Shown here: one piece after another, positions 1-35,353 of the stretch | How positions within the stretch are numbered: the first letter of the stretch is position 1 | Layout of the letters: each line of letters starts with the position of its first letter | Virus record (IMG/VR): IMGVR_UViG_3300013018_000009 | Span: 1 to 35,353 of that record | DNA length: 35,353 nucleotides | Reading direction: 5' to 3' (one strand) | Source of the DNA: a virus | Translations under genes and position numbers: made by a program | The notes under the pieces: generated by a model | Told to the model about the DNA's origin: nothing | What the model saw: the letters and a program-made list of their open reading frames with translations, nothing else | The model's database searches: none

Positions 1-1479
1 ATATGTATCATAATTACTATTAAATGAAATTGGATTATCCAAAGTTATATAAGGTGTATCCAACTCCAAAGTCATTGGCAACTTTACTTTTTCTACATTT
101 TCTGCATAAAGTGTACTTATGAGATCTGAAACCTCAAATATTCGCCGCATCGGTTCACCATAATTTGAATATTCACTACTCGCTCTTGTTTCATTATAAT
201 GATAATATTTGATAAAATAATTTATTTTTTCCTGTAATTCCAATTCTTCAATTTCTCCTCTATAATATATTATACCATAAAGGGGGAGCAATTCAAAGTG
301 GCGAATTAGGGGATCTCCAACGGGCATTCGGTTCTTAGGATCATTAATAAACTTTTGCATTTGAGGTATCGCTGGACTTGCTAAAGCTCTAATTCTTATA
401 TCCGAGACCACATTTTCATAAGTAGTCCCCGTAAAATCTAAAATTGATTTTTGTCTTACGGAATTTTCAGTAAAGAGTGATTGAATGAAATCAACTCCAT
501 TTATTGTACCAGTCACTTCACCATCGGAAGTTAATGCAGAAACTTCTAAAGCTCTAACAATAACCATATCTATAGGTTCACCTTGGCTGTTTTTGGCGGT
601 ATATGTATGACCGTTTTCAAACATTTCCGTACCTAGATCGCCGATGCTAAAGCCAAAGTTAACAGTTGGATCTTCTGTTTTAGTTATGTCAAATTCATAT
701 TCTGCTAAGTCATTATTTTCAACCCAAATATCATGCATGTTACCTACTCGGTATTCTTTATTGTTGATTACTTCAATTTCTCTGCGCATTAATTCATCAC
801 CAGTTCTAATTGGAAAAATATTAATTATTGTGCTGGCAAATTTATTTTTTAAAACCGACTTAATGGCCGGTTCATTAGAAAGATTTCTGACTGATATGCT
901 ATCCTGCACTCTCTCATATGTTTTCTCGGGAGGTTCCACACCAGCTCCATTATTAAATCCATAAGGATTACTTATTTGCACGGCTCTACTTTCTATAATA
1001 GGATTTAAACAGGTAGTTATAGCTTTCGGGTCTATATTATACTCATCAGATTTTTCTTCCGCTATAACCTCTAATTCGTGATAATAATACATACCTTCAG
1101 AATAATTAGCCATTTCAGTTGAAGTTATTTGGGTGTCTTTGATTGCACTAAATCTTAAATCGTTATCGGTGGCAAAACCTGTGCCTTCTTTAACTGTTAA
1201 ATCCGTCGGTGAATCAAAATAAACCCTAACCGCTCCTTGGGCATATTCTCCCGAAGAAACATCTACAAAAAAATTGCCAGCAAACATTTCTTGGTCGTCT
1301 TTTTCTAATTCATTGAAGTTTAAAAAGGATAACTTTTTTGGGAGATTGTCAATTTCTATTTTTATTGGCTCGTTAAGCTGCAAATATTTTTTGGTGAAAA
1401 GATCGTCAACTGTGTTGTTTAAGGTGACATCAACTCCTATGTCGTTTAAATCCCTTCTTACTTTTTCTTTAAAATCCAT
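1..1479 (-). CDS. Baseplate J-like (gp6-like wedge) protein, 3' end cut by window edge
   Basis: The reading frame is open from an ATG at 1479 to base 1, giving 493 codons without a stop, so the C-terminus lies outside the window. The start follows a strong site (AAGGAGGTTTAGTAATG) that lies inside the last codons of the upstream gene. Around residues 80-150 there is a beta-rich stretch (GAVRVYFDSPTDLTVKEGT, then FATDNDLRFSA) and a later VIAEEKSDEYNIDP segment. This is the layout of baseplate J/gp6-type wedge proteins: an exposed strand, a V-x-x-G turn, then a 'leaves space for the next ring' segment. ISVRNLSNEPAIKS further on fits the same family. Position after hub and tail genes agrees. The family call is by eye; another baseplate wedge subunit is possible. 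Confidence 0.6.
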   Translation of the reverse strand, partial: MDFKEKVRRDLNDIGVDVTLNNTVDDLFTKKYLQLNEPIKIEIDNLPKKLSFLNFNELEKDDQEMFAGNFFVDVSSGEYAQGAVRVYFDSPTDLTVKEGTGFATDNDLRFSAIKDTQITSTEMANYSEGMYYYHELEVIAEEKSDEYNIDPKAITTCLNPIIESRAVQISNPYGFNNGAGVEPPEKTYERVQDSISVRNLSNEPAIKSVLKNKFASTIINIFPIRTGDELMRREIEVINNKEYRVGNMHDIWVENNDLAEYEFDITKTEDPTVNFGFSIGDLGTEMFENGHTYTAKNSQGEPIDMVIVRALEVSALTSDGEVTGTINGVDFIQSLFTENSVRQKSILDFTGTTYENVVSDIRIRALASPAIPQMQKFINDPKNRMPVGDPLIRHFELLPLYGIIYYRGEIEELELQEKINYFIKYYHYNETRASSEYSNYGEPMRRIFEVSDLISTLYAENVEKVKLPMTLELDTPYITLDNPISFNSNYDTY

Positions 1480-1481
1480 TA

Positions 1482-3248
1482 CTAAACCTCCTTGATATTT
1501 GTTTTAAATATTCTATTCATTTCTTCCATTTCTTCTATTTCATCTATTTTGTTTTGAATACCTTCTTTTAAAATTTCGGATGTATCATTTTGTAGTCGGT
1601 GCTTTCTTTCATTTTCAACCATCACCATTTTTCTTATTTCGACGCCGATGCTTTTAGTGACATCGTTAGCTTCGTTTAAACAGGCTAAATCATTTAATAA
1701 CTGCTGGGTGGTGCTTGCATCTTCTTCATCTAAATCTAAAGCTCCACCAAAGTCGCCAGCTTCTATTAATTCACTCATGTGATCTAACCCTAGATAATCA
1801 GCCATCATAACCACTCCCGAAACCATCGTTGTTGTTTCGTGAGTAATATTTAAGGCTTGCTCTAATGCATTAACCGGTGTCTCCTGTTCGAATGTATTTA
1901 ACCTATTGACTATTATGTTTTTGAAACTTGTTGCAGCATTTAAAAATTCATTAAATACCTGCAGCAAATCTTTTGTGACCTCTCCCCCTTCTGATAATAA
2001 TTGCAGGACGAGATAAACCTCGTTATATCTTTTCATTAGTTCACTCCAATAAGGGGCGGAAATTGTTGTGTATGCTTGAATGACATCATCTATTAGTGGA
2101 GCATAAATATTTTCATAAGCTAACAAGGCGTTGCCGTCAGTCGACGTTATCTCATTTAACTTCTCAATAACAACTCCAATTAAATTGGACCATGTGCCTT
2201 TATTTAATTTAGAAAAATTGGCATTGAGCTCCCAATCATCAAAATTATTAGCTGAAACAGTTGATGCTATTAAAGGAAAATCTACATCGATGGGTTGGGT
2301 TACTTTTGTTTGAATATAATCGTCTATAGCTTTTTTTAATGCATCTGAACCTTGATACCTGTTTAAATTTTTCATTAAAGGATTAACACTATATGCCCAA
2401 TCTTCAAACATCATTTTGTCTGCTGTATCTAAATTAGATATTGCTTCTCTAATTAATCTTAGACTTCCCATCATATCATTAATCGAATCCTTAAAATTTT
2501 CACCAACTTCGTTAAAAAAATCAGATAAATTTTTGAATTCGCCAGAGGACGGTCCTGTTAATCTATCTACCGCCTCTTCTATTTGTTCCCACAAATTCAA
2601 AAGTTTAACTAAATTTGATATGATACTCTCATTTTGAGGATCATCTAAAATATTTTTTGCATTTTCTAATTTATATTTTAAATTATTGATGGTGTTAGCT
2701 GTTAAATCTTCAGTTATATTTTTGTTATAAATATCACTTTCTAATCTTATTAAAGTGGTTTTGACTTCTCCTATATCACGACCTACCCTCGGTACATCAT
2801 AGTTCATTAAATCATTCAATTCATACTGTTGCATTTCCTTAAAATTTTCAGCTGAAAGGTTAGTCCAATTATATGTTAATTCATTAATAATTTCTTCTAA
2901 GTATTGAATTAATATATCTATCGTCTCTAATTCACTTTGAAAAAACTCCTTTAAACGATTTACTTCTTTAACTAACACCGTTCCAAAAGCGCTAGGGTTT
3001 ATCAAAGCTATATAAGAAATCGTATTTTTTAGTGTTTCAAATTCTAAATCATCACCTATCATATCCTCTATCTCACTGGCTCCAGCATCCATTAGAACAC
3101 CAATTACAATATTTTTAACTTTACCCCAGGTGCCATTTTGTGACGCTTCAATTGTGGCATTTAATTGTTGCAGGTAATCTAAACTTTCTTTTTGATTATC
3201 TATCATACTTTGAAATTCTTTACTTGCATTTTCTAAAGAACAAGCCAT
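1482..3248 (-). CDS. Large helical baseplate-region protein of unknown function
   Basis: 588 residues, predicted almost wholly alpha-helical, with long runs of heptad-like leucine/isoleucine spacing (for example around residues 95-135 and 165-215) and few glycines or prolines. No signal peptide, enzyme motif or metal cluster is visible. The N-terminus (MACSLENASKEFQSMIDNQK) follows an AGGGAGG-type site. It lies 2 bp before the baseplate-J-like gene and 12 bp after the sigma-like gene. Its last codons, K-E-V, double as the ribosome binding site of the next gene, so the two are tightly coupled. A virion baseplate or tail-spike-assembly role is suggested only by position. I do not recognise the family. 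Confidence 0.55.
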   Translation of the reverse strand: MACSLENASKEFQSMIDNQKESLDYLQQLNATIEASQNGTWGKVKNIVIGVLMDAGASEIEDMIGDDLEFETLKNTISYIALINPSAFGTVLVKEVNRLKEFFQSELETIDILIQYLEEIINELTYNWTNLSAENFKEMQQYELNDLMNYDVPRVGRDIGEVKTTLIRLESDIYNKNITEDLTANTINNLKYKLENAKNILDDPQNESIISNLVKLLNLWEQIEEAVDRLTGPSSGEFKNLSDFFNEVGENFKDSINDMMGSLRLIREAISNLDTADKMMFEDWAYSVNPLMKNLNRYQGSDALKKAIDDYIQTKVTQPIDVDFPLIASTVSANNFDDWELNANFSKLNKGTWSNLIGVVIEKLNEITSTDGNALLAYENIYAPLIDDVIQAYTTISAPYWSELMKRYNEVYLVLQLLSEGGEVTKDLLQVFNEFLNAATSFKNIIVNRLNTFEQETPVNALEQALNITHETTTMVSGVVMMADYLGLDHMSELIEAGDFGGALDLDEEDASTTQQLLNDLACLNEANDVTKSIGVEIRKMVMVENERKHRLQNDTSEILKEGIQNKIDEIEEMEEMNRIFKTNIKEV

Positions 3249-3260
3249 TTAAAAACCTCC

Positions 3261-3992
3261 CTATAAATATTTCTTAATCTTTTTCATTAACGATTTTCTT
3301 CTTCTAGACACTGTGGCTGGTGACACCCCGACTGCGTCGGCGACTTTCTTTGCTGAGTCTAATTTTGGTTTACCGCCAAAACCAGTTAAATATTCGAAAA
3401 TCAATCTTTCTTCACCGGTTAAAGTCTGATAAACCATCATTAAAGTATCCATTCTTTTTGGGTCCTCAGCCATATCAATGGAAAGTCCAGCTTCCATTAA
3501 ATTAGAACCTGTTAATTCTTTCCTCAATTCTTTTTCCATACGCTGCACTTCGGCTAAATCCCAGTTCATTTCTTCTGCCATTTCTTGAGCATTGGGTTCT
3601 CTACCTTTTCTGATTTCTAAGTCTTCTTTAGTTTTAACATAATTATCTATCTGGGTTGCTCTGTTTTGTGGTATTCTAGCGACATCCTTATAATTTTTAA
3701 CATAATTTCCAACAGATTTTAAATAGTTAGTTACAAATGTCGATAGTTTAGTTCCATAAGAAGGATCATATCTATCTATAGCTTCTTTAAATGCCTTACG
3801 ACCTTCACTTTCGACGGCAACCATTGGTATTCCATAATTTCTATAGTTGTTAGTCTTATTGTGGATAATTCCTTTCATTTCTTGATACAATTCTCTAGCT
3901 TTCTGTTTGGCCATGTATTCGTTGCCGGCATCTTTTGCTCTTTTATATTCTCTCCAAATTTTTAAATCTTTATCGCTTTGATTAATTGGCAT
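3261..3992 (-). CDS. Sigma-70-like RNA polymerase sigma factor inside the baseplate operon
   Basis: I choose the ATG at 3992 (243 aa) because AAGGAGGGTAAC precedes it; the longer frame, from 4031, would overlap the hub gene by 50 bp. Region 2 resembles sigma factors at residues 63-112: FKEAIDRYDPSYGTKLSTF, then a helix and the ARIPQN segment. Region 3-like sequence follows at about 127-160 (GREPNAQEMAEEMNW). Region 4 is at about 183-243, with LTGEERLIFEYLTG and a helix-turn-helix AKKVADAVGVSPATVSRRR. It probably redirects host RNA polymerase to phage promoters, most likely late ones. The setting is unusual, since it is co-transcribed with virion genes. Overlap with the upstream gene is 11 bp. 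A DNA-binding regulator without polymerase contact cannot be excluded. Confidence 0.75.
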   Translation of the reverse strand: MPINQSDKDLKIWREYKRAKDAGNEYMAKQKARELYQEMKGIIHNKTNNYRNYGIPMVAVESEGRKAFKEAIDRYDPSYGTKLSTFVTNYLKSVGNYVKNYKDVARIPQNRATQIDNYVKTKEDLEIRKGREPNAQEMAEEMNWDLAEVQRMEKELRKELTGSNLMEAGLSIDMAEDPKRMDTLMMVYQTLTGEERLIFEYLTGFGGKPKLDSAKKVADAVGVSPATVSRRRKSLMKKIKKYL

Positions 3993-5760
3993 TGTTACCC
4001 TCCTTAGCAAACTTTCTCGGGGAAGTCTCATCCATTCTTCCTTTCAACGCTTTAACAGCATTTCTCCTTTGAATTGACACTGTTTCAGTGATGTCGTTCC
4101 CATCAACAGTTCTAGTTGTTTTCAAACTAATATCATAAGGTCCGCCGTATAGTTCCCCATCTCGCATTGTAATGTCTAAAGCATCTCTATATTCTGTAAA
4201 TGTTGCTATCTCTCTTTTAAAGTTATTTTGGAATGTTATTCTATCGGTTGTACTATAATAATCTCTTTGTAGTTCTTCGATGTTTTCTTTCATAGATACC
4301 ATGTTCTCACTATCTAAACTTATCTTAGTTTCATACTTATCGAAAGCCCCACCCACATCCATATGTTCCTGATAAGTATTTTGAATCTCATTTACACCGA
4401 ACTGGTCGATCGAGTACCATCCTGCAAGCTGTGGAAATTTCTCATTGAATGGTCTAACATGACTCATTGTTAGAGTTGTTGTTGCATAACCACTGCTCGG
4501 GTTAATGTTATGACTTGCAGCCACTAAATATCCAACTAGAGGTATTTCCTTATCGAGTATCAATGCAGGGAACCCGGGAAGTATATCTGGTTTAAATGCG
4601 ACCTCCACGCTTAATGGAACTGTTTTATATTTTTCTTTGTAGTATAAATAATTAGTAAAACTTGATTTACTCTTTACCTGTTGTTCCCAACTACCTTCTG
4701 TAAACCCAATAGCGAGCGTTTGGGATAAAGGCAGAGTAGTCTGATAAGGAATAATCCCCTTAAATTTTTCTTCGTCTGTAATTGTACTTCCAATGCCATT
4801 TTCTGCATCGAAATTTTCTAGTATTTCAGCCGGAGAATAATATCCAGCTGACTTAGTCCCTATTATATCATCTACCAATCTATATCTTGTTGGTATTTGG
4901 GTTTCGTCTTTTTGATAATTAAAAGAAGTATTCTCGTCCGGGAACACTACATTGCACGCTGGTGGTGTAGTAAATTGCAAATTGGGCTTCATCACATAAG
5001 AATTCAAGGGATCGCTTTTTGTCATTCCAGGTATTGGCTTTATGTCGTATTGAATAATTTGGGCTACAGAATAAATTAAATCAATCACCCTTGTCATTGT
5101 TGAGGACTCATTTAAAATTTCACTATAAATATTTTGAATAACTTCGAGTGAGAAAACAGTTTCGGTCAAATCATTTTCTATGATATTGAATCGTTCTTTT
5201 CCTATTTTGTACTTAGGCACATATTCATCTAAGAAAGCATTTCCACCCATTAAGGTTTCCAATACATGTGTTATGGAGTCGGTTATAGGTTGACCTTTTC
5301 CAAAAGATTCGATAAATTCCGCCATAACCTCTAAACCACCACTAGAAGCCATTTCGGTTTCCTCATATTCTTTGTTTTCAAACCTTGAGTCACCATAAAA
5401 GACAGATTCTTTTGGTCCATAAACACTGGAGGCATTCATGAAGTCATATATTCTGGCATTATCCATAAACCATTTTACATCTTTAAACTTTAAAGTCACT
5501 GTTCTATCTTTAGGTCTTTTAGAATAACCGTTACCTATGTAAACTCCTTCGCACAGCATTTTCCATTCATCAGTTTTTTTCTCCTTGTAGACCATCAAAC
5601 CATTGGTATTTTGTTTTAAATCGAACGCTTCGTGGTAAGGTGGAATATTGATATTAAAGGTAGTTGTATCATTGTGAGATATAGTAACTGATCTAAATGG
5701 TATTTCTATTCCTTCTAGATATAATTTAAATGATAATCTTTTGAGCTGATAATTATCCAA
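3982..5760 (-). CDS. Baseplate hub / late-control-D-like tail protein
   Basis: 592 residues. The N-terminus (about 1-100) is a beta-rich domain with IPFRSVTISHND and VTLKFKDVKWFMDN. The region near residues 380-430 reads VAFKPDILPGFPALILD, then GYLVAASHNINPSSGYATT and LTMSHVRPF. That arrangement (a pointed 'P-G-x-P-x-I' turn, then 'G-x-V-x-x-x-x-H') is typical of gp27/gpD-type hub proteins, where it marks the tube-like beta domains. The C-terminal 130 residues are helical and charged. Its position, after the tape measure and one small gene and before the wedge protein, fits a hub. It overlaps the upstream gene by 8 bp and the sigma-like gene by 11 bp. No peptidoglycan hydrolase domain is seen. 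Confidence 0.55.
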   Translation of the reverse strand: MDNYQLKRLSFKLYLEGIEIPFRSVTISHNDTTTFNINIPPYHEAFDLKQNTNGLMVYKEKKTDEWKMLCEGVYIGNGYSKRPKDRTVTLKFKDVKWFMDNARIYDFMNASSVYGPKESVFYGDSRFENKEYEETEMASSGGLEVMAEFIESFGKGQPITDSITHVLETLMGGNAFLDEYVPKYKIGKERFNIIENDLTETVFSLEVIQNIYSEILNESSTMTRVIDLIYSVAQIIQYDIKPIPGMTKSDPLNSYVMKPNLQFTTPPACNVVFPDENTSFNYQKDETQIPTRYRLVDDIIGTKSAGYYSPAEILENFDAENGIGSTITDEEKFKGIIPYQTTLPLSQTLAIGFTEGSWEQQVKSKSSFTNYLYYKEKYKTVPLSVEVAFKPDILPGFPALILDKEIPLVGYLVAASHNINPSSGYATTTLTMSHVRPFNEKFPQLAGWYSIDQFGVNEIQNTYQEHMDVGGAFDKYETKISLDSENMVSMKENIEELQRDYYSTTDRITFQNNFKREIATFTEYRDALDITMRDGELYGGPYDISLKTTRTVDGNDITETVSIQRRNAVKALKGRMDETSPRKFAKEGNNAN

Positions 5761-6301
5761 CTGCTGTCCTCCTCCTTTTTTTTATCACAAAAAATTTAAA
5801 CGAAACACCAACAACCTTATCATTTTGCGAGTTCTTATCGTAATTCATATTGTACCAGATACCTTTAATTCTTTTATTCGAATATATAATAGTCATTTCC
5901 ATTTCATAATCTAATATAGTGTGCGGTCTGGCAAAGTCGTAGAACTTCTCATAATACTCTAGATCGTTAGTGTTCTCACCTAACATGTTCTCCTTACCGT
6001 CTAAAACGTTAAGCTGATACTGGTGTGTTTCTGCCCCTTCTCCAAAGGCGAAGAACATCGGGTGTTCGTTGGATTCTATAACTTGTGTTCTATCTAAGTT
6101 ATTTTCTGAAATTCTTTGGATATAGAACTTATCTAATTCTATTTCGTAAGGTCCATTTGGTGGAATTTCCCCGTTTTTTAATCTTAATAATTCATCAATA
6201 ATTTTTCTATCAAAATCATTTCTAACATTTTCAATCTTATCATTAGGAATAACTAATTTTATTTTTGCTTTCTCACCTTTATTGTTTGAAGTACCTCTCA
6301 A
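5753..6301 (-). CDS. Small tail/baseplate protein following the tape measure
   Basis: I choose the TTG at 6301 (183 codons) because GAGGTGATC sits at ideal distance before it. The in-frame GTG at 6310 lies inside that ribosome binding site. It is the first gene of a new transcript: promoter 6322-6350 is directly upstream, giving a leader of only about 15 nt. The protein mixes alpha and beta, with FYIQRISENNLDRTQVIES and a later FARPHTILDYEMEMTIIY strand pair, and ends in a basic tail (KKRRRTAVG). It resembles in position the small proteins between tape measure and hub in other contractile phages (baseplate-attached tail-tip or LysM-type proteins), but I see no LysM motif. Function not recognised. 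Confidence 0.55.
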   Translation of the reverse strand: MRGTSNNKGEKAKIKLVIPNDKIENVRNDFDRKIIDELLRLKNGEIPPNGPYEIELDKFYIQRISENNLDRTQVIESNEHPMFFAFGEGAETHQYQLNVLDGKENMLGENTNDLEYYEKFYDFARPHTILDYEMEMTIIYSNKRIKGIWYNMNYDKNSQNDKVVGVSFKFFVIKKRRRTAVG

Positions 6302-6321
6302 TGCGATCACCTCTTTTTTTA

Positions 6322-6350
6322 ATTATATCATTACTAATAAAATAAAACAA
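6322..6350 (-). promoter_or_regulatory. Sigma-A/70-type promoter for the baseplate operon
   Basis: Read on the minus strand: -35 TTGTTT (6350-6345), a 17-bp spacer, and -10 TATAAT (6327-6322) preceded by TGA, an extended -10. The -35 overlaps the T-run of the preceding terminator. The predicted start, near 6315, leaves only a ribosome binding site before the TTG start codon at 6301. Spacer and -10 match the terminase promoter at 32961-32989. No transcript data are available. Confidence 0.7.
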
Positions 6351-6373
6351 AAAAAAGACCCCCGAAGGGGTCT
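6345..6373 (-). terminator. Rho-independent terminator after the tape measure gene
   Basis: On the minus strand AGACCCC-TTCG-GGGGTCT forms a perfect 7-bp stem with a stable UUCG-type loop, followed by eight T residues. It begins 6 bp after the tape measure stop codon, closing the head/tail operon before the baseplate operon restarts at the adjoining promoter. Confidence 0.9.
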
Positions 6374-6378
6374 AAGAA

Positions 6379-9300
6379 TTAGTTTTCTATGTTTAGGTTC
6401 CAAGCTCCGGTATTTAAATTGTTGTAATCTAACCCTTGCTCTATATGTCTATCTAAACCATCTATTGAACTTTCTAACCTTGATAATGTTTCGTTAACTT
6501 CGCCATTAGTTCTTATTATATCCTCATGACTTTTTAGTAACCCTTCTTTGATTACTTCTTCCCATTTTTCAATCCAATCATCTTCAGATGCCATATGGTA
6601 GGAAGTTTGCCCTTCTTCTACGACTGTGCTTATGAATTCATCAGTTAAAAGTTCATTTAGAAAGGTGTTAAACTGATTAGTTGTCATGTTTTCTGTGCCA
6701 GATAAATCCTGATCTCTAAAAAGAGCGTTACCTTCTAATTCTTTCATCACTTCTTCTCTTGACATTTTACCTGATGTGTAATCAAGCCCAGTCGATAAAA
6801 TAAACTTTTGGTTATCATTTTCTAATGATGATATAAGATCTCTATCAGTTAAACCGTTAGCTGCTGCTTGGTTATCGTACAACGACATTATTTCACTTTC
6901 TAAGCTGTTATCGGTTTCGGTTATACCTTTTAAAACTTCACCGGCTCGTTTATTACCTCTTGCCATCTGATAAGCATAATCACCAGTAAACATTCCTTCG
7001 AATATCTCATTAGCATTAATGGCGTGCATTCCACCGCTGTATTCATTTTGGCCTTCAAGGAATTTCATAACGTTCCTGGCAACGTTGTCTTTTTGGCGTT
7101 GTACTACCTTATCATTTGCTACAGCCGTTGGTGAAAGGTTGCTCATTGCATCGTCATACATACCTTGAGCTTTACCCACAAGAGACATAAACACTTCTGT
7201 CTGTTCGTCAGAATAACCTAGAAAGTCTTTTGCATATTCTTCATATGTATACTGTTGTTCTACCCCATCTTCGCCGGTTACTGTTACTTTGTCCGATCCT
7301 AAATTTTCAGCAAGTGTGACTGCTGTATTATCTTTAAAACCTTCAGTGAATATATCGGCAGCGGTAGTACCTCTATCTTGCATCCAGTTGTAATTTGAAG
7401 CACCTTGACCGAGATATGCGGCCAATCTATGTTGGGCCATTACATTTAAATTTTCTCTTTTGTCTCTGAAGTTTTGGGGGTTCTGATTCAAAGCGTCATT
7501 GAATTCGCTCTGCCATTGAGTATCATTACCTGCAATAAACCTGTTGATATCTTGACTGACGCCACCTGCTAAGGATTGTATCCCTTCGGTAGATAAATCT
7601 AAATCTAAATTAGCTTCCCTTAAATCGAATTCACCGACGGTCCTGACATCCTTTACTTGTTCATTCCAAAATTCCAAAAGACCTGCTTTGATGTTATTAT
7701 ATGTTGAACTTACACCAGTTACTTCATCAATTCCTTGTCCGGTTTTGGCAAACCAATTGCTTATTCTTTCCATAACACCAGACAAAGAACGTCTTTCTAA
7801 TTTATCTTCTCTTAATTGTTGCTGTAAAGTTCTTCTAGTTAATTCATTCTGATCTATTACACCGGAAGATTTTATTGCCCCGGCGATAACTTCTCTCATT
7901 TTTTTATCTTCAAGACCTAAGTTTTTCAAGGTGTTTTCAATATCAAAACCTGCACCTTCTAATCCGGTTGTTTCTTGGAAGCCTTCAATCATACGGCTCA
8001 TAACCTGTATGAATTCTGGCCCCTCTAACTTTTCAAAATAATTGGCTGCGTTAGTATAATACTCGGCTCTCATCTCTTTATTGTTAGCGACTAAACTTGA
8101 ACCTCTTCCCATAGCTTCTTTTAAAGACATATCTCCAGAAACCATTCTGTCTAACTGTTCTTGATTTATTTCCCCGTCTCCGTTCAATAAACCAAATAAA
8201 GCAGTCTGGAATTCTCCTTTTTGGGTCAAGCTCATCAAAAATTGAGAAGCTCCTGCCGCAGCACCTTCTCTGCCCCCGACTTCTTGGATGTTCTCTAAGT
8301 AAGCTTGGCGTTCATCGCCGCTTAAATTTTGTATTTCTTCTTCAATTGCCAAGGTAGTCATTGTGGAAGTGTCATAACCTAGTTGTCTACCTAAACCTAA
8401 CTGTCTGGCTGTTTGAGCCCCTTGCGACCCCATCTGAACTATTTCTCTACCTGTGTAACCAGTCATTCTACCTATAGCATCACTCTGTAATAACATTTCG
8501 GTTTGGTCGGCGGTTGTATAAAAACCAGACCGTTGCATTTCCCCTAACATTTCAGCCGACTCTTTTAAAGTGGTCTCATAAATTCTAGAAATATCTCTCA
8601 AGGAACCTGTAACTTTCTCGAATTTATCCTGGAATTCTTCAGCACCTCTGACGTTGTACATCAGATCACCTTCAGTCATTCCAGCCAAAACTTCATCTAA
8701 ATCTCCTTGTCGCATATAAAGATTATCTGCCATTTCACCTCTAGTTGCTTGAGCTAATTCAGCTGAATCTCTATAATTTAAACCTCTGCCGGTTACAGCA
8801 TTAGTTGCCATGCCAGGGGTGAATCTATAACTCATCTCCTGGATTGCAGTTTCTGCTTGCCTTTGGTATGCTATCTGATCTGTGAAATTATCGGCTAATT
8901 TTTGAGTTGCTATTGCCCCAGCCATTGGTAAAGCCAGCCCACCAGCAAAACCACCTATAGCCCCTAATGCAGAACCAGCGCCACCCCCAACAAAATTCAA
9001 ACCTGTAGCAGCTAAAGAACCAGCCCCGCTCATCCCTATCGAGGACAATCCGGCATTTGCTAAAGTTCCTGCTGCACTAAAAGCACCAGTACCAATTGCG
9101 CTTCCAGCCGCAGAACCAATCCCGCTTGCTGCACTACCTAAAGCTCCAGCTATGCCCATTTTACTTAAAAGCATACCTCCACCTAAAGTAGCTGCTGTAG
9201 TACCTATTCCAGCCATGGCACCAAAACCACCAGCGGTAGCTTCATTTACAGCTTGGTTGGCTAAATCATAACTCCTTCGTCCGGGGTTGTAAGCTCTGCC

Positions 9301-9561
9301 GTAAGCATCTTGCGAAGCTGACATTTCCCCGAAGGTATAACCGACATCATCATAAACATTCCCTATAGTTTGGGAAGCTGCAGAAGCAGCAGACATACCT
9401 ACAGATGAGTTGGCAAATCGATATGCTCCATATCCAACTCCAGCAAAGGCTCCAATTTGTCCTATTTTCTCCAACATTTTTTTATTTAATAATTTACTTG
9501 CAAGTGATTCGGCAGCGTTTTCTACATCGTCGCCAAAATCCCCTCTGAATATATTCTCCAA
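6379..9561 (-). CDS. Tail tape measure protein
   Basis: 1060 residues, the longest gene here. Residues about 110-230 are an alternating glycine/alanine-rich hydrophobic region (for example GGFAGGLALPMAGAIA) of the kind that makes the membrane-active segments of tape measure proteins. The rest is charged, mostly helical sequence. It lies after sheath, tube and two small chaperone-position genes, the standard place. At about 1.5 angstrom per residue the tail would be near 160 nm, an inference from the general ruler rule. The start is a TTG at 9561 preceded by AAGGGGGTG. No lytic transglycosylase or peptidase motif is evident. A terminator follows directly. Confidence 0.88.
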   Translation of the reverse strand: MENIFRGDFGDDVENAAESLASKLLNKKMLEKIGQIGAFAGVGYGAYRFANSSVGMSAASAASQTIGNVYDDVGYTFGEMSASQDAYGRAYNPGRRSYDLANQAVNEATAGGFGAMAGIGTTAATLGGGMLLSKMGIAGALGSAASGIGSAAGSAIGTGAFSAAGTLANAGLSSIGMSGAGSLAATGLNFVGGGAGSALGAIGGFAGGLALPMAGAIATQKLADNFTDQIAYQRQAETAIQEMSYRFTPGMATNAVTGRGLNYRDSAELAQATRGEMADNLYMRQGDLDEVLAGMTEGDLMYNVRGAEEFQDKFEKVTGSLRDISRIYETTLKESAEMLGEMQRSGFYTTADQTEMLLQSDAIGRMTGYTGREIVQMGSQGAQTARQLGLGRQLGYDTSTMTTLAIEEEIQNLSGDERQAYLENIQEVGGREGAAAGASQFLMSLTQKGEFQTALFGLLNGDGEINQEQLDRMVSGDMSLKEAMGRGSSLVANNKEMRAEYYTNAANYFEKLEGPEFIQVMSRMIEGFQETTGLEGAGFDIENTLKNLGLEDKKMREVIAGAIKSSGVIDQNELTRRTLQQQLREDKLERRSLSGVMERISNWFAKTGQGIDEVTGVSSTYNNIKAGLLEFWNEQVKDVRTVGEFDLREANLDLDLSTEGIQSLAGGVSQDINRFIAGNDTQWQSEFNDALNQNPQNFRDKRENLNVMAQHRLAAYLGQGASNYNWMQDRGTTAADIFTEGFKDNTAVTLAENLGSDKVTVTGEDGVEQQYTYEEYAKDFLGYSDEQTEVFMSLVGKAQGMYDDAMSNLSPTAVANDKVVQRQKDNVARNVMKFLEGQNEYSGGMHAINANEIFEGMFTGDYAYQMARGNKRAGEVLKGITETDNSLESEIMSLYDNQAAANGLTDRDLISSLENDNQKFILSTGLDYTSGKMSREEVMKELEGNALFRDQDLSGTENMTTNQFNTFLNELLTDEFISTVVEEGQTSYHMASEDDWIEKWEEVIKEGLLKSHEDIIRTNGEVNETLSRLESSIDGLDRHIEQGLDYNNLNTGAWNLNIEN

Positions 9562-9578
9562 AGGTACACCCCCTTGGG

Positions 9579-9893
9579 TTAATTGTCCATTCTTTGATAT
9601 TGACTTAAATCTATTTCATTACCTGCTAAATCTTCTAGTATCATTTTATTATTTTCCATAAACTCTTCCCGTTTTTCAGCAACTTCTGGGAACATTTCTT
9701 CAACATATTTTTTAAGTGCTTCTTCAACTTTTCCACCTGCCGCAGCAACGATTTTAGCAACTTCATTTTTGAAATTTATTCTATTTTCTTTCCTCAACGC
9801 TGCAATCAGGTACGCCTCACGAAGGGAATTGTAATCAGGTTCTATACCTTTTAACCTTAATTGGGCTCTAGCCCAACCGTGAGACGTATTCAT
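9579..9893 (-). CDS. Small helical protein in tape-measure chaperone position
   Basis: 104 residues, helical, with a tryptophan-containing N-terminus (GWARAQLRLKG) and a charged C-terminus. It starts at an ATG overlapping the previous stop by 1 nt (TAATG), so it is translationally coupled. Two small genes just before the tape measure are normally the tail assembly chaperone pair (lambda gpG/gpGT in function). Here they are two overlapping genes rather than a visible frameshift pair. Function rests on position. Confidence 0.5.
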   Translation of the reverse strand: MNTSHGWARAQLRLKGIEPDYNSLREAYLIAALRKENRINFKNEVAKIVAAAGGKVEEALKKYVEEMFPEVAEKREEFMENNKMILEDLAGNEIDLSQYQRMDN

Positions 9894-10624
9894 TAGTTTT
9901 TTAGACTCTCTCCGATTTCGGAGGAATCATTTAATTTTTCTCTAATTTCATTTTCTAACTTTTCTGCTCTCTGTAATATAAATTTAATTAAGTCAACACT
10001 GATCCCTTTGATGTTGTCTTCATTTAATTCATTTCCGTTCACAGTCTCAACCATTTCCAAAATGAATTCATTTTCGTTTATATATTCTAAATGAACATTA
10101 GTTTTTACATCTTTTTCTTTGACTTTCTCTTGAATCCTTTTTCCAACCTTTTTATTCTCTTTTACATTTAAAATTTTATACCTAATTTTTATTGGTGGAG
10201 TCTCTTCATTAAAATTTAACTTAATATTTCTTTGAATCATATCGGTTAAAATGAACTCACCAACCTCCTCATCGGTTAAAGGTTGTGGTTCAAAACCTTT
10301 AAGGTAATCTTCGATATCCGAACTTAATTCTTTGTACTTATCTACTATGAAATTTATTTTAGCCGATGAGAAATTTTCTATTTCTTCACCAGTTTTGTTC
10401 TCGTTATCAAAAGCAACAAGACACCCCTTAACTATCTCGGTTGCTATGGTGTTGCTGACATAAATCCCGTTCTCTTTTTGTTCAAAATCATCAAAACTTT
10501 TTACAAATTCACCTTCTTTTTCCCAGGTGAATGAAGCTATTGTGAAACTAATATCACCAATTTTATGTTTTCTAATAACTCTAAAATTATTATGAAATTG
10601 CTTAATTTCTTCTTCTGTTAGCAT
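9893..10624 (-). CDS. Tail assembly protein, chaperone-position (gpG-like by location)
   Basis: 243 residues, acidic and helical, starting LTEEEIKQFHNNFRV after the initial M. The middle (about 115-170) has the pattern ADD-like EEVGEFILTDMIQRN and a lysine-rich turn; the C-terminus is coiled-coil-like (FILQRAEKLENEIREKL). The ATG overlaps the stop of the second tube-like gene (TAATG) and has AAAGGAGAG before it. Soluble, no membrane segment or signal. Its place between tube and tape measure suggests a chaperone that coats the tape measure during tail assembly, but no family signature is seen. Confidence 0.45.
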   Translation of the reverse strand: MLTEEEIKQFHNNFRVIRKHKIGDISFTIASFTWEKEGEFVKSFDDFEQKENGIYVSNTIATEIVKGCLVAFDNENKTGEEIENFSSAKINFIVDKYKELSSDIEDYLKGFEPQPLTDEEVGEFILTDMIQRNIKLNFNEETPPIKIRYKILNVKENKKVGKRIQEKVKEKDVKTNVHLEYINENEFILEMVETVNGNELNEDNIKGISVDLIKFILQRAEKLENEIREKLNDSSEIGESLKN

Positions 10625-11304
10625 TAGAATCTCTCCTTTAATACCTGTTCAATTCTTAGTATTTTATCCCCTGTATATTTCCCTAATGGTACTGGTCTCC
10701 CAACTTCCATCTGCATATTTTCTGTTAAAACCCTGTTTGATGCGTTCATTTGCAGAACATGAGAACTAATTAAACAGTTCTCTAAAAAAACCCCTCCATA
10801 ATCCTGGAGATAGCCATTAGGCATTCTTTGTTTAATGTTAATGAATATCCCTATTGGGTTATCGAATAACTCACTGGTTAAATTAACCCAGAAATCACCA
10901 GTTCCAGGCATCTTGGAATCATTAATCTTAGAAGCATCTAAATCATTTGCCAAACTTTGCATCATCGATTCATACATCCCTTGGTATTTGTGATCCAACA
11001 TATTTGTGTCCTTATAAGCATATCCAATGTATTTCAAAAGAGATGGCCCATCAAAAAGTATCCTGTTAAAACTCGCATTAATTCTTGGTTTCCCTGTAAC
11101 CATTTGATACTCATCATTGCCGTATTCAAAAAACTTTGTTATATTTCTTTGTTGATTTAAAGATAAATCTTGAATTAACCCCACTGTGATAGCTTTTGAA
11201 CTTGTATTATCCTCAGTAAGTTTTGGGGGAGCAAAACTTACTGATACATTTGTAGTTGATACATGTTCACTTCCTATATTATTTATGTTACCACCTAAAT
11301 GCAT
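10624..11304 (-). CDS. Tail tube-like protein 2 (paralogue of the 11328-12089 product)
   Basis: 226 residues. It aligns by eye along its whole length with the neighbouring tube protein. Shared blocks in order are SFAPP / SFGPP near residue 25, GLIQDLSLNQQR / GLVQNLNMNQQR, a GPSLLK block, FWVNLTSELFDNPIG / FWINLSSDMFKNPMG, a YGGVFLEN / YGSVYLSN strand, and ENMQMEVGRPVPLG / ENMQMQFETPIPLS. This one is slightly shorter and its N-terminus differs. The pair probably arose by tandem duplication. One may form the tube shaft, the other a tube-tip or tail-terminator ring; which does what cannot be told. The start has AGGGGGAGCAAC before the ATG. Confidence 0.65.
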   Translation of the reverse strand: MHLGGNINNIGSEHVSTTNVSVSFAPPKLTEDNTSSKAITVGLIQDLSLNQQRNITKFFEYGNDEYQMVTGKPRINASFNRILFDGPSLLKYIGYAYKDTNMLDHKYQGMYESMMQSLANDLDASKINDSKMPGTGDFWVNLTSELFDNPIGIFINIKQRMPNGYLQDYGGVFLENCLISSHVLQMNASNRVLTENMQMEVGRPVPLGKYTGDKILRIEQVLKERF

Positions 11305-11327
11305 ATTGTTGCTCCCCCTTGTTTTAT

Positions 11328-12089
11328 TTAATTAGCATTAGTTCCATTTACAGCAGTTGAGGATTCGCCCATCCACTGTGAATACTCATCAAACCACTCT
11401 GGTGTCATATCGTGAGTAGTTTCCATTATTTCTTTTCTTCTAGCGTAATGATCTTCATGATTAGTACCTCGAGAAAGAGGGATTGGAGTTTCAAACTGCA
11501 TCTGCATGTTCTCCTGCATTAACCAGTTGCCAGCCTGCATATTCATTGAGTGCGACTGTATCTTGGCATTGCTTAGGTAAACAGATCCATAAGATGAAGA
11601 TTGTCCATTCCCAAAGAATTCTCTAAAGTCTAATAATAACCCCATTGGATTCTTAAACATATCACTGGATAAGTTAATCCAGAAGTTTTTGTCATACCCG
11701 GAAGAAACGGCGTTTCTTTTTTGACCCTGGAATATTTCTGAATGTACCTCAGGGGCGCTGTTAGGATTAATACCTTTATTAAGTAATCCCATACCAGCAA
11801 TCTTTAAAAGAGAAGGTCCGGAAAATAAAGCTCTAGAAATACTTAAGTTATTTCTAGAAGGACCGTCGGCCCAATATCTTCTTTCTGACCCAATTTCAAA
11901 GATTTCTCTGATCTGTCTCTGTTGATTCATATTTAAATTCTGAACCAACCCACAAACAATTGTGTTTGCTGTTTCGTCAAACATTGGTGGTCCAAAAGAT
12001 ATAAGAACTGCTTTCGAACCCAACTGACCGCTACTTTCAGGGTTATCATACTGCTGTACCGCTTTGTTTTTAAAATCCCAATTAGCCAT
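11328..12089 (-). CDS. Tail tube protein
   Basis: 253 residues, directly downstream of the sheath gene, which is the usual place of the tube protein in contractile phages. Composition is beta-rich with a conserved ENMQMQFETPIPL strand near residue 200. The N-terminus MANWDFKNKAVQQYDNPESS is short and polar with no signal peptide. It is a clear paralogue of the next gene. The start has AAGGAGGTATATTAA before the ATG; the gap to the sheath stop is 13 bp. Assignment rests on order and on the duplicated tube-like pattern rather than on a named family signature. Confidence 0.65.
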   Translation of the reverse strand: MANWDFKNKAVQQYDNPESSGQLGSKAVLISFGPPMFDETANTIVCGLVQNLNMNQQRQIREIFEIGSERRYWADGPSRNNLSISRALFSGPSLLKIAGMGLLNKGINPNSAPEVHSEIFQGQKRNAVSSGYDKNFWINLSSDMFKNPMGLLLDFREFFGNGQSSSYGSVYLSNAKIQSHSMNMQAGNWLMQENMQMQFETPIPLSRGTNHEDHYARRKEIMETTHDMTPEWFDEYSQWMGESSTAVNGTNAN

Positions 12090-12102
12090 TTAATATACCT
12101 CC

Positions 12103-13674
12103 TTAATATACCATCTTAGCAACGATTAAGTCTAGAGGTGATTGAAATTCTACTCTCTGTTCCACATCAACTCTTGCTGCATTAGATTCATTTCTATTGA
12201 TAGCGATTAATTCACCACTATTAATTAATGTTCCTGTCTTAGTATCTATGTACCCGATAGCAGTTTCTTCGATTGTCTCCATTACTGAATCGGTAATATT
12301 ATTAACACCAATTAGAGGATCCAATGTCTTAATAAAACCATAACTGTAGGCATCCTTTGAATATTGAACACTTACCTGTTTAGTTTCGTTATCAAACATA
12401 TTGGTAGTCCACTGAGCTCTACAATTAACAGGACCATCTTTTACATCCTGTAAAACCACAAAGATACCGCCATTTGAAATCTTTCTTAAGTGAGAAGGTT
12501 TGAAATACCCTTTCTGATAGAAAACTTCGTTAGCAATACCCGATACAGGATAATTTGTTAGACCCTGCTGTGGAGGTAGAGATGCTTTGAAAGCGCAATA
12601 AGCTGCAGCTAAGTAATATGCCGGCAACCTCTTTTCTTCTCCATCAATAGTCATCGAAAATTCGTTAAAGAGGACAGTCCCTCTTTCATTAGAAATTGAA
12701 ACACCATACTGATGTAGAATGTCAGACTGACCATTTTTAAGTTCAATCTCTGATATTGTATCAGTTGCTGGGTCCAAACTTTGATATTCCATGACTTCTT
12801 CTCTGGTGGGAATTGGTTTGGAAGTCCAGGCAAAACGATACATCTTTTCTTCTGGAACTGACATCGCCGCACAGTGATTAATAACTGCTTGATGTGATAA
12901 TTCATTTGAAGTAAGTAACGCCACCCCATGAACCTGTTTAGGTTCTATTCTCTCTAAAGCGGCACCGATTTCTGTTGCTTCATCTACTGTACCACCAACT
13001 TGTGTCAAATAGTCTTTGGTTGGTACATAATAATGTGGTGTACTTGGTGCGACTGTTGTTGCTAACCCACCGGCTAAACCAAGTGGATTGTCTTCATCAG
13101 CTTTGCCTAATACAATCTGGGTATCACCTTTTCCTTCAGCTAATAAAACTCGACCTACCAAATCATGTCTTGCAGCACGATAATTAATATGTATCTCTGC
13201 TCCAATTAACCCGGATAAATCCGGTGAAGCTGCAGTATAATCTACACTTTTAGCAAGCCACTTATCATTAATATCTTGAAAAGCGGTGAATAAATCACCC
13301 ACCCCGCTATCGCCAAAATGAACTGTTACATCACTTTCGGTGATAGTTAAAATGGTGTTGGTATCTGAATCTGTTTCTGGGAGCACCTCTCTTCTACCAT
13401 CTGTTTTGACTAATTCTACTACAACTGAGTTGGTATCTACTGGATTATCTACATCTGTTAAAGATGGATAAGATAAAGCAACACTATCGTTTGTAGTAAC
13501 ATCAAGAGTATCGTTATCTAAAATTGTTCCAGTTGCTGTTACATTATCTTGGTCTGCTATTTGAAACAGTGGACCAATAATGCAAGCTGGCATTTCAGGA
13601 GCTACCGGCTCTAAAACCTGTGCTTCTCTTTCTTCAACCACATATACTCCTGGATCATTAAAAATTTGAGCCAT
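12103..13674 (-). CDS. Contractile tail sheath protein
   Basis: 523 residues. The N-terminus, FNDPGVYVVEEREAQ, matches the opening of many sheath proteins (F-x-x-P-G-V-Y-V-x-E), which supplies the strand that knits sheath subunits together. The middle is variable and beta-rich. The C-terminal third carries LPAYYLAAAYCAFKASLPPQ, then GGIFVVLQDVKDGPVNCR and an AINRNESNAARVDVEQRVEF end, like the conserved sheath core. Its location just before the tube protein confirms it. The ATG follows the previous stop directly (TAAATG) with GAGGAAAAT before it. This identifies the phage as a myovirus. Confidence 0.92.
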   Translation of the reverse strand: MAQIFNDPGVYVVEEREAQVLEPVAPEMPACIIGPLFQIADQDNVTATGTILDNDTLDVTTNDSVALSYPSLTDVDNPVDTNSVVVELVKTDGRREVLPETDSDTNTILTITESDVTVHFGDSGVGDLFTAFQDINDKWLAKSVDYTAASPDLSGLIGAEIHINYRAARHDLVGRVLLAEGKGDTQIVLGKADEDNPLGLAGGLATTVAPSTPHYYVPTKDYLTQVGGTVDEATEIGAALERIEPKQVHGVALLTSNELSHQAVINHCAAMSVPEEKMYRFAWTSKPIPTREEVMEYQSLDPATDTISEIELKNGQSDILHQYGVSISNERGTVLFNEFSMTIDGEEKRLPAYYLAAAYCAFKASLPPQQGLTNYPVSGIANEVFYQKGYFKPSHLRKISNGGIFVVLQDVKDGPVNCRAQWTTNMFDNETKQVSVQYSKDAYSYGFIKTLDPLIGVNNITDSVMETIEETAIGYIDTKTGTLINSGELIAINRNESNAARVDVEQRVEFQSPLDLIVAKMVY

Positions 13675-14388
13675 TTAATTTTCCTCCTTTAAATTTAATT
13701 CTATTCCTTCTAAACGATCTCCGAATTGTACACTTGAGTAAGGTAATTTAATGACATATTCTATAGAAGTTTCTGTTCCCCAAAGTTTTACTTCGGAAGA
13801 TAAATCTTCGGGCTGTGCTTGAGAGTAACCTAATGCGTGAATATGTGCAATACCTTTTAATCCAATTAAGTGTTTTACAAATTTATTGATTGAGACCATA
13901 CATAAAAAAGCCATATCTTCCGACTCTGATTTAACCGGGGATATACACTTAAGCGATAACCTCCCGGTGTAAATGTCGTCAGTACCGTGAACAGTGTTAA
14001 TCATTTTAGAATGTATTGGAAGGAAATTTTCTTCTCCTAACGTTTCCAAAGCTGGTCTAACTCCGGAAATTTTACCTTCTACGATTGCTGGTTTGACTCC
14101 GTTCTTGTCGGTATTCTCTGGCCAATTATTCCTAATATACATTTCTTCTTTAGGATTTAAATGCCAGTTGCCGGTTTGATAGTTCTGGTCGAATATTGCT
14201 CTCATAAAAACTATTAGAGTATCAGAAACTATTCTACCTGGCCTTTTAGGTGTATTGTATGCTTTATTAATTTGAATAGACGATTTAAGTTTGTTTGAAC
14301 CTAAAGCATTAACCTCTAAATTTGAATTTAGGTCTCCAGTATCTGAATTCCAAATATTAATTGATGAAATTAAATCATTAGTCGACAT
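13675..14388 (-). CDS. Neck / tail-completion protein
   Basis: I start it at the ATG at 14388 (237 aa), where GAGGAGGTAG lies 8 nt upstream; a TTG just before it is in frame. Beta-rich, with SDTLIVFMRAIFDQNYQTG near residue 50 and a late strand SIEYVIKLPYSSVQFGDRLEG. It overlaps the upstream zinc-finger neck gene by 11 bp and abuts the sheath gene. In contractile phages this slot holds the tail terminator or neck ring. No specific family recognised; call is positional. Confidence 0.5.
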   Translation of the reverse strand: MSTNDLISSINIWNSDTGDLNSNLEVNALGSNKLKSSIQINKAYNTPKRPGRIVSDTLIVFMRAIFDQNYQTGNWHLNPKEEMYIRNNWPENTDKNGVKPAIVEGKISGVRPALETLGEENFLPIHSKMINTVHGTDDIYTGRLSLKCISPVKSESEDMAFLCMVSINKFVKHLIGLKGIAHIHALGYSQAQPEDLSSEVKLWGTETSIEYVIKLPYSSVQFGDRLEGIELNLKEEN

Positions 14389-15103
14389 CAAAATCTACCT
14401 CCTCATCTGGAAGAGGAATTTTGTATTCTGGTCTATGTGACTCTATAGCTTCCAAAGGTACGAATTGTTTTGTTACATACATACCCATTCTAGATAAATT
14501 TATTCCGGAAACTACTCTGTATCTGACACCTTTGAAAACAAATATATCATTTGGTTTTAAAAGCGGAATATTGGTAGTCCAAAAAGCTTGAGAAAAACTT
14601 TCTGTAGAAACTCTTTCTCTCATCGGTCGTCTATGAATTTGATCTCCTCTGAAATCAACATATAATTTTAAGGGTTTGTAATAAGGTTCTTTATATCCAG
14701 TACCTAAACAAGTTGGACAATTACTGCGGGTTGACTTCTCATTAACTTCATCCCAGCAGTCCGGACAATGCTCGGCATTCGTTTTTTTAATAAAAGCGAA
14801 GCCATAAGTCCCTCCAGAATGTCGCTCCGATTTAAGGTACCATCTATCCCTTCTTACAATCTCTTTTGCATATCCATTTGGTATCTGAAACATATGCAGC
14901 ATAAAATCTTTTATTTTATAATATCTATATCTGTTATCGCTTTGATCGAATTTGTCGATATATTCACCGTCAGACAAATCTATGGTATCGATAATTTTAA
15001 AACCGTCATGTGGAGCTTCGCTTCTTAAAATATCAGCTGTTTCATTGATTGGGGTCCAATGAAGTTTTGCAGCGCCGGGTCTAAATGTTACATACCCATT
15101 CAT
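14378..15103 (-). CDS. Neck/head-tail connector protein with a four-cysteine zinc finger
   Basis: I start it at the ATG at 15103, overlapping the previous stop (TAATG), 241 aa; a GTG at 15109 is also in frame. Four cysteines, C113-x2-C116 and C129-x2-C132 (CPDC and CPTCLGTGY), form a probable zinc ribbon resembling the DnaJ C-x-x-C-x-G-x-G pattern. The C-terminal part is beta-rich (DIFVFKGVRYRVVSGINLS), with a G-V-x-Y-R-V-x-x-x strand seen in head-closure and stopper proteins. It is set between two connector genes and the sheath. Likely a structural zinc site, not DNA binding, though that is inference. Confidence 0.6.
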   Translation of the reverse strand: MNGYVTFRPGAAKLHWTPINETADILRSEAPHDGFKIIDTIDLSDGEYIDKFDQSDNRYRYYKIKDFMLHMFQIPNGYAKEIVRRDRWYLKSERHSGGTYGFAFIKKTNAEHCPDCWDEVNEKSTRSNCPTCLGTGYKEPYYKPLKLYVDFRGDQIHRRPMRERVSTESFSQAFWTTNIPLLKPNDIFVFKGVRYRVVSGINLSRMGMYVTKQFVPLEAIESHRPEYKIPLPDEEVDFDVD

Positions 15104-15549
15104 TACCACATATTCCTTCCGAATTCAGAGTGTATTCCGCCCCAACCGGATTGTACACTGATGGCTTCTTTGAAATCTAATAAATCTTGCATCCAGCGTT
15201 GGTACATACTCGATGCCATTTGGAAATATTGTTGACCTTTACCTTCCAAACGAACAGAAGTTCCACCCTGGTCCTGATAAGGCATTTCATTTCTAACTTT
15301 AAGCAACCCTTTAGATTGTAAAGCTTCTATGATAGCCCCATCGACAATAAGTAACCAATGAGTTTGGGGGAAGTTGTCTAAACCATATGTTGTCGTAGGC
15401 GGTTTCATATTGATCCTTGCTAAAGATCTTTTAACATATCTTTCAATTTCTTTAGGAGCATATTCCTCACCGTTATTTCTTTCTAAAAGTATATGATTAA
15501 GTTCAGGATAATCTTGTAAAGTTTCCCTGACCTCAGTAACATAATCCAT
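15103..15549 (-). CDS. Head-tail connector / adaptor protein
   Basis: 148 residues, mostly helical, starting MDYVTEVRETLQDYPELN after a GAGGTTGATAAA site. The C-terminus is rich in aromatic residues and glycine (QYFQMASSMYQRWMQDLLDF, then GWGG). Size, helical content and place (after capsid genes, before neck genes) match head-tail adaptors that bind beneath the portal. It overlaps the next gene by 1 nt. I cannot name its family. Confidence 0.5.
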   Translation of the reverse strand: MDYVTEVRETLQDYPELNHILLERNNGEEYAPKEIERYVKRSLARINMKPPTTTYGLDNFPQTHWLLIVDGAIIEALQSKGLLKVRNEMPYQDQGGTSVRLEGKGQQYFQMASSMYQRWMQDLLDFKEAISVQSGWGGIHSEFGRNMW

Positions 15550-15571
15550 TTTATCAACCTCCCCACTTTAG

Positions 15572-16168
15572 TTATGCTAATTCTTCAATAATTAATTTTA
15601 TTTTGTCGTCTTTGTTAAGCTTAGAATAACCACTGATTTCCTTTTCTTTGCAAAGGTCATCAAGATCGGTTGAAGTGAAAGCATCATCTAAAGCTTTCTC
15701 ATCTAATTCAACTTCTTGGCCGTCGAATTCTACTGTGTTGATTTTTACTTCTACAGTTGAATCAACCTCATCTGCAGCATCTTCTTCAACCTCATCTTTA
15801 GCAGCTTCTTCTAAAGTTTTATCGGCTGCTTCTTTAGCAGCGTCTTCAATTTCTTTTTCTTCTTCGGTTGGCTCGTCTACTGGTTCTTCATCTTCATTGT
15901 CGACTGGCTCGTCAACCTTTTTTTTCATCGCCAGTTGTTCTGGTCTGAATCTCTTTTGTCTGACTTTTTTGGGTTCTTCAACTTTATCTAAATTAACTAT
16001 CTTAATTTTACCACCTTTTTCAAGCAACTTCAAACCTTCTGTAAGTGGTGCATCGTCAGTGTTGAAAGTTGGAATATTTGATTTATCTTTGTACTTTTCA
16101 ACGTTCTTAATTGTATACCCCTGCCATGCTGTGAAACCAAAACCTAAGTATTCAATCCTGTAATTCAT
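15572..16168 (-). CDS. Acidic head protein with C-terminal Rho-N/HeH-like domain
   Basis: 198 residues in three parts. The N-terminal domain (1-60) is a small alpha/beta fold with YLGFGFTAWQGYTI. A linker (about 64-145) starts with the basic block EEPKKVRQKRFRPEQLA (64-80) and becomes strongly acidic, rich in E, D and A. The C-terminal 35 residues (LDDLCKEKEISGYSKLNKDD) match the short helix-extended-helix pattern of Rho-N/SAP-like domains, which often bind nucleic acid. The basic block is shared with the protease candidate (see repeat entries). It follows the capsid gene and its terminator. A head-tail junction or capsid-associated role is inferred. It lacks the K-x-A motif series. Confidence 0.55.
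   Translation of the reverse strand: MNYRIEYLGFGFTAWQGYTIKNVEKYKDKSNIPTFNTDDAPLTEGLKLLEKGGKIKIVNLDKVEEPKKVRQKRFRPEQLAMKKKVDEPVDNEDEEPVDEPTEEEKEIEDAAKEAADKTLEEAAKDEVEEDAADEVDSTVEVKINTVEFDGQEVELDEKALDDAFTSTDLDDLCKEKEISGYSKLNKDDKIKLIIEELA
15930..15979. repeat. 50-bp direct repeat, copy 1 (in acidic head protein gene)
   Basis: Fifty bases match 19959-20008 with one mismatch (T against C). Both copies are read in the same frame and encode EPKxVRQKRFRPEQLA. Identity at nearly all silent positions points to recent DNA duplication or gene conversion rather than protein-level convergence. Confidence 0.9.
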
Positions 16169-16189
16169 TTTTTTCCTCCTTTAGATATT

Positions 16190-16217
16190 AAAATAGGCGG
16201 GCGAATTTACGCCCGCC
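16190..16217 (-). terminator. Hairpin terminator after the major capsid gene
   Basis: GGCGGGCG (16196-16203) pairs with CGCCCGCC (16210-16217), an 8-bp GC-only stem with a 6-nt loop. On the minus strand it is followed by TATTTTAAT, a weak U-tract, so it is probably a partial terminator or an RNA-stabilising 3' end that keeps capsid mRNA abundant while letting some read-through reach the neck and tail genes. Confidence 0.75.
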
Positions 16218-16256
16218 CTTTGATTAGGATATTATTCTTATATTATTCTATACTAT

Positions 16257-17198
16257 TTATGCTGGGTTCCCGTCGTATAATTCTTCAGCACCAGAAAGCA
16301 CCATTTTACCTACAGCTTTGTAGTTACCTAAGTTGAATCCTGTGTAGTACCAGGAGCTCATTTTCAGTAGGTCTTTATCTTTCTGCATCCAGAATGTTGG
16401 ATCTCCCAGAGCAAAAGCACTTCCAAAAAACTGTGGTGAAGTTGCAACGTAAATAACACCTGGTTTAATTACATCACTGTTACTTGTAGTGATGAGTCTT
16501 TTTCCACCAATTTTAAGTTGCTCTACACCGTCTTCAATTACTCTAGTGATTAATCCCCCGACTTCTGTATGATTCCAGCTATAAGCATCGTTTAATGTTG
16601 AACGGTGCATAATAACTGTGTCTGACTTCAATCTTTCTGTATCAATCATATTGAAAAGTTTTGTGAAGTCATCCTTTTGGAAAGTAGAGTTAGTAGATGC
16701 AAGATAGTTACCATTAAGTTTAACAGCACTATTAACGATTTTGAAGAAGTAATCATCTTCCTGCTCCTGCATATCTAATACTACGTTCTGGCGAATGATG
16801 TCAGTGATAGGAATGCGGATGTTCTGCAATTCCATTTCATTTTTTTCAAATACTGGAGAAGCGTACTTTAAAAATGGTATGATGAATTTATCACCAGTTA
16901 TGTATTCTCCGGTAGGTTCACCTCTCATAGTCAGTTTCATAGCATAGGAGTCTGGCTCTCTATCAAGTAACATATACCCTGTATCAGAGTTATCTTGATC
17001 AATCTGATATCTTGGATCCTCAGTTGTTACTCTCTCAAAGCTATCTCCAAAGAAGCGTCTCATGACACCTTCTTCACGGAGTTTCATTCTTACATAGTTA
17101 CTACCAGCAACGCTAGCTTCTTTAATTTTGCTAGGGTCTTCAATAATACTCATAAAGTTTTCGTTGAATTGCTCAACGCTAATGTTATCGAAATTCAT
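16257..17198 (-). CDS. Major capsid protein (HK97 fold)
   Basis: 313 residues with the feel of an HK97-type capsid protein: a helical N-terminal arm (residues 1-28), then FFGDSFERVTTEDPRY, an extended-loop-like section near 70-100, a long central helix region, and a C-terminal strand GNYKAVGKMVLSGAEELYDG typical of the P/A-domain end. KIKEAS at residues 24-29 matches the K-x-A motif found throughout the head block and is the likely processing point, removing 28 residues. The start has AAAAGGAGGAATACATAA before the ATG. It follows the decoration candidate by 27 bp and is followed by a stable hairpin, as expected for the most abundant mRNA. Confidence 0.85.
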   Translation of the reverse strand: MNFDNISVEQFNENFMSIIEDPSKIKEASVAGSNYVRMKLREEGVMRRFFGDSFERVTTEDPRYQIDQDNSDTGYMLLDREPDSYAMKLTMRGEPTGEYITGDKFIIPFLKYASPVFEKNEMELQNIRIPITDIIRQNVVLDMQEQEDDYFFKIVNSAVKLNGNYLASTNSTFQKDDFTKLFNMIDTERLKSDTVIMHRSTLNDAYSWNHTEVGGLITRVIEDGVEQLKIGGKRLITTSNSDVIKPGVIYVATSPQFFGSAFALGDPTFWMQKDKDLLKMSSWYYTGFNLGNYKAVGKMVLSGAEELYDGNPA

Positions 17199-17225
17199 TT
17201 ATGTATTCCTCCTTTTAATTTTAAT

Positions 17226-17660
17226 TTAGTATAATTTTTGGATCTCAATATCTTCTGCGTTTACTGATAGAACTTCAGCAACAGCCATATCTTCTGTATC
17301 TCCACCGGCTGTATCTAATACAGCAAGTTTGCCAGGAGTTGCACCAATTTTCATCTTATCTCCAACACTTGGAGTTCCGTCAAAATGTTTAGTATAAGCA
17401 GTAACGTTACCTCGTGAAATGGTAACTCCGTCAATAGCTTCGTTATCATACTGGAACTTAAGTTCTAACATTGGGAAAGCAACTTTAGCGCCGGAAGGAG
17501 CGATTACAAACTTACCATTTGCATCCTCGGAAAGATATACCCCATCGTGTAATGCATCAGTATCTACTGTATCAGCAAGCTGCACAGTATCCCAGTTATT
17601 ATTTTCACTACCGAATCTTAATTTAAAGTTTTGATCTTCTCTTAACCATTTTGTTTCCAT
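17226..17660 (-). CDS. Capsid decoration / stabilisation protein candidate
   Basis: 144 residues, beta-rich, no cysteines, few basic residues. The centre reads GVTISRGNVTAYTKHFDGTP, then VGDKMKIGATPGKLAVLDTA and AVAEVLSVNAEDIEIQKLY, a small beta-barrel pattern like head decoration proteins (lambda gpD-like order: decoration gene directly upstream of the capsid gene). Strong AAAAGGAGGAAATTTAA site before the ATG. It lacks the K-x-A motif, as expected for a protein added outside after maturation. Family not proved. Confidence 0.6.
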   Translation of the reverse strand: METKWLREDQNFKLRFGSENNNWDTVQLADTVDTDALHDGVYLSEDANGKFVIAPSGAKVAFPMLELKFQYDNEAIDGVTISRGNVTAYTKHFDGTPSVGDKMKIGATPGKLAVLDTAGGDTEDMAVAEVLSVNAEDIEIQKLY

Positions 17661-17682
17661 TTAAATTTCCTCCTTTTAAATT

Positions 17683-18453
17683 TTATGAATTATTCATTAC
17701 GAAATCAAAAATGGGGTTCCCTGAATTAGCAGATGCTTTCTTGGAAAGATCCCCTACATCTAATAAAGACTTTTCAGCGACCTTATCCATAACTCTCATT
17801 TCGACTTCGAATTCCTCTTCATCCATTGAAGCGAATTTTTCTAACTGTTCAGGGATCTCATCAACAGAGATTTGTTCCATCTTTGCCATTTTAATGAGTT
17901 TATTAAAAGCTTTATCCCTTTGTTCATTCTGTCTTTTAATCGAAGCAATCTTTTCTAAACTTTCTTCCTTCTCTCCTTTCAGTTGTTTGATAACTGATGC
18001 GGATTTTTTTAAATCGGAAGCAGTTTTAGTTAGTAATTGGGAGATGTTTGCCACCTTTTCATTTCCCCCTTTCTTGAATTCTTTCAATACTTTTTGTTTT
18101 TCTTTCTTTCGTTTGTTATCAATATGAGCCTTCAACCCTCCTGCAGCAAGCATTGGTATTGCCATTTTTTTTGCAGTTGATAAAGGTTTAGCTGCTGAAT
18201 AATCTTTTGCCTTTTTAAAAGTGTCGCCACCTAAAGCAACATTTTTAGTAGTCTCGAAAGCTTTTCCTATACCAGGAGCATTACTTAAGGTTTTACCGAG
18301 TGAACGATTTGCATTAGAAATTCCTTTTACTTTATTTAAAACTTGTTGATTGACTTTCCTTTTAGCAATATCTTTAGGTAGTTTATGTTTAAATTGGTTA
18401 TACTTTGTTGCCCCAGCCTTTAAAGCACTACCTAATATGCTAGAGTTCCCCAT
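17683..18453 (-). CDS. Scaffold-like head protein with many K-x-A sites
   Basis: 256 residues, lysine-rich, helical. The first 100 residues are basic and glycine/alanine-rich; the rest is coiled-coil-like. K-x-A motifs recur: NEKVA, LTKTA, LEKIA, LIKMA, LEKFA, MDKVA and others, eight by eye, spaced through residues 125-245. A protein just before the capsid genes, helical and full of putative protease sites, behaves like a scaffold that is destroyed on maturation. The ATG at 18453 overlaps the upstream gene by 14 bp and has no clear ribosome binding site, so translation is probably coupled. Confidence 0.6.
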   Translation of the reverse strand: MGNSSILGSALKAGATKYNQFKHKLPKDIAKRKVNQQVLNKVKGISNANRSLGKTLSNAPGIGKAFETTKNVALGGDTFKKAKDYSAAKPLSTAKKMAIPMLAAGGLKAHIDNKRKKEKQKVLKEFKKGGNEKVANISQLLTKTASDLKKSASVIKQLKGEKEESLEKIASIKRQNEQRDKAFNKLIKMAKMEQISVDEIPEQLEKFASMDEEEFEVEMRVMDKVAEKSLLDVGDLSKKASANSGNPIFDFVMNNS

Positions 18454-18838
18454 CTAAGATTTGGCTCGCAATCTTATCTGATAGTTCTTCTACCATTTCT
18501 TCATTACCTTCTTGGCTGAGGAGTTTTTTTCTAAGTTTATTATATTGCTCGTTGCGGACGCCATTTTTAAGTCCGTTCATAGCAATTTCTTTTAGGCGTT
18601 GTTTTGACTCATCACTGCTCTCTACAAGCATTTTTCCTCCGACACCCTGTTCATTTATTTTATCGACATCTTCCTTGTTTGCTTCTTTATTAAGTCCGCT
18701 GACAACATTGTCTATCTTGGAAGCATTCTTTTCTAATTCAGCAACAAAATTATCAACATCGATATCTTTTTCTTCTACGGAGGCGGTTTTTTCTTTTTTA
18801 ATCTGTTTCCACAATTCATCTATTCTTTGTTCGTCCAT
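18440..18838 (-). CDS. Small acidic scaffold-like head protein
   Basis: 132 residues, helical and charged, with K-x-A sites KEKTAS, LEKNAS, NKEAN and SDKIAS. Start ATG follows AAGGAGGGGGAG. It is preceded by the 155-aa acidic protein and followed by the 256-aa scaffold-like protein with an overlap. Short, acidic, coiled-coil proteins in the protease-to-capsid interval are usually scaffold or prohead core. No specific family recognised. Confidence 0.55.
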   Translation of the reverse strand: MDEQRIDELWKQIKKEKTASVEEKDIDVDNFVAELEKNASKIDNVVSGLNKEANKEDVDKINEQGVGGKMLVESSDESKQRLKEIAMNGLKNGVRNEQYNKLRKKLLSQEGNEEMVEELSDKIASQILDGEL

Positions 18839-18851
18839 TTACTCCCCCTCC

Positions 18852-19319
18852 TTAAACGTTATTTACTTCTTCTCCCTGGTCTTCGAAAAACATTTGAATC
18901 TCTTTAGGAAGTCCATCTAATGTTTCATACTTCTGAAAGTTATTATCTCTAACAACTCTCGGATTAGAAAGCAGTTGGAAAGAAGCTAACTTTTCAAAAA
19001 GCTCTTTCTTTTCTGGTGAAGAAAACTTACCAGAAATAGAAGCAACTTTCTCTTTTTGAGCAGAAGATAACTTTCCTCTTAACTCTTCTTCTACTTCTTC
19101 ACTTTCTTCATCACCATCATCGGCTTCGTTATCTTCTGTTCCTTCAATCATTTCTTCTGGATCTTTTTCAGCTTTTGGTTTAGTTTTAGCTTTAGCAACC
19201 TTTTCTAACGCCCTTGCCATAACTTCTTCAGCTAGAGCATCAACTTCTTCAGAAGCGTTCTTTTCCATTTCTTCTTCTTCAGCAATTTCATTTACTAAAT
19301 CTTCAAGTGTACCAGCCAT
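18852..19319 (-). CDS. Acidic prohead core / scaffold protein candidate
   Basis: 155 residues with a strongly acidic centre (about 60-85, rich in E and D) flanked by helices. K-x-A sites are MEKNAS, LEKVAK, KEKVAS and FEKLAS. It lies 12 bp after the protease candidate. Protease, then acidic scaffold, then capsid is the classical order in HK97- and T4-type heads. The C-terminal 40 residues (SNPRVVRDNNFQKYETLDGL) lack such sites and may be the capsid-contacting part. Start ATG has TAAGGAGGTGCC before it. Confidence 0.6.
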   Translation of the reverse strand: MAGTLEDLVNEIAEEEEMEKNASEEVDALAEEVMARALEKVAKAKTKPKAEKDPEEMIEGTEDNEADDGDEESEEVEEELRGKLSSAQKEKVASISGKFSSPEKKELFEKLASFQLLSNPRVVRDNNFQKYETLDGLPKEIQMFFEDQGEEVNNV

Positions 19320-19330
19320 AAGGCACCTCC

Positions 19331-21112
19331 TTAGTTAATAATCTTTTTAATAGCAGTTCCGGCCAGCATATCAACACCTCTACCCAATGATTGCATCGGG
19401 GAAGCGGATGTAACAAATATATTTCCAATATTATTTAATGTATCATATTTTTTGTCAATCTCTTTATATCTATTATACAACTGATCGGTATCATTAATCA
19501 AATCTGAAGTAGATTTTTTTGGTGATACCATTCGGGCCGCTTCTTTTGTTATAACATTGTCATAATTCATTTGACTTAAAGCTTTTTTAATGGCAATCCA
19601 ATCATCTTTTGAATTAGTGGCTCCGATACCTAACATAGCAACTAGGTTGGGGTGCTCTTCAAGGAACTTCATTAACTTGGCATCACTGTCAAAACGACCC
19701 GCGATATCCGATGCTAAATAAGCAGCAGGTACTCCTGCAAAAACTCGACCACCTAAATTAGATGCGGTCTTTTCAAATTCCTTACCTGCTCTTTTCATCT
19801 CACCTAAACCTTTGACGGCGCCAACACTACCGGCGGTCATTACAGGTAATAACCACGGGTGATCTTTGATCTTCTTATCAAGACCTTCTGCATTGTAATC
19901 GGGGACTTGATTTAAGTATCTGTTGTATAAAAGACTGCCAGCAATTATTCCAGGTGTTGCCAGTTGTTCTGGTCTGAATCTCTTTTGTCTGACTTCTTTG
20001 GGTTCTTCTGCTGCCATCTTAATGAGTCTTGGATATAAATACTCTTTGATTGCTGACCTCTCTTTAACATAAGGTATTCCAACTTTAAAGACGTCAAAGT
20101 CTAAATCACCAAATAACGGGTTAAACTTTTTGTTGACTTCTCTTTCTGGAATATCTATATTAAGGATAATGTCGTCAAAGTCATCCGGGTTATGCCCCAA
20201 CTTATTTAAATATATCCTTTGGAATTCTTCCGGTTTTAAAATGATACCTAAAGTTAAAAGAGAAGTTAATACATCATCAATAGGTTTTTCAGAATAAAAA
20301 TCCAAAACCTTATCGGAAATGTTTTTTTCTCTTTCTTTGATATCAGAAAAACCCCTCATTAATTTAGCCGCAATCTGTCCGGCATCATTGGAGATAGTTT
20401 CACCTGGGATCTCTTTTTCAATATCCGCTTTCTTTTTAAAGCCATTCAATACAGAAGCGACCTTTTTTAATGACTTAGCGGTCCTGTCCGCACCAATGTA
20501 GACAAAACTGATATCAAAAAATCTCGGTTTCTTATTTATCATATAAACTTTTCTGCCGTCAGGCAATACTTCACCTTTATGATATTTTATATGATCACAG
20601 TAATCGTTGGTAGTCTTGGCGACATTACCACAGATACTGCAAACATCATATGGAACCTTACATCCCATTGAAACATCCCACATCTTATCATTGTCGATGT
20701 CTGATGCAATCTTAGGGGCTTTATCCCTATCAATCCTAACAATAAGTTCTACCCTATGCATTCTCGGATTGAAGTGGGCAAACATTATATCCCCTTTAGA
20801 TTTTTTCGGGTCTTTATTTTTATGATGAGTAAATACATATCCGAATTCTTCGAAGGTCTTATAGTGATCTAATATTTCTTGTTCTTCAAAATAATCAGAG
20901 TTAACATTGTCTCCCCAAATCTCACCACTGCTTACAGCAGAAACTAAAACGTAAACGGAGTCTGGGTCAGACTCGATATTATCTTCAATGTAGTTTTTAA
21001 TCTCATCAGAGATTGTACCAGAAGCCACTTTTTCAAGAGAATCAGAAGGGTCGATCTCCTGTAGTGAAAATTCTTCATCGTTATAATTAAAGTGTATTGT
21101 TTTTTCTATCAA
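19331..21112 (-). CDS. Prohead maturation protease candidate with zinc-finger insert and long C-terminal extension
   Basis: 593 residues, TTG start after AAAGGAGGGGTCAAC. Residues 53-205 look like a herpes/HK97-type prohead serine protease: VLVSAVSSGEIWGDNVNSDY, then THHK with H96/H97 as histidine candidates, VELIVRID, and WDVSMGCKV with S148 as the likely nucleophile (V-S-M-G is the usual context). A cysteine insert follows S148 (C158-x2-C161 and C172-x-H174), probably zinc-binding. The remaining 380 residues are unlike a protease. They carry K-x-A sites (FKKKA, LIKMA, FEKTA, TKEA) and the basic block EEPKEVRQKRFRPEQLA at 369-385. LEKVA30 and LKKVA219 bracket the protease domain, suggesting self-processing. 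Protease identity is by motif and gene order. Confidence 0.65.
   Translation of the reverse strand: MIEKTIHFNYNDEEFSLQEIDPSDSLEKVASGTISDEIKNYIEDNIESDPDSVYVLVSAVSSGEIWGDNVNSDYFEEQEILDHYKTFEEFGYVFTHHKNKDPKKSKGDIMFAHFNPRMHRVELIVRIDRDKAPKIASDIDNDKMWDVSMGCKVPYDVCSICGNVAKTTNDYCDHIKYHKGEVLPDGRKVYMINKKPRFFDISFVYIGADRTAKSLKKVASVLNGFKKKADIEKEIPGETISNDAGQIAAKLMRGFSDIKEREKNISDKVLDFYSEKPIDDVLTSLLTLGIILKPEEFQRIYLNKLGHNPDDFDDIILNIDIPEREVNKKFNPLFGDLDFDVFKVGIPYVKERSAIKEYLYPRLIKMAAEEPKEVRQKRFRPEQLATPGIIAGSLLYNRYLNQVPDYNAEGLDKKIKDHPWLLPVMTAGSVGAVKGLGEMKRAGKEFEKTASNLGGRVFAGVPAAYLASDIAGRFDSDAKLMKFLEEHPNLVAMLGIGATNSKDDWIAIKKALSQMNYDNVITKEAARMVSPKKSTSDLINDTDQLYNRYKEIDKKYDTLNNIGNIFVTSASPMQSLGRGVDMLAGTAIKKIIN
19959..20008. 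repeat. 50-bp direct repeat, copy 2 (in protease candidate gene)
   Basis: Partner of 15930-15979, 49 of 50 bases identical, same reading frame. The flanks diverge at once on both sides, so the duplicated unit is short. Confidence 0.9.
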
Positions 21113-21126
21113 GTTGACCCCTCCTT

Positions 21127-22023
21127 TTATCCATATACTTTTTGTTTAGCTTCTTCGAAAGTCATGTTACTATCTTTCATTGTTTTGGCTAAGTTAACAA
21201 TTTGGTTTTTATAAGCCACATTCTCTCTGGCCATATCATATCCTGCAGTACCTAAGTTCTCAGATACATCTCTAGCAGAGTTAAGAATGTTGTTAACACC
21301 AGAAATTATTCTGTCTTCAGCACCGTTATCTCTTCTATTGAAACTATCCTGGATAGAAGTGACATCTTTAATATTATTAAAGTGCATTGTTCCAGTTCCA
21401 CCAGCTTCTATTTGTTTCATGAACGATTTGACAGCAATAGGATGCTTGGCTAAATCAGGAGCAGCATCATAAAAGAATTTGAACTGTTGCTTTGACTCTG
21501 GATTATCTTCAAATTCCGGGTACCTTCTAATGAAAGCTTCCCAATATTTTTCTTCCTGGTTATTCAATTTGTTTCTAACAGCCTGGTATAAATCTCCGCC
21601 ACCTTTTGCCCCTAAAGAAACTGCACCGGCTCCAGCCATACTCATACCTAACTTCTTGGCGATATCCTTAATCATTTCTCTATCCTCAGGGGATATACTC
21701 ATCATTGATTTAAGTTTATCTTTAGCACTGGCTTTTTTACCCAACATACCTCCGAAACGAGCTTCATCATCTAATTTCTGGTTCATTCTTTCATAATAAC
21801 CTTTTTCAGATTTAAGCTTGTCTCTTTGATATTTATTCATTCTGGCATTTTGGATACCTTTTACAAGTAAACCGGCACCCCCAGCCGCTGCTGCACCTTT
21901 AAGTCCTTTTTTCACTGAGGGTTCATTCTTTTTAATATAATTGACGGTGGCATCTGTCGCATCATTTAATCTGCGGAAAAGTTTTTCGGCTTCTTCGTTT
22001 TTTAAATTAAAATCAAAAGCCAT
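21127..22023 (-). CDS. Head-block protein with one glycine-rich membrane-like segment
   Basis: 298 residues. A basic helical N-terminus leads to a glycine/alanine segment (GLKGAAAAGGAGLLVKGI, about 40-57); a second follows at about 125-145 (LGMSMAGAGAVSLGAKGGG). Between them is GKKAS, the only strict K-x-A site. The C-terminal half is an ordered helical domain with YWEAFIRRYPEFEDNPES and FFYDAAPDLAKHPIAVKSF. It directly precedes the protease gene. It has fewer processing sites than its neighbours, so it may persist in the virion. Portal identity was considered and not supported: it is too short and has no wing/stem pattern. Confidence 0.5.
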   Translation of the reverse strand: MAFDFNLKNEEAEKLFRRLNDATDATVNYIKKNEPSVKKGLKGAAAAGGAGLLVKGIQNARMNKYQRDKLKSEKGYYERMNQKLDDEARFGGMLGKKASAKDKLKSMMSISPEDREMIKDIAKKLGMSMAGAGAVSLGAKGGGDLYQAVRNKLNNQEEKYWEAFIRRYPEFEDNPESKQQFKFFYDAAPDLAKHPIAVKSFMKQIEAGGTGTMHFNNIKDVTSIQDSFNRRDNGAEDRIISGVNNILNSARDVSENLGTAGYDMARENVAYKNQIVNLAKTMKDSNMTFEEAKQKVYG

Positions 22024-22034
22024 TTAGCCACCTC

Positions 22035-22769
22035 CTATTCGATTTCTTCTAATAACTTTTTAGCTTCCTCATCGGACATTCCTTCGATTGTGCTAACTAA
22101 ATTACCTAGATCTTCGTTTTCTTCTTGCTCTTCCAATTCTGAAATTTTACCTTTAAGTTCTGGGGAAGACTGCGCAGCTTCCTTTAAAATCTCGCCAGCT
22201 TCCTCTTCTGTGATGGAATCCAGGAAGTTATTAACTTCTGCTTCTTTAATCATCTCTTCGTTATATACACCAATAGCTTCATCTAACACTTCTGGCTCGA
22301 TACCTGTTACAGAAGCAATCTTTTGTAAGCCGTCAATGTAGAGTTCTTCAGCTGATGCTTGTTTTTCTTTTTTCTTACCTAAAGCTTTATCTGGTCTTAG
22401 TGCGCCCATAACTCCGCCAAAAGCGGCGCCTTGTCCGGCTAATCTTTTTAATTGATTGGCCGAAACATTGCCACCGGTCAACTTAGTACCTAATGCACCT
22501 AATCCAGCTGCACCAGCACCTGTAGAAGCTGCACCAACTAGAGCACCTTTACCTCTTTCTTTTAAAGCTTGTTTCTGTTCATCTGATAATTTGTCAGCGA
22601 GGGCGGCACCTCCGTAACCTAAACCTAATCCAGCAGCTGCAGCAGTGGCTATTTCCTTTTTAGAAAGTTTGCTATTTATGGGGGATCCCCCTCCTGGTAA
22701 AAGACCCGCAACATTCGGGTTAGCAGCAACTTTTTCCATACCTAATTCTGTAATTCTATTAAAATCCAT
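22035..22769 (-). CDS. Tagged internal head protein (15-residue LGMEKVA tag)
   Basis: 244 residues. Residues 1-15 (MDFNRITELGMEKVA) are the shared tag, ending at A15. A glycine-zipper region follows (about 45-125, with AAAAGLGLGYGGAALAD and GAGAAGLGALGTKLTGG). The C-terminal 110 residues are acidic and helical, with KEKQAS, LQKIAS, IKEAE and LKEAA sites. After processing the product would be a short, glycine-zipper peptide, as expected for an internal head protein or a membrane-active ejection protein. Start ATG has AAGGAGGAATACATAA before it. Confidence 0.6.
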   Translation of the reverse strand: MDFNRITELGMEKVAANPNVAGLLPGGGSPINSKLSKKEIATAAAAGLGLGYGGAALADKLSDEQKQALKERGKGALVGAASTGAGAAGLGALGTKLTGGNVSANQLKRLAGQGAAFGGVMGALRPDKALGKKKEKQASAEELYIDGLQKIASVTGIEPEVLDEAIGVYNEEMIKEAEVNNFLDSITEEEAGEILKEAAQSSPELKGKISELEEQEENEDLGNLVSTIEGMSDEEAKKLLEEIE

Positions 22770-22789
22770 TTATGTATTCCTCCTTAAAA

Positions 22790-22818
22790 AGAATTTATGC
22801 GAGAGTTACCCCTCGCAT
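22790..22818 (-). terminator. Weak hairpin between two internal head protein genes
   Basis: ATGCGAG (22797-22803) pairs with CTCGCAT (22812-22818), 7 bp with an 8-nt loop. On the minus strand it is followed by AAATTC and then TTTTT, so the U-run is 6 nt late. An attenuator or mRNA processing site is more likely than full termination. It occupies most of the only sizeable gap (57 bp) in this block. Confidence 0.5.
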
Positions 22819-22826
22819 TTATTTAA

Positions 22827-23468
22827 TTACTCAGTTAAAGCGTCAATGCCAGCTTCAAATAATGCATCAAATGTTTCTTCATCTAATCCATAAGCTGCAG
22901 CTGTTTTTTGCTTTTCTTTTCTCTTTTTATTAGCATAAGCACCAGCAGCACCTAATCCAGCTAATCCAGCGGCACCTAATCCAGCTTTACCTTTGTTGTT
23001 TTTGAGAGCTTGTAGAGCAGAACTACCAGCGGAACCCAAAGCACCTGCACCAGCTTTAGCAGCGTCGCCAGTAAAGCCGGCTACATTTTTAGCACCTCTA
23101 GCAACACTTCTTCCACCTCTTGCTGCCATATTACCTGGATTTTTAAGAGCTTCTTTTAATGCTGCTTTTGTTCCTACACTTTCAGGAGCATTTTTAACAA
23201 AGTCATAAACACCTTTGCCTGCAACGCCAGCACCTGCAGCACCAGCACCTCCACCAATCAATGCAGCTAATTGTTTCTTAGACATTCCGCCATTTTCTTG
23301 CTCTTCAGCAGCCTTTTCTAAAAAGTCATGCAGTTCCATAGCATCTACACCATGTACTCCAGCTACCTTTTCTAAAGAATCAGCATAATCATTAAGACCT
23401 TCCTCATAAGCAACCTTTTCTAAACCTGCTTCTAATACCATATTGATTTCTTCTTGTGTTAAATTCAT
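22827..23468 (-). CDS. Internal head protein, paralogue of the 23489-23938 product
   Basis: 213 residues. N-terminal 55 residues are nearly identical to the next gene upstream: GLEKVA20, SLEKVA36 and FLEKAA54 spaced 16-18 residues apart. The middle (about 68-180) is a long glycine/alanine-rich stretch (IGGGAGAAGAGVAGKG, then GAAGLAGLGAAGAYANKK). The C-terminus repeats the paralogue's ending, FEAGIDALTE against FEKGLEALTE. If all three N-terminal sites are cut, short peptides of about 16 residues are released. Start ATG has AAGGAGGAATACAAA before it. Confidence 0.55.
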   Translation of the reverse strand: MNLTQEEINMVLEAGLEKVAYEEGLNDYADSLEKVAGVHGVDAMELHDFLEKAAEEQENGGMSKKQLAALIGGGAGAAGAGVAGKGVYDFVKNAPESVGTKAALKEALKNPGNMAARGGRSVARGAKNVAGFTGDAAKAGAGALGSAGSSALQALKNNKGKAGLGAAGLAGLGAAGAYANKKRKEKQKTAAAYGLDEETFDALFEAGIDALTE

Positions 23469-23488
23469 TTTGTATTCCTCCTTGTTTT

Positions 23489-23938
23489 TTATTCAGTTAA
23501 AGCTTCTAAACCTTTTTCAAATAAATAATTTAAAGTGTTGTCATCGATAGATGCTTCTTTTTTCTTTTTCTTCGGTTGGAGTGCACCTGCCCCCGCCCCT
23601 ATTAAACTCCCTGCAAGAGAGCCACCTGCTCCAGTTATTGAACTTGCACCGATAGCTTCGCCAACATTAAAATCTGAATCTTTTAAAGCTGAAACTAACA
23701 TTGGAACTCCGCCAGCAACTCCGCCAGCAATTCCACCTCTCCGACCCCATTTTTTCCATTTAGGATCTTCAACATCTTCTTCGGCAACCTTCTCTAAAAA
23801 GTCATGTAAATCCACAGCGTCTACACCATGTACCCCAGCAACTTTTTCTAAAGAGTCAGCATAGTCATTAAGTCCTTCTTCATAAGCAATCTTTTCCAAA
23901 CCAGCATTTAAAATCATATCTAATTCTTCCTGAGTCAT
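23489..23938 (-). CDS. Short internal head protein, paralogue of the 22827-23468 product
   Basis: 149 residues with the same build as its neighbour, but a shorter glycine-rich core (about 68-120: GGIAGGVAGGVPMLVSAL, then AGGSLAGSLIGAGAGAL). Sites are GLEKIA18, SLEKVA34, FLEKVA52 and KKKEA129. The duplication is visible in DNA: 23795-23940 matches 23297-23465 with mainly third-base changes. Start ATG has AAAAGGAGGTACAT before it. Function unknown; likely virion-internal. Confidence 0.55.
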   Translation of the reverse strand: MTQEELDMILNAGLEKIAYEEGLNDYADSLEKVAGVHGVDAVDLHDFLEKVAEEDVEDPKWKKWGRRGGIAGGVAGGVPMLVSALKDSDFNVGEAIGASSITGAGGSLAGSLIGAGAGALQPKKKKKEASIDDNTLNYLFEKGLEALTE

Positions 23939-23950
23939 ATGTACCTCCTT

Positions 23951-24793
23951 TTAAGAGTATAATCTAGTTCCGGGGTGCTTTGACTTTTTCACCTCGAAAG
24001 GATTATCTGTTTTTTTATTCTTTATCTTATCATAATGCTTTTTACTTTTGCTTTTGGTCTCGCCTACAAGTGATGCAACTTCCATAGTTTTAAGTGGGTG
24101 TTTAGCCATCTGCAGGGCAATACCAGCAGCTTTTTCTAAACGTTCGTTCAATTCATCTAATCTCGACTTAATTTTACCATAGCTTGCAACCTTTTGCAAA
24201 AACTCATTTTCCTTATCTACAAGAAAATTCACCTCTGATATGTCAGGAATATTTTCTTCTGATGCAGACTTAATTAATTCGTCTGGTGCACCAGCTTTTT
24301 TAATGGAATAAGCAACTATCTTAGGGTTGTTATTTTGCAACTTGGATTTAATCAACTTCACTAAGTGTGGTTTCTTTTCCATTAATTTGACTTCTAGATC
24401 TGATTTTTCCCTCTGCATATTGCCTATCAATGATTTTAGGTCTTCTATATTAATTGTTTCTTTTTCTTCCTCTTCATCATTAATTGTATAATAGGAATCA
24501 TCAAAGCTCAAATCCGGACTTTCAGTTTTCACATCGGTCTCGATTTGGATGCCTTCAATGTTTTTAGGATCAGCAACATCGAACTCTACTGTCTTATCAT
24601 CTGTAGCCTTAAATAACTTAAGGAATACCTTGACATTAGCCTGTTGGGCGATTCTTGCAATTTCTTCATTATTTAGTTCCTCCCGTTTAGCTATTTCCGC
24701 TATTATATCCTCCAAAAGATTTTGATTGTGATCCTCTCCCACTTTTCGAAAATAAGTTTGAACCGCTTCTTTGCTCAAGTTTTGGTAGTTCAT
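23951..24793 (-). CDS. Head-block helical protein with K-x-A sites
   Basis: 280 residues, acidic to basic along its length, helical, without the glycine zipper of its neighbours. An N-terminal site SKEA10 is followed by LQKVAS near residue 203 and LEKAAG near 220, with IKKAG and IKSAS in between. The C-terminal 45 residues are very basic (KSKSKKHYDKIKNKKTDN) and could contact DNA. The start ATG has GGGGGT 6 nt upstream, inside the 84-codon ORF it overlaps by 107 bp. Confidence 0.55.
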   Translation of the reverse strand: MNYQNLSKEAVQTYFRKVGEDHNQNLLEDIIAEIAKREELNNEEIARIAQQANVKVFLKLFKATDDKTVEFDVADPKNIEGIQIETDVKTESPDLSFDDSYYTINDEEEEKETINIEDLKSLIGNMQREKSDLEVKLMEKKPHLVKLIKSKLQNNNPKIVAYSIKKAGAPDELIKSASEENIPDISEVNFLVDKENEFLQKVASYGKIKSRLDELNERLEKAAGIALQMAKHPLKTMEVASLVGETKSKSKKHYDKIKNKKTDNPFEVKKSKHPGTRLYS

Positions 24794-24941
24794 TTTTTAC
24801 CCCCTTTTTGTATTCTGATTTTATTTTAACATTTTTTGGTTTAAATTTGAAATCTGGAAACTTATTTTTAACCTTTTCAATTGGTTTGATTTCATTAGCC
24901 AATTTTTCCATTCCTAAATTTGTGAGATAATCTTTGTTCAT
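24687..24941 (-). CDS. Short tagged head protein overlapping the next gene
   Basis: 84 codons. Residues 1-15 (MNKDYLTNLGMEKLA) are the shared tag with A15, after a strong AAGGAGGTAACC site. The remainder is basic (KNKFPDFKFKPKNVKIK) and then low-complexity serine/glycine where it overlaps the next gene in another frame. The 107-bp overlap is by far the longest in the window. It may be a real tag plus basic peptide, with the last 30 codons accidental; or a frameshift near the A5G5TA6 run may join it to the 280-aa gene. Confidence 0.5.
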   Translation of the reverse strand: MNKDYLTNLGMEKLANEIKPIEKVKNKFPDFKFKPKNVKIKSEYKKGVKNELPKLEQRSGSNLFSKSGRGSQSKSFGGYNSGNS

Positions 24942-24951
24942 GGTTACCTCC

Positions 24952-25635
24952 TTAATACAATAAAGTATTACCTTGTCTTAGGTATCGTTCTCTATCTTCG
25001 GTTTGTAACTTTAACTTATCATGGAGCTTTTGTTTTTTGGTGTATTCCGGTTTTAATTTCTTCTGCAATTTCTTACCTAAACCAGCACCCAATGTTCCAC
25101 CAGAAAGTGCCCCGATTCCAGTTGATAATGGAGTGTTTAGATTTTTTAGTTTGGATAAACCAATACCTGCCAACCCACCAGCTACACCACCACCTAATGT
25201 TGCTCTCGTGGGTAATTTATTATTCCTTTCAACTCTCTTTTTGTATTCTTTATCTTCTGGGGTTTCGTTTAACTTATTTTGTAACTGTTTTAGTTTATTA
25301 TCTTTATCTACAGGGGTCTCATATTTACCATAAGCTCTAGACATTAGATATTTATCTTGACGATGAGGAACATTTTTCAACCAGTCGTCATTGTTGATTT
25401 TTTTATCAACCTCTTTCCACTGAGGAAGAATTTCTTCTTTCCACTTTTTAAAATCCTCTAATGGTTGTTCATCACCCATTTCCTGAACTACCCTTTTTAA
25501 ATGATCTTCTTCATCAGTGATGTCACTTTGATAAGGCCATTTATGGTGATTGGGATTTAATAGTCCTCCAGCTGCCGAACCATTAGCATCCGCTATTTTC
25601 TCCATACCTAAATTCATTACCACTTCTTTTATCAT
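24952..25635 (-). CDS. Tagged internal head protein sharing a module with the ferritin fusion
   Basis: 227 residues. The tag MIKEVVMNLGMEKIA ends at A15, which supports the ATG at 25635. A helical module follows (QPLEDFKKWKEEILPQW near 55-75), then a glycine zipper (GGVAGGLAGIGLSKLKN, about 145-185), and the end DRERYLRQGNTLLY. The helical module, zipper and ending match the C-terminal part of the EncFtn fusion (26251-27300). This makes it the untethered, tagged version of that module. Soluble N-terminal part, membrane-like zipper. Confidence 0.6.
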   Translation of the reverse strand: MIKEVVMNLGMEKIADANGSAAGGLLNPNHHKWPYQSDITDEEDHLKRVVQEMGDEQPLEDFKKWKEEILPQWKEVDKKINNDDWLKNVPHRQDKYLMSRAYGKYETPVDKDNKLKQLQNKLNETPEDKEYKKRVERNNKLPTRATLGGGVAGGLAGIGLSKLKNLNTPLSTGIGALSGGTLGAGLGKKLQKKLKPEYTKKQKLHDKLKLQTEDRERYLRQGNTLLY

Positions 25636-25636
25636 T

Positions 25637-26239
25637 TTAAATTTTCCCCCTTAACTTCTTCCCAATTAAATTACCAACCACAGCTCCACCTAATGTACCT
25701 AATGCTTTCTTTTTCTTAGAATGTTTCTTTTCGTCATCGACTAACTTATTAGATGCAAGATAACCGCCAATACCACCGAGTGCTGTACCAGGAGTGGCTA
25801 TTGATTTGAGGTTTTGTTTTCTTTTATTCCTTTTTAAAGCATCCTGTAATCTTGCTCGCTGCCCATCTCTGGCATAAGAATTAGTTGCAGAACCAGTACC
25901 ATAAGTAGTTTTCTTTTCCGTTCCCGCCGGAATAAACCCGAATAATTTTTTCTTTGTGGTTTTAACACCTTTAGGAAGTTTCTTTTTAGACATCGATGCT
26001 GCTCTGCTGGCAGAATTAACATCAGATTTAACTTTGTTTCTGATGTAATCATTCATCTTTGCCTGCTGACCCGGTTTTAAATTGTTAAGTTCAATGCTTT
26101 TCTCACCGAGTATCTTTCTGACTTGATCTGGATTGTTTTTCTTAAACTTTTTCATGTATTCTTTTTCAGCTCGGTTTAGGGCCAATTTTTCTAAAGAGCC
26201 TTCTTTGATCAACTGCACTAACTTTTCTTTATTTGTCAT
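25637..26239 (-). CDS. Basic internal head protein with LEKLA propeptide
   Basis: 200 residues, strongly basic (runs such as MKKFKKNNPDQVRKI and KKLPKGVKTTKKKLFG). The N-terminus MTNKEKLVQLIKEGSLEKLA ends in the shared motif at A20, slightly longer than the 15-residue tag. The C-terminus has a short glycine zipper (GTALGGIGGYLASNK and GTLGGAVVGNLIGKKL). High lysine content fits DNA binding in the head. Start ATG has AGGAGGGTAAT before it. Family not recognised. Confidence 0.55.
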   Translation of the reverse strand: MTNKEKLVQLIKEGSLEKLALNRAEKEYMKKFKKNNPDQVRKILGEKSIELNNLKPGQQAKMNDYIRNKVKSDVNSASRAASMSKKKLPKGVKTTKKKLFGFIPAGTEKKTTYGTGSATNSYARDGQRARLQDALKRNKRKQNLKSIATPGTALGGIGGYLASNKLVDDEKKHSKKKKALGTLGGAVVGNLIGKKLRGKI

Positions 26240-26250
26240 ATTACCCTCCT

Positions 26251-27300
26251 TTAATAGTCTAAGTTGTGGCCTTGTCTTAAGTATCTTTCTCTGTCATAAA
26301 GGTTATTTTCTCTTTTATTGACTACTCCTTTTTTATTGTACTTCGCTTTATCTTTTACAAATTTTCTAGCGATGGGACTAGTTGCTAATCCTCCAACCAC
26401 TCCCGTTGCTAAACCACCCACGCTACCGTAAAGTGCTCCAGTACCTGCTCCTGCTAAACCCTTTAATATTTTACCGGGGGTAGATTTACCTTTGGAAGAA
26501 CCTACATAGCCACCAATTCCTAAACCGGCTAACGTCCCGAGGCCAGCACCACCTATACCTGTATTACTTATGTATTCACTTGAATGTTGTGATTTGCCTT
26601 CGGGTAACCATTTGTCATTGGGATATTCTTTTCTTTTAGCTCTTTCTAATTTCTTTTTTAATCCTTGGTATTTACCATCACTGCGTACGGGGTTTTTATG
26701 GTTTTCTTTAATATATTCTTGAAGTTTTTGTTGCAGTTTCCTCTGCCTTTCCCCTTCTGCTTGTTCGATTAAACTCTCAAATTTTTGAACCTTCGGATCT
26801 GACAAAACTTCCTTTTGAAAATTATCCCACCTAGGTTTAATAGTGTTTTTCCATTTATTAAATTTATCTAACTCGCCTTGGTTGATATAATCATTTTCTA
26901 ATTCTCGTTTCAACCCAGCTTCTTCGGTTTCTACATCGGTTAAGTATTCAGTTTCACCCCAATGAGTTTGGTGTGCCAACTTTTCTCTCAACGCCGCTTC
27001 CTTTTTAAGACCATCTTCATTATATTCTGCCATCAGTTCTCCATCCTGGTATAGATATTCATCAATCATATCAGACCACACTGGAGAAATTCTTCTAAGG
27101 TATTCAATACCTATTAATGCATGTTCAATTTCTTCGTGAGCATTATGTAAAACAAACTTTCTTACTAAAGGATTATCTGTCGCTGCTGCTCTTTGGTAAT
27201 ACCAATCGACTGCTTCTATTTCTTCGATTATGGATTGTAGTATTCTGTGTATATCCATATCTTCATTTGAAAGTAATTCATGTGGTTCATGGTAATTCAT
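26251..27300 (-). CDS. Encapsulated-ferritin (EncFtn) domain fused to a phage head-protein module
   Basis: 349 residues. Residues 1-95 closely resemble bacterial encapsulated ferritins: YHEPHELL, then EEIEAVDWYYQRA and HNAHEEIEHALIGIEYLRR. From memory of the Rhodospirillum rubrum EncFtn, ligands E32, E62 and H65 correspond here to E27, E57 and H60, with W33/Y34 and entry-site E26/E29 also kept. Such proteins oxidise ferrous iron and work inside encapsulin shells. Residues 99-110 hold KKEA and REKLA sites, which would cut the ferritin domain free. The C-terminal 240 residues (FNKWKNTIKPRW, glycine zipper, DRERYLRQGHNLDY) match the tagged 227-aa protein. Start ATG abuts the helicase stop after AAAGGAGGAAAA. 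The ferritin call is firm; packaging in the head is inference. Confidence 0.88.
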   Translation of the reverse strand: MNYHEPHELLSNEDMDIHRILQSIIEEIEAVDWYYQRAAATDNPLVRKFVLHNAHEEIEHALIGIEYLRRISPVWSDMIDEYLYQDGELMAEYNEDGLKKEAALREKLAHQTHWGETEYLTDVETEEAGLKRELENDYINQGELDKFNKWKNTIKPRWDNFQKEVLSDPKVQKFESLIEQAEGERQRKLQQKLQEYIKENHKNPVRSDGKYQGLKKKLERAKRKEYPNDKWLPEGKSQHSSEYISNTGIGGAGLGTLAGLGIGGYVGSSKGKSTPGKILKGLAGAGTGALYGSVGGLATGVVGGLATSPIARKFVKDKAKYNKKGVVNKRENNLYDRERYLRQGHNLDY

Positions 27301-28824
27301 TTATTTTCCTCCTTTTGCCAACTTCTCCATGCCTAAATCTATCATTGCTTGTTTTTTCATGTTTCCTCCCATTTGATCGTACACCTGTGATTGTAATGCT
27401 TTTTTCTTTTCGGCAACACTGTCTATCCATTCTTCAACAGAGCGGTTGGGTTTTCTAATGGAACTTAAAAACTTCTTCTCGGGTTCTACTGCTAAATACT
27501 TTTTAATATTTACTTTATCGGCTTTCGAGTTTGCTCTGACCCCTCTACCAATCGCCTGTTTGGTTACTTCTGGGTTCCAGTTAGGGTCAAAAATAAACTC
27601 TTTATCTACATTAGGTAATGATATTCCTTCCTTACCTGTAGGTGATGTAACGAAAGCTTTTGTTTTATTTTTCTTAAAGTTTTCAATCTGTTCATCTTTA
27701 TCTTTCTTTCTCATACCACCGGATATTCTAGATGACGAAACACCTTTTGATTTCAAGGCATCTTGGATAATATCTGCTCCATGCTGGTTATAGTTAGAAT
27801 AAATCATAGACCCAAATTCGCTGTCGTCGTCTTTTAAATCTTCTAATAACCTCTGGGCTTTGGCCGATATTTCGTGACCTTTATCTCCTTTAAGTATAGC
27901 ACCTGGATTGTTTGATGCAACTCTGGCATTTGCTATTGAGCCAAAGAAAGACACGCTATCTCTCTTATCTGGAACAATGTCTCTTTTAACAGCCTTCCTT
28001 ACTGGCCCGGGCAAATCATTCCAGGCATACTTGTAGGCTTTCATTTGTTCTTTAGTCATTGGTACCCTAACTTTTTCTTCTTCAACCTCTGGTAAATCTT
28101 GATCTCCTCGTTCATAATCGAAATAATTTTGGAGATATTCCCTAACTTCATCATCGGGGTCAAATCTTTCTCCTACTGTTTGTTTCTTACCTAAACCTAT
28201 AAAACTTAAAGGACCGAACTTTTTAGTTTCCGGTTTAACATACTTTTTATTAAATTCCGTTTGGTTGTATTTATCTTCACCTTCGATTAAATTAATCAAA
28301 GATGCAACATCACCGGGAGCATTATTCATTGGGGATGCCGTTAAGAAAGCTTTATTTTCCATATTAGGCGACACTTCTTTAATAGCTTTATAAAGGTTTG
28401 TGTTTTGATTTCTAGCGTTGTGTGCCTCATCTACTACCATTGAATTGGAATTTGCCGAATACTTCTCAGGATCTTTTGAAAACAAAGAGTTAGACACTAT
28501 TACATAATCGGCGTTGGGGTCAACTTCTTCACTTCCGGAGTCGATAACTTGAACCGAACTGTCAGTAAATTTATTTATTCCTTCTTTTTCAAAATTTGTT
28601 TTTAAACTTGCTGGAACAACAACTAAAGTCTGTCCAGGTGATTTTTCTTTTAATTTTTCCATAGCGGCTATACTGGTTAAGGTTTTACCTGTACCAGTGC
28701 CATGGGCCACAACCAAAGAATTGTTATCTAAAAGTTTATTGACGGCTCGTTTTTGATAATCTCTTAAATTGACATCATCTTTTAATGCTGCTTCTTTTAA
28801 TAACTTCTTTAATACCTTCTTCAT
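27301..28824 (-). CDS. SNF2/superfamily 2 DNA helicase-translocase with a C-terminal head tag
   Basis: 507 residues from the ATG at 28824 (GGAGGTG 5 nt upstream, stop of amylase overlapping as TGATG). Walker A GTGTGKT is at about 42-48, DEAH at 132-135, FLTASPMNN follows as motif III, and the second RecA-like domain ends with SPTGKEGISLPNVD and QAIGRGVRANS (motifs V and VI). This is a SNF2-like ATP-dependent DNA translocase. The N-terminus KKLLKEAALKDD carries a K-x-A site. The last 19 residues are MKKQAMIDLGMEKLAKGGK, a complete copy of the 15-residue tag plus KGGK. It is likely packaged in the head and may act on phage DNA during or after ejection; that is inference. Tight coupling with both neighbours. 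Confidence 0.85.
   Translation of the reverse strand: MKKVLKKLLKEAALKDDVNLRDYQKRAVNKLLDNNSLVVAHGTGTGKTLTSIAAMEKLKEKSPGQTLVVVPASLKTNFEKEGINKFTDSSVQVIDSGSEEVDPNADYVIVSNSLFSKDPEKYSANSNSMVVDEAHNARNQNTNLYKAIKEVSPNMENKAFLTASPMNNAPGDVASLINLIEGEDKYNQTEFNKKYVKPETKKFGPLSFIGLGKKQTVGERFDPDDEVREYLQNYFDYERGDQDLPEVEEEKVRVPMTKEQMKAYKYAWNDLPGPVRKAVKRDIVPDKRDSVSFFGSIANARVASNNPGAILKGDKGHEISAKAQRLLEDLKDDDSEFGSMIYSNYNQHGADIIQDALKSKGVSSSRISGGMRKKDKDEQIENFKKNKTKAFVTSPTGKEGISLPNVDKEFIFDPNWNPEVTKQAIGRGVRANSKADKVNIKKYLAVEPEKKFLSSIRKPNRSVEEWIDSVAEKKKALQSQVYDQMGGNMKKQAMIDLGMEKLAKGGK
27316..27360 (-). other. Tag-coding segment with its own internal start and ribosome binding site
   Basis: Within the helicase gene, the tag codons (27360-27316) begin with ATG and are preceded by GGGAGGAAAC (27370-27361), a good ribosome binding site at proper distance. 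Reading from here gives a 19-residue peptide ending at the helicase stop. The next codon after that stop is the ATG of the ferritin fusion, in the same frame. So one TAA separates tag from ferritin. Confidence 0.6.
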
Positions 28825-29885
28825 CAATTCACCTCCAGCTTATAGGATTGTCTTTCAACAGTTACTTCATTGAATGTTCTTTCATCTAAACTATTATTAA
28901 TGTATAAAGTATAATTACCTCTTTCGGCGACATATAAGTCGTTGTCAGTGTGTGCGACAACAGGATATTCTTCGGCAAAATATTTTCTAGGTTTAATCAA
29001 TTCATCTATTTTATCTTTGAGTTCGTATTCAAAGTAATCTTCCCAGAAGACTACCGCTGGCTCTTTCTGGAACAAGATATAAGCATACGCCAGTTCTTTA
29101 TTATTGATTATGGGTTCACTTCTTTCGACGTCATGGTTGGAAACAAAATTAACCCTATTAGAGCTGGTCCCTAATGCTTTCATTGAAGATTTTGGATTCA
29201 TACACATTTCCTTCAATTTATAAAACAATGGAAAATTAAACAACGGTAGATCGATGTAATCAGTTAACGCCTCTAGTAAAACATCGTTTCCACTCCAGTA
29301 TTCCCCAACCATAAAATTATTGAATGAGTTAAAAAAATCTTTAACGAAATCCCAACGCATTTCCTTTAAATTGTCTAACCTAAAATTATCAAAACCGATA
29401 TCCTTTAACCAAGTGGCCCATTCGATAAGACCTTTTTTCATATATTCATTGTCATTATAATAACAAATAGTTTCACCAAAAGAACTCCTGGTGTTGCACC
29501 CTCCACAATCTCTGCAGAAATGTTTATAATCTTTTTGAAACAACGAGCTGTCAAACTTAGTGTATGTATCTTTATCTAAACTTGGGTTATATTCTTTTTT
29601 ACCTCCAAGCATATGCCCCATCACAAGATCAGCCATAACGTTGATTCCTTCATAGTGGAATTTATCAATTAAATCTACCAGTTCTTCTTTGGTGCCAAAT
29701 TTAGAATCGAGATTATAATGGTCCTTTATATCATAGCCCATCGAGTCATCACCGGCCATCCCCCTTGAAGGTGGAGGTAACCAGATATCAGTAAACCCTT
29801 TTTCGGCGATCGCGCCAGTTAAAAATGATAATTCATTGTACCAGTCAGAAGGGCAATCCCAATAAAATCCCTGTAGTATTAGCAT
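28824..29885 (-). CDS. GH13 alpha-amylase-family glycoside hydrolase
   Basis: 353 residues from the ATG at 29885 (a GTG at 29888 overlaps the previous stop; no clear ribosome binding site, so coupled). The order of GH13 blocks is intact: LILQGFYWDCPSDWYNEL at the start, DIWLPPPSRGMAG, region I ADLVMGH (G replaces the usual N), region II FRLDN with nucleophile D171, region III MVGEYW with acid E195, region IV VSNHD with D252, and a short beta C-domain (LYVAERGNYTLYINNS). It hydrolyses alpha-1,4-glucan bonds in glycogen or starch. No signal peptide, so it acts inside the cell or the virion. A cysteine group (C124, C127, C130, C141) sits in the small B-domain. No head tag. A metabolic gene within a phage head operon is unusual. 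Confidence 0.9.
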   Translation of the reverse strand: MLILQGFYWDCPSDWYNELSFLTGAIAEKGFTDIWLPPPSRGMAGDDSMGYDIKDHYNLDSKFGTKEELVDLIDKFHYEGINVMADLVMGHMLGGKKEYNPSLDKDTYTKFDSSLFQKDYKHFCRDCGGCNTRSSFGETICYYNDNEYMKKGLIEWATWLKDIGFDNFRLDNLKEMRWDFVKDFFNSFNNFMVGEYWSGNDVLLEALTDYIDLPLFNFPLFYKLKEMCMNPKSSMKALGTSSNRVNFVSNHDVERSEPIINNKELAYAYILFQKEPAVVFWEDYFEYELKDKIDELIKPRKYFAEEYPVVAHTDNDLYVAERGNYTLYINNSLDERTFNEVTVERQSYKLEVN

Positions 29886-29887
29886 CA

Positions 29888-31339
29888 CTAACCACGATCG
29901 TTTTCATATTCTCTGATTATTCGCTTTAATTTTTCTGTCATCTCATCATCTCTCCTTGGAGAAAATGTAGTTATAACCGCTTCGTTTTCTCCCTTTAAGG
30001 CGACATTGGCTTTCTTCATTCTTCTTGCTAATTCACCAATAGTTCCTCCGCCAGCTGCACCTAATAAAGTGTTTCTCGTTTTGTTATCTTTATTTTTTGT
30101 GAGTTTGTTGGCGGCAAAACCTCCAATACCCGCACCTGCTAATCCAGGGGCATATCTTTTAGCATCTGATTTAAAATTATGTTTCCGGGTTCCGAATTCT
30201 CCGGTGCGTTTGTTTTTCTTTAGGTCGATATAGTCAGCTGCTAGTTTTTCGATGGTGGCCTCTTTTTCTTTACCTCTAACTTTATCTCCTAATGTAGCTC
30301 CTAAAGCCCCGCCAACCATTAAACCGCTACCACCTAATGTAACATTACTCATTAAGTGGTCTTTTTTTCGACTTTTCATTAATTTTTTTATACTCTTTTC
30401 AACTTCTTTTTTATATTCAGGGTGATTTAATTCTTTTGCTTGTTGGCTCATTCCTTTAAAAGTATTAAAATAAGGTCTCATTGTTTTATCGTATTTTTGG
30501 TTTAATTTCTTAGCTCCTACTAACCCTAATCCTGCACCGGCTGCTGCACCAACCCCTAAACCAATTTTGGTAGAATTGTCTTTAACCCACTTTTTAGTTT
30601 TGTCTAATTTTGATTCTTCTTCAGCAATCTTGTTCATGCCAAGTTGTACAAAGGCATTCTTTTCTTTGTTTTTAATTTCATCGCCCGCAGCAGCTCCGAA
30701 TAAACCGCCTGCACCTGCTCCGAGACCACCCAAGACGGCATAATTTTTTAAGTCATCTTTTTTCCTTTTTTTAATCATATCTTTCATATAACCCTCAGTC
30801 TTTTTGTTTAATTTTTGACCTTCTCTTCCTAAATTGTTGCCTATATCTCTCAATTTATCATAGGCTTCAAAATAAGGTTTATCGAGATTAGTCAGTGTTT
30901 TGTTTAATTTCTTAGCTCCCGCTAACCCTAATCCTGCACCGGCTGCTGCACCAACCCCTAAACCAATTTTGGTAGAATTGTCTTTAACCCACTTTTTGGT
31001 TTTGTCTAGTCTTGATTCTTCTTCAGCAATTTTGTTCATGCCAAGTTGTACAAAGGCGTTCTTTTCTTTTGGTTTCTTTAAAGCTCCGACACCGGCACCT
31101 AAAATTCCGCCACCGGCACTACCTATAGCACCACCCATAATTCCCGAATGGACCATTTTATTTAACATAAATGGGTCATCAGTATCTGAATTTATTGCCG
31201 ACAATAAAGCAGCGGCAGGTGCTAAACTTTTCATCCCTACATCAGAACCTTTCAAACCATATTCTACCGCATTTTGCAATCTGGGGTGCGACTTTCTTTC
31301 CGCCTCTTTTATCAAAGTCTTCAATATTTCTTTTTTCAT
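29888..31339 (-). CDS. Polyprotein-like head protein with tandem tags and glycine zippers
   Basis: 483 residues. The N-terminus MKKEILKTLIKEA ends in a K-x-A site at 13. Two copies of a 56-residue unit follow, each opening with the tag KEKNAFVQLGMNKIA, then KKWVKDNSTKIGLGVGAAAG and a glycine zipper. Linkers are lysine-rich helices. A further double site, KEKEAT/IEKLAAD, begins the last third (YAPGLAGAGIGGFAANKL). If every site is cut, the protein yields four or so zipper-containing fragments. Membrane-active ejection proteins or internal core proteins are plausible roles. Start ATG has ATAGGAGGATTTAAA; it follows the terminase by 11 bp. Confidence 0.6.
   Translation of the reverse strand: MKKEILKTLIKEAERKSHPRLQNAVEYGLKGSDVGMKSLAPAAALLSAINSDTDDPFMLNKMVHSGIMGGAIGSAGGGILGAGVGALKKPKEKNAFVQLGMNKIAEEESRLDKTKKWVKDNSTKIGLGVGAAAGAGLGLAGAKKLNKTLTNLDKPYFEAYDKLRDIGNNLGREGQKLNKKTEGYMKDMIKKRKKDDLKNYAVLGGLGAGAGGLFGAAAGDEIKNKEKNAFVQLGMNKIAEEESKLDKTKKWVKDNSTKIGLGVGAAAGAGLGLVGAKKLNQKYDKTMRPYFNTFKGMSQQAKELNHPEYKKEVEKSIKKLMKSRKKDHLMSNVTLGGSGLMVGGALGATLGDKVRGKEKEATIEKLAADYIDLKKNKRTGEFGTRKHNFKSDAKRYAPGLAGAGIGGFAANKLTKNKDNKTRNTLLGAAGGGTIGELARRMKKANVALKGENEAVITTFSPRRDDEMTEKLKRIIREYENDRG
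30500..30667. repeat. 168-bp tandem coding repeat, copy 2
   Basis: Nearly identical to 30902-31069, offset 402 bp (134 codons), in frame. It encodes a tag plus helix plus glycine zipper. Most differences are silent or conservative (R to K, A to V), so the duplication is fairly recent. Confidence 0.9.
30902..31069. repeat. 168-bp tandem coding repeat, copy 1
   Basis: Partner of 30500-30667. Includes the tag codons 31069-31025 and the sequence encoding GLGVGAAAGAGLGL. Confidence 0.9.
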
Positions 31340-31350
31340 TTTAAATCCTC

Positions 31351-32940
31351 CTATTTAAATGGTATCTCCTGGTCTATATGTGCTGCAAACTTAGCATAAA
31401 CTGTCGCCTGCATAATGTCATCAGGAGTATCGTGATCGTATTTAAATCTTCTTAATCTATCTGAATACTCTCTTGTTAAAGCAGTGTAATCTTCATAATA
31501 TGCCCTGTCGTCAGCTTCTTTTCTTTCCATGTACTCAAAGGGTGGGAAGATTAACTGCTGGTTCTGGATTGGAAATATGACAGAATCCATAGCTTTGGTT
31601 CTATTGGTTACATACATTATTTGTTCCGGTTTCCAGTTCCAGGTTTGTTTCTGATTACCACTATGATAGATTTCCCAGACCTTGTCATAACCACCTATTC
31701 TCCTTTGCAGTCTTAAATTTTCCTTATGACCGGCGCCATGGTCGCAGGCCATAATGTTGCATCTGAAACGGTGATACATTTTTTCTAATTCATCTAATAC
31801 ATGGTCAGGATCAGCGGATTCTTTGTGATCGAATTTTTTAATATGTACTACGTGAAATTTGCCGTCTATGAAACCTCCAACGACTGCCGCATTAAATGAA
31901 CCTTTGTTTTCTCCCCAGTCAACCCCCATATATAATGGGTTTTTCTGGGTTTTATCAAAATCTGCTTTTTCAAGCCAAAATCCTGTACAGGTATTTTTTA
32001 TTTTAGAAATTGAAATAGGTTTATCGGCCGAGTCATAACTTAAACCAAAAACCTCATTGTATAATTTATCTTCAGGATACTTCAAAAATTTGTCATAATA
32101 AAATTTTTCCCATTTCTTTGGTTGAGTTAATCTGCCGGTTTGCAGCTGTGATATATGGAAACCTGCTGTTCTATTTTCCGGTGCTAAAGAATACCATTGA
32201 CCGTTTCTAGTATCTATTGGTTTGCCACAGTTTTTGCAGACTAAACCTTTTTCGGTAACCATCTTTTCTGGCTCTGTATCCATACGGTTGTATGTATTAC
32301 AGGACTTACATGGCACTATCCAGATGTTTTGGGTAGACTGCTGCCACAACTTCTCTAAAGGATTGTCAAAAGTTTTCGGGGTACCACAGGCGGCGAATAT
32401 CTGATATTCACTTGCTGTTAGAGTCTCTTTTAAGACTGGTATGTTATCCGAAAGCATGTCCTGGTACTCATCAATATTTAACATATCCCCAGACAATCCA
32501 CGCATAGTGTCAGCTGTATGGTAGGCATATCCCAAGAATATTGTGGCATTATTAATTAAAGTTTTTTCAAAGACTTGGTCGGTGGTTGTTTTATCTAAAT
32601 AATATTTTTGTATAAAATCTGATGATCTGATTGATTTCCTTAATCTATCATTTGAAAATCGTCTCGTCTGTTTCGAAGTAGGTGAAACATAAATCGAACG
32701 AAAGTAAGGTATTAAAGATGAGTATGTAATGTGTCTGTTGGATAAAGTTGTTGATTTCTCTACTTGACGAGCTGTTCTTAAAACCAAAGATGAATAGAGA
32801 TTATCATAAATCGGATAGAGGTACTCCCTCCAATTCCACTTTCTACCTGGTCTTTCATCTTTGAATTTAAATTTCTGCCCTTCGATGGGTATAAATGCTT
32901 TAGTAAAATCGGATGGTCTAACTGATAACTTCTTTTTCAT
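31351..32940 (-). CDS. terL: Terminase large subunit (DNA packaging ATPase-nuclease)
   Basis: 529 residues. ATPase: TARQVEKSTTL (56-66) is the Walker A-like loop, with E where glycine is usual, and MLNIDEYQDM (153-162) is Walker B with catalytic E158. A zinc ribbon (CKSC then CKNC, about residues 218-248) resembles lambda gpA-type terminases. Nuclease: acidic residues in MGVDWGENK (about 338-346), ACDHGAGHK (about 396-404) and DTPDDIMQA (about 500-508) give the RNase-H-like triad. It pumps DNA into the prohead. First gene of the minus-strand operon; start ATG has AAAAGGAGGTACTTTAG, promoter at 32961-32989. No small terminase gene is next to it. Confidence 0.93.
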   Translation of the reverse strand: MKKKLSVRPSDFTKAFIPIEGQKFKFKDERPGRKWNWREYLYPIYDNLYSSLVLRTARQVEKSTTLSNRHITYSSLIPYFRSIYVSPTSKQTRRFSNDRLRKSIRSSDFIQKYYLDKTTTDQVFEKTLINNATIFLGYAYHTADTMRGLSGDMLNIDEYQDMLSDNIPVLKETLTASEYQIFAACGTPKTFDNPLEKLWQQSTQNIWIVPCKSCNTYNRMDTEPEKMVTEKGLVCKNCGKPIDTRNGQWYSLAPENRTAGFHISQLQTGRLTQPKKWEKFYYDKFLKYPEDKLYNEVFGLSYDSADKPISISKIKNTCTGFWLEKADFDKTQKNPLYMGVDWGENKGSFNAAVVGGFIDGKFHVVHIKKFDHKESADPDHVLDELEKMYHRFRCNIMACDHGAGHKENLRLQRRIGGYDKVWEIYHSGNQKQTWNWKPEQIMYVTNRTKAMDSVIFPIQNQQLIFPPFEYMERKEADDRAYYEDYTALTREYSDRLRRFKYDHDTPDDIMQATVYAKFAAHIDQEIPFK

Positions 32941-32960
32941 CTAAAGTACCTCCTTTTTTA

Positions 32961-32989
32961 ATTATACTATATATCCTCTATCTAAGCAA
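32961..32989 (-). promoter_or_regulatory. Sigma-A/70-type promoter for the terminase-to-tail operon
   Basis: Read on the minus strand: -35 TTGCTT (32989-32984), 17-bp spacer, -10 TATAAT (32966-32961). Start would be near 32954, with AAAAGGAGG just after it. It is the only good promoter found upstream of the 26-kb head/tail operon. The 134-bp gap also holds the unidentified start signals of the plus-strand genes; a TATAGT at about 33030 has no matching -35. Confidence 0.75.
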
Positions 32990-33074
32990 AATGATGAAAT
33001 TTTAATCGCCTAAAGTGTTATAAGTATAGTGAAGGGAAGAACTAAGACTAAAAAATTAAAGGAGGTTTTTTGAA

Positions 33075-33290
33075 ATGTTTTACTTATACTACTTAGGAGT
33101 TATCGTGGCAAGTTTGTTGGCTACTGAATTAATGCCAGAAGCGATGTCTAATGCGGAAGAAATTGTAGGTGATGATGTAGAAGAAAGTGATGAGAAAATA
33201 TTTAAATTTATTTTGATTTGTACAATGGCTATATCGGTGTTGCTTAGTTGGTACACTGTTGGTGGGTATTTATTAAGGAGATTAAAATAG
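33075..33290 (+). CDS. Small two-helix membrane protein
   Basis: 71 residues. Hydrophobic helix 1 at about 3-20 (YLYYLGVIVASLLATEL), an acidic loop rich in E and D (27-41), helix 2 at about 44-66 (FKFILICTMAISVLLSWYTV), and a basic end LLRRLK. Start has AAAGGAGG before the ATG. It opens the plus-strand operon, divergent from the terminase. Size and topology fit a holin, but a holin call would need a nearby endolysin, which is absent here. Membrane location is secure, function is not. Confidence 0.6.
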   Translation: MFYLYYLGVIVASLLATELMPEAMSNAEEIVGDDVEESDEKIFKFILICTMAISVLLSWYTVGGYLLRRLK

Positions 33291-33302
33291 GAGGATTTAA
33301 AA

Positions 33303-33557
33303 ATGCTAACCAAAGAAGAAATTGAAAACTTATTATTAATTAACAATGAAGATTTAGATGAAGAAGTCTCAAAAGAAACACGAGAGTTGATAGATAAAGT
33401 AGAAAAGGAATTGGAAGAAAGAGGTTGTGATGATATTTATCATGACCTCGTTACTGAGTTATTAATCAAGACACAAGACGAAGCCTATAAGATAGGTCTT
33501 CGTGATGGCAGTCATTTCGAGGAAATCCAAACAAAATTAAAAGGAGATGTTAAATAA
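33303..33557 (+). CDS. Small acidic helical protein, unknown
   Basis: 84 residues, predicted all-helical, highly acidic (MLTKEEIENLLLINNEDLDE, later ETRELIDKVEKELEERG). AGGAGGATTTAAAA precedes the ATG; the stop overlaps the next start (TAATG). A single cysteine and no metal motif. It lies between a membrane protein and an unknown 281-aa protein, in an operon unlike the structural one. Not recognised. Confidence 0.6.
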   Translation: MLTKEEIENLLLINNEDLDEEVSKETRELIDKVEKELEERGCDDIYHDLVTELLIKTQDEAYKIGLRDGSHFEEIQTKLKGDVK

Positions 33558-34402
33558 TGAAATTAAATAAAAAAACTGCTGACTTTGTATGGGGCGAAGG
33601 TAAATTGGCTTGGATTTGTTCTAAAAAAGATAACTCCTGGTGGAAAAAAGGAACACCGTTGGAAGAAGAAAATTATGTTGTTATTAAAGATGGCGATGAT
33701 ATTATTTTTGAGACAATTAAAGATTTCAGGGCAAACTACGAAGAAGCGTTCGCAGCCGATGAAAAACATGTAGTAGAATATGGAGATGTTATTATTGAGC
33801 ACACTTTGTGTAAAGAGTTCCACGACCCATTATTTAAAGCGATAGATATAATAGAGGGGGCTTTCACTGTTGAAGCTTCTCCTGGAAAACTGGCAGAAAG
33901 GTTATACAAAATAGAATTCCCCAGAGGTGTAGCTACTTTGGAAATCGGAAATCAAGTTATCCTAATTAATTCATTTGAAGATGGATTAGACAGGGTAACT
34001 TTATTTAATCACCTAATAAATCAAGCTGGTATGAAGTATAACCTGTCAGCTGATGAGATTGGTAGATACTCATTAGTGCCACCGTTGAAATGGGAAGTAA
34101 TGGGATTCGATGTTGAGATCAGACCAGTGTCCGATGAGATTTATAAAGTGTATCAAGGTCTGAAAGAAGATATTGAAAAAGCAGCAGATGAATTTGTAAA
34201 CAAAGACTTAGACTTCAGTGTTGATATCTGTTCGGAATTCATGGGTATTAACACTGTCGACCTTTCCACCAGAGAAGGTCGGGTTGGCATTATCTATAAC
34301 CTATTGTCAATGATATATGGACCTAAAGGTAGTCGGGATAAGATTATGAATTTGGATAAGAAATATAATTTTGAAGGCAAATTTGAATTAAAGGAGGATT
34401 AA
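33557..34402 (+). CDS. Unknown phage protein (281 aa)
   Basis: Soluble mixed alpha/beta protein with an N-terminal beta section (FVWGEGKLAWICSKKDNSWW), a central alpha/beta section (FPRGVATLEIGNQVILINSF) and a helical C-terminus (GRVGIIYNLLSMIYGPKGS). Start overlaps the previous stop (TAATG) with AAAAGGAGATG upstream. Not a recognisable enzyme; no nucleotide-binding motif. Its place in the short plus-strand operon suggests an early or regulatory function, which is only an inference. Confidence 0.6.
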   Translation: MKLNKKTADFVWGEGKLAWICSKKDNSWWKKGTPLEEENYVVIKDGDDIIFETIKDFRANYEEAFAADEKHVVEYGDVIIEHTLCKEFHDPLFKAIDIIEGAFTVEASPGKLAERLYKIEFPRGVATLEIGNQVILINSFEDGLDRVTLFNHLINQAGMKYNLSADEIGRYSLVPPLKWEVMGFDVEIRPVSDEIYKVYQGLKEDIEKAADEFVNKDLDFSVDICSEFMGINTVDLSTREGRVGIIYNLLSMIYGPKGSRDKIMNLDKKYNFEGKFELKED

Positions 34403-34404
34403 CA

Positions 34405-34587
34405 ATGCCAGAACACAAGAAAGCAGCAATTAGTCAATTAAAACAAATCAGAAACACCGGTGAATTTAATATGTTCACCGGTTTCAGACAGGTAATGCAA
34501 TATGCCAGTGAACAGAATATGTGTTCACTGGTTTCATATGTAGAAAACGATAGTCAAAAATATGTGGAACTTTTACAGGAGGTATAA
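34405..34587 (+). CDS. 60-residue protein with two hairpins inside its gene
   Basis: 60 codons (MPEHKKAAISQLKQIRNTG and so on), preceded by AAAGGAGGATTAACA, so it has a normal start. The peptide is helical, with no family signature. Two near-palindromes (34456-34482 and 34505-34531) fill its middle; coding may be secondary to structure there. The stop is 2 nt before the next start and its last codons carry the next ribosome binding site. Confidence 0.5.
   Translation: MPEHKKAAISQLKQIRNTGEFNMFTGFRQVMQYASEQNMCSLVSYVENDSQKYVELLQEV
34456..34531 (+). repeat. Two related inverted repeats within a short gene
   Basis: Unit 1: ACCGGTGAA (34456-34464), 9-nt loop, TTCACCGGT (34474-34482). Unit 2: CCAGTGAAC (34505-34513), 9-nt loop, GTTCACTGG (34523-34531). 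Both arms are perfect, both loops contain AATATG, and both units are followed by TTCA. They look like two copies of one element, about 49 bp apart. Confidence 0.8.
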
Positions 34588-34589
34588 TA

Positions 34590-34745
34590 ATGGATAAGTT
34601 AATTGAATTAAAAAATGAACTGAAATCATCAAAATTGAAAAGAAAAAGAAATAAAAAAAGAGATGCCCCAAGACATCTCCTTAATTGGTACAATGGTTAT
34701 ATAGATGGTTTAGAAAGAGCAATTGATATTTTAAAAAAGGATTAG
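34590..34745 (+). CDS. Small basic protein (51 aa)
   Basis: An ATG after CAGGAGGTATAATA opens 51 codons to TAG. The peptide starts MDKLIELKNELKSSKLKRKR, has a basic centre, then LNWYNGYIDGLERAIDILKK, a helix. Shorter than the usual ORF cut-off, but its good ribosome binding site, tight spacing (2 nt after the previous stop) and operon context support it. It might bind nucleic acid through the lysine/arginine-rich part. Not recognised. Confidence 0.6.
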   Translation: MDKLIELKNELKSSKLKRKRNKKRDAPRHLLNWYNGYIDGLERAIDILKKD

Positions 34746-34773
34746 CAATTTTAAAAATTAGGAGGTAATGTAA

Positions 34774-35106
34774 ATGGAACGCTATAAATTAATCATAAAA
34801 TTAGACGATTTAGAGGACGAAGAGATCTTTGTGGATATCTCTCCTCACGCTAGAAAGAGAATGGGTAAAAGAAGCATTGATCCAAACAGCATTTACGGGT
34901 CGATACTATCACTCGGTGAAAGACTGCTTGAATTTAAAAATAACGAAGAATTTATCATAACTGACTTTTTCCTAGATGAGGCCATAGTCTTTGGCATTGG
35001 GATTGAAGACTTCGATATCGTAGTAACCGTTATCACAGTGCTACCTACAGCACATGTGTACGCTAAGCAAGGTCAGACAGTAATAAACATCGACGACTTA
35101 CTATAA
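34774..35106 (+). CDS. DUF4258-like small protein
   Basis: 110 residues. Residues 22-44 (ISPHARKRMGKRSIDPNSI) carry the H-A-x-x-R-M-x-x-R-x-I pattern seen in DUF4258-type and related RelE/HicA-like small folds, followed by a beta sheet (EFIITDFFLDEAIVFGIGIE, then VVTVITVLP). In cells such folds include ribonuclease toxins, but no antitoxin partner is evident. Start has AGGAGGTAATGTAA before the ATG, with an ATG-TAA minimal frame in the gap. Last gene of the plus operon; a terminator follows. Confidence 0.5.
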   Translation: MERYKLIIKLDDLEDEEIFVDISPHARKRMGKRSIDPNSIYGSILSLGERLLEFKNNEEFIITDFFLDEAIVFGIGIEDFDIVVTVITVLPTAHVYAKQGQTVINIDDLL

Positions 35107-35108
35107 CC

Positions 35109-35170
35109 AAGTTGAAGGGTGGTGTTAGTAAGCAGTTGATACACACCTGGGAGCTTCTTCCCTTCAACTT
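35109..35170 (+). other. Structured 3' untranslated element
   Basis: AAGTTGAAGGG (35109-35119) and CCCTTCAACTT (35160-35170) form a perfect 11-bp outer stem around 40 nt. Inside, GGTGT and ACACC can pair. GGGA and TCCC near its 3' side could form a competing helix with the outer arm. It begins 2 nt after the last stop codon and precedes the terminator by 14 nt. A structured mRNA end or small RNA; no known riboswitch recognised. Confidence 0.5.
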
Positions 35171-35184
35171 CCGGGTAATTACCG

Positions 35185-35216
35185 ATAGGAGAGGCGCTTT
35201 TCCTCTCCTATTTTTT
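35185..35216 (+). terminator. Strong Rho-independent terminator of the plus-strand operon
   Basis: ATAGGAGAGG (35185-35194) pairs perfectly with CCTCTCCTAT (35202-35211) around a 7-nt loop, followed by TTTTT. It closes the operon 33075-35106. Confidence 0.92.
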
Positions 35217-35234
35217 ATCCCTTATTTTTTTAGG

Positions 35235-35334
35235 GTGGACTAGTGGATCAGGGTGGACCTCGTTATATGAGGGTCCACCCTTTGTTATCCCTGTTGTGTC
35301 GGCATTAAGTGGATTGGTGGACCTAAAAGTGGAG
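35235..35334 (+). repeat. GTGGA repeat cluster with an embedded hairpin
   Basis: GTGGAC or a one-base variant (GTGGAT, GTGGAG) starts at 35235, 35243, 35253, 35309, 35317 and 35329; an inverted copy, GTCCAC, is at 35273. AGGGTGGACC (35250-35259) and GGTCCACCCT (35272-35281) form a 10-bp stem. No gene is present from 35107 to the window end (247 bp). Confidence 0.7.
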
Positions 35335-35353
35335 ATATCAATAAATATAAAAA

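What the first reader, a model, noticed from the sequence alone, without database searches (positions are those of the whole stretch)
26251..27300. Encapsulin-type ferritin in a phage head operon
The first 95 residues keep all EncFtn features I can recall, including the metal ligands at E27, E57 and H60 with correct spacing, the W-Y pair, and the H-E-P start. EncFtn proteins are cargo of encapsulins, whose shells share the HK97 fold with phage capsids. Here the gene sits in the same operon as the capsid, scaffold and protease genes, fused to a module that occurs elsewhere with a capsid tag. The simplest reading is that the phage head carries a ferroxidase. Possible uses are iron sequestration, protection of DNA from oxidants, or delivery into the host.
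Basis: partly seen in the sequence, partly recalled or inferred. Interest (0 to 1): 0.93.

Follow-up and report, generated by a model that had tools for sequence, protein, structure and literature searches.

The report
Encapsulin-type ferritin tagged for phage head
A phage that probably infects Halanaerobium (salt-loving anaerobic bacteria) has taken its host's encapsulin-cargo ferritin, dropped the signal that sends it into the bacterial encapsulin shell, and fused it inside its own head-gene operon to a module carrying the phage's head-protein cleavage motif, so its virions may carry an iron-oxidising enzyme.

Summary
Gene 26251-27300(-) begins with a true EncFtn domain: Pfam EncFtn-like 2.5e-28, solved EncFtn structures at about 1e-22, predicted fold matching 5n5f at TM 0.91 and 1.2 A. 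The ferroxidase ligands (E27, E57, H60), entry-site glutamates (E26, E29) and W33/Y34 are kept. The gene lies between terminase and capsid genes, directly after an SNF2 helicase. Its closest cellular relatives, Halanaerobium EncFtns, adjoin an encapsulin gene and end in an encapsulin targeting peptide; the phage copy lacks that peptide. Instead it is joined, at [EK]KxA motifs, to a helical, glycine-rich module. I infer that [EK]KxA is the prohead-protease site: it is enriched in the head block here and, with the pattern unchanged, in Salmonella phage Arash and Vibrio phage D69. Published proteomics of Arash virions found the homologous helicase and neighbouring head proteins. Two alleles of the domain differ mainly at synonymous sites (dN/dS about 0.04) and sit on different tagged modules. 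Best reading: a head-packaged internal protein with ferroxidase activity. Packaging and activity are inferred, not tested. New variant of a known kind.

The parts
27016..27300 (-). EncFtn domain, residues 1-95 (FOC ligands E27, E57, H60)
   Evidence: Pfam 2.5e-28; PDB matches; AF2 pLDDT above 90 over residues 1-80; Foldseek 5n5f TMt 0.91
27308..27316 (-). Shine-Dalgarno-like AAAAGGAGG before the EncFtn start, inside the helicase 3' end
   Evidence: sequence
26974..27006 (-). KKEA (res 99-102) and EKLA (res 106-109): probable prohead-protease/tag motifs between domain and module
   Evidence: cleavage inferred
26254..26973 (-). C-terminal module, residues 110-349: helical part (116-225) then glycine-rich part; low-confidence model beyond residue 230
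   Evidence: 98% identical to a stand-alone tagged protein in L002
27301..28827 (-). SNF2-type helicase with motif copies near both ends; homologue of Arash gp217
   Evidence: gp217 found in Arash virions (PMC10585845)
28824..29888 (-). GH13 alpha-amylase-like gene inside the head block, no motif; similar to Halanaerobium DNA
29888..31339 (-). Glycine-zipper protein with motif copies
31351..32940 (-). Terminase large subunit
   Evidence: phrog_675 5.6e-73
22035..26239 (-). Run of small head-block proteins, most with an N-terminal motif copy (GMEKxA / GLEKxA / SLEKLA)
19331..21112 (-). Head maturation protease; motif copies flank the conserved domain (res 27-30 and 216-219)
   Evidence: phrog_18299 1.5e-11; 43% identical to Arash gp222 over 187 aa
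17683..18453 (-). Probable scaffold/core protein rich in motif copies
   Evidence: position and motifs only
16257..17198 (-). Major capsid protein; KEA at residues 26-28 also kept in Arash and D69
   Evidence: phrog_2522 3e-13

Best explanation
A large myovirus, probably infecting Halanaerobium, captured the host's encapsulin-cargo ferritin and made it an internal head protein. The encapsulin targeting peptide was lost and the domain was fused to a phage module carrying the head tag/cleavage motif [EK]KxA. During assembly the fusion is drawn into the prohead core; the prohead protease then cuts at KKEA/EKLA and frees the EncFtn domain inside the head, where it can assemble as a ferroxidase ring. 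It would oxidise Fe2+ in the particle, or in the cell after ejection, limiting Fenton damage to phage DNA. Shown: domain identity, intact ligands, operon position, loss of the targeting peptide, motif enrichment, purifying selection. Inferred: packaging, cleavage, assembly, activity, benefit.
For: EncFtn profile, PDB and fold matches with all FOC ligands. Gene in the terminase-to-MCP block. Targeting peptide present in Halanaerobium homologues, absent here; TIGR04535 below cut-off; no encapsulin in three phage records. [EK]KxA: window head 31 vs 5.4 expected, tail 1 vs 1.6; Arash head 14 vs 1.8, other 4 vs 2.1; D69 head 18 vs 2.4, other 4 vs 3.2. Arash virions contain the homologous helicase and most head-block proteins (PMC10585845). 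Domain kept upstream of a tagged module in two arrangements. dN/dS about 0.04.
Against: No virion data for this phage. The tag is internal, unlike the N-terminal targeting sequences of T4 internal proteins. EncFtn itself has no homologue in Arash. Motif was chosen on the window before being tested elsewhere. R. rubrum EncFtn oxidises but does not store iron without its shell (PMC5012862). A head full of DNA leaves little room.
Confidence: 0.6

Rival explanations
1. The EncFtn ring serves as an oligomerisation platform for the glycine-rich module, which would act as an ejection or membrane-conduit protein; iron oxidation is secondary.
For: Several neighbouring head-block proteins are glycine-zipper proteins, and EncFtn forms a metal-dependent ring (PMC5012862).
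Against: All catalytic ligands are kept under purifying selection; probable cleavage sites would separate ring from module.
Confidence: 0.17
2. The protein acts in the infected cell, not in the virion: either as an auxiliary ferroxidase or by interfering with the host EncFtn-encapsulin system.
For: The likely host group carries the homologous EncFtn-encapsulin pair; phages often carry host-derived genes, and the adjacent amylase is another.
Against: Fusion to a module with head motifs in both alleles and position within the head block have no reason under this reading.
Confidence: 0.15
3. A decaying or chance insertion without function.
For: Long branch; the locus is mosaic between close relatives.
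Against: Three separate contigs carry it; differences are mainly synonymous; ligands, start and ribosome-binding site are intact.
Confidence: 0.04

Closest known systems
EncFtn encapsulated ferritins (R. rubrum Rru_A0973; Haliangium ochraceum 5n5f/7oe2; PF22277, TIGR04535)
   Same: Domain fold, ferroxidase ligands, entry-site glutamates, W/Y pair
   Different: No C-terminal encapsulin targeting peptide, no encapsulin gene in the records, fused to a 240-residue phage module, encoded in a phage head block
Ferritin-like/encapsulin fusion proteins (PMC8346489)
   Same: Ferritin-like domain tied to an HK97-lineage particle by fusion
   Different: There the partner is the encapsulin shell itself; here it is an internal module and the shell would be a virus capsid
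T4 internal proteins and SPN3US ejection proteins (PMC7411985)
   Same: Head proteins with propeptides cut by the prohead protease at a short motif
   Different: Their targeting propeptides are N-terminal; here the motif lies after the cargo domain, and the motif itself differs
Salmonella phage Arash head block (PMC10585845)
   Same: Helicase, protease, core and MCP order with the same [EK]KxA motif; helicase found in virions
   Different: No EncFtn between helicase and head genes; proteins only 25-43% identical

Membership tests
EncFtn-like (PF22277) | Profile match above the curated cut-off | tested here: met
   98 bits vs cut-off 27
EncFtn-like (PF22277) | Two-helix EncFtn fold | tested here: met
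   TMt 0.91, rmsd 1.2 to 5n5f
EncFtn-like (PF22277) | Ferroxidase ligands E32, E62, H65 (R. rubrum numbering) | tested here: met
   E27, E57, H60 in a gap-free alignment; superposition in a dimer not modelled
EncFtn-like (PF22277) | Decameric ring and ferroxidase activity | not testable with these tools
   needs purified protein; only a single chain was modelled
Encapsulin cargo ferritin (TIGR04535) | Score above the curated cut-off | tested here: not met
   97.9 bits vs 125; profile positions 102-114 unmatched
Encapsulin cargo ferritin (TIGR04535) | C-terminal encapsulin targeting peptide | tested here: not met
   no LGxGS-type C-terminus; present in Halanaerobium homologues
Encapsulin cargo ferritin (TIGR04535) | Encapsulin gene alongside | tested here: not met
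   no PF04454 match in three phage records, which are fragments
Phage head internal/ejection protein | Gene within the head block | tested here: met
   between terminase and MCP
Phage head internal/ejection protein | Prohead-protease cleavage motif | tested here: inconclusive
   two [EK]KxA copies at the domain border; the motif's role is inferred from enrichment in three phages
Phage head internal/ejection protein | Present in mature virions | not testable with these tools
   only homologues of neighbouring proteins have published virion MS

The most novel reading that the evidence does not exclude
The phage capsid works as an encapsulin-like iron compartment: EncFtn inside the virion oxidises iron and the HK97-type head holds the product, so the virion carries iron and protects its DNA.
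Probability: 0.15. Interest if true: 0.93.

Novelty: new variant of a known kind. Interest (0 to 1): 0.75.

Why it matters
Encapsulins are thought to descend from phage capsids (PMC8346489). Here an encapsulin cargo appears to have gone the other way, into a phage head operon, by exchange of one targeting signal for another. That makes a testable case of cargo moving between the two kinds of HK97-fold particle, and raises the question whether virions of anaerobe phages carry iron or oxidant defence. The [EK]KxA motif also offers a way to predict packaged proteins across this phage group.

Tried and rejected
GenBank phages: no EncFtn match by tblastn. IMG/VR scans with two alignments found only this lineage plus L006, an unfused EncFtn at the end of another contig. 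BFVD: nothing at E<=0.001; the best is a rubrerythrin-domain protein of Pyrobaculum filamentous virus 1. Host link by CRISPR: DNA searches gave the two gene-level matches and otherwise short weak ones; I did not check these for CRISPR arrays. Holding phage plus Halanaerobiales as one clade is not rejected (p-AU 0.21), which does not prove it. Paper searches with EncFtn, ferritin, encapsulin and phage terms returned no report of an EncFtn in a phage head among the titles and passages seen; the library lacks most subscription journals. IMG sample numbers gave no paper. YN00 dN/dS failed; only NG86 values are used.

Full report
What is there. The 349-aa ORF at 26251-27300(-) starts with an EncFtn domain: Pfam EncFtn-like 2.5e-28 over the whole profile, PDB EncFtn 7oe2 at 1.5e-22 and R. 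rubrum 5da5 at 1.2e-19. In the gap-free alignment to R. rubrum (offset 5), E26, E27, E29, W33, Y34, E57 and H60 correspond to positions 31, 32, 34, 38, 39, 62 and 65. AlphaFold2 gives pLDDT above 90 over residues 1-80 and Foldseek matches 5n5f at TM 0.91, 1.2 A.

Where it comes from. The best cellular relatives are Halanaerobium EncFtns at about 55% identity. In a tree of 77 domains the two phage sequences fall inside a 16-row clade (98/93) made mainly of Halanaerobiaceae, on a long branch; there are few columns for so many rows. EncFtn (69-75% over about 110-190 bp) and the neighbouring amylase (64-67% over about 900 bp) match Halanaerobium at DNA level. This makes Halanaerobium the likely host. 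All seven genomes tested have an encapsulin. In four loci read, the ORF right after EncFtn is 266-268 aa, the size and place of the encapsulin match, and these EncFtns end in LGLGSMRGGE-type peptides.

What the phage changed. The targeting peptide is gone (TIGR04535 97.9 bits vs cut-off 125) and no encapsulin is found in three phage records. After residue 95 come KKEA and EKLA, then a helical and glycine-rich module. In relatives L002 and L003 the EncFtn domain continues through KKEALVKIGMEKIS into a different module, and in L002 the window's module is a separate gene beginning with its own tag. The domain thus sits upstream of a tagged module in both arrangements.

The motif. Reading the head genes suggested [EK]KxA as a shared signal. 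Against residue shuffles it is enriched in the window's head block (31 vs 5.4) and not in the tail block (1 vs 1.6). Because it was chosen on these data, I applied the same pattern unchanged to two distant relatives: Arash head 14 vs 1.8, other genes 4 vs 2.1; D69 head 18 vs 2.4, other 4 vs 3.2. Copies flank the conserved domain of the protease, and a KEA is kept near the N-terminus of all three MCPs. I infer a prohead-protease site; no cleavage was observed. Mass spectrometry of Arash virions found the homologue of the helicase next to the EncFtn gene and most head-block proteins (PMC10585845); its authors note that abundant enzymes might also be carried over.

Selection. Window and L002 EncFtn domains differ at 18.5% of bases but 11% of residues, dN 0.075, dS 1.8 (NG86, near saturation), none at a ligand. 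Flanking stretches are 98-99% identical, so this is a divergent allele under purifying selection in a mosaic part of the operon.

Mechanism. Most likely a head-packaged, protease-released ferroxidase (0.6). Rivals: oligomerisation platform for a conduit module (0.17), intracellular role (0.15), non-functional (0.04). R. rubrum EncFtn oxidises iron but needs its shell to store it (PMC5012862), so iron storage in the head is the more novel and less likely reading (0.15).

Limits. All three phage records are fragments; packaging, cleavage and activity are inferred; only a single chain was modelled; the literature check covers open-licence papers only.

Noticed in passing
window 28824-29888(-): GH13 alpha-amylase-like gene inside the head block, without the head motif, 64-67% identical to Halanaerobium DNA over about 900 bp.
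   Followed up: partly
window 16257-31339; L090; L106: The [EK]KxA motif is enriched in head genes of three distantly related phages and may predict packaged proteins in this group.
   Followed up: yes
window 29888-31339(-): 483 aa here against 259 and 263 aa in L002 and L003: an internal duplication or module gain in the same mosaic region.
   Followed up: no
L101 3542-10114: Three ORFs with CxxxCxxC-type starts that look like radical SAM proteins next to tail genes of a close relative; no family search was run on them.
   Followed up: no
L006 9995-10282: Unfused EncFtn at the end of an unrelated IMG/VR contig, 40% identical to the window domain; it may be cellular flank.
   Followed up: partly

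Follow-up and report, generated by a model that had tools for sequence, protein, structure and literature searches.

Why does a viral helicase gene end with a short peptide tag that has its own ribosome binding site and ATG, one stop codon away from a ferritin gene in the same frame? The locus lies in the IMG/VR virus record IMGVR_UViG_3300013018_000009, whose positions 1 to 35,353 were analysed as a whole and are called the window here. A sequence-only reading had described this layout, and had explained it either as a relic of tag shuffling or as a deliberate way to deliver the tag to either neighbour. Every element that it described was found and located on the minus strand. It is likely that the tag is a T4-like capsid-targeting and maturation peptide with a cleavage code of its own, that the helicase tail derives from a fused gene start, and that the stop codon and the shared frame are incidental.

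The helicase-ferritin junction

The features of the junction are listed below, where a slash marks a predicted cleavage.

28822-28824, minus: probable helicase start, ATG
28789..28827, minus: helicase N-terminal tag, MMKKVLKKLLKEA/
27301..28827, minus: SNF2-type helicase ORF, by translation and Pfam (PF00176, 8.7e-22; PF00271, 2.4e-17)
27361..27370, minus: binding site GGGAGGAAAC, 5′ of the internal tag ATG, -10.2 kcal/mol
27358-27360, minus: internal tag ATG
27304..27360, minus: 19-codon tail, MKKQA/MIDLGMEKLA/KGGK, with two predicted cleavage motifs (A494 and A504)
27301..27303, minus: helicase stop codon TAA (in both relatives, a TGA overlapping the ferritin ATG)
27298-27300, minus: ferritin ATG, in frame with the helicase
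26251..27300, minus: EncFtn-like ferritin domain (PF22277, 2.5e-28; PDB EncFtn 5n5f, 2.6e-22), tag linker, and a module labelled glycine-zipper-like from its sequence and its likeness to 24952-25635
26974..27003, minus: internal tag linker of the ferritin protein, KEA/ALREKLA/, residues 100-109, a module-swap point

The names helicase and ferritin given in the sequence-only reading were correct, and can be sharpened to SNF2-type and EncFtn-like. The helicase has a tag-like sequence at both termini. Its C-terminal end reads ...SVEEWIDSVAEKKKALQSQVYDQMGGN-MKKQAMIDLGMEKLAKGGK-TAA, that is, ...MGGN-MKKQAMIDLGMEKLAKGGK, and the ferritin ATG directly abuts the TAA. The N-terminal one (MKKVLKKLLKEA) is absent from the sequence-only reading. 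As that reading had proposed, the KGGK codons (27304-27315) also hold the ferritin ribosome binding site, a GGAGG with a duplex energy of -11.8 kcal/mol.

Is the internal start signal real? Against the 16S tail, the binding site before the tag ATG ranks third among the 284 in-frame internal ATGs of the window and equals the sites of two real gene starts. Thus, the start signal is real as sequence and differs from typical chance. Initiation there would make a free tag peptide of 19 or 20 residues, for example an assembly modulator or competitor, and T4 gp21 has a functional internal start according to the available text of PMC9026906. The site and the ATG are identical in two relatives of the locus, but this conservation says little since their helicases are 99% identical to that of the window. 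The site is absent from all distant helicases aligned, the free peptide would itself hold two cleavage motifs, and the site is accounted for by the capture of a gene start, described below. A free tag peptide is an unlikely product. The sequence-only reading had counted as evidence against its proposal any homologues without the internal ATG and its binding site; this holds for the nine distant helicases aligned and not for the two close ones.

The strongest of the 284 signals belongs to an internal start at 3992 in a sigma-factor-like gene (named by eye) of the tail region (3261-4031, minus), and 3992 is likely the true start of that gene.

The direct adjacency of stop and ATG is ordinary and not special. 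A second pair with gap 0 lies within the window (13675/13674), and 18 of the 567 close neighbouring gene pairs at 45 representative loci have the same spacing.

Two IMG/VR contigs span the junction, and both keep the helicase tail. In both of them the helicase ends ...MGGNMNKQAMIDLGMEKLAKGGIR, its TGA overlaps the ferritin ATG (gap -4), the ferritin lies in another frame, and a GGAGG is retained a few bases upstream of the ferritin ATG. Thus, the TAA is not conserved, conserved read-through is excluded, and no tag-ferritin product can arise in these relatives. Programmed read-through of the TAA, which would yield helicase-tag-ferritin or tag-ferritin fusions, fits the in-frame TAA-ATG of the window, but this frame is lost in two of two relatives, gap-0 pairs are not rare, and the ferritin is provided with its own strong binding site and, behind the ferritin domain, its own tag. 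Read-through is therefore hardly credible, and frame-linked delivery was rejected together with it. Of the two explanations in the sequence-only reading, delivery to either neighbour fell and tag shuffling stood. The stop codon and the shared frame are very likely incidental; the in-frame stop before the ferritin is probably an accident of spacing rather than a switch.

The junction is known from three genomes only, the window and the two relatives. Queries with the ferritin, helicase, terminase, and amylase revealed no further relatives of the junction in viral_contigs, and no close one was found in genome_contigs. Another record, IMGVR_UViG_3300028034_000004, has a protease 100% identical to that of the window, and its locus stops short of the junction. 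An alpha-amylase-like gene (28824-29888, minus; PF00128, 5e-15) separates the helicase from a tagged glycine-zipper gene; it has no K-x-A motif and is 97-99% kept in both relatives. Two head-region genes (23951-24793 and 24687-24941, minus) overlap by 107 bases in different frames, and the same overlap exists in both relatives.

The K-x-A motif and the head protease

Tag peptides such as MKYFEKIA and MKKQAMIDLGMEKLA end in K-x-A, and the same motif is found in the head genes of the window.

16257..17198, minus: major capsid protein (phrog_2522; HK97-fold match, 1.1e-9), KEA/ at residues 26-28
19331..21112, minus: head maturation protease (phrog_18299, 1.5e-11), K-x-A at A30 and A219 flanking the folded domain
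22035..22769, minus: tagged head-region protein, MDFNRITELGMEKVA/
24687..24941, minus: tagged small protein, MNKDYLTNLGMEKLA/
24952..25635, minus: tagged protein with a weak glycine-zipper match, MIKEVVMNLGMEKIA/
25637..26239, minus: tagged glycine-zipper protein, MTNKEKLVQLIKEGSLEKLA/
29888..31339, minus: tagged glycine-zipper protein of several modules, linkers KNA/FVQLGMNKIA/ (twice) and KEA/TIEKLA/, swap points A105 and A239

Is the motif a trait of the whole clade? Homologous proteases (89) were reduced to 45 representatives at 70% identity, and the 707 neighbouring proteins within 9 kb were counted. Their first 30 residues contain 337 occurrences of K-x-A, while 136.6 (sd 11.7) are expected in shuffles, a 2.5-fold excess. 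Among nine control motifs, only K..A exceeds 1.2 (1.41-fold); the reversed A-x-K (0.91), R-x-A, K-x-S, and the others are near 1. The fraction of proteins with an N-terminal K-x-A declines from 0.88 next to the protease to 0.14-0.23 at the tail end, and the density of the motif, up to 3.0 per 100 residues beside the protease, is at the background level on the tail side. Outside the head block, one gene (33557-34402) gave a K-x-A p of 0.04, uncorrected for 36 tests. The gene calls of the relatives are mechanical longest ORFs, and some starts are wrong (e.g., in L054, L064, and L084).

The 1539 sites have L, M, or F preferred at P5, E at P4, and S, E, or A at P1′, with Ser at P1′ in 22%. When the window was left out of the training, the resulting profile scored the helicase sites 13, 494 (+0.72), and 504 (+2.66) positively and the four sites in the helicase core negatively. 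Lys at P1′, as in the last site of the tail, is unfavoured (2.9% of the sites). These results suggest that the tags belong to a system used by a large group of phages, to judge from their sequences. Few of 20 tagged proteins from distant members could be named by Pfam; apart from weak matches, these were helicases, one DNA ligase, and one DUF5662. In one distant locus (L085, IMGVR_UViG_3300027917_000021), runs of neighbouring genes begin with the identical eight residues MKYFEKxA; its 156-kb record has eight forward matches to the DNA pattern of a start followed by MKYFEKxA (control, 0), one of which lies about 22 kb from the rest.

The protease itself carries the motif. K-x-A is present within the first 110 residues of all 45 protease representatives, and K28 and A30 are invariant in 31 of 31 aligned sequences (the window and 30 representatives from other contigs; the alignment took in 31 of the 45). 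In the structural model (pLDDT 84), the fold covers residues 36-219 and is bounded by the K-x-A sites at 30 and 219. The best PDB match of the model in Foldseek is T4 gp21 (5jbl), with a probability of 0.92 and an E-value of only 0.025; the predicted fold is that of gp21. A capsid protein was identified for 35 of the 45 representatives, and every one of these 35 has K-x-A at residues 19-39, shortly upstream of a conserved basic stretch, F[IV]RxKLRE. The capsid model gave 354 matches with E-values up to 0.001, and the best 50 of the 354 are viral capsids and encapsulins, which points to an HK97 fold. It is very likely that K-x-A is the site of the protease.

Two other stretches are shared among head-region genes of the window. 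The genes at 15572-16168 and 19331-21112 (minus) have a near-identical 17-residue stretch in common, EEPK[KE]VRQKRFRPEQLA, possibly another shared docking peptide. The genes at 22827-23468 and 23489-23938 (minus) have similar helix-like C-terminal stretches (...FDALFEAGIDALTE and ...LNYLFEKGLEALTE) just behind a K-x-A site, which resemble a C-terminal tag.

The nearest known system is that of T4, in which the internal head proteins IPI, IPII, IPIII, and Alt carry a short N-terminal targeting peptide and gp21 is the protease. The T4 cleavage motif is LxE or IxE. The window resembles T4 in having a shared peptide on otherwise unrelated proteins, and in the gp21-like fold of the protease; a head-internal location is known for the Arash homologues only. 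The K-x-A of the peptide, which is also conserved in the protease and in the capsid protein, would be the counterpart of the T4 cleavage motif. In T4 the peptide is 10-19 residues long, and Alt is processed at both ends (PMC9026906, available text), as is proposed here for the helicase. On the other hand, the motif and the phage clade differ, the cargo of the window includes an SNF2 helicase and an EncFtn ferritin, and the tags double as internal linkers and swap points. The prohead protease gp245 of SPN3US, with its A-X-E sites, likewise uses a three-residue P3-x-P1 code with several sites per propeptide. It prefers Ser at P1′ (PMC10052503, available text), and this preference is matched in the clade of the window. 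In contrast, the clade has Lys at P3 and Ala at P1, and the tags that were read span about 8-30 residues, compared with 20-254 for SPN3US propeptides.

Salmonella phage Arash and Vibrio phages D69, D181, and D148 have a homologous capsid protein, protease, and terminase, and K-x-A lies at the same places in Arash and D69 as in the window. Phage G was considered as support and set aside: its protease homologue (gp19) and several head proteins have K-x-A near the start, and its capsid protein does not. Literature searches, which covered few subscription papers, listed none that I recognised as an account of a head code based on K-x-A or of an EncFtn in a phage.

Tags at module joints and in the ferritin protein

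Tags are found not only at protein ends. In the window and its relatives, double-site linkers (KNA/FVQLGMNKIA/, KEA/TIEKLA/, and KEA/ALREKLA/) have the same format as the helicase end, KQA/MIDLGMEKLA/. In the 29888-31339 protein, homology begins at Ala105 and at Ala239 against Ala13 of its relative. In the ferritin protein, it begins at Arg105, just before EKLA, against residue 16 of a gene in L001, whose own start is that of another gene of the window. All three joints that were read thus have their breakpoints at the motif, where the modules have been exchanged. Tags at module joints, swaps at the tag between close relatives, and the absence of the tail from distant helicases support the relic of tag shuffling.

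The ferritin protein has 349 residues, with the ferritin domain followed by the tag-like linker and a glycine-rich module. Residues 1-97 match encapsulated ferritin structures (5n5f, 2.6e-22; 5da5, 1.6e-19), and Glu27, Tyr34, Glu57, and His60 are equivalent to the iron-site residues Glu32, Tyr39, Glu62, and His65 of EncFtn, as named in the available text of PMC5012862. The same text describes the C-termini as extending from the outer circumference of the EncFtn ring, and a tag behind the ferritin domain therefore suits such a ring.

Is the tag an encapsulin-type targeting peptide, which would dock cargo in the peptide cleft of the capsid protein? The neighbour is a true EncFtn with iron-site residues, its address is likewise C-terminal to the ferritin domain, and LGMEKL of the tail resembles both the Thermotoga maritima peptide (PMC7565527) and the consensus L(F)XV(I)XXL(I) (PMC11202242). 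However, of 377 first N-terminal K-x-A tags across the clade, only the window's own fits the pattern, fewer than the 3.2 that column shuffles give, and the match of the capsid model to phage capsids is no worse than that to encapsulins. Unlike the ferritins of encapsulin systems, that of the window lies among phage head genes, is fused to a further module, and has the K-x-A tag of the clade as its address instead of an encapsulin peptide. Encapsulin peptides are not known to be cut off. The local likeness is striking and fails clade-wide, and this explanation was rejected as very improbable.

Origin and use of the helicase tail

Distant helicases occur in other contigs of the clade. Among full-length distant records, 16 of 17 begin with a K-x-A tag of their own, the exception being Arash; the count excludes the close relatives and L095, L097, and L099, which are truncated at the beginning of their contigs, and contains two duplicate pairs. 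The C-terminal tail is absent from all nine distant helicases aligned. Five of the nine (L068, L085, Arash, L095, and L097) terminate within a few residues of the point where the tail starts, and four have unrelated long C-terminal ends. In L068 and L085, the helicase stop forms a TAATG overlap with the start of the next gene, whose product begins with MKYFEKIA or MKYFEKQA, and this tagged gene appears to sit in the slot now filled by the tail. Thus, the simplest history is that the start of a following gene was fused to the helicase end.

According to the preferred explanation, a short peptide ending in [L/M/F]-E-K-x-A would recruit a protein into the assembling head core, and the gp21-like protease would cut after Ala and free the docked protein; I infer this docking and cutting from the T4 case. 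The helicase end may have received, by in-frame fusion, the beginning of a tagged gene downstream of it, binding site and ATG included, and the cargo of that gene may have been lost or replaced by the ferritin gene. The ferritin would be translated on its own, from the binding site that lies within the KGG codons, and carries a separate tag after the ferritin domain.

Is the tail still used? Since two K-x-A sites flank it as they flank the other linkers, it can serve the helicase as a further tag, one that is C-terminal and removable. Alternatively, it may be a dead scar of an accidental fusion, unused because the helicase is already tagged at the N-terminus. Its absence from the distant helicases and the unfavoured residue at P1′ of the last site are consistent with a scar. 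On the other hand, the tail has the double-site format of the internal linkers, and T4 Alt is also processed at both ends. In codons 490-504, one replacement (K491N) and two silent changes (L498 and G499) separate the window from L001, with the core MIDLGMEKLA unchanged, although these numbers are tiny. A scar is possible but rather doubtful, and I lean towards a tail that is still used.

Not every packaged helicase needs a tag. In Arash, the helicase lacks an initial K-x-A and is untagged at both ends, yet virion preparations contain it in abundance (100% coverage, 1148 spectra; PMC10585845, available text). Arash Gp223 is rich in K-x-A, and its 100% coverage in the same text indicates that its pieces are not lost. 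The coverage of the Arash capsid protein (86.64%; PMC10585845, available text) is compatible with N-terminal removal and is no proof of it; the coverage table is not decisive as a test of cleavage.

More tentatively, the phages with K-x-A, a large clade of tailed phages, may have a head-import code of their own, a peptide ending in EKxA read by a gp21-like protease, with tags serving as mobile, start-ready cassettes and recombination joints, and the lineage of the window may have captured an EncFtn ferritin that makes the head a transient iron compartment. If so, the cassette would consist of a binding site, an ATG, a tag, and a cut site and would fuse to gene ends as well as to gene starts, and the virion head would be a transient encapsulin-like compartment bringing ferritin and helicase to the next host. 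The odd junction also gives a testable rule for these phages: any of their proteins whose N-terminus is a short hydrophobic stretch ending in EKxA should be packaged in the head and trimmed. Such a rule would give a virion location to many unnamed genes of environmental phages and a short address with which cargo could be loaded into phage heads, and it would account for the way in which an encapsulin ferritin could function inside a virus particle.

No relative of the ferritin protein was found in the phage collection. A different viral contig (L130) has an EncFtn-like protein (5698-6069) with AKKLA close to its start, and the gene lies near a sigma-like gene and a possible terminase piece, both named by eye.

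Follow-up and report, generated by a model that had tools for sequence, protein, structure and literature searches.

The window analyzed here is the whole of a viral contig of 35,353 bp and carries a minus-strand head-and-tail gene block, with the tail genes at its left. An ORF encoding an SNF2-type motor, hereafter the helicase, lies in this block among the following genes and features.

16257..17198 (-), predicted major capsid protein, phrog_2522 (3e-13), with K-E-A at residues 26-28 (17115-17123)
19331..21112 (-), predicted prohead protease fused to a further region, phrog_18299 head maturation protease (1.5e-11)
22035..22769 (-), head-block protein with N-terminal LGMEKVA tag at 22725-22745
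24687..24941 (-), head-block protein with N-terminal LGMEKLA tag at 24897-24917
24952..25635 (-), head-block protein with N-terminal LGMEKIA tag at 25591-25611
26251..27300 (-), EncFtn-like (encapsulated-ferritin-type) protein, PF22277 (2.5e-28, residues 2-86)
27301..28824 (-), SNF2-type motor ORF, 507 aa (PF00176, PF00271, phrog_62, AlphaFold2)
27316..27360 (-), C-terminal tag MKKQAMIDLGMEKLA of the helicase, residues 489-503, with LGM[EN]K[LIV]A common to five other places in the window
28420..28431 (-), DEAH box of the helicase, residues 132-135, with D132, E133 and H135 invariant in 34 sequences
28681..28701 (-), Walker A stretch of the helicase, residues 42-48, with G44, G46 and K47 invariant in 34 sequences
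28789..28824 (-), N-terminal element MKKVLKKLLKEA of the helicase, residues 1-12, ending in a K-E-A that falls on the same alignment columns as the K-x-A of helicases of 28-30% identity
29888..31339 (-), Gly-zipper protein with start MKKEILKTLIKEA and LGMNKIA at 31025-31045 and 30623-30643
31351..32940 (-), terminase large subunit (context), phrog_675 (5.6e-73), N-terminus without tag

The helicase ORF starts with an ATG at 28824, preceded by GGAGGT; a TTG stands one codon ahead of this ATG. The stop of the gene before it overlaps the helicase start, and the gene after it begins immediately behind the helicase stop codon. The overlapping upstream gene (28824-29888, minus strand), between the Gly-zipper protein and the helicase, is GH13 alpha-amylase-like (PF00128, 5e-15) and is alone in its stretch in having no K-x-A. 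The Gly-zipper protein is built of two repeat units, each with the start AFVQLGMNKIAEEES and a Gly-rich stretch; the repeat number appears variable, since its counterpart in the same-species contig L003 has 263 aa and the protein here 483. A scan for promoters and terminators gave 53 promoter-like sites against 53.5 expected, with no excess.

The preliminary description had presented an SNF2-like helicase within a head-cargo block, and both parts hold. The motor is intact, with matches to PF00176 (8.7e-22), Helicase_C (PF00271, 2.4e-17) and phrog_62 (2.1e-58), and the head-block genes around it are rich in K[LIVM]A. The 507-aa protein has the two-lobed motor, Walker A, DEAH box and motif VI arginines of the SNF2/SWI2 group (superfamily 2), the arginines being R427 and R430, invariant in the alignment of 34 relatives. 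The AlphaFold2 model has a mean pLDDT of 89.8, and its structural matches are SNF2 remodellers, including INO80 (Z 31.9, rmsd 2.8, 414 aligned). Its termini, at which the tags lie, are of low confidence (mean pLDDT 52 for residues 1-10 and 56 for 501-507). The helicase is predicted to be an active-looking SNF2-type double-stranded DNA translocase. A domain search of the protein returned SNF2/helicase domains only, with no methyltransferase domain, and none of the extra RapA-type domains are present in it. Poxvirus NPH-I, an SNF2-type ATPase that serves RNA polymerase and is located in the virion, is a sequence match to the helicase family profile (E 2.1e-23). PADLOC matches were set aside, as they hit the SNF2 parts of many defence proteins and nothing specific.

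A K-x-A at the start of the helicase and a 15-residue tag at its end had also been described from the window. Both were found: K-E-A occupies residues 10-12, in a column conserved in relatives, with ALKDD directly after MKKVLKKLLKEA, and the C-terminal tag is followed by KGGK as the last four residues. The strictly shared part of the latter is the seven residues LGM[EN]K[LIV]A, which occur six times when the window is translated in all six frames, each time within a head-block gene and in its reading frame. Each of the six copies has a different DNA spelling, which argues for a protein motif that has been kept rather than a recent DNA repeat. The broader K[LIVM]A is about ten times as dense in head-block proteins as in tail-side ones (31 in 4,668 aa versus 3 in 4,843 aa; Fisher p 2.7e-7). 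The helicase carries a short N-terminal element common to head proteins and outside the folded domain, as would be expected of head cargo with a targeting propeptide of the T4 CTS type.

The EncFtn-like protein encoded directly downstream has K-E-A and K-L-A after its ferritin domain, together with a Gly-rich region, and is predicted to be a cargo enzyme of the encapsulin type, here carried by an HK97-type phage. It had no match among 50,697 phage records, and a search of viral contigs returned two same-species contigs only.

Comparison of the window with two same-species contigs, L077 and L078 (helicase 99% identical), bears on the C-terminal tag. Against L077, the helicase has four amino-acid changes (483, 484, 490 and 507), all flanking residues 491-505, which are unchanged, and two synonymous changes fall inside the tag. 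Against L078 there are six amino-acid changes, four of which are those just listed; again the tag has none. The tag thus appears to be held constant amid changed surroundings, although the numbers are small. This observation bears on the view that the helicase is an ordinary intracellular protein, working in the infected cell only, with incidental K-x-A stretches. K-x-A is short, and the C-terminal tag starts with its own ATG and extends into the ribosome-binding site of the next gene, as a captured N-terminal tag would. In addition, untagged SNF2 helicases exist in replication modules, as in Streptomyces phage GiJojo, where the gene lies beside those for DnaB and primase. We nevertheless consider this view very improbable, given the unchanged tag, the position-specific N-terminal K-x-A in 37 of 50 distinct relatives and the detection of an orthologue in virions, the last two of which are described below.

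K-x-A also marks the capsid proteins of the group. Capsid relatives were gathered with a pattern far from the N-terminus, giving 25 distinct proteins from the 78 of 80 loci with intact starts; the other two loci were dropped as having no capsid ORF with an intact start. K-x-A stands directly before a conserved [YF][VI]R.KLRE in 23 of the 25, at the same exact distance in 22. Its middle residue can be L, V, I, A, M or E, and K-L-G stands in one of the two proteins that depart from the pattern. The protease domain of the window enzyme is flanked by two K-V-A sites (21023-21031 and 20456-20464), and the homologues of this enzyme have K-x-A just before the domain in five of six cases and just after it in four of six. 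His96 and Ser147 are invariant in six protease sequences. The top structural match of the protease model, whose confidence is moderate (pLDDT 62), is T4 gp21 (Foldseek E 0.039; Z 7.2, rmsd 3.1, 123 aligned), with herpesvirus proteases ranking after it. A conserved His and Ser in a modelled gp21/herpesvirus protease fold suggest that ORF 19331-21112 encodes a gp21-type enzyme. A further stretch, EEPK[EK]VRQKRFRPEQLA, is common to this protease fusion (19331-21112, minus strand) and an otherwise unlike protein at 15572-16168 (minus strand).

In T4 (CTS and gp21) and in giant phages such as SPN3US (gp245), proteins are described as being guided into the prohead by short N-terminal propeptides that its protease cuts, and the C-terminal propeptide of the SPN3US protease has been proposed to target that protease itself. 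The T4 and SPN3US proteases are described as cutting after glutamate (x-x-E), whereas the conserved residues in the window group are K and A. The simplest reading is a putative cleavage site with K as P3 and A as P1, and the K-x-A in 23 of 25 capsid proteins would argue against x-x-E cutting by the window protease. Terminase N-termini show no K-x-A excess (2 K.A versus 2 A.K in 21). As it recurs in the capsid protein, protease and helicase of related phages, K-x-A is not a quirk of the window, and from its distribution it is predicted to be a head-maturation mark in this phage group.

Scans with the window helicase or the window terminase as single sequences found the two same-species contigs only, and alignments were therefore used as queries. 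An alignment of 11 helicases returned 184 relatives, from which 80 loci were kept. Two of these were dropped as having no helicase ORF in gene calling; the remaining 78 and Salmonella phage Arash gave 59 representatives after dereplication at 80%. At least 12 residues precede the motor core in 50 of the 59, and two of the nine without this room still carry K-x-A. Among the 50 distinct relatives with room, 37 have a K-x-A that ends 0-15 residues ahead of the core, 29 of the sites lying at a distance of 5 or 7, and the other 13 are without it. Composition shuffles gave a mean of 11.0 and a maximum of 21 (2,000 shuffles), and windows inside the helicase core gave a mean of 1.5 and a maximum of 7 (500). 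In the more distantly related SNF2 helicases of ten named phages, K-x-A never precedes the core (37/50 versus 0/7 of the distant helicases with room, p 2.9e-4). Pseudanabaena phage PA-SR01 encodes an untagged helicase inside its head block.

Three other origins of the motif were rejected. K-x-A is not part of the motor fold, since Arash-type helicases begin after it; it is not a compositional effect, given the shuffle mean of 11.0 against 37 observed; and it is not a property of all N-termini of these phages, as the terminases have no excess.

Aligned helicase tags read roughly F-x-D-E-L-E-K-[EIQ]-A-[AK]-L, and the K-x-A of the window falls on the same columns as those of the helicases of 28-30% identity (MKKVLKKLLKEAAL and MNAFWRGFLKQAKL). 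Lineages have their own versions, including FWxGFxKxA, YEDMIYKEA, IEKIA and the two forms of the window, and a helicase tag resembles proteins of its own locus beyond expectation (9/39 in the top 5%, p 4e-4). In one relative (L087) KVADYIDGMYKEA flanks the motor on both sides, and another (L145) has FWEEFEKQA and FWEGFEKQA in a two-ended arrangement; that of the window is thus not unique. Proteins encoded near the helicases share the signal: residues 5-45 of 316 neighbours hold 134 K.A versus 63 A.K (p 4.7e-7, with sites treated as independent), and the two are even later in the chain. Inside the helicases, after residue 60, the counts are 141 K.A versus 259 A.K; this control is not neutral there, and shuffles were used too.

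PHROGs and Pfam scans of 134 neighbouring proteins gave mostly unknowns and did not decide the function; the known matches were a few proteases, DNA ligases, sigma factors and polymerase subunits. A search of genome contigs with the helicase alignment returned three metagenome-assembled contigs with no clear host.

Arash is the closest named relative for both the helicase and the terminase. Its helicase, gp217, has the same motor core at about 28-30% identity and lies at the same end of the structural block, in a phage with related terminase, capsid protein and protease. Unlike the window helicase, gp217 starts at the core, without N- or C-terminal K-x-A, and its gene directly follows that of the RNA polymerase beta' subunit, gp216, where the structural block has its head end. 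The reported virion proteomics places gp217 among the most abundant proteins: 38 unique peptides and 1,148 spectra were assigned to it, compared with 40 and 1,210 for gp216 and 30 and 1,333 for the capsid protein (PMC10585845). Two other Arash helicases are each listed there with 2 unique peptides, and the authors state that enzymes in virions may be carry-over (PMC10585845). An N-terminal K-x-A is present in Arash gp220-gp224 and in the capsid protein gp226, where it reads K27-E28-A29, and absent from gp217 and gp216. The presence of gp217 in virions without a terminal K-x-A indicates that the tag is not always needed, and the helicase of the Arash lineage would enter the head by another route, perhaps with the polymerase.

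On this evidence, the clade-wide K-x-A head signal together with the orthologue in Arash virions, the proposal in the preliminary description that the helicase is packaged is well supported. The address tags common to the capsid protein, the protease and internal head proteins suggest that the helicase is very probably head cargo, delivered with the DNA. Processing at K-x-A is probable, and the two together are likely. Packaged phage helicases are not unprecedented, as P1 DarB and a predicted one in phiKZ illustrate.

A motor in the prohead or at the portal could instead help in head assembly or DNA packaging rather than act after ejection. The helicase gene does lie near that of the terminase in the window, and a terminase is found within 5 kb in 7 of the 59 representatives, that of the window included. 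Across relatives, however, it is the catalytic core that is kept and not the position relative to the terminase, and such a helper need not stay abundant in mature virions, as gp217 is reported to do. We regard a packaging or assembly role as improbable.

A possible partner for a head-packaged motor is a phage RNA polymerase. Contig G037 matches the window at 100% identity over 24,529 bp and, about 28 kb past the left end of the window, encodes a polymerase of about 2,200 residues (PF00562, 1.3e-64); an RNA polymerase of its own is therefore very probable for the window phage. PF00562 was found in 40 of 45 records searched, comprising 39 of the 42 records of other helicase representatives and G037, and the misses include two same-species fragments; 16 of the 58 non-window representatives, mostly short records, were left out of this search. 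None of the ten phages with more distant SNF2 helicases matched PF00562. Six of ten terminase relatives with no helicase match did, so shared ancestry may explain the co-occurrence. Adjacency of the two genes was set aside as an argument: only 6 of 59 distinct loci have a polymerase gene at most two ORFs from the helicase, and in the window phage the two are not neighbours. The co-occurrence favours the helicase as a candidate partner of a virion polymerase, although shared ancestry could give the same pattern. We give the phage RNA polymerase somewhat less than an even chance of being the partner.

Known systems offer precedents for such a pairing. RapA is an SNF2-type ATPase serving RNA polymerase (PMC8666675) and, unlike the window protein, has extra RapA-type domains; for the window group, a RapA-type comparison would rest on a polymerase in 39 of 42 records, adjacent in 6 of 59 loci and also present in 6 of 10 terminase relatives that gave no helicase match. 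The Swi2/Snf2 helicase of the phiKZ group has a phyletic pattern tied to phage RNA polymerase and has been suggested as a RapA equivalent (PMC7824862), and a predicted helicase is reported to be packaged in phiKZ heads (PMC13282480). The phiKZ-group protein is described as Rad25-related, and the excerpted accounts report no K-x-A tag.

The main rival is an anti-restriction or anti-defence motor that, packaged in the same way, would travel the incoming phage DNA after ejection and strip or block host restriction complexes. The analogy is with P1 DarB, whose SNF2 part is thought to act on restriction complexes. DarB and other polyvalent proteins are reported as head-carried, SNF2-containing and targeted by an N-terminal packaging signal of fewer than 30 residues (PMC9024508, PMC5512222). 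In the excerpted text that signal is not described as K-x-A, and DarB is a protein of about 250 kDa with a methyltransferase, whereas the window protein is a stand-alone motor, neither fused to a methyltransferase nor of several domains.

Some relatives of the window helicase are of the latter kind: ORFs L090, L095, L099 and L115 fuse the SNF2 motor to InPase, LigD/DNA ligase or NUDIX domains, with tag-like K-x-A before several domains. They recall polyvalent proteins, a class likely to be packaged in virions and described as having InPase among its domains (PMC5512222). K.A enrichment in the linkers of these fused relatives (55/70 K.A versus 53/89 A.K, p 0.016, with borders partly hand-set) gives modest support. 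A DarB-like role does not predict the strong co-occurrence with a phage RNA polymerase, and together with the missing methyltransferase domain this makes it unlikely for the window protein. The action suggested in the preliminary description, displacing host DNA-bound proteins or helping DNA in, is possible and has no specific support; the co-occurrence speaks at least equally for a partner in transcription.

From the motor, the tags, their conservation and their sharing with capsid protein and protease, all read from sequence, we infer a scheme for targeting, cleavage, ejection and function. The short N-terminal helix ending in K-x-A, and here the second, C-terminal tag, would direct the helicase into the prohead. 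The protease encoded at 19331-21112 would recognise the K-x-A sites of capsid protein and cargo as well as its own, and would trim the N-terminal element of the helicase after the alanine. The motor would then be ejected with the DNA and could act before any phage gene expression. Its most likely job would be to serve the phage's own RNA polymerase, as RapA does for the bacterial enzyme, by freeing stalled polymerase or by clearing bound proteins off the incoming DNA.

More broadly, and tentatively, a large clade of RNA polymerase-carrying phages may use a portable K-x-A address and a prohead protease of new specificity by which head enzymes are loaded and trimmed, with the motor as part of a virion-delivered transcription kit. 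The motor of such a kit might be the counterpart of RapA or of poxvirus NPH-I, clearing the incoming genome for the virion polymerase.

Packaged SNF2 motors, the predicted phiKZ head helicase, and N-terminal and proposed C-terminal targeting propeptides are already known. The K-x-A signal on a stand-alone motor appears to be new, as a search of the open-access literature returned nothing that describes K-x-A as a head signal or a stand-alone SNF2 protein as tagged cargo. The head cargo of uncultured phages is mostly unannotated at present, and a short, readable address would make virion-delivered enzymes predictable from sequence alone in many of them. Two testable matters are raised: that the prohead protease is specific for K-x-A and not for x-x-E, and for what reason an SNF2 motor accompanies a phage-encoded RNA polymerase.

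Two further observations concern the related contigs. At locus L070 (13172-19999 of contig G005) a fused phage RNA polymerase lies beside a tagged helicase and contains an intein with a LAGLIDADG domain. The final 123 bp of the window (35231-35353) are present as an inverted identical copy at 18010-18132 of G037, about 14 kb past the other end of the window, and represent either a repeat or an assembly breakpoint.

Follow-up and report, generated by a model that had tools for sequence, protein, structure and literature searches.

A gene in the head operon of a virus from IMG/VR encodes, by sequence comparison and structural modelling, an alpha-amylase of family GH13. We consider it fairly probable that this is a host-derived (Halanaerobiales) enzyme which would act late and in the cytosol, cutting host glycogen or maltodextrins, and which would carry a single metal bound by four cysteines (Cys4) and be free of calcium; its activity, metal, substrate, timing and host are predictions. 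The source DNA, called the window below, is the whole 35,353-base record IMGVR_UViG_3300013018_000009, and all positions are those of that record.

The amylase gene and its neighbours

The gene (353 aa) lies at 28824..29885 on the minus strand, with an ATG at 29885 and the stop codon TGA at 28826-28824; the plus strand across 28824-29885 is full of stops. On the minus strand, the large terminase subunit TerL (31351..32940; phrog_675, 5.6e-73) is followed by a Gly-zipper protein of 483 aa with tag motifs (29888..31339), the amylase, a SNF2-type helicase with the C-terminal tag LGMEKLA (27301..28824; phrog_62, 2.1e-58), and then head and tail genes. The protein of the next head operon neighbour (26251..27300, minus strand) joins an EncFtn-like domain, residues 1-89, to a Gly-zipper half. 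The head operon is further marked by a head maturation protease-like protein (19331..21112) and the major head protein (16257..17198), both on the minus strand, and the tail sheath gene (12103-13674) lies downstream of the amylase. The preliminary description had placed the amylase in the head operon, and the TerL, head-protease-like and major head protein genes around it agree with this.

The same description had the gene overlapping both neighbours by one base. This holds downstream, where the SNF2 ATG at 28824 shares one base with the amylase stop TGA, and where the SNF2 gene has its own ribosome site, GGAGGTG. It does not hold upstream with the ATG start, as the Gly-zipper gene stops two bases earlier; only an alternative GTG start at 29888, yielding 354 aa, produces a one-base overlap there.

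Two further phage contigs, the sister contigs, have copies of the amylase (L002 and L003) with 97-99% identity at the corresponding position; the Gly-zipper counterparts there are shorter (263 and 259 aa). The dN/dS of the amylase is 0.09 for the window and L002, 0.13 for the window and L003, 0.11 for L002 and L003, and 0.05 for the pair L098 and L099. Hence, purifying selection acts on the gene in two phage lineages. The near-identical copies in two contigs, together with dN/dS of 0.09-0.13, rule out a chance ORF. The presence of three near-identical contigs of this phage group in the IMG/VR scan would also fit a gene that came from the host not long ago and is carried along neutrally, but the dN/dS values of the two phage lineages (0.05-0.13) and the repeated acquisition described below make this hardly probable at all.

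Fold and catalytic residues

The protein matches Pfam PF00128 at 5e-15, above the family cut-off, and the NCBIfam alpha-amylase equivalog NF006970 (PRK09441.1-3) with 265.5 bits (E 7.7e-79), although the curated cut-off of 516 bits is not reached. No PHROG family matched at E<=0.1. The top solved relative is the amylase of Pyrococcus woesei (2.2e-43 over residues 2-322), followed by a related variant. An AlphaFold model built with 31 aligned sequences has pLDDT of 90.5 and pTM of 0.90, and superposes on the Pyrococcus enzyme (1mwo) with Z of 41.7 and rmsd of 2.0 over 347 of 353 residues. The model, this superposition and the PF00128 match reveal the GH13 architecture of a (beta/alpha)8 barrel, domain B and a C-terminal beta domain. 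In a library of viral structures there was no close match to the model (best E 6.8e-9, TM 0.52).

Alignment with the Pyrococcus enzyme confirms the earlier observation that the three catalytic carboxylates and the order of the GH13 regions are intact. In particular, D171 (29373..29375, minus strand) aligns with the nucleophile Asp of region II, E195 (29301..29303, minus strand) with the acid/base Glu of region III, and D252 (29130..29132, minus strand) with the transition-state Asp of region IV; their Pyrococcus partners are D198, E222 and D289, which we take to be the catalytic residues in these roles. R169, D86 and H91 likewise match the catalytic and region I positions, and regions I-IV follow in order. 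Region I itself consists of residues 86-91, DLVMGH (29613..29630, minus strand), where G90 stands at the place of the calcium-ligand Asn of relatives. The triad is complete in 50/50 aligned homologues, and all six catalytic and region I positions (R, D, E and D plus the region I D and H) are found in 49 of the 50, including the window. Superposition on the Pyrococcus amylase suggests that D171, E195 and D252 meet at one site.

The catalytic residues of GH13 are the same for hydrolases and transferases, and a 4-alpha-glucanotransferase or maltooligosaccharide-processing reaction, serving maltodextrin recycling rather than attack on glycogen, would fit the loss of the loop GEYYQKGTV of the Pyrococcus amylase, the short domain C, and the score of 265 bits against the NCBIfam amylase cut-off of 516. 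Still, every best match, in sequence and in structure, is an alpha-amylase, which makes another reaction unlikely, and on these matches we regard the protein as a GH13 alpha-amylase.

The N-terminus coincides with the first barrel strand, so that there is no signal peptide, as had been described earlier. The protein is a single catalytic module in the head operon; the absence of a tail-fibre or tailspike fusion, or any other tail protein fusion, and of a signal peptide led us to reject a tail depolymerase.

A four-cysteine site in place of the calcium-zinc centre

Domain B contains the motif C124-x2-C127-x2-C130-x10-C141 (29463..29516, minus strand), a putative metal site. In the (Ca,Zn) centre of the Pyrococcus enzyme, we take calcium to be bound by N110, D155, D164 and the backbone of G157 and G202, and zinc by H147, H152 and C166; the region I Asn is one of the calcium ligands. 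The available text of PMC5738361 confirms Cys166 in the zinc site, a conserved Gly in the calcium site and the assignment to GH13_7. In the alignment with the Pyrococcus enzyme, C124 falls at H147 and C141 at C166, and C127 and C130 flank H152. The window protein thus lacks the (Ca,Zn) centre of GH13_7: it has G, T and T at the calcium side-chain positions and C, G and C at the zinc positions.

We counted these residues in an alignment of 50 homologues, composed of 36 of 80 genome-contig and viral loci (best 80 of 552 on the genome side) and of loci from a whole-genome search, leaving out L100 (identical to L098) and L102 (the same gene as L015). The pattern C-x2-C-x2-C-x10/11-C occupies the zinc-ligand place in 16 of the 50, six from phages and ten from bacteria of a single class, and N110, D155 and D164 are all lost in each of these 16. 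Among the 34 homologues with no Cys4 motif, 25 keep all three calcium ligands and 31 keep N110.

By this alignment, the calcium site has been lost, and what was the zinc site appears to be rebuilt from four cysteines. The preliminary description had noted both the replacement of Asn by Gly in region I and the four-cysteine group of domain B, and both are present (G90; C124, C127, C130 and C141). It had read them as hints of altered specificity; however, since both change together in 16/16 subfamily members, they are better seen as one trait, the replacement of the (Ca,Zn) centre by Cys4, than as independent hints. The trait would bear on metal binding and stability and not obviously on specificity. 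We also rejected lower activity as a consequence of the Asn-to-Gly change, because the position is that of a calcium ligand and the catalytic residues are intact.

The structural zinc of alcohol dehydrogenase is bound by C-x2-C-x2-C-x7-C. The Cys4 spacing resembles this motif, and also that of [4Fe-4S] sites. The metal is most likely zinc, because of the likeness to the alcohol dehydrogenase site and because the ancestral site held zinc. We give only a small chance to the alternative that the motif binds a [4Fe-4S] cluster, not zinc; here, an amylase lineage of strict anaerobes and their phages would have exchanged the (Ca,Zn) centre, which lies next to the active site, for a cluster, and it would be exactly this form that unrelated phages had captured. 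A strictly anaerobic way of life is documented for Halothermothrix orenii and Halanaerobium praevalens in the available text of PMC2626281 and PMC3156398. With a cluster, alpha-glucan breakdown would become sensitive to oxygen or iron.

As read by eye, none of the 16 Cys4 members has a signal peptide. Signal peptides do occur on the paralogues with calcium ligands in G019 and G444, two genomes of this class. One of these genomes is that of H. orenii (G444), whose cytosolic paralogue is of the Cys4 type and whose second homologue (L113) has a signal peptide, the H/H/C zinc ligands and N110. Eight cytosolic-looking bacterial relatives (L038, L041, L042, L048, L068, L070, L084 and L088) keep the calcium ligands, and therefore Cys4 looks like a lineage trait and not a general consequence of cytosolic life. 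A Cys4 site would be a natural way for an alpha-amylase to do without calcium, of use to enzyme engineers, and the swap also offers a way to learn which metal is favoured in a reducing cytosol.

Phage polysaccharide enzymes are commonly depolymerases, and an enzyme released by lysis needs no signal peptide, which speaks for a lysis-released or tail-associated depolymerase of extracellular or envelope alpha-glucan, such as a capsule or exopolysaccharide. We find this quite unlikely, as the protein is a single catalytic module with neither a tail-protein fusion nor a signal peptide, its nearest host relatives are cytosolic enzymes encoded on chromosomes, and a Cys4 metal site with no calcium ligands would suit a reducing compartment.

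Donor lineage and recurrence in phages

Homologues at E<=1e-40 are present in 11 of 59 genomes of the class of Halonatronum. Seven of the 11 are 56-59% identical to the window amylase and come from genomes that are probably Halanaerobium-like; the H. orenii homologue (L112) is 51% identical, and H. praevalens (G244) has no homologue at this threshold. Among the best 80 of 552 matches in a scan of genome contigs, Halonatronum saccharophilum came first (44%), followed by Bacteroidota and others (31-38%); the Halanaerobium-like homologues were absent from these best 80 and emerged from the whole-genome search alone. When 398 genomes were sampled evenly across the phylum, a single match reached E<=1e-60. 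The surroundings of three homologues (L015, L114 and L118) are ordinary chromosome and not phage.

The Cys4 clade of the tree is supported at 100/100 and comprises only rows from the Halanaerobiales class and from phages. It sits beside rows that include Pyrococcus, in a midpoint-rooted tree built without other GH13 subfamilies. The preliminary description had proposed phylogeny as the way to find the donor, and the genome counts and this clade identify the donor lineage, on sequence evidence, as Halanaerobiales. We found no clear host link by protospacer or prophage: apart from the amylase and the EncFtn domain, the window gave only short, weak DNA matches. The position of the amylase between TerL, head and tail genes in three contigs, with nearest relatives on chromosomes, is the context of an auxiliary metabolic gene.

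Searching IMG/VR with the amylase or TerL as a single protein found only the two sister contigs. Copies in large phages were reached by an alignment-based search, to which a second alignment added none. Four more contigs of 77-204 kb carry Cys4 amylases 53-56% identical to that of the window, and one contig of 110 kb carries a 40% identical copy (L101) that keeps H/H/C and N110. In these five contigs (G004-G008), we found neither a match to the window TerL nor any other window protein within 8 kb of the amylase. Phages occur in three places within the Cys4 clade and in one outside it (L101); the phage label needs three changes on the tree, and a single change sufficed in 0/200 bootstrap trees. 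Phages have probably gained the amylase more than once, because the contigs have no matching terminase and share no neighbours near the gene. As the phage lineages split off one after another as sisters to the Halanaerobium-type clade, some transfers may have run from phage to host. No close relative of the window that is free of the amylase was found; phages with 27-31% identical TerL differ in gene order and show no empty site.

Read by eye, the contexts of the other phage copies differ: L097 is beside an ORF resembling N-acetylmuramoyl-L-alanine amidase, L098/L100 have unassigned, structural-looking ORFs on one side and a DNA polymerase-like ORF on the other, and L101 is beside a FLAP-nuclease-like ORF.

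Is the amylase packaged?

The amylase could be a virion component that is carried in the head and injected, or that is exposed, and attacks alpha-glucan at an early stage of infection. In all three contigs the gene sits in the head operon between TerL and the major head protein gene, with translational coupling to a tagged neighbour, and the other host-derived enzymes or domains of the operon, the SNF2 helicase and the EncFtn protein, do carry the tag motif. This motif, (E/K)K(V/I/L)A, chosen after the tags were seen, occurs in 13 of 15 head-region genes and 3 of 19 others; the amylase has none (expected 0.09), in line with the preliminary description, which had seen no head tag on it. One head gene (21127-22023) also lacks the motif. 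Packaging is disfavoured, because the neighbours carry a tag that the amylase lacks and because the related phage copies (L097, L098/L100 and L101) sit in unrelated contexts, and we judge a virion role improbable.

Proposed function

In the reading that we favour, the phage would have taken the gene from a halophilic anaerobic host lineage, Halanaerobiales. The product, an intracellular GH13 endo-alpha-1,4-glucanase (alpha-amylase), would be translated late, together with the head genes, and would stay in the host cytosol. There, it would cut stored glycogen or maltodextrins to short oligosaccharides, fuel for the end of infection. A single metal, most probably zinc, would be bound by four cysteines and hold domain B where secreted relatives have a Ca-Zn pair, which would free the enzyme from calcium.

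The expected substrate, glycogen, exists in the host lineage, judging from its glycogen synthesis genes. In particular, G427, which carries a homologue, has glgB, glgD, glgA, and glgC split over two ORFs. Overall, glgA is present in 45 of 59 genomes of the class (11/11 with an amylase homologue and 34/48 with none), a weak association that is confounded by relatedness. The preliminary description had offered two roles, host glycogen as fuel or a virion enzyme; the former is the best remaining hypothesis, a prediction, and the latter is disfavoured by the missing tag and the other contexts of related copies. The amylase would then be a phage auxiliary metabolic gene whose donor lineage has been found and which was apparently captured more than once by phages of that lineage. 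Such repeated capture is an argument that alpha-glucan stores are important when halophilic anaerobes are infected.

Comparison with known systems

The alpha-amylase of Pyrococcus woesei/furiosus (1mwo, 1mxd; GH13_7), a secreted archaeal enzyme, has the same fold and the same catalytic residues (37% identity in the aligned part, MAFFT). By contrast, the window enzyme has no equivalents of N110, D155 and D164, and Cys4 stands in place of H147/H152/C166 of the Pyrococcus (Ca,Zn) centre; the missing GEYYQKGTV loop is nine residues long, and domain C is shortened. The Flavobacteriaceae amylase FSA, a bacterial relative of the Pyrococcus enzyme in GH13_7, keeps most (Ca,Zn) residues and is not of the Cys4 type, according to the available text of PMC5738361. 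The chromosomal cytosolic amylases of Halanaerobiales (L105-L112, L015 and L103) are closest: they are 46-59% identical, share Cys4, have lost the calcium ligands and have no signal peptide. They differ in being host genes, with non-phage surroundings where these were read, as opposed to the phage operon here.

Among 50,697 phage records, 11 match the amylase at E<=1e-3, all with identity below 40%. One of these, a GH13 protein annotated as alpha-amylase-family in Enterococcus phage vB_Efm_LG62 (OP018674), is likewise unfused and outside the tail genes, but it has 400 aa, is 28% identical over half of the query, and adjoins DNA polymerase and glutaredoxin genes. In the accessible parts of the sources, mangrove viromes contain GH13 and GH57 alpha-amylases (PMC6460857), and a landfill virome contains an amylase near-identical to a Prolixibacteriaceae protein (PMC12607003). 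Both are likewise proposed as auxiliary metabolic genes, although of other host phyla, and those parts make no mention of a metal site, a head operon or Halanaerobiales for them. The open-access literature, as far as its text was available, described neither an amylase with a Cys4 site nor one carried by phages of Halanaerobiales. Thus, viral GH13 amylases are already known, and the Cys4 variant of the metal site, present in several unrelated viruses, appears to be new.

Proteins of the head region

Thirteen of the 15 head-region proteins (positions 17683-31339, minus strand) have in common a short tag motif, e.g. LGMEKIA or LEKVA, which is frequently found close to the N-terminus; the ORF at 24687-24941 likewise carries it. 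The motif may serve as a signal for targeting to the prohead or for cleavage. Since the 507-aa SNF2 helicase encoded in the head operon (27301-28824, minus strand) has the tag IDLGMEKLAKGGK at its C-terminal end, its sequence suggests that it may be a packaged helicase. The Gly-zipper protein (29888-31339, minus strand) is comprised of 483 aa, compared to 263 and 259 aa for its versions in the two sister phage contigs, and has an internal repeat, with NAFVQLGMNKIAEE present twice. Outside the head region, amid the tail genes, an ORF at 3261-4031 (minus strand) was seen by eye to resemble an RNA polymerase sigma factor.

Neighbors of amylases and glycogen genes in other genomes

In the 204-kb phage contig with its own amylase copy, a tandem array of three ORFs, judged by eye to be radical-SAM-like and to contain CxxxCxxC motifs (L097 locus, 3104-5718), lies ~2 kb from the amylase. 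A GH13 protein of an unrelated lineage is encoded in Enterococcus phage vB_Efm_LG62 (OP018674; L014 locus, 8001-9200), adjoining DNA polymerase and NrdH-like genes. The Halanaerobium-like genome G427, which carries an amylase homologue, encodes a glycogen synthase with a C-terminal ComEA-type helix-hairpin-helix region (L140 locus, 6367-8142; TIGR00426, 1.2e-17); the adjoining glgC is split into two ORFs.

Encapsulated ferritin-like domain in the head operon

The product of the head operon gene at 26251-27300 (minus strand) has an EncFtn-like encapsulated ferritin domain (residues 1-89; PF22277, 2.5e-28) fused to a Gly-zipper half. A search of the phage collection with this protein yielded no match. 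The domain is about 53-55% identical to a cargo gene product of Halanaerobium-like chromosomes, where the EncFtn cargo gene adjoins a family 1 encapsulin shell gene (loci L140-L143; the cargo and shell assignments were confirmed by HMM in L140). Should an encapsulin cargo indeed have been recruited to the phage head, this would count as a separate finding by itself.

Follow-up and report, generated by a model that had tools for sequence, protein, structure and literature searches.

A tag-punctuated phage gene that probably encodes a precursor of several head-internal peptides

The open reading frame at positions 29888–31339 (minus strand) of the window, by which we mean the whole 35,353-nucleotide stretch of phage DNA analyzed here, probably encodes a tagged precursor from which the prohead protease frees four head-internal peptides that stay with the DNA. 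Each of these small, mostly membrane-like peptides is preceded by a tag with an apparent protease site, and a single gene thereby probably supplies the head with several peptides. In the mechanism that we propose, the N-terminal tag would bind the scaffold or core, as the internal tags probably would too, and the chain would be drawn into the forming prohead. There, the phage's T4-gp21/assemblin-type protease would cut after the Ala of a hydrophobic-x-K-x-A motif, with cutting at KEKxA being less sure. The tags of 6–13 residues would thus be trimmed off to release four small, basic, glycine-zipper-rich peptides, and at double sites such as KEKNA-FVQLGMNKIA the tag would be cut at both ends, leaving clean peptide ends. 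The released peptides would be retained with the DNA, would most likely enter the host alongside it, and may insert into, or cross, the cell envelope. Scaffold binding, cleavage itself, the scissile bond, ejection and a role at the membrane are steps that we infer, and those of ejection and an envelope role are a guess prompted by the glycine zippers. Such chains may originate by the fusion of adjacent tagged cargo genes or the duplication of tagged modules, and fusions would be harmless because the protease separates the parts again at the cutting site.

The ORF is uninterrupted and encodes 483 amino acids. It starts with an ATG that has an AGGAGG 5′ of it, and inspection by eye found this combination only at the start of the ORF and none ahead of the internal tags. 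Its parts, in order of translation, and the two copies of the direct repeat found by a mechanical search (spacing 402 nucleotides) are as follows:

31301..31339, minus strand: N-terminal tag MKKEILKTLIKEA, residues 1–13; predicted capsid-targeting propeptide, ending L-I-K-E-A
31070..31300, minus strand: segment 0, residues 14–90; one glycine-zipper-like stretch; in neither sister phage
31025..31069, minus strand: double site 1, KEKNA + FVQLGMNKIA, residues 91–105; hydrophobic-x-K-x-A
30668..31024, minus strand: segment A, residues 106–224; two glycine-zipper-like stretches; basic, net charge +8
30623..30667, minus strand: double site 2, KEKNA + FVQLGMNKIA, residues 225–239
30272..30622, minus strand: segment B, residues 240–356; paralogue of segment A; net charge +13
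30239..30271, minus strand: double site 3, KEKEA + TIEKLA, residues 357–367; unchanged between the window and its two sisters
29888..30238, minus strand: segment C and stop codon, residues 368–483; glycine zipper 2TM, PF05433 at residues 398–436
30898..31111, minus strand: direct repeat copy 1, 214 nucleotides, 88% identical to 30496–30709
30496..30709, minus strand: direct repeat copy 2, 214 nucleotides, 88% identical to 30898–31111

A sequence-only reading of this DNA had described two 168-bp repeats with a period of 402 bp, each opened by KEKNA-FVQLGMNKIA, and these are present as claimed. The 168-nucleotide core begins at the KEKNA codons and corresponds to codons 91–146 and 225–280, with seven bases and six codons differing between the copies, four of the six codons silently. 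The 44-nucleotide tag sequence occurs twice in the entire window, versus zero occurrences expected. The repeat unit is the full 134-residue module, the first halves being near-identical and the second halves diverged yet homologous (score of 98 versus a maximum of 53 in 300 shuffles). The same reading had placed a third double site before the last segment, which is indeed there and reads KEKEA-TIEKLA, and its glycine zippers are borne out by the 483-residue protein passing the Pfam gathering cut-offs for both PF13441 (32.3 versus 28.9 bits) and PF05433 (30.9 versus 24.2 bits). As predicted, the released segments would comprise about 77–119 residues with a net charge of +2 to +13, and hydrophobic-x-K-x-A sites are few within them. 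An AlphaFold model of the whole product was uninformative (pLDDT 34) and was discarded; tblastn of the ORF against 50,697 phage records gave zero matches, and a search of IMG/VR found no relative of segment 0. The ORF contains four hydrophobic-x-K-x-A sites versus 1.8 expected, a number reached by 10% of shuffles. Taken alone, the number of sites in this K- and A-rich protein is not unusual, and our case is therefore built on their placement and on the relatives of the phage. The predicted sites lie between domains, and the predicted cutter is encoded by the same phage.

Across the window, the motif is concentrated in head proteins. The 15 head-side proteins contain 46 hydrophobic-x-K-x-A sites versus 11.3 expected from shuffling, a set that excludes an alpha-amylase-like gene inside the block which has zero sites, whereas the 13 tail-side proteins contain one versus 4.5 expected. 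Altered motifs (K to R or E, A to G or S, or shifted spacing) occur in the head proteins at chance or lower, and neither the L/I-x-E motif of T4 nor the S/A-x-E motif of SPN3US is enriched in them. The residue that follows the motif Ala is Ser at 16 of 49 sites. The earlier proposal that each tag is bounded by two cleavage points holds best for its LGMNKIA half, which is the predicted site of the lineage; the KEKxA half is less well supported, with six occurrences versus 0.5 expected, three of them in ORF 29888–31339 itself, and hence few independent cases. Across the phages of the lineage, sites are densest in the genes at positions −2 and +1 to +3 relative to that of the protease, and their density in tail genes is low. 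A DNA scan of viral contigs for LGMEK[hydrophobic]A returned essentially chance matches except for the phage's own relative, and a narrower pattern gave a single match, which was unrelated. We also considered the N-terminal INKIA of an amidase in phage G003 as a tag and rejected it, given its location at what we take to be the start of the amidase fold itself; in this protein, the match to Pfam begins at residue 8.

The proposed cutter and its presumptive structural substrates are encoded together:

16257..17198, minus strand: major capsid protein (phrog_2522 major head protein); predicted propeptide ends KIKEA (residue 28)
17683..19319, minus strand: three core proteins resembling scaffolds; 543 amino acids with 12 hydrophobic-x-K-x-A sites
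19331..21112, minus strand: prohead protease, the proposed cutter; L-x-K-x-A at residues 26–30 and 215–219, flanking the catalytic domain

An AlphaFold model of the protease (mean pLDDT 83) matches T4 gp21 with a Z score of 10.5 and an rmsd of 2.9 Å over 129 residues, followed by herpesvirus proteases (Z 7–9.6) and MCE-domain proteins (Z of 6.0 or less). Foldseek alone also ranked gp21 first (E 0.02), and a profile search matched phrog_18299, head maturation protease (1.5e-11). Judged by this model, the phage encodes a prohead protease of the T4 gp21/assemblin fold. Among 60 distinct homologues on viral contigs, the motif lies shortly ahead of the catalytic domain, at residues 20–45, in 49 (2.8 expected), and shortly behind it, at residues 205–290, in 56 (8.8 expected), and it is almost absent inside the domain. 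In unselected alignment columns at the N-terminal site, K is found in 33 of 35 sequences and A likewise in 33 of 35. A genome scan for relatives of the protease yielded two distant ones only, one of them on a Desulfovibrio contig. Of 31 related major capsid proteins, nearly all have a K-x-A around residue 23. Based on the enrichment in head proteins, the bracketing of the protease, the position of K-x-A in the capsid protein and the density around the protease gene, we infer that hydrophobic-x-K-x-A is the processing signal of this phage lineage. Scaffold-like genes of two other phages (L172:11712–12542 and L179:11682–12392) contain AGRIMARGFxDExxKLA, which closely resembles the tags on the cargo of these two phages (GFADELVKLA); the cargo tag may mimic a segment of the scaffold.

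Two sister contigs, G001 and G002, whose terminases are 99–100% identical to that of the window, carry a short form of the ORF, comprising the N-terminal tag, one module and segment C. G002 has an A+C form and G001 a B+C form, whilst the window has A, B and C together with its private segment 0. Segment A matches the one module of G002, and segment B the one module of G001, in each case with 97% identity. The N-terminal tags of the sisters, MKKEILRVLIKEA and MKKDILKVLIKEA, stand directly ahead of a different segment than does the tag of the window. DNA homology to both sisters is lost at 31298, right after the N-terminal tag, and is regained at 31027 (module A) and 30625 (module B), each of which is the first base of the Ala codon that ends FVQLGMNKIA. 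As read from these alignments, the pieces appear to have been shuffled and fused among related phages exactly at the tags.

Other genes of the head block offer further examples of predicted tagged cargo:

21127..26239, minus strand: further predicted head cargo genes; N-terminal tags in seven of eight (ELGMEKVA, EAGLEKVA, NAGLEKIA, QNLSKEA, NLGMEKLA, NLGMEKIA and EGSLEKLA)
26251..27300, minus strand: second tag-punctuated fusion, three genes downstream of ORF 29888–31339; EncFtn-like domain + LREKLA + tail HQTHWGETEY...
27301..28827, minus strand: SNF2-type helicase; predicted processing tags at its two ends, LLKEA near residue 13 and MKKQA-MIDLGMEKLA at the C terminus

The short N-terminal tags of the lineage are common to otherwise unrelated head cargo, and they end in a motif that is also present in the capsid protein, the scaffold and the protease itself. 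The alpha-amylase-like catalytic domain encoded at 28824–29888 (minus strand) sits amid the tagged block and is itself without a tag. The encapsulated-ferritin-like (EncFtn-like) domain (98 bits) occupies the front of its gene, with a predicted cleavage site at its end; it is followed by a different tail in the sister phages, and it may be a ferritin-like protein that travels inside the phage head. The tail found in the window is 100% identical over 244 amino acids to a separate tagged gene of G002 (39666..40448).

In other phages, one and the same tag is found on unrelated payloads (L151, L172 and L191), and tandem tags occur in L160, a distant phage. There, one ORF has MDKATAIFEKLA at its start and TDKATYVFEKYA internally, and its second part resembles a separate gene of L167 that starts with MDKAELVFQKYA. 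Another L160 ORF consists of three fused parts, two of which are copies of one module; in L165 and L166 these parts are a pair of separate genes, and one junction of the fusion retains a Met. We report only pairs of fused and separate states that were checked by eye, since an automated search was made noisy by broken terminase and protease genes on several contigs. The tags, the motif, the protease fold, the break points and these separate and fused states are what can be read from sequence and its predictions. They bear on the earlier suggestion that the segments were once separate tagged proteins, which other tag-punctuated ORFs favor by matching separate tagged genes in relatives; modules A and B, however, are paralogues that arose by duplication and not two unrelated proteins. 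It had also been suggested that relatives be searched for the segments as separate genes, and such genes were found for the tail of the EncFtn gene and for both fusions of L160, whereas for ORF 29888–31339 itself we found single-module forms only and no segment as a stand-alone gene.

Several further genes deserve mention in their own right. A tagged module with a RHELTH (HExxH-like) stretch is duplicated in L160 (3792–5783) and single in L165 (4972–5472), and the adjoining module contains a nucleotidyltransferase-like GS...DSDID stretch. L191:7998–8534 has the tag TYWELMTKRA, which resembles MKTYQEFIAEA of T4, and a weak LigT/2H phosphoesterase likeness below the Pfam cut-off; it is a possible injected counter-defence enzyme. 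Outside the head block, L017:514–2514 (G001 40514–42514) encodes a 666-residue protein that contains nine hydrophobic-x-K-x-A sites and matches no family. A sigma-factor-like gene (3261–4031, minus strand; sub-threshold Pfam match to sigma-70 region 3) is located among the tail genes of the window. Lastly, L021:18607–19344 (G003) encodes an amidase with an S-layer homology domain, a hint that the host of that phage bears an S-layer.

Glycine zippers are frequently found in tandem, and the repeats could be a duplicated structural domain of a single, uncut multi-pass head or membrane protein, in which the tag is just a linker between glycine-zipper hairpins. The near-chance motif count of the ORF is in keeping with this idea, which we nevertheless regard as unlikely, given that the same motif ends N-terminal tags on unrelated payloads, that throughout the lineage it brackets both the protease and the propeptide of the capsid protein, that homology to the sisters breaks at the Ala of the tag, and that the EncFtn tail exists both fused and as a tagged gene of its own.

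Alternatively, the product might be cut, but as scaffold or core material comparable to T4 gp22 and gp67, with most fragments leaving the prohead and no peptide being ejected. T4 core proteins are cut into several, mostly departing fragments (PMC9026906), a precedent that also qualifies the earlier remark on the rarity of phage head polyproteins, which is fair for tandem cargo chains; moreover, the densest sites in the window are those of the scaffold-like genes. The segments of our ORF, unlike these multi-site proteins, are basic, zipper-rich and contain few internal sites, and every one has its own tag, as cargo proteins do, so we rate this explanation as quite improbable. We give still less credence to an assembly artifact. 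As the window is a metagenome contig, the two-module form could conceivably be a chimera of A+C and B+C strains present in one sample, and both single-module alleles do occur in the sister contigs. Against this, the join is in frame, the period is precisely 402 bp, the copies differ mostly by silent changes, segment 0 with its further tag is unique to the window and found in neither sister, and L160 has independent tandem-tag ORFs. A precursor that the prohead protease would separate into its parts remains our preferred reading.

A wider proposal, for and against which we would wager evenly, is that a broad, mostly uncultured lineage of phages uses a portable tag of ~10 residues, ending in hydrophobic-x-K-x-A, to load varied cargo into its heads, and that fusions give rise to polyproteins that fix the ratio of the cargo. 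If so, tag-loaded cargo would include an SNF2 helicase, a ferritin-like domain, a phosphoesterase-like enzyme and membrane peptides, and cargo genes could fuse and split freely, as any fusion would be undone again by the protease of the head. This would provide a testable rule for which proteins are carried in the heads of the lineage and delivered to the host, and would allow many head genes of unknown function to be predicted to encode injected proteins. In the open-access literature that we searched, which leaves most subscription journals outside it, we found no description of K-x-A prohead protease specificity or cleavage, or of tandem capsid-targeting tags. Tandem tags would explain why the fusion of cargo genes is harmless, and they supply a natural model of how one gene can load multiple proteins.

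Known relatives are Salmonella phage Arash and Vibrio phages D69, D148 and D181, whose capsid protein and protease are 25–26% and 33–43% identical, respectively, to those of the window. Their head proteins have the same motif, and no glycine-zipper tandem-tag ORF was noticed in the 37-kb stretches that were inspected. Herpesvirus assemblin, with the same modeled fold as the protease described here (Z 7–9.6), cuts after Ala with Ser as the next residue, a habit that resembles the Ser preference after K-x-A in the window (16/49); we know of no cargo tags in the assemblin systems.

Ejection proteins of phiKZ and SPN3US are processed by gp175 and gp245, respectively (PMC10052503 and PMC9026906). 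There, too, head proteins of large phages have propeptides with several sites, and the protease is processed at its own C terminus. In contrast to our phage, cutting is after S/A-x-E, most SPN3US propeptides comprise 111–254 residues, and each protein has a gene of its own; the sections consulted describe no tandem tags.

The best analogy is with phage T4, whose internal proteins IPI–IPIII have a capsid-targeting sequence that binds the core and is removed by gp21 in the prohead, the payload remaining with the DNA (PMC9026906). When we inspected the sequences of IPII and IPIII, both started with MKTYQEFIAEA. As in T4, an N-terminal tag of ~10 residues that ends in a prohead protease site is common to different payloads, and the protease, as modeled, has the gp21 fold (Z 10.5). 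Both termini of T4 Alt undergo trimming (PMC9026906), much as we predict from its sequence for the SNF2-type helicase. The two systems differ in that the site is hydrophobic-x-K-x-A rather than the L/I-x-E of T4, and in that one chain here has several tagged cargoes. With Glu motifs not enriched and hydrophobic-x-K-x-A enriched, the phage would work in a T4-like manner and yet fall outside the Glu-specific class. By this analogy, the simplest account is that ORF 29888–31339 works like the capsid-targeting propeptides of T4, using K-x-A and with multiple cargoes per chain.
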